20,472 nt of DNA from a virus. How positions within the stretch are numbered: the first letter of the stretch is position 1; every line of letters starts with the position of its first letter. The DNA lies in the IMG/VR virus record IMGVR_UViG_3300025669_000235, positions 1 to 20,472 of that record; one strand, given 5' to 3'. The notes under the pieces were generated by a model, which worked only from the letters and a program-made list of their open reading frames with translations, was not told the DNA's origin and made no database searches. The position numbers were made by a program, and so were the translations under genes. Positions 1 through 20,472 of the stretch are shown one piece after another.

Positions 1-156
1 CACCGGAGAAGTATGATTAATAATATCCGGGAAGTAATGGTTGCGGGATTGATTGAGCCTCACCAGAAAGCAAGAAAGACGCATAATGAAGATAAGTATG
101 AGAAACAACTTAGAGGGAAGGGAGTCAGGCGTGGCAGTGCGAAGAAAAAGCCGTGA
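1..156 (+). CDS. 3' end of an upstream gene, product unknown (partial)
   Basis: Frame 1 is open from the first base of the window to a TGA at 154-156, giving 51 residues of a protein C-terminus. The tail is strongly basic (ending GSAKKKP) and reads like real protein (VMVAGLIEPHQKARKTHNED), with no low-complexity repeats. The RecA-like gene's best start (GTG at 131, preceded by AAGGGAG) lies inside its last codons, the same tight overlap seen at other junctions here. That supports a real upstream gene in the same operon. The beginning is outside the window and I do not recognise a family; a DNA- or RNA-binding role is only suggested by the basic tail. Confidence 0.5.
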   Translation, partial: HRRSMINNIREVMVAGLIEPHQKARKTHNEDKYEKQLRGKGVRRGSAKKKP

Positions 157-1168
157 AATAGAAGTGATAAAGCGCATCCCCCCGGTTAGTGATTACTTAT
201 CAACGGGTTGTACTCTCCTCGATTTGGCTATATCAGACACTTATCCGGGAGGGTTTGGGGCTGGTAGGATAAATCACTTATGGGGAACTGAATCCAGTTC
301 CAAGTCAGTGTTGGTGGCTGAAATATTAGGTGCCGCTCAGAGGAAAGGGGGGAAAGCCACCCTCATAGAAACTGAAGGGACTTTCGATGAGAGCCGGGCT
401 GAGGATTTATTCGGAGTGGATACCAGAAAGCTGAAATACATTTCTCCGGAGAAGGGAAACATCAAAACTGAATTGTCCATCGAGTATCTGTTTGATGAGC
501 TTTTAACTAAGATGGAAGATGAAGCGGCAAAAACAAAGGCTCCATGTGTGGGGGCAGTCGATAGTCTTTCAGCTATTCCTTCTATGCCTGAGATCGAAAG
601 GGGCATGGGAGAAGCCACGTATGGCACGGATAGGGCGCAAGCCTTATCCAGGGGGTTTAGGAAACACGTGTGGCGTATGAATAGATCAGGCTTGGGGATG
701 GTTTTCGTTGATCAATCGAGGGATAAGATAGCAGGATTTGGGGGCAAGACTTTCTCTGGGGGGAATGCTCTCAGGTTCTTTGCCAGTACGAGGGTAATGA
801 CTCAGGTGGTGAAGACTCTTATCAATAAACATAAAAAGCCAATTGGCATTCGAGTGAAGGCCAAGATTGAGAAAAATAAGATAGCACCACCGTATCGTGA
901 AATTGAGTTCATTATTAGATTCGATTATGGGATTGACGATATAGCCACTAATCTCGATTGGTTGAAGCAGAATGATCCTACAGTACCAAAAAAAGGGAAT
1001 GTTTATGTCATTCCGGGAGTAAAGAAAAAGGGCACTGGATTAGCATCAGCAACGAAGATAGTGGAAGCAGAGCAGGCAGAAGAGGCTTTGATTGAAAGGC
1101 TCGTAAAAGTTTGGCATATGGTTTATTCAGATGATGATGAGCGCATCCCCCGGAGGAGGTTCATATGA
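131..1168 (+). CDS. RecA/UvsX-like recombinase
   Basis: This is a RecA-family ATPase of 345 aa from the chosen start. Such proteins form filaments on single-stranded DNA and drive strand exchange in phage recombination and replication. The fold reads in order: a P-loop region GTESSSKS (residues 52-59), an acidic strand LIETEGTFD (78-86) at the place of RecA's catalytic Glu, a Walker B-like strand VGAVDS (140-145), and GGNALRFFAS followed by KNKIAPP, both typical RecA core segments. The P-loop is odd: RecA has GPESSGK(T/S), and here the Gly before Lys is Ser. The start is GTG 131 (MAVRRKSREIE...) because AAGGGAG lies 6 nt upstream; longer forms from TTG 53 or ATG 86 lack such a site. It overlaps the upstream frame by 26 nt and the next gene by 4 nt (ATGA). 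Family assignment is firm; full ATPase activity is inferred. Confidence 0.88.
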   Translation: MAVRRKSREIEVIKRIPPVSDYLSTGCTLLDLAISDTYPGGFGAGRINHLWGTESSSKSVLVAEILGAAQRKGGKATLIETEGTFDESRAEDLFGVDTRKLKYISPEKGNIKTELSIEYLFDELLTKMEDEAAKTKAPCVGAVDSLSAIPSMPEIERGMGEATYGTDRAQALSRGFRKHVWRMNRSGLGMVFVDQSRDKIAGFGGKTFSGGNALRFFASTRVMTQVVKTLINKHKKPIGIRVKAKIEKNKIAPPYREIEFIIRFDYGIDDIATNLDWLKQNDPTVPKKGNVYVIPGVKKKGTGLASATKIVEAEQAEEALIERLVKVWHMVYSDDDERIPRRRFI

Positions 1169-1452
1169 CGGTTAGGAGAGTGACTAAAAAGTTCCGTTCT
1201 TCTGGGGAAGATTGGTTTGGTGTGTATCAGCATAATGAAGGATGGGAAGATGAGTGGAAAGATATGCCTGAATTCAAACACCAAGATTTGAGACCTAAAA
1301 GAAGTGTATTGGTTCATTTTAGGAATGAGAGTGATATTGATGAGTTTGCTAAATTAATTGATCAAAGAATTACTCCCAAAACAAGGTTTGTTTGGTTTCC
1401 TAATATGTTAAGAAAAATGGCAGAAAATAAAAGGTATGTTGATGAATCCTAA
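1165..1452 (+). CDS. conserved-looking phage protein of unknown function, 95 aa
   Basis: This is a compact acidic-then-basic protein of 95 aa. It begins at ATG 1165 behind an excellent ribosome site (GGAGGAGG, 5 nt spacer) and overlaps the recA stop by 4 nt. The core, with segments such as SVLVHFRNESDIDEFAKLI and ITPKTRFVWFP, looks like a small alpha/beta domain. From memory, similar short proteins sit beside modification genes in other phages, but I cannot name a family. There is no signal peptide or membrane segment. The tail overlaps the start of the glycosyltransferase-like gene, so the two are probably translated together. The GC content drops from recA into this gene, and the AT-rich stretch continues downstream. 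Confidence 0.75.
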   Translation: MTVRRVTKKFRSSGEDWFGVYQHNEGWEDEWKDMPEFKHQDLRPKRSVLVHFRNESDIDEFAKLIDQRITPKTRFVWFPNMLRKMAENKRYVDES

Positions 1453-2305
1453 ATATCCGATATATATTATTTCAAAAGGTCAGTGGGAAAGCAGATTGAC
1501 AAGCAAAGCTCTTGAAATAATAAAAGTGCCTTATTATATTGTTATTGAACCTCAGGAATATGATCAATATGCTTCAGTGATAGACTCTAAAAAGATTCTT
1601 ACTTTGCCTTTTAGTAATCTTGGTCGGGGTTCAATCCCGGCTCGTAATTGGGTGTGGGAGCATTCTATTTCTGTGGGAGCTAAAAGACATTGGATATTGG
1701 ATGATAATATAAGTTATTTTTACAGATTTAATAATAATATAAAAATAAAGGTTTCTTCAGGCACAATATTTAGATGTGCTGAGGACTTTGTTACTCGGTA
1801 TCGTAATGTAGCATTAGCTGGTTTCCAATATGATTATTTTGTTATTGCTAAAAGGGGTTCCATTCTTCCTGCTTATTTTTTAAACACTCGAATATATTCA
1901 TGTACTTTAATTAAAAATAATATCCCTCATAGGTGGAGAGGTAAGTATAATGAAGATACTGATTTAAGTATAAGGGTTTTGAAAGATGGATGGTGTACTA
2001 TTTTGTTTTATGCTTTTCTTCAGTACAAAAGCAGGACTGGGGAAAAAATGAAAGGGGGTAATACAGATAATGTGTATATTGACGGTGATAATCGTTTGAA
2101 GTTTGCTCAGTCTTTGCAAAAACAGCATCCTGATGTTGTAAGAGTTGTAAAAAAGTTTGGCCGTAATCATCATTCTGTTGATTATAGGCCTTTTAAAAAT
2201 AATAGGTTGATTAAGAAAAAAGATTTAATTATTCCAAATAAAATTAATAATTATGGAATGAGATTAGTTGAAGTTCAAGAAAGAGGTTTATATGATCGCG
2301 GATAA
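1442..2305 (+). CDS. TET-associated-type glycosyltransferase (GT-A-like)
   Basis: This 287-aa protein matches, by motif memory, the phage glycosyltransferases called TET-associated (TAGT/GREB1-like). Those are thought to sugar-modify hydroxymethylated pyrimidines in phage DNA. Visible features are an N-terminal YIISKGQWESRLTS segment, FSNLGRGSIPARNW around residues 57-70, ILDDN at 85-89 in the place of the GT-A metal-binding DxD, KYNEDTDLSIRVLKDGW in the middle, and MKGGNTD towards the C-terminus. ATG 1442 is preferred over ATG 1436 because AAAGG lies about 7 nt upstream of it. No TET/JBP oxygenase or hydroxymethyl-pyrimidine synthesis gene is in the window, so the acceptor base is unknown. 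The DNA is AT-rich (12 G/C in the line 2221-2280), unlike recA, which suggests acquisition. Confidence 0.72.
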   Translation: MNPKYPIYIISKGQWESRLTSKALEIIKVPYYIVIEPQEYDQYASVIDSKKILTLPFSNLGRGSIPARNWVWEHSISVGAKRHWILDDNISYFYRFNNNIKIKVSSGTIFRCAEDFVTRYRNVALAGFQYDYFVIAKRGSILPAYFLNTRIYSCTLIKNNIPHRWRGKYNEDTDLSIRVLKDGWCTILFYAFLQYKSRTGEKMKGGNTDNVYIDGDNRLKFAQSLQKQHPDVVRVVKKFGRNHHSVDYRPFKNNRLIKKKDLIIPNKINNYGMRLVEVQERGLYDRG

Positions 2306-3005
2306 AAAATTATTAGTTTTGTCAAAACTAATTCCAAAAGACAGAATACGTCCTGCTTTAAATTATATTCATATTAAAGGTAATAAGGCGGAAGTAACTG
2401 ATGGTCATATTATGGTACAATGTAATTTTCCTAAGGGAGAAGAGTGCTTTCCGGTAGGCACACCGGGAGAATCTGATGAAACTGCTGATATACTTGTTAC
2501 AAAGGAGCAAGTTGAAAGTGCTTTTAGAAATATATCTAAAAAATCTATTTTACCAGTTTTACAAAATGTAAGGGTTTCGGTAGATAAAGAAAAAAATGAA
2601 AGCATAGTTTCGCATACAGATTTAAAAAATGTTGTTAGTTTTAGAGAAAAAATAGTGGATACGTATCCTGATACAGAACAAGTAATTCCTGAATATGATG
2701 ATTCTGACGTGAAAACAGTTTCTATGGGATTATCCATGCTTAAAAAACTTGTTTATCTTATGAAAAACGCTGATTCAGATAACCCAAGAATTATAATACA
2801 ATTTGAAAACCCTAAATCAGCATTCAAATTCGTGATTCAAGATGGTTTGTATAAAGGAAAGGAGGGTTTTAATTTTATTATTCCAAAAGACTCTCACGGG
2901 GTAGTTTTTAAAGGAGTGATAATGCCTTTGAAGCCGAATAATAGTGGGGAAATAAACAAGATAATGAAAGAACCCTATACAATGGATGAGGGAGGCAAAC
3001 CTTGA
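2292..3005 (+). CDS. sliding-clamp-like protein (DNA polymerase III beta-like), short
   Basis: This 237-aa protein resembles bacterial beta clamps, which encircle DNA and tether polymerases. The resemblance is in the order and type of segments: LIPKDRIRPALNYIHIKG followed by EVTDGHIMV (compare the clamp's RPVLxGVxx...ATDGHRL), then a middle FREKIVDTYPDTEQVIPE (compare GxFPDYxRVIP), and a closing strand IIIQFENPKSAFKFVI. It is about two thirds the length of a cellular beta clamp (about 366 aa), so it may have two rather than three domains per chain. The start is ATG 2292 with AAGAGG upstream, overlapping the glycosyltransferase end by 14 nt. The 8 codons before it in the same frame have no good ribosome site. 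It belongs with the adjacent RuvC-like and Rad50 genes as replication functions. Confidence 0.58.
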   Translation: MIADKKLLVLSKLIPKDRIRPALNYIHIKGNKAEVTDGHIMVQCNFPKGEECFPVGTPGESDETADILVTKEQVESAFRNISKKSILPVLQNVRVSVDKEKNESIVSHTDLKNVVSFREKIVDTYPDTEQVIPEYDDSDVKTVSMGLSMLKKLVYLMKNADSDNPRIIIQFENPKSAFKFVIQDGLYKGKEGFNFIIPKDSHGVVFKGVIMPLKPNNSGEINKIMKEPYTMDEGGKP

Positions 3006-3697
3006 TAGTTTGCGGACTTGACTTATCTATGAATCATTATGCACTTGTTATGAAGCATATCGAGTCAAAGAAAACAAGGGTGATAGTGGCGTGGAATGTA
3101 GCCAGCCGGGTTCATGAATGGCATGATAAAATACCAAGCAATTATCGGTTGCGGTTTGTAGCCAAGACTCCTCCTGAAAAAGAGATGTTTCATTATTATG
3201 TGAATGGTCAATCTATTATAGAAGATATCAGGGATTTTCAGAAAGAGAAGGATTTTGCAGGCCGGGTGTTAGTGGCCTTGGAGGGTTATGCCTATTCATC
3301 GTCACCTGTGGGTTTGGCCCGGATAGTAGAAATGACGGCTTTGGTAAAAGAGGTATTATATTTTAATGGGCATGCTATAAGGCTTCATGATCCATTATCG
3401 GTTAAGATGTGGGCTGGGGATGCTCATGCTGATAAGGATTATATGGTTGATGCTTGTTTGAAAAAATATAAGATACCGGATTGCTTATTACAGACAAAAA
3501 CAAATCCGGGACAAGACGTTGCTGATGCTTACTTCCTTATGAAAATGATGGAGGCCGAATATAGGGTGAGGATGGATCCAATGCGTCAGAAAAAGTATAA
3601 GGATAAACAGCGTCAAGTATTTAATCGAGTGACAAAGGCATATCCAGAGAATTTGCTTTGTAGGCCTTTCCTTGTTTCTATGCAACCGGAGATTTGA
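3002..3697 (+). CDS. RuvC/RNase H-fold Holliday-junction resolvase-like nuclease
   Basis: This 231-aa protein has the layout of a RuvC-type resolvase, a two-metal nuclease that cleaves four-way junctions made during recombination and before packaging. The acidic residues appear at the expected places: Asp7 in VCGLDLS on the first strand, Glu94 in VLVALEGYAY, and Asp172/Asp175 in the C-terminal DVADAYFLM helix (compare RuvC's DxxD). A Lys/His-rich segment HADKDYMVD lies just before. TTG 3002 is the start: GAGGGAGG lies 5-6 nt upstream and TTGA overlaps the previous stop. The downstream gene again overlaps. A transposase or Cas-type RuvC is unlikely given length and neighbours. Confidence 0.72.
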   Translation: MIVCGLDLSMNHYALVMKHIESKKTRVIVAWNVASRVHEWHDKIPSNYRLRFVAKTPPEKEMFHYYVNGQSIIEDIRDFQKEKDFAGRVLVALEGYAYSSSPVGLARIVEMTALVKEVLYFNGHAIRLHDPLSVKMWAGDAHADKDYMVDACLKKYKIPDCLLQTKTNPGQDVADAYFLMKMMEAEYRVRMDPMRQKKYKDKQRQVFNRVTKAYPENLLCRPFLVSMQPEI

Positions 3698-3699
3698 TA

Positions 3700-4608
3700 A
3701 TGGAAATTGGAATTTTAAAGCAACGTCAATCATTACCGCTTGAGGCTAAGATATTGATGTCTGAGAAACGAATAAGAGAATGGTATAATTATTATAATGG
3801 GAATGTATATATATCATTTTCTGGGGGTAAAGATTCGACGGTGTTACTTAACTTGGTTAGAAATATATACCCAGATGTTGTTGCTGTGTTCTGTGATACT
3901 GGGCTTGAATATCCCGAAATACGTGATTTTGTAAAGAGTATAGATAATGTTGTGTGGCTTAAACCAAAAATGAATTTTAAAAAGGTTATTGAAAAATACG
4001 GTTATCCTGTCGTGTCTAAAGAAAATAGCCAAAAAATATACGAGTGGAGGACAACAAAATCAGAGAAGCATAAGTATAAGCTTATGTATGGTAGTGGTAA
4101 TAAATATAAGTCTGGGAGATTGCCTTTTAAATGGAGGTTCCTCATTGACGCACCTTTTAAAATAGGGTATCAATGTTGTAGTGTAATGAAAAAAAATCCG
4201 TTTAAGCAATTTGAGCGCCAGAGTGGGTTAAAAGCCTTTATAGGCACCATGGCATCTGACAGTCATTTGAGGCGACAGCAATACTTGCGTACTGGTTGTA
4301 ATTCTTATACTGGTAGAGAACAAAGCAAGCCTTTGTCTTTTTGGTTGACGAGTGATATATGGGAGTATATAAAAATAAATAAGTTATCTTATTCAAATGT
4401 TTATGATATGGGTTATGTTAATACGGGTTGTATGTTTTGTATGTTTGGGCTTCATTTAGAGGGTGTGAAGAATCGTTTTACTTTAATGAGAAAAACTCAT
4501 CCTAAACAGTATAAGTTTTGCATGGAAACATTGGGGTGTAGAAAAGTAATAGATTATACTTTTCCAAACTTAAAAGAAAATTTATATTTTGATTTTGAGG
4601 GCAATTAA
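3700..4608 (+). CDS. PP-loop, APS/PAPS-reductase/DndC-like enzyme with a [4Fe-4S] cysteine pattern
   Basis: This 302-aa protein is a PP-loop ATP pyrophosphatase-fold enzyme of the sulfonucleotide-reductase/DndC superfamily. The PP motif SGGKDS is at residues 41-46, followed by VFCDTGLEYPE. A Cys-Cys pair (YQCC) and a later CMFC are separated by 83 residues. This CC-X(~80)-CxxC pattern ligates the [4Fe-4S] cluster of APS reductases, and DndC-type enzymes also carry a cluster. The C-terminal ECG(I/L)H motif that carries the catalytic Cys of true reductases is absent. I therefore infer sulfur or other adenylation chemistry on nucleic acid rather than sulfate assimilation. ATG 3700 is favoured (CCGGAG 7 nt upstream) over TTG 3694. 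It sits between nuclease and ATPase genes and abuts the next ATG without a gap. Confidence 0.75.
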   Translation: MEIGILKQRQSLPLEAKILMSEKRIREWYNYYNGNVYISFSGGKDSTVLLNLVRNIYPDVVAVFCDTGLEYPEIRDFVKSIDNVVWLKPKMNFKKVIEKYGYPVVSKENSQKIYEWRTTKSEKHKYKLMYGSGNKYKSGRLPFKWRFLIDAPFKIGYQCCSVMKKNPFKQFERQSGLKAFIGTMASDSHLRRQQYLRTGCNSYTGREQSKPLSFWLTSDIWEYIKINKLSYSNVYDMGYVNTGCMFCMFGLHLEGVKNRFTLMRKTHPKQYKFCMETLGCRKVIDYTFPNLKENLYFDFEGN

Positions 4609-5571
4609 ATGATTAAATTCTTAAAAATAGAGAACTTCCAAAGTCATAAGAATACTTCCCTCAGGTTTGATCCCGGCTTCAATGTGATTGTAGGGAGGAG
4701 CGATGGGGGCAAGTCTGCTATTCTTAGAGCATTGGAATGGGTACGAACCAACAGGCCACCCGGTATTGAGTTTATTCGTAAGGGTGAAACAGATGTAAGG
4801 GTTCAATTGAATATTGGTAATTTTAAAATCATTAGAAAGCGCACGGATAAAAAGACTGGGACATATCAGGTTAAGAATCAAAAGGCATCTGAAATATATT
4901 CCTCATTTGGTTCAGGAGTTCCGGACGATGTTACTAATGCTTTTGGGATGGGTGATATTAATTTTCAATTTCAGTTAGACAAGCATTTCCTTCTCCTCGA
5001 TACTCCGGGAGCGGTGGCTGGAGTATTGAATAACATTACTAAGTTGGGTAATATAACCGAGGCTTTGACTTGGTTGCGTAAGAGTCGAGTAGAGGAAATG
5101 AAGAACCTTGAAGGGATGGTAAAAGAATCTGCTGATTTGGAATATCCTATTAGTGAAGAAGTAGAGAAGATGCTGAATGATGCTACGAGGAAGTCATCCA
5201 AGCTTTTTGTCCTTGAGAATGAAAGGGACTCTATTACAGAACGGTATTCTGATGTCAAGTTTATATTGGCTAAAGTATCCCGGCTCCCGAAGAAAAAGGA
5301 TATTGCTGATTATCCGAATATTATGAGTGATATGTTGGGCTTGGAAGGGAATGTAAAGCGTTTGGCTGATCTTCAATCTAAGCAGGATGAGGTTTTTGCT
5401 ATTTTAAGCAAACTTGATTTACATAAGACAATGAGAATTGAACTCATAGAGGAAAAGAAAGAGATTGAAGTTGAGGGAAAGGCTATATTGAGTAGGTTGA
5501 AGGATTGTCCGTATTGTGGTAGTGTTTTAAATTTGGATACAAAAGGGAGGTTGGTGAAGGATGAAGAGTAA
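4609..5571 (+). CDS. Rad50/SbcC-like ATPase, N-terminal half with zinc-hook CxxC
   Basis: This 320-aa protein has the N-terminal half of an SMC/Rad50-type ATPase. The first strand is FLKIENFQSHKNTSLRFDPG, Walker A is GRSDGGKS (residues 29-36), then comes a Q-loop region and ADLE/K-rich coiled coil from about 140 onward. Near the C-terminus is DCPYCGS (Cys300, Cys303), the zinc-hook motif at the tip of Rad50 coils. The chain stops 17 residues after the hook. It lacks the ABC signature and Walker B, which appear in the separate gene at 7885-8487. With SbcD/Mre11, Rad50 complexes process DNA ends in recombination and genome degradation. ATG 4609 follows the previous TAA directly, with GAGGG upstream. 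This is not a random truncation: no remnant of the missing half follows, and the break is at the natural apex of the coil. Confidence 0.85.
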   Translation: MIKFLKIENFQSHKNTSLRFDPGFNVIVGRSDGGKSAILRALEWVRTNRPPGIEFIRKGETDVRVQLNIGNFKIIRKRTDKKTGTYQVKNQKASEIYSSFGSGVPDDVTNAFGMGDINFQFQLDKHFLLLDTPGAVAGVLNNITKLGNITEALTWLRKSRVEEMKNLEGMVKESADLEYPISEEVEKMLNDATRKSSKLFVLENERDSITERYSDVKFILAKVSRLPKKKDIADYPNIMSDMLGLEGNVKRLADLQSKQDEVFAILSKLDLHKTMRIELIEEKKEIEVEGKAILSRLKDCPYCGSVLNLDTKGRLVKDEE

Positions 5572-5776
5572 TGAGCAACAATGGGTAGAAAGGAGAAGGC
5601 AGGCAATAGCATTAAGCACCGTTTGTGTAGGTACGGCTTTTTTGGTAATGGGAGCGGTTCCATGGTTTACGGGATGGCCTGTATGGTTGAAGCTTTCTTC
5701 TCTCGGAGTTTGGTTTGTGTTTGTAGGGGCTTTGATATATTCTCCATACGCTCCGAAGAAAGGGAGAACACCGTGA
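5561..5776 (+). CDS. small two-span membrane protein, 71 aa
   Basis: This 71-aa protein has two hydrophobic segments (about residues 15-35 and 40-62) separated by a short Trp/Pro-rich turn, WFTGWPVW, so it probably forms an inner-membrane hairpin. ATG 5561 is preceded by GGGAGG and GAAGG and overlaps the Rad50 N-half stop by 11 nt. Its stop overlaps a GTG that starts the next small gene. No family is recognised. Position inside the recombination block suggests a stray accessory gene, with no visible link to DNA repair. Confidence 0.7.
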   Translation: MKSNEQQWVERRRQAIALSTVCVGTAFLVMGAVPWFTGWPVWLKLSSLGVWFVFVGALIYSPYAPKKGRTP

Positions 5777-5937
5777 ATATATTTAAAGCACTATGGATTT
5801 ATTTAATTCCGGGATTTAAATGTAATGCAAATACTTGGGTGGATGTTTGTGTTTCTTTAGAACGATGGCCTTGGTTTCATAATATTTGTAGGTGGGTGCG
5901 TGGGAAACTTGTACAATTGTATAAAAGGAGGCAATAA
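5773..5937 (+). CDS. small Trp-rich basic protein, 54 aa, GTG start
   Basis: A 54-aa frame begins at GTG 5773, overlapping the previous stop (GTGA) with GGGAG 8 nt upstream. It runs to TAA 5935-5937, just before the SbcD start. It is aromatic and basic: IFKALWIYLIPGFKC near the N-terminus, WPWFHNICRWVRGK near the C-terminus, ending KRRQ. This pattern could bind a membrane surface or nucleic acid, but I recognise no family. The same frame is open back to ATG 5581, but that part lies inside the preceding gene and has no ribosome site of its own. The GTG start is therefore the supported one. Confidence 0.55.
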   Translation: MNIFKALWIYLIPGFKCNANTWVDVCVSLERWPWFHNICRWVRGKLVQLYKRRQ

Positions 5938-5938
5938 T

Positions 5939-6859
5939 TTGCGCATCTTACTGCTATCTGATACTCATTATAGATCGACATCCCCGGTAGGGAGGATTGA
6001 TGATTTCAGGAAAGCCCAAAGGAATAAATGGAGACGTGTAAGAAAAGCTGCGGAGGAAAATGCAGTTGATTATGTTCTTCAGGCCGGGGATTTATGGAAT
6101 ATGCCAAACCCTCCTATTGAATTGATAAAGGAATTTCTGGTGGTAGCTAATTTTGGGACTCCTTTATTAACTATTTTAGGTCAGCATGACATGTATATGC
6201 GTTCTCTTTCCCTCGATAATACAGCGAATGGGTTATTACAACACCTCGGTATAGTGAAAATATTGTCGGAAACAGGCTTTTACGAACAAAGCACCTTTAT
6301 AGCTGGAGTATCTTATGGGGGTGACTTAGAAAAGGCCAGAGATGCGCTCAGAGCGTCAAAAGCTTCTTATAAGATTTTGGTGATACATGCGATGATCGGG
6401 GACAAACCATTATACCCCGGTCATGACATAACGAAAGCATCAGGGTTTTTGAAGAAAGTAAAAGAGGCTGATTTGATTCTTACGGGTGATTATCATTATC
6501 CGTATTATCATGAACATGAGGGAAGAGTTATATTGAATACGGGTTGCTTAATGAGGATGACTCGTGATGATAGGGATATGAACAGAAGGCCTCATTATTA
6601 TATTTTGAATACGATTACAAGAAAACTAAAAAAGAAGTTTATTAAAGCGGAAAGTCCAGAGAAGGTATTTGAGCCGAAGACAGAGCAAACATCTCTCCGG
6701 ATAGATACCTTTGAAATGATAGAGCAGTTGAAGAAGTCTCACAAAGTGGGTTTATCTTTTACAGAGAACTTGGAAGCCTATTATGAGAAATTTACGTCAA
6801 CCAAACCAGTAAAGAGTTTGGTGAGAAAAGCTCTTTCTATGGGAGGATATAAACCATAG
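5939..6859 (+). CDS. SbcD/Mre11-like metallophosphoesterase nuclease
   Basis: This 306-aa protein is the nuclease partner of the split Rad50. Calcineurin-type metal ligands appear in order: LLSDTHY (Asp8, His10), QAGDLW, a GQHDMY segment where SbcD/Mre11 normally has GNHD, VIHAMIG, and LTGDYHYP. It starts at TTG 5939, with a near-perfect AAAAGGAGG 7 nt upstream. A longer frame from ATG 5900 lies inside the preceding small gene and has no site. It lies between the two halves of its ATPase partner, so all subunits of the complex are in one transcript. The Asn-to-Gln change in the NHD motif is unusual. The family is clear; 306 aa is shorter than E. coli SbcD (about 400 aa) but normal for phage versions. 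Confidence 0.85.
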   Translation: MRILLLSDTHYRSTSPVGRIDDFRKAQRNKWRRVRKAAEENAVDYVLQAGDLWNMPNPPIELIKEFLVVANFGTPLLTILGQHDMYMRSLSLDNTANGLLQHLGIVKILSETGFYEQSTFIAGVSYGGDLEKARDALRASKASYKILVIHAMIGDKPLYPGHDITKASGFLKKVKEADLILTGDYHYPYYHEHEGRVILNTGCLMRMTRDDRDMNRRPHYYILNTITRKLKKKFIKAESPEKVFEPKTEQTSLRIDTFEMIEQLKKSHKVGLSFTENLEAYYEKFTSTKPVKSLVRKALSMGGYKP

Positions 6860-7606
6860 ATGTATAAATTAATGCTTGGTGATTGTTTAAATCGGATGGA
6901 TGAGATAAAAGATAAGTCTATTGACATGGTTATGGTTGATCCGCCGTATGGAACAACGGCTTGTAAATGGGATTCAATTATTTCTCTTAAACCGATGTGG
7001 GAACAGTTGAAACGAATTATAAAACCGAATGGTGCTATTGCTATGACATCAAGTCAGCCTTATACAAGTAAGTTGGTAATGAGTAATGTAAAAATGTTTA
7101 GGTATGAATGGGTGTGGAATAAGAAACTTGCTGGAAATACTATTTTAGCGAAAAAGCACCCATTAAAAATACATGAAAATATTCTTATTTTTTCGTTTGC
7201 TGGTAATATTTTTTATGCCCCAAAAATGAGACAAGGTAAATTTAGAATGAAAGGTTTTAAATCAGCATTATCAAAAATATACGGGAGTTCTAAAAGTACA
7301 GATACCAGAATATGGAATGACTTATACTACCCACAAAGTATTCTTGAAGTAACAAATGCTAATAATAGAATTGGTAGAGTTCATCCAACTCAAAAACCAG
7401 TAGCATTAATGGAATACTTGATAAAAACTTATACCAATGAAGGGGAGACGGTTCTGGACTTTTGTATGGGTTCTGGAACAACCGGAGTAGCTTGTTTGAA
7501 TTTGGATAGGGACTTCATTGGTATTGAAAAAAATAGAAAGATATATGGAACAGCGGTGAAGAGAATCAAAGAAGCGAAACAACAGAGAAAATCAAGGTTT
7601 TTTTAA
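6860..7606 (+). CDS. beta-class DNA methyltransferase (N6-adenine or N4-cytosine)
   Basis: This 248-aa protein is an amino-DNA methyltransferase. The catalytic motif DPPYGT (Asp27-Pro-Pro-Tyr30) precedes the AdoMet-binding motif LDFCMGSGTTG (around residues 199-209), and HPTQKP lies just before the latter. This order is the beta class, and DPPY is most common in N6-adenine enzymes. No restriction endonuclease is adjacent, so it is probably a solitary phage methyltransferase protecting or marking the genome. ATG 6860 follows the SbcD TAG with no gap; GGGAGG lies 13 nt upstream, rather far. Sampled lines are 25-32% GC against 35-42% in the flanking Rad50/SbcD genes, which suggests a separate insertion between the recombination subunits. 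Confidence 0.88.
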   Translation: MYKLMLGDCLNRMDEIKDKSIDMVMVDPPYGTTACKWDSIISLKPMWEQLKRIIKPNGAIAMTSSQPYTSKLVMSNVKMFRYEWVWNKKLAGNTILAKKHPLKIHENILIFSFAGNIFYAPKMRQGKFRMKGFKSALSKIYGSSKSTDTRIWNDLYYPQSILEVTNANNRIGRVHPTQKPVALMEYLIKTYTNEGETVLDFCMGSGTTGVACLNLDRDFIGIEKNRKIYGTAVKRIKEAKQQRKSRFF

Positions 7607-7615
7607 GGGGGAAAG

Positions 7616-7888
7616 ATGAATGATCTCAAACAAGCCTCGAAAGAATTGAGGGACTTCCAAAACAACCAAGAGCAATTAAAAAGGTTGGGTGTTGAAATAA
7701 ATAGAATCGAGGGGAGGAAGCAAGAACTCAATAAGCAATTAAAGGCCCACGGATTCAAAACGCCCAGAGAGGCATCGGATTGGGAGAAAACAGCCGGGGA
7801 AGAGATTGGGGAATTATCCGGAAAGATAAAGGCTGGGAATAATGATGTTGAGGAACGGATAGAAGAGTTGAAAGGGATACTGGGATGA
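7616..7888 (+). CDS. coiled-coil protein, possible middle piece of the split Rad50
   Basis: This 90-aa, highly charged, helical protein has a heptad-like pattern (LKQASKELRDFQNNQEQLKR, then INRIEGRKQELNKQLKAHG) and a second coil, EEIGELSGKIKAGNNDVEER. It has no cysteine. ATG 7616 has GGGGGAAAG upstream, and its stop overlaps the next gene's start (ATGA). It lies directly before the Rad50 C-half, in the order in which the descending coil of Rad50 would be. It may therefore supply part of that coil as a separate chain, or be an independent partner. This is inference from position and composition; no family is recognised. Confidence 0.72.
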   Translation: MNDLKQASKELRDFQNNQEQLKRLGVEINRIEGRKQELNKQLKAHGFKTPREASDWEKTAGEEIGELSGKIKAGNNDVEERIEELKGILG

Positions 7889-8487
7889 GTAGAGAACAGG
7901 ACATAATGAATCTCCGGGCTTTCTTTGAGGCCAAAGTAGATCGGTATGCCGAGTTGGATGAAGAGATTGAGAACAAAAAGGATTTGATTGCTGATTATGA
8001 GAAGGCTATTGATTGTATCACCACGGTGCTATCAGTAACTCAGGAGGGGATAATTCATTACATAGAGGGGATAATGGAATTGGCTCTCCAATATGTTCAC
8101 GGGGAGCAGTATTCAGCTCGGTTAATATATGAGATGAAAAGGAATCAGCCAGAAGTTAGAATAATGATCCTTAAAGACAGCATAGAAATGTCTCCGAAGT
8201 TCTCCTGTGGCATAGGAGTTGTCGATGTGGCTTCTTTTGCCTTACGGCTGGCGCTATGGTCTATTATCGAGCCTCGTACAGCCCCAGTTATAGTAACAGA
8301 TGAGCCTTTTCGTCATATTTCGGGGGAAGATCAGGTTATCAAGGCCGGGATGATGGTTAAGAAGTTAGCCTCAGAGTTGGGTTTACAAATAATAATAGTG
8401 AGTGGTAAGAAAGGGTTGGTTGAGCATGCTGATAGAGTTTTCGGTGTTAGCATAGAAAAAGGAGTGAGCAGTGTTAAAATACTGTGA
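7885..8487 (+). CDS. Rad50/SbcC-like ATPase, C-terminal half (signature and Walker B)
   Basis: This 200-aa protein has the C-terminal half of a Rad50-like ATPase. After a short N-terminal coil (residues 1-55) come an ABC-signature-like segment CGIGVVDVASFALRLAL (108-124), Walker B APVIVTDEP (133-141) and FRHIS in the D-loop position. No Walker A is present. The signature is degenerate: instead of SGG(E/Q) it reads CGIGVVD, a form I associate with other phage ATPases. The switch region reads IIIVSG where Rad50 usually has a His (ITH). It must pair with the 4609-5571 chain to bind ATP. ATG 7885 overlaps the previous stop by 4 nt. The end overlaps the homing endonuclease start by 17 nt. Confidence 0.82.
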   Translation: MSREQDIMNLRAFFEAKVDRYAELDEEIENKKDLIADYEKAIDCITTVLSVTQEGIIHYIEGIMELALQYVHGEQYSARLIYEMKRNQPEVRIMILKDSIEMSPKFSCGIGVVDVASFALRLALWSIIEPRTAPVIVTDEPFRHISGEDQVIKAGMMVKKLASELGLQIIIVSGKKGLVEHADRVFGVSIEKGVSSVKIL

Positions 8488-9133
8488 GTGTGGTTGCGGG
8501 GAAAAGGTAAGGAGTCGATTTGTGTCTGGTCATAATCAACGAGGAGTATTGCCTTGGAACGCTGGTAAAAAGTTATCTATATCTCATAGGATTAATATTG
8601 GTGAAGGAGGGAAAGGGGTATTTCATAATATATCAGATGTAGGGAGAGCAAAACTCAGGGAATGTGGTCGTAAAACAAGTCAGAGAGTAAGGGTTGAGCT
8701 GTCTCCTTTAAAGGGTAGAAAACTATCAGCAGAGCATAAAAGGAAAGTTAGTGAAGGAGTAAGAAAAGCTTATTTGGAAGGGAAGTATAAACCAAAAACT
8801 AATAATTCTAAATGGTACAGTAATACTTCTATTGAAAAAATTATGGAAAATGAGTTAAAAATAATTGGTTTAAATTATAAGAAACAACATCATATTATTG
8901 GTATTGGTTATGTTGATTTCTTTCTTCCTGATTTTAATATTATAATCGAATGTGATGGGGATTATTGGCACAATTTACCCGGTGCCCAAGAGAAAGATGT
9001 TAATAGGGATTTTGGATCCACCTTTTTACATAAGTATAAAACTATTCGATTTTGGGAGCATGAAATTAACGATGATACGGAAGGATGTATAAAGCGATTG
9101 AGGGAAGAAATAAAGATGCTTGATAGTCAATAA
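8471..9133 (+). CDS. free-standing homing-type endonuclease: Cys cluster + NUMOD3 repeats + Vsr/DUF559-like nuclease
   Basis: This 220-aa protein has a typical homing-endonuclease layout. The N-terminal Cys cluster CECGCGEKV (residues 5-13) is followed by RFVSGHNQRG. Two NUMOD3-type DNA-binding motifs follow, KLSISHRINIGEG (34-46) and KLSAEHKRKVSEGVRKAY (84-101). The C-terminal nuclease is of the Vsr/DUF559 fold: IGYVDFFLPDFNIIIECDGDYWH, with Asp149, Glu160 and Asp162 as likely metal ligands. It starts at GTG 8471 with AAAGGAGTG upstream. It overlaps the Rad50 C-half by 17 nt, and its TAA lies inside promoter repeat copy 1. The sequence is AT-rich. Such genes usually spread by cutting cognate alleles nearby; no intron is visible around it. 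Confidence 0.82.
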   Translation: MLKYCECGCGEKVRSRFVSGHNQRGVLPWNAGKKLSISHRINIGEGGKGVFHNISDVGRAKLRECGRKTSQRVRVELSPLKGRKLSAEHKRKVSEGVRKAYLEGKYKPKTNNSKWYSNTSIEKIMENELKIIGLNYKKQHHIIGIGYVDFFLPDFNIIIECDGDYWHNLPGAQEKDVNRDFGSTFLHKYKTIRFWEHEINDDTEGCIKRLREEIKMLDSQ

Positions 9134-9149
9134 ATGCTATAATTAAATA
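9117..9149 (+). promoter_or_regulatory. repeated extended -10 promoter, copy 1
   Basis: TGCTTGATAGTC is followed by AATAAATGCTATAAT and TTAAATA. TATAAT at 9138-9143 is preceded by TG at 9135-9136, giving an extended -10 (TGnTATAAT). No good -35 lies 16-18 nt upstream. The whole 33-nt block recurs at 11348 with one change, and more loosely at 9688. It overlaps the stop of the endonuclease gene. The conserved TGCTTGA block upstream may be an activator site. Confidence 0.7.
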
Positions 9150-9152
9150 GAA

Positions 9153-9225
9153 GGGTGACGGGATTGAGCTTCGGTATCAGAAAGTTATAATTCGGCTCCG
9201 GTGAATACATCGAATCCTGTCACTC
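9153..9225 (+). promoter_or_regulatory. structured leader RNA 1 (long-range 13-bp stem)
   Basis: Starting about 10 nt after the -10 of promoter copy 1, GGGTGACGGGATT (9153-9165) can pair with AATCCTGTCACTC (9213-9225). All 13 positions pair, two of them as G-U, enclosing 47 nt. Inside, GAGC (9166-9169) can pair with GCTC (9195-9198). The ribosome site of the 35-aa gene starts 6 nt after the stem. The 73-nt size suggests a tRNA, but the T-arm and anticodon arm do not fold. It is either a 5' leader that controls the following gene or a stable processed small RNA. Confidence 0.45.
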
Positions 9226-9245
9226 GTAATAAAGGAGATTATATC

Positions 9246-9353
9246 ATGAAGGATTTTATGGAAGGTATTACACAGGGGTGTACTGTAAGTTCAACTTTAC
9301 TTCTTTTGATTATAGTAGCACAACTAATTAAAATCATTACTTTGCTGCAATAA
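9246..9353 (+). CDS. 35-aa single-span membrane peptide
   Basis: ATG 9246 is preceded by AAAGGAG (8 nt spacer) and opens a 35-residue frame ending at TAA 9351. About 10 polar residues (MKDFMEGITQ) are followed by a long hydrophobic stretch, STLLLLIIVAQLIKIITLL, enough for one membrane span. It is the first gene behind promoter copy 1 and its structured leader, and it precedes a lipoprotein gene. Such pairs of tiny membrane and lipoproteins in phages are often exclusion or lysis-related, but nothing here proves that. The good ribosome site and clean context argue against a chance ORF. Confidence 0.55.
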   Translation: MKDFMEGITQGCTVSSTLLLLIIVAQLIKIITLLQ

Positions 9354-9384
9354 TACACTTTCGTAATGTAGAGGAGGTTTTATC

Positions 9385-9711
9385 ATGAAAGCAAAGGAAT
9401 TAGAAGATGGTTTGGGTTTATTTATTGTGGTATTCCTATTTTTTGGGATATTATGGCTGATATCTTGTTCGGGAGAAAGATCAATGCCAAGCTCCCCGGA
9501 CTCGGAACCAACTGTGACAGAAATCCTTGAGATCAGGGAGGGTTATGGTTTGGATAGTTTGCTTGTATCTATAAATGGGGTGGAGCATTGGGAAGAGATT
9601 TATGGTCCAATTCCCCCGGATGGTTATGTGCCTACTTTTCCATCTTTAACTTATGAAGAACAAAAAAAGAAATATGAGGAGGAACACCTTCATAGTCAAG
9701 AAATGCTATAA
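9385..9711 (+). CDS. putative phage lipoprotein, 108 aa
   Basis: This 108-aa protein starts at ATG 9385 with GAGGAGG upstream (9 nt spacer). The N-terminus has a charged start, a hydrophobic core (residues 10-27) and a lipobox LISC with Cys28, so signal peptidase II processing and lipid anchoring are likely. The mature part is acidic and Pro/Ser-rich (MPSSPDSEPT), then short helical segments and a charged end, KKKYEEEHLH. The last codons encode promoter repeat copy 2, so the coding sequence and promoter are read from the same bases. Phage lipoproteins commonly block superinfection at the cell surface. That role is only a suggestion here; no family is recognised. Confidence 0.7.
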   Translation: MKAKELEDGLGLFIVVFLFFGILWLISCSGERSMPSSPDSEPTVTEILEIREGYGLDSLLVSINGVEHWEEIYGPIPPDGYVPTFPSLTYEEQKKKYEEEHLHSQEML

Positions 9712-9720
9712 TTAAATAGA
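9688..9720 (+). promoter_or_regulatory. repeated extended -10 promoter, copy 2
   Basis: CTTCATAGTCAAGAAATGC precedes TATAAT at 9707-9712, with TG two bases upstream of C (TGCTATAAT), then TAAATAGAAGGGTG. From the AAATG onward it matches copy 1 for more than 20 nt, including the first bases of the leader. The upstream block differs (CTTCATAG versus CTTGATAG). The lipoprotein stop codon TAA (9709-9711) is inside the -10. Confidence 0.65.
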
Positions 9721-9721
9721 A

Positions 9722-9789
9722 GGGTGTCGCGAATCGCGTCTCATTTAGGGAGGCCCACGGGAATTGTGCCTGAACCGGATTCCGCACCC
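9722..9789 (+). promoter_or_regulatory. structured leader RNA 2 (long-range 12-bp stem, alternative local hairpin)
   Basis: GGGTGTCGCGAATC (9722-9735) can pair with GATTCCGCACCC (9778-9789): 12 pairs with bulged C at 9728 and 9730. The same bases also fit a local hairpin CGCG-AAT-CGCG (9728-9738), so the two folds exclude each other. The architecture matches leader 1 (same GGGTG start, same distance from the -10, similar length, CACYC end) although the interior differs. What follows is not an obvious gene start, so this could be a small RNA in its own right. Confidence 0.42.
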
Positions 9790-9978
9790 TTAATAAAAAT
9801 ACATTAAGTAAGATGGGAGGTGGACATGTAAGCCTTGGTTAAAACCGAGGATCAGGAGTGAAGGGGGGTAGAGGAACCGAGTATGCTTGAATAAATTATA
9901 GTATACATTGTGAAGTTGTTAAGTTTAATTCTATCTTGTTAGAACTGTTTGGGTCTTTTTTTGAAGGAAGTCAACCTG
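9790..9978 (+). other. non-coding stretch with SD plus start-stop codon and a hairpin
   Basis: No gene is supported here. A strong ribosome site (GGGAGGTGG, 9815-9823) is followed by ATG immediately followed by TAA (9826-9831), a start-stop element. A hairpin follows, CCTTGGTT (9833-9840) with AACCGAGG (9843-9850). AACCGAG recurs at 9875-9881. An AT-rich segment around 9883-9907 (TGCTTGAATAAATTATAG) resembles a shortened version of the promoter repeat. Position 9979 is the most plausible start of the next reading frame. Confidence 0.4.
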
Positions 9979-10230
9979 TTGGATAATTCGAGTTTCAGCC
10001 CCTCTCCTGATTTACTTAGTACGTTTGAAATTGCTTTTAAATTGATGCTTGATCCAATTATAGTCTCCCTTGCTTTATTTATTTTTATTTGGGCTGTAAT
10101 TGGATGTTTTTATATATGGGTATTTGAAAGGAGAAATATATGTCGATTCCTAAAGAATTTAAAGAGATACTTGATGAGGGATTACTCACGGCAAAGCTTC
10201 AAATTAATATTGCTAAGATTTTTGAATTGA
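9979..10230 (+). CDS. possible small membrane protein, TTG start
   Basis: A frame of 83 residues from TTG 9979 has GAAGGAAG 8-9 nt upstream. The same frame is open from TTG 9949, but no ribosome site precedes that. The protein has one long hydrophobic span, DPIIVSLALFIFIWAVIGCF, followed by a basic tail (VFERRNICRFLKNLKRYL). The last 91 nt overlap the next, better supported gene in another frame, which makes the basic tail doubtful. The true product may be real but weakly expressed, or the frame may be fortuitous. No family is recognised. Confidence 0.38.
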   Translation: MDNSSFSPSPDLLSTFEIAFKLMLDPIIVSLALFIFIWAVIGCFYIWVFERRNICRFLKNLKRYLMRDYSRQSFKLILLRFLN

Positions 10231-10400
10231 TTACAGGAGAATTACGGGGGGGAGGGTATCATCACCCAATCACTTGTAGCGAGGGTGGTTGCCCTAAGTG
10301 TTCAACGTTAATGGTAAGTGATTATCATGTATTACCTCCTGAAGTTAAAGATATAATAAGGTTAATGGGTTGGGGAGTTATGAAGGGGATGGAGGCCTAA
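10140..10400 (+). CDS. unknown 86-aa protein with a Cys cluster
   Basis: This 86-aa protein starts at ATG 10140 with AAAGGAG upstream (6 nt spacer). The N-terminal half is an amphipathic helix (EFKEILDEGLLTAKLQINIA). The middle holds TCSEGGCPKC (Cys46, Cys51, Cys54), with His41/His42 just before, a possible zinc site. The C-terminus is LPPEVKDIIRLMGWGVM. It overlaps the next gene by TAATG, so the pair is translationally coupled. No family is recognised. Confidence 0.65.
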   Translation: MSIPKEFKEILDEGLLTAKLQINIAKIFELITGELRGGGYHHPITCSEGGCPKCSTLMVSDYHVLPPEVKDIIRLMGWGVMKGMEA

Positions 10401-10783
10401 TGCCTTTTGATCATGATGGGATATGGAAGAAAATTCGGGAGGTATATACCAAGCCCCGTGACGCAGTACGAATTAAGGAAATGGAAGAGCTTTGCCGGGA
10501 TGTAGATTATTTAATATCGGAGATACAGCACGTAGAGAAGAGGATGGGTGTTACCGCACTTATCCCGGTGATGTTGAGGGATTTATGTATACAGCTGAGA
10601 TATTATGAGGAGAGACGGCATTACAAATCTGACTTGGAATTTTATGATAAGTTAGCAGAAGAGTTCAAGATGGATCCAGTACGTGTTAGAAAGATAGTAT
10701 ATGACACTCAGGTATTAGATACATGGTGGTTAACAGAAGAGGAGGGAGGCCATGAGCCCCAACCAGACGAAGAGGAAGAATGA
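10400..10783 (+). CDS. unknown acidic helical protein, 127 aa
   Basis: ATG 10400 overlaps the previous stop (TAATG), with GGAGG 4-5 nt upstream. A version beginning 10 codons earlier (10370) lies within the previous gene. The 127-aa product is mostly helical: EMEELCRDVDYLISEIQHVEK, then LRYYEERRHYKSDLEFYDKL, then a helix-turn-helix-like stretch LAEEFKMDPVRVRKIVYD. It ends in a very acidic tail (QPDEEEE). The HTH-like stretch could bind DNA, but that is weak. The end overlaps the next start (ATGA). Confidence 0.7.
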   Translation: MPFDHDGIWKKIREVYTKPRDAVRIKEMEELCRDVDYLISEIQHVEKRMGVTALIPVMLRDLCIQLRYYEERRHYKSDLEFYDKLAEEFKMDPVRVRKIVYDTQVLDTWWLTEEEGGHEPQPDEEEE

Positions 10784-11025
10784 TGTTTGATGAGTGGTAT
10801 CCAGATTATGTACGGCATATGAAGACAATAATGAGTGATAGTGATTTTGCTTATAATTTTGGTAATGTAATATTTGATGTTGCAGAAAAGAATACTCAAT
10901 CAAACGAACTAATTCAAGATTTTAGAGGGAGAAGGGCGCAAAGTGCTCCCCAGGTTTCATATATTGATAACGAGGAAAGAAAACATATAACCCATGTAAG
11001 AAAAGGGGATGGGGTTTTAATATGA
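10780..11025 (+). CDS. unknown 81-aa protein
   Basis: This 81-aa protein starts at ATG 10780 (a second ATG follows at 10783) behind GAGGAAG, overlapping the previous stop by 4 nt. It is hydrophilic with aromatic patches (MMFDEWYPDYVRHMK, SDFAYNFGNVIFDV) and a basic middle, DFRGRRAQSAPQ. No signal peptide, membrane span or known motif is visible. It is coupled to the next gene by an ATGA overlap. Coding is supported by tight packing and good ribosome sites rather than by family. Confidence 0.62.
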   Translation: MMFDEWYPDYVRHMKTIMSDSDFAYNFGNVIFDVAEKNTQSNELIQDFRGRRAQSAPQVSYIDNEERKHITHVRKGDGVLI

Positions 11026-11228
11026 ATAAGTATATGTGTAGGAGATGGGTCAAAAGCTTTGAGATGGAAATAACAGCTGATAATGAGGAGGAGGCAATCA
11101 TTGCTTTTGAGGCAGAGGAGAAAGCACAGGAGATGCCTCAGTCACAGGGAAGTCATGTATCAGTCGATAGGATAACGAGAGCAGAAGAAAGTCTGTCAGA
11201 CGAGCAATACAAAGGGGAAGGGGATTAA
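11022..11228 (+). CDS. unknown small acidic protein, 68 aa
   Basis: This 68-aa protein starts at ATG 11022, overlapping the previous stop (ATGA), with AAGGGGATGGGG upstream. The N-terminus MNKYMCRRWVKSFEMEITADNEEEAIIAFEAEEKA has the pattern of small phage domains with a strand followed by an acidic helix. The second half is hydrophilic and acidic, ending KGEGD. After its TAA the same frame stays open for 41 codons (see the next entry), so the stop may be recent or may be read through. No function is assigned. Confidence 0.62.
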   Translation: MNKYMCRRWVKSFEMEITADNEEEAIIAFEAEEKAQEMPQSQGSHVSVDRITRAEESLSDEQYKGEGD

Positions 11229-11354
11229 CATGAAGAAAATGAGCAAGAAAGGGAGATAACGAGGCAGCAAGAAGAGATAGAAATTAAAGATGAGCAAATA
11301 AAAGAAATGGCTGAAATAATAGTAAAGTTAAAAGCTGAAGCATTAACTGCTTGA
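11229..11354 (+). pseudogene. broken small coiled-coil ORF (likely frameshifted)
   Basis: After the TAA at 11226-11228 the same frame encodes 41 sense codons rich in Glu, Gln and Lys (segments EREITRQQEEIEIKDEQ and EMAEIIVKLKAEALTA), ending at TGA 11352, but it has no usable start. A good start, ATG 11230 with AAGGGGAAGGGG upstream, lies one base out of frame and stops after 9 codons at GGGAGATAA. A one-base gain near 11250 would join them into a ~42-aa protein (MKKMSKK...EITRQQEE). This pattern suggests a frameshift mutation, a sequencing indel, or -1 ribosomal frameshifting. The stop lies inside promoter copy 3. Confidence 0.4.
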
Positions 11355-11380
11355 TAGTCAATAAATGTTATAATTAAATA
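11348..11380 (+). promoter_or_regulatory. repeated extended -10 promoter, copy 3
   Basis: TGCTTGATAGTCAATAAATG is followed by TTATAATTAAATA. TATAAT is at 11369-11374, preceded by TGT (extended -10). It is identical to copy 1 over 33 nt except one C-to-T change. It drives a short leader (11381-11429) carrying a small hairpin CCTTT-TATCG-AAAGG directly before the ribosome site of the 173-aa gene. The large stem of the other two leaders is absent. Confidence 0.7.
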
Positions 11381-11429
11381 AGGGAGCAATTAAACCAAAA
11401 CAAATTCCTTTTATCGAAAGGGGAGAAAG

Positions 11430-11951
11430 ATGGAAAGCAAAAACTGGAAAGAAGTGGCGATGGAGTGCATGGCTGGTTTAGTCGTCATGGAAAAGAAATA
11501 TGATATAATTCAAAAGAGATTAAAGATAACATTAGCGAAGGCACGGACAAGATGTACCCGTATTAGGACGTTGGAAAGGAGATTAAACAATGAGCACCAT
11601 GAGGCGGATCATTTGCTTCACGTCCGTCAGCTTCAAGGGAAAATAGCATCTCTGACTTCCAAGTGTGATAGTAAAATTAGGATTGTTGAAGAATTAAAAA
11701 TAGCATTGTCTCGAAAGACAACAGATACCAAGGTCAAAGAATTCATGGAACGCATTAAGGATTACCGATGCCGAGAGAAAAGACATTTGGATGAGATAAC
11801 TAACTTGAAGAACGGGTTGATGGATTCCATAAGTAATACTCGGACTGGCTGCATCGGAGAAACAAGAAAACCTTCGGATATGAAAGTAGAGGATATACCC
11901 TCATCCCGCAAGATTCATGTAGGACACGGGGAGGAAACAAAAGAAAAGTAA
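11430..11951 (+). CDS. coiled-coil protein of unknown function, 173 aa
   Basis: This 173-aa, strongly helical, basic protein starts at ATG 11430 with AAGGGGAG upstream (5 nt spacer). Heptad-like segments run from about residue 20 to 130 (KKYDIIQKRLKITLAKARTR, IRTLERRLNNEHHEADHLL, IRIVEELKIALSRK), and the tail is hydrophilic and probably disordered (KIHVGHGEETKEK). It is the only gene between promoter copy 3 and the intrinsic terminator, so it forms a unit of its own. It could be a regulator or scaffold-like protein. I recognise no family. Confidence 0.72.
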   Translation: MESKNWKEVAMECMAGLVVMEKKYDIIQKRLKITLAKARTRCTRIRTLERRLNNEHHEADHLLHVRQLQGKIASLTSKCDSKIRIVEELKIALSRKTTDTKVKEFMERIKDYRCREKRHLDEITNLKNGLMDSISNTRTGCIGETRKPSDMKVEDIPSSRKIHVGHGEETKEK

Positions 11952-11984
11952 AATAAATAAAGAAGCATATAGACATGAAAATCA

Positions 11985-12019
11985 GGGGTTAGGCAACATA
12001 AACTAACCCTTATTTTATT
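11985..12019 (+). terminator. Rho-independent terminator
   Basis: GGGTTAG (11986-11992) and CTAACCC (12003-12009) form a perfect 7-bp stem, extendable by a G-U pair, with a 10-nt loop. TTATTTTATT follows. It ends the accessory block just before the packaging operon. Confidence 0.8.
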
Positions 12020-12095
12020 GATAGCCGTAGAAAGGCTATAGCTATATAATATAGTATATATTATGTTATATGTATGAAAGGGAGGAAGAGGAAAG
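12020..12095 (+). promoter_or_regulatory. AT-rich candidate promoter region for the packaging/head operon
   Basis: After the terminator, ATAGCC (12021-12026) can pair with GGCTAT (12034-12039). A very AT-rich run follows with several -10-like hexamers, the best being TATAAT at 12045-12050. A TTGATA at 12018 is too far away (21 nt) to be its -35, so late expression may need a phage activator. The ribosome site of the small terminase gene (GGGAGGAAGAGG) follows. The promoter is inferred from position and composition. Confidence 0.4.
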
Positions 12096-12563
12096 ATGGT
12101 ACGAAGAAAACTGAACATGGGCGAAAGAAGGAAACTCAGAAACTTACTCCGGGTGGATAATGCTGGACAGATAGAGGGAGTAAAGGACGGTTGGGCTGAT
12201 ATAAATTCTATCTTTAAGAGGAAGCATGTCCAACGTATTTTTAAGGAGGAGTTAATTAAGCAAGGATTCACTGAGGCAACGCTGGCGAAAAACTTCATTG
12301 CTTTGACTAAGGCTCAGAAGGTAGTAACGTGTAATCATATGGGTGTAATTACCTATTCTAAGAAGTTGGATGATAACCCTATTATAATGGAAGCCAATAA
12401 GAACTTAGCAAGACTAATGGAAGCAGAACCAGATAAGAATATAAATATGGATCATTCGGGTGCGGTTGGTAGTTATGATGCTCTGGAGATATTAGATGAC
12501 GCTGAACTTACAAACATTATCCTTGAATGCGAAGAAAATCCTGAAGAGCAGGATAATAGCTGA
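12096..12563 (+). CDS. putative terminase small subunit
   Basis: This 155-aa protein is encoded directly upstream of, and overlapping, the large terminase gene, the usual place of the small terminase that recognises phage DNA for packaging. It starts at ATG 12096 behind GGGAGGAAGAGG. The N-terminus is basic (MVRRKLNMGERRKLRN), followed by DGWADINSIFKRKHVQRIFKEELIKQGFTEATLAKNF-type helices compatible with a DNA-binding domain and a central helix. The C-terminus is very acidic (ILECEENPEEQDNS). The call is by synteny and general shape; no diagnostic motif is visible. It is the first gene after the terminator and so opens the late operon. Confidence 0.6.
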   Translation: MVRRKLNMGERRKLRNLLRVDNAGQIEGVKDGWADINSIFKRKHVQRIFKEELIKQGFTEATLAKNFIALTKAQKVVTCNHMGVITYSKKLDDNPIIMEANKNLARLMEAEPDKNINMDHSGAVGSYDALEILDDAELTNIILECEENPEEQDNS

Positions 12564-14109
12564 GAGGTGTAAAAGGGTTTTAGCCAGAAGGCATATTGTC
12601 CAGTTCGGGCATCGTATGTATGATTGGTTTGAATCCCCTCGTCATATTAAGTACTTGGCTGATGTATTAGAGAAGGCTGAGAGAAGAGAAAAAGGATATA
12701 CCCGGATAATCCTAACATTGCCCCCGCAACACGGTAAATCAACTACAGCATCAGTACTATACCCCACATGGTGGCTTGGTAAGAATCCAAATGATAAAAT
12801 AATTGAAATATCTTATGGCCAAGACTTAGCATTGATATTTAGTCAAGACGCTCGTGATATAGTAAAGTCAGAAGCATATCAAGCAATATTCCCCGGTGTA
12901 GCATTATCCCCAGATAGTAAAGCCAAGAACAAATGGAACGTAAATAAGCCCCATAGAGGCTCCATGACTGCTGCTGGTATCTTGGGTGGTGTTACCGGAC
13001 GTGGTGCTGATCTAATGTTAATAGATGATCCTATAAAGAACAGAGAACAGGCAGAGAGTAAGACTTACAGAGACAAGTGTATAAAGGAGTATAAGGCTAC
13101 ATTATCAACAAGGCTACATAAGGATAGTGTGGTTATATGTATCATGACTCGTTGGCATGAAGAGGACTTAGCTGGCTGGTTACTAAACGAGAGTAATGAA
13201 GACTTTATTGAGATACGGTTACCAGCGTTGGCTGAAGAAGGTGATGTGTTAGGTAGAAGGCGGATGGCTCCCTTATGGCCATCTCATTTCCCCCAACCTA
13301 TGCTATTAAAGAAACGTAGGATGATGGGTAGTTACGATTGGTACAGTATGTATCAGGGTAGACCAAGACCACCAGAAGGTAATATACTCAAGAGGAAGTA
13401 TTTTCAGATAATACCAGAACACGAGGTTGCCCCGGATTTGGAATGGGTGCGGTTCTGGGACTTAGCAGTTACCACTAAGAAGGAAAGTGATTATACAGCA
13501 TCTCTACAAGGGGCATTCGATAAGAGAGGTAATTTATATTTCAGAAAGATGATATGGGGTAGATGGGAGTGGGGGGATGTACGTGATTTAATAGCAACAC
13601 ACTCGGAGGCAGAAGGTCAATCAGTATTGGTAGGGGTAGAATCTAATGCTCAGCAGATCGGAGTATGCCAGGAGTTATGGCGTGATCCAGACTTAGCATC
13701 TATTGGTATACTACCTATTAATCAGCATGACGATAAAAGGGTGAGGGCTTTACCATTAGCCACTCGTGGAGAGATAGGCAAATTATACTTAGTGAAAGGA
13801 GAAGGGGAGGGAGATTGGATTGACGACTTTATTGATGAGGCAGTAGACTTTCCGAATGGTGCTCACGATGATAGGGTGGACGCTGCTTCGGGTTGCCTCG
13901 GTATGCTTAGCGGTTATTATGGATTTGAATTAGCAGGTACTGTATTAACTGAACCAGCAAACAAAGGGGAAAGTGATGGAACAGAAAACAATGAGCCAAG
14001 ACTTAGTGAAGAAGCAGAAAGAAGAGAAAGAAAAAGAGAACAACGAAGGAAACAAAAAGAGCGCGAAAGAGAAGCTGGAAACGCCGCAGTGTTCCTTGGA
14101 GATGGATGA
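12496..14109 (+). CDS. terL: terminase large subunit (packaging ATPase/nuclease)
   Basis: This 537-aa motor protein pumps DNA into the procapsid and cuts the concatemer. The ATPase domain shows Walker A LPPQHGKST (residues 75-83), Walker B LMLIDDP (173-179) and a coupling-like CIMTRWHEEDLAGW. The RNase H-fold nuclease shows RFWDLAVT (Asp322), GVESNA (Glu382) and AHDDRVDA (Asp458/459, Asp462). The start at ATG 12496 is supported by GGAG 7 nt upstream, although it overlaps the small subunit by 68 nt. The last ~40 residues (EEAERRERKREQRRKQKERE) are an unusually charged tail that overlaps the next gene in another frame. The family assignment is secure; the headful versus cos mode cannot be read from it. 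Confidence 0.95.
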   Translation: MTLNLQTLSLNAKKILKSRIIAERCKRVLARRHIVQFGHRMYDWFESPRHIKYLADVLEKAERREKGYTRIILTLPPQHGKSTTASVLYPTWWLGKNPNDKIIEISYGQDLALIFSQDARDIVKSEAYQAIFPGVALSPDSKAKNKWNVNKPHRGSMTAAGILGGVTGRGADLMLIDDPIKNREQAESKTYRDKCIKEYKATLSTRLHKDSVVICIMTRWHEEDLAGWLLNESNEDFIEIRLPALAEEGDVLGRRRMAPLWPSHFPQPMLLKKRRMMGSYDWYSMYQGRPRPPEGNILKRKYFQIIPEHEVAPDLEWVRFWDLAVTTKKESDYTASLQGAFDKRGNLYFRKMIWGRWEWGDVRDLIATHSEAEGQSVLVGVESNAQQIGVCQELWRDPDLASIGILPINQHDDKRVRALPLATRGEIGKLYLVKGEGEGDWIDDFIDEAVDFPNGAHDDRVDAASGCLGMLSGYYGFELAGTVLTEPANKGESDGTENNEPRLSEEAERRERKREQRRKQKEREREAGNAAVFLGDG

Positions 14110-14626
14110 TATAATGATTGGTAAGAAAGAAGCAGCTGTGGAAGTGCCTATTACGAAGGAACAAATGCTTGTGGCGACAAATATAGCGAAGGAGGAATCA
14201 GAGTTATGGGACAAGATGGAGAAGCTCAAAAAAGAAGGCGGCCAAGCAATCATTAAGGTCACTGTTGAATTCCTTACGCATATATTTTGGCCGGGTTATA
14301 AGTGTTTGGGACTTGAAGGCCTTCCGGATGATCTAATGATTAGTGGAGTGAACTATGACCCCTACTCCAACAGCTTCATATTAAACGTCAGGAGCATGTC
14401 CTTTGCCCAGAAGGATAAGGGAGAGGAGTTGGACGTATACGAGGGGGATGCTAACAGGGTTACTATAACAAAGGATGATTTCAACTTCATTCTTAACATG
14501 AAGGCTGAGCACCCCGGTAAGTCAATCATGGAAGTGGTTGAATTGAGCGTGACCAAAGCTATTGAGGAAATGACTATGGGTCAAGATGCTCTTGATGAGG
14601 GGGTTAATCATGACACGGGAAATTAA
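13976..14626 (+). CDS. unknown phage protein with a Lys/Glu-rich N-terminus, 216 aa
   Basis: ATG 13976 has AAAGGGGAAAG upstream and opens a 216-aa frame that overlaps the terminase end by 134 nt. The first ~45 residues are low-complexity Lys/Glu/Asn (KKQKEEKEKENNEGNKKS) and are encoded opposite the terminase's charged tail. After them comes an ordered-looking region: helix LVATNIAKEESELWDKMEKL, then DLMISGVNYDPYSNSFILNV (strands) and VTITKDDFNFILNM. An alternative start near ATG 14102 (MDDIMIGKK, GGAG close upstream) would avoid most of the overlap. No family is recognised. Position between terminase and portal suggests a virion or packaging accessory. Confidence 0.7.
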   Translation: MEQKTMSQDLVKKQKEEKEKENNEGNKKSAKEKLETPQCSLEMDDIMIGKKEAAVEVPITKEQMLVATNIAKEESELWDKMEKLKKEGGQAIIKVTVEFLTHIFWPGYKCLGLEGLPDDLMISGVNYDPYSNSFILNVRSMSFAQKDKGEELDVYEGDANRVTITKDDFNFILNMKAEHPGKSIMEVVELSVTKAIEEMTMGQDALDEGVNHDTGN

Positions 14627-15227
14627 GCCAGATGATGAGCCCCTGTTAATGAGGGCACTGGATGAGAATAAGAATGAAGAGATATTCCGAATAACCATGA
14701 AGGGTCAAGTGGTAGTGAATCCAGCCTTTACTCCGGATGAAGCAACTAAGGCCTTCTGGGACTTAATGAAGAAGCATCAGATTGATTATGGTTTATGTCC
14801 TGTATGTGCTACTTGTGGATGGTGGGAGGCAAAAGAACAATACGGAATAAAGGGAGGGCTTTGTCATAGCAAGAAGATGATGCAAGGCTATTACTTACTC
14901 AAACTTAATTTCTTACGGGACTGCATAACATTCGCAATAGAGAATCAAACAGCCAGCCTTTATTATACGGGTGATTTATATGGTTGCGTTCATCATAAGC
15001 TCGGTACAAGGTTATGGATGGATTCGGATGCTGATTCAGGAGGGGAGAAACTAACCAAGAAGGAAGAAAAGAAGATTGTGAAAGAGTACCAAGGAAAGAC
15101 AAAGAAAGATCATCCTTGGAAAGCATATAAAGAAGAGATGAATTCAAAGGGGAAAGAGGAACACCCGGAACCGGAAGATAGAGAAGATACGGTAATCATT
15201 TCAAATAAAGGATTAAGTAATGGGTGA
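14610..15227 (+). CDS. unknown 205-aa protein with a Cys-rich (possible zinc) site
   Basis: ATG 14610 has GAGGGGG upstream (5 nt spacer), so it is preferred to ATG 14586. The gene overlaps the previous one by 17 nt. The 205-aa protein has CPVCATCGWW (Cys63, Cys66, Cys69), then GLCHSKK (Cys85), a plausible zinc site, and later YTGDLYGCVHHK. The last third is charged and probably flexible (KKEEKKIVKEYQGKTKKD, then acidic EEHPEPEDREDT). The region between terminase and portal often holds accessory genes. I recognise no family. Confidence 0.7.
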   Translation: MTREIKPDDEPLLMRALDENKNEEIFRITMKGQVVVNPAFTPDEATKAFWDLMKKHQIDYGLCPVCATCGWWEAKEQYGIKGGLCHSKKMMQGYYLLKLNFLRDCITFAIENQTASLYYTGDLYGCVHHKLGTRLWMDSDADSGGEKLTKKEEKKIVKEYQGKTKKDHPWKAYKEEMNSKGKEEHPEPEDREDTVIISNKGLSNG

Positions 15228-15474
15228 TATAGTATTACATACGATAGTGGCATTGTGTATATTCGGTTATTTCGGATGGGCTGCTTTCTCAGTCTACTTC
15301 GTGATGATCGGTAAGAAGGTGGAGGATGGGGCAACCATAGTAGGAAAGCTGATCTGGTATCACGGATTGGCTATGGTCTTTCTGATGGTAGGTGTTGCCG
15401 CTCTTACCATGTCCCTCCTCTTATCTAAGTACATATGGGCGGTCATGGGTACCAAAATTCTAATAGGGCAATGA
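15220..15474 (+). CDS. small two-span membrane protein, 84 aa
   Basis: This 84-aa protein starts at ATG 15220 with AAAGGA upstream, overlapping the previous stop by 8 nt. Two hydrophobic segments (about residues 4-28 and 45-72) flank a short polar loop, GKKVEDGATIVGK, so it is an inner-membrane protein with both ends on the same side. Its place just before the portal gene is unusual for a lysis protein. It could be an accessory gene. Nothing more specific can be said. Confidence 0.65.
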   Translation: MGDIVLHTIVALCIFGYFGWAAFSVYFVMIGKKVEDGATIVGKLIWYHGLAMVFLMVGVAALTMSLLLSKYIWAVMGTKILIGQ

Positions 15475-15493
15475 TACATTAACGGAGGCAACA

Positions 15494-16843
15494 ATGATTG
15501 ACTTGATTAAGAGGATAGGGGATGCTCAGGGAATCAGTGTCCCATCTTCCCCGGCTCCTAATTACTTTGGGGGAAGTGGTAGCACTGATCTAAAAAAGAG
15601 TGCTACATGGGACGTATGGAGCGGTATGGTTAATCAACTAAGTAAAGCTGATCAACCTGATAACCTAAAAGCCTTTGTTGAGACATATGCCGTATTGCCG
15701 TGGATGTATATAGGTGTATGGATCATTTCCTCCTCTATTGCTGCCAGGCCTCTTCAGATCTTCGAGGGCTTTGGGGATGATGCTGAACTCGTGGACAATG
15801 GGGATGATTATGATCTATTGAATGAGCCTAATGAAAATGAGGACGGCAATCAGATGATCGAGTCCATCGCTGCTTATCTTGAATTATCCGGTAATGCATT
15901 CTTGGAAGAGGTTGCTATCATTAATGGCCTTCCAGTTAAGCTTTATGGATTGGAACCTTATTATATGAATATTGTTCCTGACCCCAAGATTAAAATAAAA
16001 GGATACTATTGGGAGAATCAAGGAACTAAGATTGAATACGAACCGGAGAACATAACTCATTTTACATATAACAACCCTCTCAATCAGTTCTGGGGTATGG
16101 GTGTAGTTAAGCCCCTACAGACTACATTGATCACGGAGCTTTACCGAGAGATGTACAATAAAGGCTATTTTCAGAATGAGGCGAGGCCTGATGTAGTGCT
16201 CAAGCAAACTCCTGATCCAGCGAAGGGTGTCATGCCCCTCATTCCTGCTGCTCGTGAAGAACTGGCTCTCAAATGGACCAATGCTTTTGGAGGCTCCCGG
16301 AATGCTCGGAAGCCAGTGGTGTTGCCCCCAAACTTTGATATAGAGTTATTGACCGAAGCAATCCAAGACATGGCCTTCCGAGAGATGGAAAAGAGTTTAC
16401 GTGAAAGGGTATTGGGATGCTTAGGAGTGCCCCCGGCCTTAGTAGGTTTATTTGAGTTTGCTAACTATGCTAATAGCCGTGAACAGATAAAGATATTTCA
16501 TACAGTAACATTACCTCCCAAAGAAGATCGAATAGCCAAGACAATCACTCGGAGGATTCTCAGACCGTATAAAGCTGATCATTGGTGTAAGTTTGATACG
16601 TCTGATATCCCGGCTTTACGTGAAGATGGGAAAGATCAGACAGAGAGACTGTCTCAAGAATACGATAGGGGAATTATAACACTTGGTGAATTTAGAGAGC
16701 AGAGAGGATACGGGAGGACAGACGATGATGTTGTTAATGATACCCGTGTAATGATTCAGAGTCTTGTACCATTTGATGAAGCAGGTGCTTTACCCGAAGA
16801 GGGTGGAGGATTTGAGGAGCCTGAGGAGGATGTCGTTGAGTGA
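15494..16843 (+). CDS. portal protein (HK97-type)
   Basis: This 449-aa protein is the dodecameric ring at the capsid vertex through which DNA enters and leaves. The HK97-type signature pattern is visible: WMYIGVWIISSSIAARPLQI (about residues 73-92), LLNEPNENEDG, then YLELSGNAFLEEV, GLPVKLYGLEPYYMNIVPD, EPENITHFTYNNPLNQFWGMGVV, and FQNEARPDVVLKQTPD. The length is typical. ATG 15494 has ACGGAGG upstream. The acidic C-terminal tail (LPEEGGGFEEPEEDVVE) overlaps the next gene's start. Synteny with the terminase and MuF genes agrees. Confidence 0.9.
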   Translation: MIDLIKRIGDAQGISVPSSPAPNYFGGSGSTDLKKSATWDVWSGMVNQLSKADQPDNLKAFVETYAVLPWMYIGVWIISSSIAARPLQIFEGFGDDAELVDNGDDYDLLNEPNENEDGNQMIESIAAYLELSGNAFLEEVAIINGLPVKLYGLEPYYMNIVPDPKIKIKGYYWENQGTKIEYEPENITHFTYNNPLNQFWGMGVVKPLQTTLITELYREMYNKGYFQNEARPDVVLKQTPDPAKGVMPLIPAAREELALKWTNAFGGSRNARKPVVLPPNFDIELLTEAIQDMAFREMEKSLRERVLGCLGVPPALVGLFEFANYANSREQIKIFHTVTLPPKEDRIAKTITRRILRPYKADHWCKFDTSDIPALREDGKDQTERLSQEYDRGIITLGEFREQRGYGRTDDDVVNDTRVMIQSLVPFDEAGALPEEGGGFEEPEEDVVE

Positions 16844-17396
16844 GTGCCTTAAATGCGGACTATGTTGTAAGGATATATTTATTGGTGACGGGTTATTCGA
16901 TAGTGATAATCCGGTAGATAAGGATTGCGCTTTATTTATAACGAAGCATTGGGAAGTAATTAAGACTTATCCAGATGGGAGCTATTACAAATGTACGTTA
17001 TTAAACGAGGAGACAAATCAATGTACAGACTATGACCATAGGCCTTATACCTGTAGTGGCTTTCCTCTATATGGTAGGGATAAAGTCAGTGAGGCCGAAT
17101 TGAAGAAGTATCCATTATGTGGTTTAATGAAACGAGGGGAGAAAGAAATGGGCAATACAGTAAAGATCAGGCAAGGTTATATGGATGGCGAGGACTTTCT
17201 GGAGATCAATGGAGTAAAAGTCCTGACTCAAGGATATACAATTCAGGTGGAGCCGGGTGATGTTCCAATGTTAACAATGACGATACCCATCGAAATAAAT
17301 GCCGAGCTTTTAACCGCCATTGACGCCAATATCATTTCGTTAACACCCAAAGGGGAAGAAACAAAGAAAGAGTTTGAGGAGGTGGACGACACTTGA
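16830..17396 (+). CDS. YkgJ-like CxxCxxCC protein fused to a small phage domain
   Basis: This 188-aa frame begins at ATG 16830 (or TTG 16836, which has GAGGAGG at a better spacing) and overlaps the portal end. The first ~100 residues match the YkgJ-type putative zinc/iron-chelating family: CLKCGLCC (Cys6, 9, 12, 13), then YKCTLLNEETNQC (Cys55, Cys65) and DHRPYTCSGFPLY (Cys75). The remaining ~80 residues, from Met107, look like another domain of strands: FLEINGVKVLTQGYTIQVEP and LTMTIPIEIN. ATG 17148 at that junction has its own ribosome site (GAGGGGAG, 6 nt spacer), so a short second product from the same frame is likely. The metal-binding role in the head cluster is unknown. Confidence 0.7.
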   Translation: MSLSECLKCGLCCKDIFIGDGLFDSDNPVDKDCALFITKHWEVIKTYPDGSYYKCTLLNEETNQCTDYDHRPYTCSGFPLYGRDKVSEAELKKYPLCGLMKRGEKEMGNTVKIRQGYMDGEDFLEINGVKVLTQGYTIQVEPGDVPMLTMTIPIEINAELLTAIDANIISLTPKGEETKKEFEEVDDT

Positions 17397-17635
17397 AAGA
17401 ATTTATAATCAATTGGGCAATACGTATCGTGGTAGGGAAAGTGCTTCCAAAGCTTATCAGTGGAAGCATATCTGATCTTGCTATTGATCGTGCTGCGGAG
17501 AAGTATGCGGGCATTGTTACTGATACCGGGCAGAAAATAGCCGGAGTTCATTGGAATGATTTAGAGGACTCCATTCAAGAAAAGATAAACCGATTCACGA
17601 AGGCATTTAATAAGAAACTGAACTATGATGATTAA
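17393..17635 (+). CDS. unknown 80-aa protein, TTG start
   Basis: TTG 17393 overlaps the previous stop (TTGA), with GAGGAGG 10 nt upstream, opening an 80-aa frame. The N-terminal half is hydrophobic-amphipathic (FIINWAIRIVVGKVLPKLISG); the rest is helical and charged (LAIDRAAEKYAGI, DLEDSIQEKINRFTKAFNKK). It may associate with membrane or other virion proteins. It is the last gene before the hairpin at 17675, so it may end a sub-operon. No family is recognised. Confidence 0.62.
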   Translation: MKEFIINWAIRIVVGKVLPKLISGSISDLAIDRAAEKYAGIVTDTGQKIAGVHWNDLEDSIQEKINRFTKAFNKKLNYDD

Positions 17636-17674
17636 TGCAATGATTAACCCGTTTTTCCCCTTTGGTTAGACGGT

Positions 17675-17715
17675 GAGGAGGGCTGGGGGCTGTATCTTTG
17701 CTCCCCTCTCTCCTT
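17675..17715 (+). terminator. strong GC-rich stem-loop, terminator/attenuator-like
   Basis: GGAGGGCTGGGGGC (17677-17690) pairs with GCTCCCCTCTCTCC (17700-17713) at 12 of 14 positions, with a 2x2 mismatch and a 9-nt loop. An A-T and a G-U extend it outward. Only TTT follows, so termination would be partial. It sits in the 119-nt gap before the MuF gene and may tune its expression. Confidence 0.5.
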
Positions 17716-17754
17716 TAAATTGATTAGAACGTGGCGAGAACAAGAGGAGTAACA

Positions 17755-19143
17755 ATGGCGAAGGCAACTCAGAGAGACTATAATATATATGCGAGGCAAA
17801 AAAGCTCCTCGGATAAGATAATGTATCATGCTTGGTTGAAAGCTATAACTAAGGTGAATGCAGCCTTTGTTGCCAAAGCCAAAGCCGGGAAAGGTAAAGC
17901 TGCCCCTCTCTCTGAGAAACAAATAGCAAAGATTATAATACCAACGGTCAGACCTGCTTATGGGAAGGTTGCTGGTAACGGATTCGAGGCCGGGATTGAT
18001 AACGTTCAAACAAGATACGGAAGACCATTGCCGTCCGTTGACGTAGGGTTGGGAAAGGGGTTGTTGTTCACCTCGGCTCAGGTGGTCATGGACTTAAGCA
18101 AGGCTTCACAAAGCACGCTTGAAAATCTCGGCCTCGGTTCCGTTCAACAAGAGCTATCACAATCAGGTATGAGTAAGGTAACGGACGTTGCCGCTACACA
18201 GCGAAGTAAAATGCAGCGAGTGATGGAGAAGTCTATTGATGCTAATGAAAGCTCAGATGAATTAGCAGAGCGGTTAAAGAAGTATACAGACGGTAATCAA
18301 GCCAGAGCAAGGGCAATAGCGCAGACAGAAACAACGAAAGTATTCAATGCTGGGACGTTAGCTGGGTATGAGAAATCGAGAGTCACTGAAGGGAAAGAGT
18401 GGGTGACTAATATCACTGGTAATCCTCGACACCCTCCGGAAAGTAAGTTCAATCATTTGGGTGCTCATGGCGAGGTTGTTCCTGTGGACAAGCCTTTTAT
18501 GAGGACGGGGGAAAGCTTGATGCATCCCGGTGATCCATCTGGTTCTGCGGGTAATGTTATTTATTGTTATTGTGGTATGATGCCTAAGATCGGAAGGCCC
18601 AAACCAAGAACAGCTACACCAGAAAATTTAAGTACACCTAAAGATATTCTTGAGACTCGTATGGGACAGGCTTTTGATAAGATAGATCCAAAAGCAATTA
18701 CATCGGTCAGTCAAGTAAAAAATGAAATCAAAGTGAAAGTGACTTCCGGTAAAAAGGAATTGCTTCATTCAACTATAAGGTTAAACAATCCTGAGAAAAG
18801 TATTTTTGTAAGCACAGTAGAGGTTGCTGATGAATTGCAATCGAAGGGAATTGGAACCAAATTTATTAGTACTGTAAATGAGATGGGTGTTAAGAAAAAA
18901 TATGCTACAATTGATTTGATAGCTGAAAATGATGGCATTTGGTTTTGGGGTAAAAAGGGATTCACTATTACAGAGAACAGAAAACTAATATTGGGAGATT
19001 TAAAAAAGATAGGAAATGATGTTGGAGTGAAATTTGTTGATGAAAGAGACATTCATAAATTATGGAAATATAGAGATGATTATCCAGATTTATTTCCGGG
19101 TCAATTAGTCATGGTCAAGCCTTTGAAGTATAGCAAAAAATAG
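17755..19143 (+). CDS. MuF-type head morphogenesis protein with GNAT-like C-terminal domain
   Basis: This 462-aa protein has two parts. Residues 1-~285 are a phage minor head/MuF (SPP1 gp7-like) protein: QARARAIAQTETTKVFNAG (182-200), HPPESKFNHLGAHGEVVPVD (226-245) and the closing MHPGDPSGSAGNVIYCYC (256-273). Residues ~300-462 are unlike MuF and resemble a GNAT acyltransferase: TVEVADELQSKGIGTKFIS (354-372) has the (Q/R)xxGxG/A acyl-CoA loop, and ENDGIWFWGKKGFTI (391-405) matches the GNAT 'hGhYxKxGF' end. MuF proteins are carried in virions, and some carry toxin or effector domains at this end. The start is ATG 17755 (AGAGGAG 6 nt upstream), not GTG 17731. The C-terminal part is on AT-richer DNA (33-37% in sampled lines versus 45-52%). 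The GNAT call is from motifs, not a search. Confidence 0.82.
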   Translation: MAKATQRDYNIYARQKSSSDKIMYHAWLKAITKVNAAFVAKAKAGKGKAAPLSEKQIAKIIIPTVRPAYGKVAGNGFEAGIDNVQTRYGRPLPSVDVGLGKGLLFTSAQVVMDLSKASQSTLENLGLGSVQQELSQSGMSKVTDVAATQRSKMQRVMEKSIDANESSDELAERLKKYTDGNQARARAIAQTETTKVFNAGTLAGYEKSRVTEGKEWVTNITGNPRHPPESKFNHLGAHGEVVPVDKPFMRTGESLMHPGDPSGSAGNVIYCYCGMMPKIGRPKPRTATPENLSTPKDILETRMGQAFDKIDPKAITSVSQVKNEIKVKVTSGKKELLHSTIRLNNPEKSIFVSTVEVADELQSKGIGTKFISTVNEMGVKKKYATIDLIAENDGIWFWGKKGFTITENRKLILGDLKKIGNDVGVKFVDERDIHKLWKYRDDYPDLFPGQLVMVKPLKYSKK

Positions 19144-19344
19144 TTGAGAGAACTAAAATATAAATTTATGGTTTAAGCAACCATAGACGTACCATAGAGC
19201 AAGTATCATATTTAAGGGTATACTTATATGGTTGGAGTACCAATCTGGAGTGGGACTTGAACCCCAACGAGTTACGAGTGATAGTAATGGCACTATATAT
19301 GGTATAGCATATGTACTATTAAAATGGTAACGGAGGGAGCGAAA
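19144..19344 (+). other. 201-nt non-coding AT-rich intergenic region with hairpins
   Basis: No gene is supported on either strand. TATGGTT (19167-19173) and AACCATA (19179-19185) form a 7-bp hairpin. GGTTGG (19230-19235) and CCAATC (19240-19245) form another, and TGGG (19251-19254) can pair with CCCA (19263-19266). An extended -10-like TGGTATAGC (19300-19308) could be a promoter for the protease gene. No T-run terminator is seen. Confidence 0.45.
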
Positions 19345-20013
19345 ATGGTAAGGAGGAAGAAAAGATTTAACTTGAAATTATCCAAGCTGGACGGGGTGGA
19401 ATTACCCGGACTGAAGAAGGTTAAAAACTTCTCTTGTGAATGTCTTGATTGTGGTAAAGTAGTTAAAAGTGAAGAGCATTGTATTGATTTAAAATGCTCG
19501 GCTTGCGGTGGTAAAATGAGGAGAGTATCGAGGCCGGGAATAGGAAAAAAAGTTTCAGAAAAGGGAGGTGGCAATGAGTCAAATTTACTTTTACAAGTAA
19601 GGGATTTTAGTTCTTATCTATTGCCGGAGCCGATTACCATTGATGAAGTCTCTTTTGAAAAAGGCCAAGAGCTAAGAATGGTGACTGGTGTAGTTCTGGA
19701 ACCGGATGTTGTGGATGGTCAGGGTGATATTTATAATGCAGAAGAAATCCGCAAAACAGCTCATTCGTTCATGGCTGACTATACTGGACAAGGCAATGGT
19801 TTCATGCATAAATCCTTTGGTGACCCCGGAATACCGATTGTTGAAAGTTACATTGCTCCGGTTAACTTTCGTGTCGGTAAGGAATTGGTGTTGAAGGGTA
19901 GTTGGTTGATGACCTCCTTAGTATTAGATGATAAGAAGTGGGAGGCTGTCAAGTCGGGTAAGTTAACAGGATACTCAATCCGAGGGAGGAGCAAAACCAA
20001 GTATGAAGAATAA
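19345..20013 (+). CDS. XkdF-like prohead protease with N-terminal zinc ribbon
   Basis: This 222-aa protein resembles the PBSX XkdF family of putative phage serine proteases that mature the capsid. The core is VTGVVLEPDVVDGQGDIYNAE, FMHKSFGD (His155, a likely catalytic base), SWLMTSLVLDDKKWEAVKSG, and GYSIRGRSK (Ser211, in the place of the prohead-protease nucleophile). Before it lies a Cys-rich segment, CECLDC (31-36), Cys46 and CSAC (51-54), that looks like a zinc ribbon, an addition I do not expect in this family. ATG 19345 has GGAGGGAG upstream (5 nt spacer), so the frame from ATG 19324 is too long. It overlaps the next gene by 11 nt. Confidence 0.75.
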   Translation: MVRRKKRFNLKLSKLDGVELPGLKKVKNFSCECLDCGKVVKSEEHCIDLKCSACGGKMRRVSRPGIGKKVSEKGGGNESNLLLQVRDFSSYLLPEPITIDEVSFEKGQELRMVTGVVLEPDVVDGQGDIYNAEEIRKTAHSFMADYTGQGNGFMHKSFGDPGIPIVESYIAPVNFRVGKELVLKGSWLMTSLVLDDKKWEAVKSGKLTGYSIRGRSKTKYEE

Positions 20014-20472
20014 AAGACGCAAACGAAGGTTGGTTGATATTGAGACAGATGAAGTTTCCATCGTTGATATCGCTGCCAACCAACGTAAGTTCCTCATAGT
20101 AAAAAAACAGAACAAGGAGGAAGATCACGTGGATGAACTGAAAGAAGTATTGGAAGGTATCGAAAAAGCTCTGAACCAATTAGCAAAGGGTCAGTCAGTT
20201 ATGGCCAAAGCTTTTGCCGCTCAGGAAGAGCCCGAGGATGATGACGCTGATATCCTGACGCTGTTGGGTAAGGATGTACGCAAGGCCGGAGCGAAATATT
20301 CAAAGGCCAATCTCGGACGGCTCAAAGGCATTCGGGATTCCATCAATTCACTCTTGGCTGGATTTGATGATGATGCCGGTGGTGATGATAAGGATGATAA
20401 AAAAGACACGAAGAAAAATGATGTGTCTATTGATAAGGTCAAGGATATGCTAACAGCCGGGATTCGGAAGGG
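20003..20472 (+). CDS. putative scaffold / XkdF-associated head protein (5' part, cut by window end)
   Basis: The frame is open from ATG 20003 (GGGAGGA upstream, overlapping the protease end by 11 nt) to the window end: 156 complete codons. It starts basic (KNKRRKRRLVDIETDEVSIVD), with IAANQRKFLIVKK, a pattern found next to XkdF-type proteases. It continues in a coil (DELKEVLEGIEKALNQLAKG), LGRLKGIRDSINSLLAG, and an acidic low-complexity linker (DDDAGGDDKDDKKD). A capsid scaffold or head-assembly protein encoded after the protease fits this layout. The major capsid gene would be expected just beyond the window. The function is inferred from position and composition. Confidence 0.65.
   Translation, partial: MKNKRRKRRLVDIETDEVSIVDIAANQRKFLIVKKQNKEEDHVDELKEVLEGIEKALNQLAKGQSVMAKAFAAQEEPEDDDADILTLLGKDVRKAGAKYSKANLGRLKGIRDSINSLLAGFDDDAGGDDKDDKKDTKKNDVSIDKVKDMLTAGIRK

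What the first reader, a model, noticed from the sequence alone, without database searches (positions are those of the whole stretch)
4609..8487. Rad50/SbcC split into separate chains around its nuclease, with a methyltransferase inserted
Walker A and the zinc-hook CxxC are on 4609-5571; signature and Walker B are on 7885-8487. SbcD lies in the gap (5939-6859), as do two small proteins and a DNA methyltransferase. The first chain ends 17 residues after the hook, so the split is at the coil apex. A functional ATPase would need both chains to assemble in trans, and one operon could set their ratio.
Basis: partly seen in the sequence, partly recalled or inferred. Interest (0 to 1): 0.68.

Follow-up and report, generated by a model that had tools for sequence, protein, structure and literature searches.

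The report
Three-chain Rad50 conserved across phages
In this phage, and in more than a hundred relatives including some bacterial chromosomes, the DNA-repair motor Rad50 is built from three separately encoded proteins instead of one, so its two ATPase halves must find each other, sometimes from genes over a megabase apart.

Summary
The window (an IMG/VR phage fragment) encodes a Rad50/SbcC in pieces: an N chain (4609-5571; Walker A, ends 17 residues after CPYC), SbcD (5939-6859), a 90-aa coil protein (7616-7888) and a C chain (7885-8487; signature, Walker B). This is an old, conserved split. Of 136 distinct related loci, 107 have both N and C; all 107 also have SbcD and the coil gene, 103 in the order N-SbcD-coil-C. 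N chains end a median of 6 residues after the hook, and no single-chain relative was found. Both window halves match Rad50 best by profile and predicted fold, including crystal structures in which P. furiosus Rad50 was made as two chains. In 291 genomes of the Peptoniphilus class, N and C occur in the same 21; in five they lie at different loci, 1.1 Mb apart in one. So the halves act in trans and need no shared operon. The methyltransferase is local cargo. The N arm consists of 47-residue repeats of variable number. No description of this split was found. ATPase and nuclease activity, the complex itself and the coil protein's place remain inferred.

The parts
4609..5571 (+). N chain (320 aa): Rad50 lobe I and first arm, ending at the zinc-hook motif
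   Evidence: AAA_23 8.3e-16; profile best hit Rad50 3aux 2e-15; AF2 model pLDDT 86, Foldseek top 9a9j_A, 3av0, 1ii8_A
4693..4716 (+). Walker A GRSDGGKS
   Evidence: columns G, GK and [ST] invariant in 55 of 55 N chains
5506..5517 (+). CPYC hook motif, 17 residues before the chain end
   Evidence: both Cys invariant in the 55 aligned N chains; 116 of 119 distinct complete N chains have CxxC, median 6 residues before the end
5939..6859 (+). SbcD/Mre11-like nuclease, TTG start with a strong Shine-Dalgarno
   Evidence: PHROG SbcD-like 2e-16; D8, H10, D51, H83, H150, H186 conserved in 8 of 8; present in 107 of 107 loci
7616..7888 (+). coil chain (90 aa), proposed part of the second arm
   Evidence: homologue of 75-123 aa (median 82) in 107 of 107 loci; family alignment A9
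7885..8487 (+). C chain (200 aa): end of second coil and Rad50 lobe II
   Evidence: profile best hits 3qkr_B 1.5e-15 and 1ii8_B; AF2 pLDDT 95.5; Foldseek top 1f2t_B, 1ii8_B, 9a9j_B; overlaps the coil stop as ATGA
8203..8226 (+). signature motif region SCGIGVVD (degenerate from SGGGxVD)
   Evidence: G109 57/58, G111 58/58, D114 57/58; Ser replaced by Cys here as in 3 of 58
8287..8304 (+). Walker B VIVTDE
   Evidence: D139 and E140 invariant in 58 of 58
6860..7606 (+). DNA methyltransferase, local cargo and not part of the complex
   Evidence: N6_N4_Mtase 5.9e-33; in L006 a relative lies between coil and C instead
5561..5776 (+). 71-aa hydrophobic protein overlapping the N chain end, local cargo
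   Evidence: good Shine-Dalgarno; no PHROG family and no Pfam match over a curated cut-off; no relative found in the first ten related loci

Best explanation
This is a naturally split Rad50/SbcC. The N chain supplies lobe I, the first arm and the zinc-hook cysteines at its very end. The C chain supplies the last piece of the second coil and lobe II (signature, Walker B). A small third coiled-coil protein is encoded before the C chain, in about half of the loci directly before it. N and C associate non-covalently to make the ABC ATPase head, two heads and SbcD form an Mre11-Rad50-like ATP-gated nuclease, and the phage uses it next to its UvsX/RecA-like recombinase to process DNA ends during recombination. 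Shown here: the conserved split, the fold of each half, and the obligate co-occurrence. Inferred: the assembled complex, ATPase and nuclease activity, the role in recombination, and the position of the coil protein.
For: Both halves hit Rad50 above SMC and other ABC ATPases by profile, and on one engineered chain (3aux) they cover 5-221 and 172-369 in collinear order. AF2 models match chains A and B of the same structures, 9a9j and 1ii8. The layout is conserved in 107 of 107 distinct N+C loci, with N ending at CPxC. In two further sets N and C are separate in 35 and 15 more distinct pairs. N and C occur in the same 21 of 291 genomes, including five where they sit at separate loci, with SbcD-N-coil together and C between folD-like and rny-like genes. 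Magritte encodes N as gene 155 and C as gene 2. Distances of N, SbcD, coil and C covary, r 0.59-0.86, 0 of 1000 permutations. In L217 SbcD is fused to the N chain with a separate C gene. Walker A and Walker B are invariant.
Against: No complex could be modelled: a permitted pseudo-chain was not available. The window's C chain has lost the usual signature Ser and the H-loop His, so this copy may be a weak ATPase. Covariation of trees and shared order would also follow from joint inheritance in phages. N and coil+C lengths do not covary (r 0.11), so a simple pairing of one coil chain along the whole N arm does not hold.
Confidence: 0.9

Rival explanations
1. The gene was broken recently by insertions or frameshifts (methyltransferase, homing endonuclease or assembly error) and the pieces are remnants.
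For: A methyltransferase lies in the gap here and an AP2-domain gene in vB_BboS-125.
Against: The same two breakpoints in more than 100 distinct loci at about 20-35% identity to the window, own start codons and mostly good Shine-Dalgarno sequences in the window; invariant catalytic residues; AF2 pLDDT 95.5 for the C chain.
Confidence: 0.02
2. N and C are two ABC-type proteins that do not work together: N is a self-sufficient RecF-like or coiled-coil ATPase and C a separate regulator.
For: Genes can be more than 1 Mb apart.
Against: N lacks signature and Walker B, C lacks Walker A; identical genome sets; both match halves of one protein.
Confidence: 0.05
3. The pieces are joined into one chain by bypass, trans-splicing or a split intein.
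For: Ends meet exactly at the hook and inside the coil.
Against: No room for an intein domain at the chain ends (N stops 2-28 residues after CPxC); bypass cannot join genes about 1.1 Mb apart.
Confidence: 0.02
4. The small coil protein is not a Rad50 piece but a separate regulator or an SbcD partner (compatible with the N/C split itself).
For: Weak similarity of the coil profile to any Rad50 (best SbcC hit E 0.21); its length does not follow the arm.
Against: Present in 107 of 107 loci, always after N and before C; adjacent to N even when C is elsewhere.
Confidence: 0.25

Closest known systems
Rad50/SbcC with Mre11/SbcD (T4 gp46/gp47, E. coli SbcCD, P. furiosus Rad50)
   Same: Walker A, CxxC hook, signature, Walker B, lobe I and II folds, linked SbcD
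   Different: Three separately encoded chains; N chain ends at the hook; N arm made of 47-aa repeats; separate coil protein; GGG rather than LSGGE-type signature
P. furiosus Rad50 catalytic domain crystallised as two chains (1f2t, 1ii8, 3qkr)
   Same: Separate N and C chains form the ATPase head, and these are among the top matches of the window halves
   Different: Laboratory construct lacking most of the coil and the hook; here the split is natural and includes hook and coil
Mre11/Rad50 fusion proteins (Yoshida 2011, PMC3175470), especially Bacillus phage 0305phi8-36
   Same: SbcD fused to the Rad50 N half; that paper notes one NTPase segment of SbcC was not observed in the phage fusion
   Different: L217, whose 218,948-bp length equals that phage's genome (PMC5348500), has separate coil and C genes downstream; this explains the missing segment
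PHROG 16465 and PHROG 15167 (match Bacillus phage vB_BboS-125 gp32 and gp35 type proteins)
   Same: Same N and C families
   Different: Annotated as exonuclease and ATPase without recognition that they are two halves of one enzyme

Membership tests
Rad50/SbcC | Walker A in an N-terminal lobe I | tested here: met
Rad50/SbcC | ABC signature and Walker B in a C-terminal lobe II | tested here: met
   signature Ser and H-loop His are replaced in the window copy
Rad50/SbcC | CxxC zinc hook at the apex of the coil | tested here: met
   sequence motif only; zinc binding not testable
Rad50/SbcC | lobes and coil in one polypeptide | tested here: not met
   treated as an architectural variant, since both halves are Rad50 by sequence and fold
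Rad50/SbcC | linked SbcD/Mre11 partner | tested here: met
   fused in L217
Rad50/SbcC | ATP-dependent nuclease activity | not testable with these tools
   needs purified proteins
SMC/RecN | best profile match to SMC or RecN rather than Rad50 | tested here: not met
   Rad50 scores above SMC for both halves

The most novel reading that the evidence does not exclude
The second coil arm has been replaced by a free subunit that loads in several copies along the N arm, one per 47-residue repeat. Arm length would then be set by repeat number in the N gene while coil and C genes stay constant, giving a modular Rad50 with tunable reach. Encoding the coil separately is what would allow more than one copy per complex.
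Probability: 0.18. Interest if true: 0.82.

Novelty: new variant of a known kind. Interest (0 to 1): 0.72.

Why it matters
Rad50 is normally a single chain and, to my knowledge, has been split only in laboratory constructs. A conserved natural split gives a ready experimental system for asking whether the covalent link through the coil is needed to signal between hook and head. It also explains annotated 'exonuclease', 'ATPase' and 'chromosome partitioning' genes and a fusion protein reported to lack half its NTPase. In the Clostridia-like sample canonical SbcC (PF13558) is found in 2 of 21 split-bearing genomes against 129 of 270 others, so the split form may be the main SbcC of a bacterial lineage.

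Tried and rejected
A DNA-level search found only methyltransferase matches among the rows listed. A single-sequence C-chain search in IMG/VR found nothing; alignments worked. L175 was dropped as RecN-like. A pseudo-complex was planned by reading L173 N-coil-C through its stops. A8 did contain one row from L009 (fetch of an annotated region), noticed afterwards; the tool had accepted it. Pairing of the coil with the whole N arm by length was tested and not supported (r 0.11). Coil to N-arm homology was inconclusive (hhalign probability 21%). The phage annotation paper does not mention SbcC. Searches for split SbcC or split Rad50 returned no paper.

Full report
What is there. The window is a 20.5-kb phage fragment (IMG/VR record). 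Upstream of the finding lie a UvsX/RecA-like recombinase, a TET-associated glycosyltransferase and a PAPS-reductase-like protein; downstream are terminase, portal, Mu F-like and protease genes. The finding itself is confirmed feature by feature: N chain 4609-5571 with Walker A and CPYC 17 residues from its end, SbcD 5939-6859, methyltransferase 6860-7606, a 90-aa coil protein 7616-7888, and the C chain 7885-8487 with signature and Walker B.

The halves are Rad50 halves. A profile of 55 N chains finds Rad50 first (3aux, 2e-15) and a profile of 58 C chains finds Rad50 first (3qkr_B, 1.5e-15), both ahead of SMC proteins. On the same engineered Rad50 chain they cover 5-221 and 172-369. AlphaFold2 gives pLDDT 95.5 for the window C chain and 86 for the N chain. 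Foldseek places them on chains B and A of the same P. furiosus Rad50 structures (1ii8, 9a9j; also 1f2t), in which the two lobes are separate chains. That separate Rad50 lobes assemble into an ATPase is therefore an experimental fact for the archaeal protein (established knowledge from those structures).

The split is conserved. Scans of IMG/VR with N and C alignments found 99 and 374 candidate contigs, of which 80 and 80 were read. ORF-by-ORF profile searches and removal of duplicates leave 136 distinct loci, 107 with both halves. All 107 carry SbcD and the coil gene on the same strand, in the order N-SbcD-coil-C in 103. Median lengths are N 353, C 205 and coil 82 aa. Of 119 complete N chains, 116 carry CxxC near the end, a median of 6 residues before the stop. 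A second scan adds 35 distinct pairs, again none single-chain. The breakpoint at the hook is therefore a fixed feature of the family. Named members are Bacillus phage vB_BboS-125 (gp32, gp34, gp35), Microbacterium phage Magritte (N gene 155, C gene 2, about 39 kb apart across the genome ends) and B. velezensis plasmid p3.

The halves must work in trans. In 291 sampled genomes of the class of Peptoniphilus lacrimalis (G001), the C chain is found in 21 and the N chain in exactly the same 21. Most have a compact SbcD-N-coil-C operon. In five, the C gene lies between a folD-like and an rny-like gene, while SbcD-N-coil lies between a phosphoglycerate-mutase-like and a rimO-like gene (gene names here are by my reading of the sequences). 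In G229 the two places are at 1.62 and 2.73 Mb of one contig. Neither bypass nor a shared operon can join or balance such genes. Canonical SbcC (PF13558) was detected in 2 of 21 split-bearing genomes and 129 of 270 others (Fisher p 0.0005, not corrected for relatedness).

SbcD belongs to the complex. It is present in every locus with both halves in the first set, and in L217 it is fused to the N chain (769 aa) with coil and C genes following. L217 has the exact length of Bacillus phage 0305phi8-36, 218,948 bp (PMC5348500). Yoshida et al. 2011 (PMC3175470) described that fusion and noted that one P-loop NTPase segment of SbcC was not observed in it; the separate C gene is the likely answer.

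Cargo. Extra genes sit between any two members of the module: DNA methyltransferases, an AP2-domain gene, nicotinate phosphoribosyltransferase, PRPP-synthase-like, sugar epimerases and an RNA-repair polymerase-like protein. The window's methyltransferase is one such passenger.

The arm. The distance from Walker A to the hook is quantised (about 265, 313, 362, 427, 473 residues). Independent profiles of five length groups peak at a self-shift of 47 residues; heptad-preserving shuffles reach the observed value in at most 1 of 200 for each of the four groups tested. The N arm is thus a tandem array of 47-residue helical repeats whose number changes. The coil and C chains do not change length with it, so one coil chain cannot pair along the whole arm in long versions. 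This is unexplained; several coil copies per arm is one possibility.

Limits. No complex model was possible. In the window copy the signature Ser and H-loop His are replaced. Genome handles other than named records carry no organism names. The literature search covers open-access PMC only and found no description of a natural split Rad50.

Noticed in passing
L217:2534-4843: SbcD fused to the Rad50 N chain (769 aa), with separate coil and C genes; by length this is Bacillus phage 0305phi8-36.
   Followed up: yes
L199:6244-6924, L200, L201, L205, L208: Rad50 C-half gene conserved between folD-like and RNase Y-like genes in Clostridia-like chromosomes, with the N half far away.
   Followed up: partly
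window:4609-5571 arm and relatives: N-chain arm is a tandem array of 47-residue repeats with variable copy number.
   Followed up: partly
window:17731-19143: Mu F-like head protein with a possible acetyltransferase (GNAT) domain at its C terminus (weak, E 0.0017).
   Followed up: no
window:1436-2305: TET-associated glycosyltransferase (E 1e-40), suggesting hypermodified phage DNA; a PAPS-reductase-like gene lies nearby at 3694-4608.
   Followed up: no
window:8471-9133: Vsr/DUF559-like endonuclease with an N-terminal part weakly like homing endonucleases, directly after the C chain.
   Followed up: no
L007:10725-11546: Low-complexity alanine-rich repeat protein in the gap between SbcD and the coil gene.
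   Followed up: no
window:16764-17396: CxxCxxCC zinc/iron-chelating domain protein overlapping the end of the portal gene.
   Followed up: no

Follow-up and report, generated by a model that had tools for sequence, protein, structure and literature searches.

Three near-identical 33-bp blocks in the 20.5-kb window of a bacterial virus (the whole stretch of DNA analysed here) probably represent one phage-specific class of extended -10 promoters read by the host polymerase, two of which would lead into structured RNA leaders. Their assignment as extended -10 promoters from sequence is well supported because of the exact TGnTATAAT, the orientation of the copies, their placement in gaps and the presence of a predicted stem at the expected +1. 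The sequence shows the blocks themselves, their positions and spacing, the predicted folds and the terminator-like hairpin; promoter activity, start sites, leader function and timing are inferred.

Three copies of an extended -10 block occupy intergenic gaps

A motif search detected TAGTCAAKAAATGYTATAATTAAATA three times in the window, always on the + strand (9124-9149, 9693-9718 and 11355-11380); no fourth copy was found with 3 mismatches or fewer. The repeat had been claimed in a first-pass annotation and was confirmed: 100 dinucleotide shuffles of the window contained no copy versus the three observed, and in a matrix scan the three copies scored 47-49, whereas the next site scored 4.8, less than the shuffle maximum. 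The genome-wide motif search proposed at that stage, run here over the window, revealed no further copies and placed all three in intergenic gaps. Copies 1 and 3 differ by 1 base out of 33, as described previously. Copy 2, first placed at 9688-9720, is indeed a diverged copy (29/33 identical to copy 1) but its register had to be shifted by two bases (Table 1). The block common to all three copies is CTTsATAGTCAAkAAATGyTATAATTAAATA; identities in the flanks (9/30, 7/30 and 15/30) indicated that these are unrelated. Copies 1 and 2 share 8 further bases past the block (GAAGGGTG), corresponding to the 5' arm of the predicted RNA stem.

The TGn motif is found directly 5' of TATAAT in all three copies (TGCTATAAT, TGCTATAAT and TGTTATAAT), and exact TGnTATAAT occurs 8 times in the window versus 1.6 expected. 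The best -35 hexamer at a spacing of 16-18 bp matched only 2/6 positions, bearing out the description of all copies as TGnTATAAT without a -35. Other elements of that description held in part. The upstream TGCTTGA, reported as conserved, is present in copies 1 and 3 but is replaced by ACCTTCA in copy 2. Each copy was also said to overlap the preceding stop codon; this applies to copy 1 (9131-9133) and copy 2 but not to copy 3, where the TGA in frame (11352-11354) terminates a frame of just 15 codons and the last credible ORF already stops at 11228. Copies 1 and 2 share a reading frame (LDSQ* and LHSQEML*); shared coding was rejected as the cause of the repeat, copy 3 being non-coding in that frame. 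A minus-strand promoter built on TTGACTA was also rejected, since copies 1 and 3 have no matching -10.

The window is 94.6% coding, with only six gaps of at least 100 nt. The repeat copies occupy the first three, following 9 kb of gapless replication and recombination genes; they precede small accessory genes, followed by terminase and head genes. The G+C content of the repeat regions is about the same as that of adjoining DNA. Genes neighbouring the three copies belong to no known family: no family match was found for the 35-aa peptide or the 108-aa putative lipoprotein (the latter also without a phage homologue), and the 173-aa protein could not be assigned to one either. The portal gene is of the Phage_portal (PF04860) type and the genome is not recognisably T4-type.

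Table 1 Promoter copies, predicted RNA elements and adjoining genes in the window
Feature	Positions	Strand	Details
Promoter copy 1, TGCTTGATAGTCAATAAATGCTATAATTAAATA	9117..9149	+	TATAAT 9138-9143, TGn 9135-9137
Structured 5' leader 1 (predicted)	9150..9228	+	13-bp stem, 9153-9165 with 9213-9225; fold z -3.56
35-aa predicted membrane peptide	9246..9353	+	First gene after promoter 1; ORF with AAAGGAG ribosome-binding site
108-aa putative lipoprotein	9385..9711	+	Hydrophobic N terminus, LISC; 3' end passes through promoter copy 2
Promoter copy 2, ACCTTCATAGTCAAGAAATGCTATAATTAAATA	9686..9718	+	TATAAT 9707-9712; stop codon 9709-9711 overlapped
Structured 5' leader 2 (predicted)	9719..9795	+	Interrupted 14-bp stem from 9721; fold z -2.12
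Largely non-coding stretch after leader 2	9796..9978	+	Start-stop ATG-TAA at 9826; hairpin 9833-9850
Promoter copy 3, TGCTTGATAGTCAATAAATGTTATAATTAAATA	11348..11380	+	TATAAT 11369-11374
173-aa coiled-coil-like protein	11430..11951	+	Sole gene between promoter 3 and terminator-like hairpin
Intrinsic-terminator-like hairpin, AGGGGTTAG/CTAACCCTT	11984..12020	+	10-nt loop, T-rich tail; fold z -3.81

Copies 1 and 2 are followed by predicted structured leaders

At sigma-70 extended -10 promoters, the start site lies about 7 nt past the -10; from this spacing, the +1 of copy 1 was expected at about 9149/9150. The predicted leader stems begin 2-4 nt after the expected starts. The stem anchored at 9153, 3 nt past the expected start, ranked first among 20,372 window positions; it closes a predicted three-way junction with two hairpins, and the ribosome-binding site of the 35-aa peptide gene comes next. 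At copy 2, the anchored stem at 9720-9722 ranked 30-48 of the 20,372 positions (top 0.3%) and the leader is similarly predicted to fold into a three-way junction. Sequence similarity between the leaders is weak (81 of 2000 shuffles were equally good), and the fold is built on two sequences only, too few for much covariation signal. The first-pass annotation did not report these leaders. No U run follows either of them, and the stems were rejected as terminators. A longer, 250-nt structured RNA 2 was also discarded (z -0.29). An Rfam search at a relaxed threshold returned nothing relevant, and a tRNA/tmRNA search detected none.

No credible gene is present in the 260 nt that follow promoter copy 2. 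A 5' stem leader of the kind found at copies 1 and 2 is missing from copy 3; as judged from sequence, this promoter, its single gene and the terminator-like hairpin form a putative self-contained one-gene unit. The hairpin stands before the terminase genes and was missed by a simple terminator scan because of its 10-nt loop.

The full block was not found in the other genomes searched

The 19-base core ATAGTCAAnAAATGnTATAAT was found in 18 IMG/VR contigs from about 8 unrelated groups, mostly immediately 5' of an ORF start and in many cases accompanied by a -35 TTGAC at 17 bp; as controls, the reversed pattern gave 0 matches and a pattern in which only the upstream part was reversed gave 4. Looser versions of the motif had 0 matches in IMG/VR. 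The promoter plus leader was absent from all other genomes searched, the same block had 0 matches in 84,980 bacterial and archaeal genomes, and blastn of the 39-mer against phages and plasmids returned only weak partial matches. A shorter promoter-plus-start pattern had one match, before a MerR-type gene in a Sedimentibacter MAG, which was rejected as a relative (no stem, no other similarity, a frequency close to chance). Searches via terminase and portal identified distant relatives and a single near-identical record, L028, which is 100% identical to 16456-20472 (4 kb) and does not cover the promoter region. The best terminase match in the phage collection, MW202426, has a different gene layout. 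No independent relative carrying the block was found.

Proposed mechanism and alternative explanations

We propose that host RNA polymerase would read TGnTATAAT without a -35, in promoters that also have a conserved upstream and spacer block at about -33 to -13. From the first three gaps beyond the 9-kb gene run, the promoters would start transcription anew, ahead of the small accessory genes. RNAs initiated at copies 1 and 2 would carry GAAGGGTG at their 5' end and fold at once into the stem closing the three-way junction. Most likely, this stem would either cap the 5' end of the mRNA, protecting it against 5'-end-dependent decay, or set translation of the first small gene. Leaderless copy 3 would drive the one-gene unit closed by the terminator-like hairpin.

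The -33 to -1 block is near-identical also outside the positions read by sigma-70, which an ordinary sigma-70 promoter alone leaves unexplained. This conservation makes a dedicated factor possible. Dedicated middle or late promoters, at which a phage activator (MotA/AsiA-like) or sigma factor reads -33 to -13 with or without host sigma-70, nevertheless appear rather unlikely. The conservation of the whole 33-bp block between random flanks and the missing -35 agree with such promoters. TGCTT also matches the T4 MotA-box core (PMC2988021), and Kayvirus late promoters, likewise without a -35, are attributed to a phage sigma factor (PMC7698491). However, the exact sigma-70 extended -10 requires no helper, and the analogy to MotA-dependent promoters drawn previously proved weak; copies 1 and 3 contain TGCTTGA, but copy 2 lacks it and the spacing is 14 bp instead of 12±1. 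The small activator gene that might have backed it was not recognised either: scanning the ORFs of the window and L028 (22.8 kb of an incomplete genome) revealed no activator, sigma factor or MotA/AsiA relative.

We also consider it unlikely that the promoter, with the 5' stem arm in copies 1 and 2, is a mobile regulatory cassette copied between gaps by recombination and helping to shuffle accessory genes, in the manner of PeSL (promoter-early stem-loop) elements, reportedly described in T4-type phages by Arbiol in 2010 and Comeau in 2014. This is an explanation of how the copies arose and does not conflict with promoter function. The sharp block edges, the promoter and leader start common to copies 1 and 2, the single base separating copies 1 and 3, the adjoining genes without known family and the two upstream genes taking their stop codons from the block all point towards it. 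Against it, the copies number only three, neither target duplication nor terminal repeats were seen, G+C does not set the block apart from neighbouring DNA, and relatives with or without the block were not found. Insertion of the block together with each accessory gene, as suggested earlier, is a possibility that fits the unrelated flanks, but neither an empty site nor a relative is available for comparison, and copy 3 lacks the leader common to copies 1 and 2.

Small functional RNAs with their own promoters (9150-9228 and 9719-9795), acting as decoy, antitoxin-like or anti-defence RNAs, are improbable. Strong folds shortly after the expected starts and the gene-poor second unit would suit them, but no terminator follows either RNA, RNA 1 continues straight into a ribosome-binding site, and neither an Rfam match nor a tRNA was found. 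It is quite improbable that a dedicated phage factor reading the whole of -33 to -13 is combined, outside the T4 group, with a promoter copied as a cassette whose three-way-junction RNA arm protects or regulates the transcript. An operator role for the dyad TTGA-TAG-TCAA (lying between -30 and -20), at which a repressor of phage or host origin would silence the promoters in some phase, is highly improbable: the dyad is perfect in copies 1 and 3, and several unrelated loci with the same core carry a larger dyad TTGAC...GTCAA at the same place, but copy 2 does not preserve it (TTCATAGTCAA), arms of 4 bp would readily occur by chance, and the left arm in the other loci is simply the -35.

If true, a phage-specific class of host-read extended -10 promoters would yield immediate predictions of transcription starts and leaders for a phage group that otherwise lacks annotation. 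Combinations of a promoter with a 5' stem, described to date as T4-type PeSL cassettes, may then arise elsewhere, with the stem affecting the transcript that starts there instead of terminating the preceding one. If the copies are only an ordinary extended -10 promoter family, this is a routine annotation result.

Comparison with known systems

The copies resemble sigma-70 extended -10 promoters in their exact TGnTATAAT, lack of a -35 and placement in gaps on the coding strand; unlike these, the copies show almost no variation over a much longer stretch (about -33 to -1) and two of them lead straight into a predicted 5' stem. The PeSL stem-loop is said to act as a terminator, and the elements are reportedly dense in shuffled regions of T4-type genomes. 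Similarly to PeSLs, a promoter and stem-loop composite is repeated here in gaps of an accessory region (2/3 copies). In contrast, the stems described here are not terminators, and there are three copies in 22.8 kb, one of them stemless, in a genome without a recognisable T4-type character. The ESAS/SAS of Cluster K mycobacteriophages are also short, well-conserved repeats before some non-structural genes, some with adjoining inverted repeats, but SAS is located at the translation start, the sequence is unrelated and there are 11-19 copies per genome.

The T4 MotA box, (a/t)3TGCTTtA, lies 12±1 bp from the -10 (PMC2988021). T4 middle promoters share with our copies a -10 without a -35, the TGCTT core (two copies) and TGn, present in about half of the T4 promoters. 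They differ from them in box-to--10 distance (14 bp in all copies here); moreover, copy 2 has ACCTTCA, the intervening DNA is also conserved here, and motA/asiA were not recognised in the 22.8 kb of incomplete genome. Kayvirus late promoters have the sequence TGTTATATTA and no -35, and are attributed to a phage sigma factor (PMC7698491). Unlike these, the copies carry TGyTATAATTAAATA with a conserved upstream block, and no sigma gene was recognised in 22.8 kb; the two groups have in common an extended -10-like core (TGyTATAATTA here), the lack of a -35 and a low copy number. The combination of promoter and structured leader differs only modestly from phage control signals already known.

Three copies of an extended -10 block enter the first large gaps

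The source is an IMG/VR virus record of 20,472 bases, probably a fragment. As the first-pass annotation had described, a 33-bp block is present three times; all copies have the same orientation. Copies 1 (9117-9149) and 3 (11348-11380) differ at one of 33 bases; copy 2 is indeed a diverged copy (4 differences from copy 1), lying in register at 9686-9718 rather than at 9688-9720. The 30 bases 5' of each copy are unrelated among the copies. No fourth copy of TAGTCAAKAAATGYTATAATTAAATA was found in the window, even with up to 3 mismatches, and none occurred in shuffled sequences. A 33-bp weight matrix scored the three copies at 47-49; the best other site in the window reached 4.8, under the shuffle maximum of 11.9, and a gradient of weaker sites is therefore absent. 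The wider motif search proposed in that annotation also took in the 2.3 kb of L028, a near-identical IMG/VR record, that extend past the window, and returned no additional copy. Searches of IMG/VR, of GTDB genomes and of phage and plasmid collections yielded no close relative that spans this region.

The coding share of the window is 94.6%, and any gaps between 98 and 9133 are shorter than 20 nt. An overlap with the preceding stop codon had been reported for every copy; this holds for copies 1 and 2, whereas at copy 3 the overlapped frame has only 15 codons and is not a credible gene. Directly upstream of copy 1, 8471-9133 encodes a NUMOD3-like, PD-(D/E)XK (DUF559/Vsr-like) homing-type endonuclease.

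Positions of the conserved block, the large gaps and the gene after copy 3
Feature	Coordinates	Strand	Basis
TAGTCAAKAAATGYTATAATTAAATA, copy 1	9124-9149	+	sequence search
TAGTCAAKAAATGYTATAATTAAATA, copy 2	9693-9718	+	sequence search
TAGTCAAKAAATGYTATAATTAAATA, copy 3	11355-11380	+	sequence search
First gap of at least 100 nt, entered by copy 1	9134-9245		
Second such gap, entered by copy 2	9712-9978		
Third such gap, entered by copy 3	11229-11429		
Single gene after copy 3	11430-11951		
Gap of at least 100 nt without a copy	11952-12095		
Gap of at least 100 nt without a copy	17636-17754		
Gap of at least 100 nt without a copy	19144-19344		

Copies 1 and 2 precede predicted RNA stems

Immediately 3' of copies 1 and 2 stands GAAGGGTG. 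In the predicted fold of leader 1, the RNA following copy 1, GGGUGACGGGAUU (9153-9165) pairs with AAUCCUGUCACUC (9213-9225), enclosing two hairpins with zero unpaired junction bases (z -3.56). Leader 2, following copy 2, is predicted to pair AAGGGUG-CG-GAAUC with GAUUC-CG-CACCCUU, with two hairpins inside (z -2.12). The energy of a stem with its 5' arm starting at each window base was ranked over 20,372 positions: 9153 came first and 9720-9722 took ranks 30-48, so that two of the three copies are joined to a predicted stem beginning at the expected transcription start. After copy 3, 11381-11383 lay near the bottom. Past the common first bases the leaders are weakly similar: 81 of 2000 shuffles match equally well, and for the 3' ends alone 20 of 2000 do. 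Common descent is possible.

Both leaders lack a U run at their 3' side. Leader 1 leads without a break into the ribosome-binding site for a predicted 35-aa membrane peptide, with a putative lipoprotein encoded next; after leader 2 come ~180 nt without a credible gene. In that stretch a ribosome-binding site precedes a start-stop ATG-TAA (9826-9831), which may be a very short ORF or what is left of a gene. Stems starting 2-4 nt from the 5' end are known to shield bacterial mRNAs against 5'-end-dependent decay; by analogy, such protection would be the most likely function of both leaders. They may instead regulate how the first small gene is translated, or form a stable small RNA.

The predicted copy 3 transcript begins AAGGGAG and has ~49 nt to the next start codon. 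AGGGGTTAG-N10-CTAACCCTT and a T-rich tail lie 3' of its gene. This hairpin (11984-12020, z -3.81), missed by a simple terminator scan because its loop is 10 nt, is a good terminator candidate immediately ahead of the terminase genes. With its single gene and this terminator candidate, the putative copy 3 promoter forms a self-contained unit.

Other features of the phage

The closest terminase matches include phages of Bacillota, a weak hint of a Bacillota host. An SbcC/Rad50-like ATPase looks split (parts at 4609-5571, 7616-7888 and 7885-8487). Its N-terminal half ends in a CPYC zinc hook. Genes for an SbcD nuclease (5939-6859) and for a DNA methylase (6860-7606) then intervene, after which come a coiled coil and the C-terminal half, which carries Walker B. 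A beta-glucosyl-HMC-alpha-glucosyltransferase match at 1436-2305 (phrog_842) may indicate phage DNA base modification. A long, very stable hairpin (17674-17717, z -3.0) in the gap between 17635 and 17755, followed by TTTAAATT, is a possible terminator or processing site. The head morphogenesis protein (17731-19143) weakly matches acetyltransferase-like phrog_3810 in its C-terminal part (E 0.00065).

Probable promoter class and occurrence of a shorter core elsewhere

In agreement with the earlier description of TGnTATAAT without a -35, the exact nonamer is found in all three copies (8 in the window, 1.6 expected) and the best -35 hexamer at 16-18 bp spacing matches 2/6. In IMG/VR, 18 contigs of about eight unrelated groups carry a 19-base core, ATAGTCAAnAAATGnTATAAT, mostly just 5' of an ORF start, with TTGAC at 17 bp in several. 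The reversed pattern gave 0 matches; reversing only the upstream part gave 4, and the excess over this control is modest because single groups supply several contigs. These counts and the sites near ORF starts suggest recurrent use of the core as a promoter sequence. In the related phage contigs L004, L006, L009 and L013, the core lacks a -35 and a small GNRA-type tetraloop hairpin sits right at the expected start, a parallel to leaders 1 and 2 and not necessarily a homologue. Its stem carries paired changes (TAGC-GATA-GCTA vs AGGGC-GAAA-GCCT), and core and hairpin precede a predicted peptidase gene.

The simplest reading of the three blocks would be a host-polymerase extended -10 promoter class. 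Near-complete base conservation from -33 to -1 is unexplained by plain sigma-70 recognition; the reason would be either recent duplication of the copies or a factor that recognises the upstream part. The first-pass annotation had suggested looking for a small activator gene; the available part of this incomplete genome yielded no recognisable activator or sigma gene, and one could lie elsewhere.

Comparison with known systems

The comparison with T4 MotA-dependent promoters, offered earlier as an analogy only, fails on spacing: T4 middle promoters place the MotA box 12±1 from the -10 (PMC2988021), whereas the distance here is 14. It also fails at copy 2. Kayvirus late promoters (TGTTATATTA, no -35) have been ascribed to a phage-encoded sigma factor (PMC7698491), which shows that promoters of this kind can rely on a factor from the phage. 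SAS/ESAS of Cluster K mycobacteriophages are a further set of short repeats that precede non-structural genes, but they sit elsewhere relative to the gene (PMC3203893). PeSL of T4-type phages, as portrayed in citing text (PMC4503421), join an early promoter to a stem-loop in a repeated composite, for which a role in gene-cassette shuffling has been proposed. On that portrayal, our elements differ from PeSL in having no terminator role, another density and another phage group, whereas the layout is common to both.
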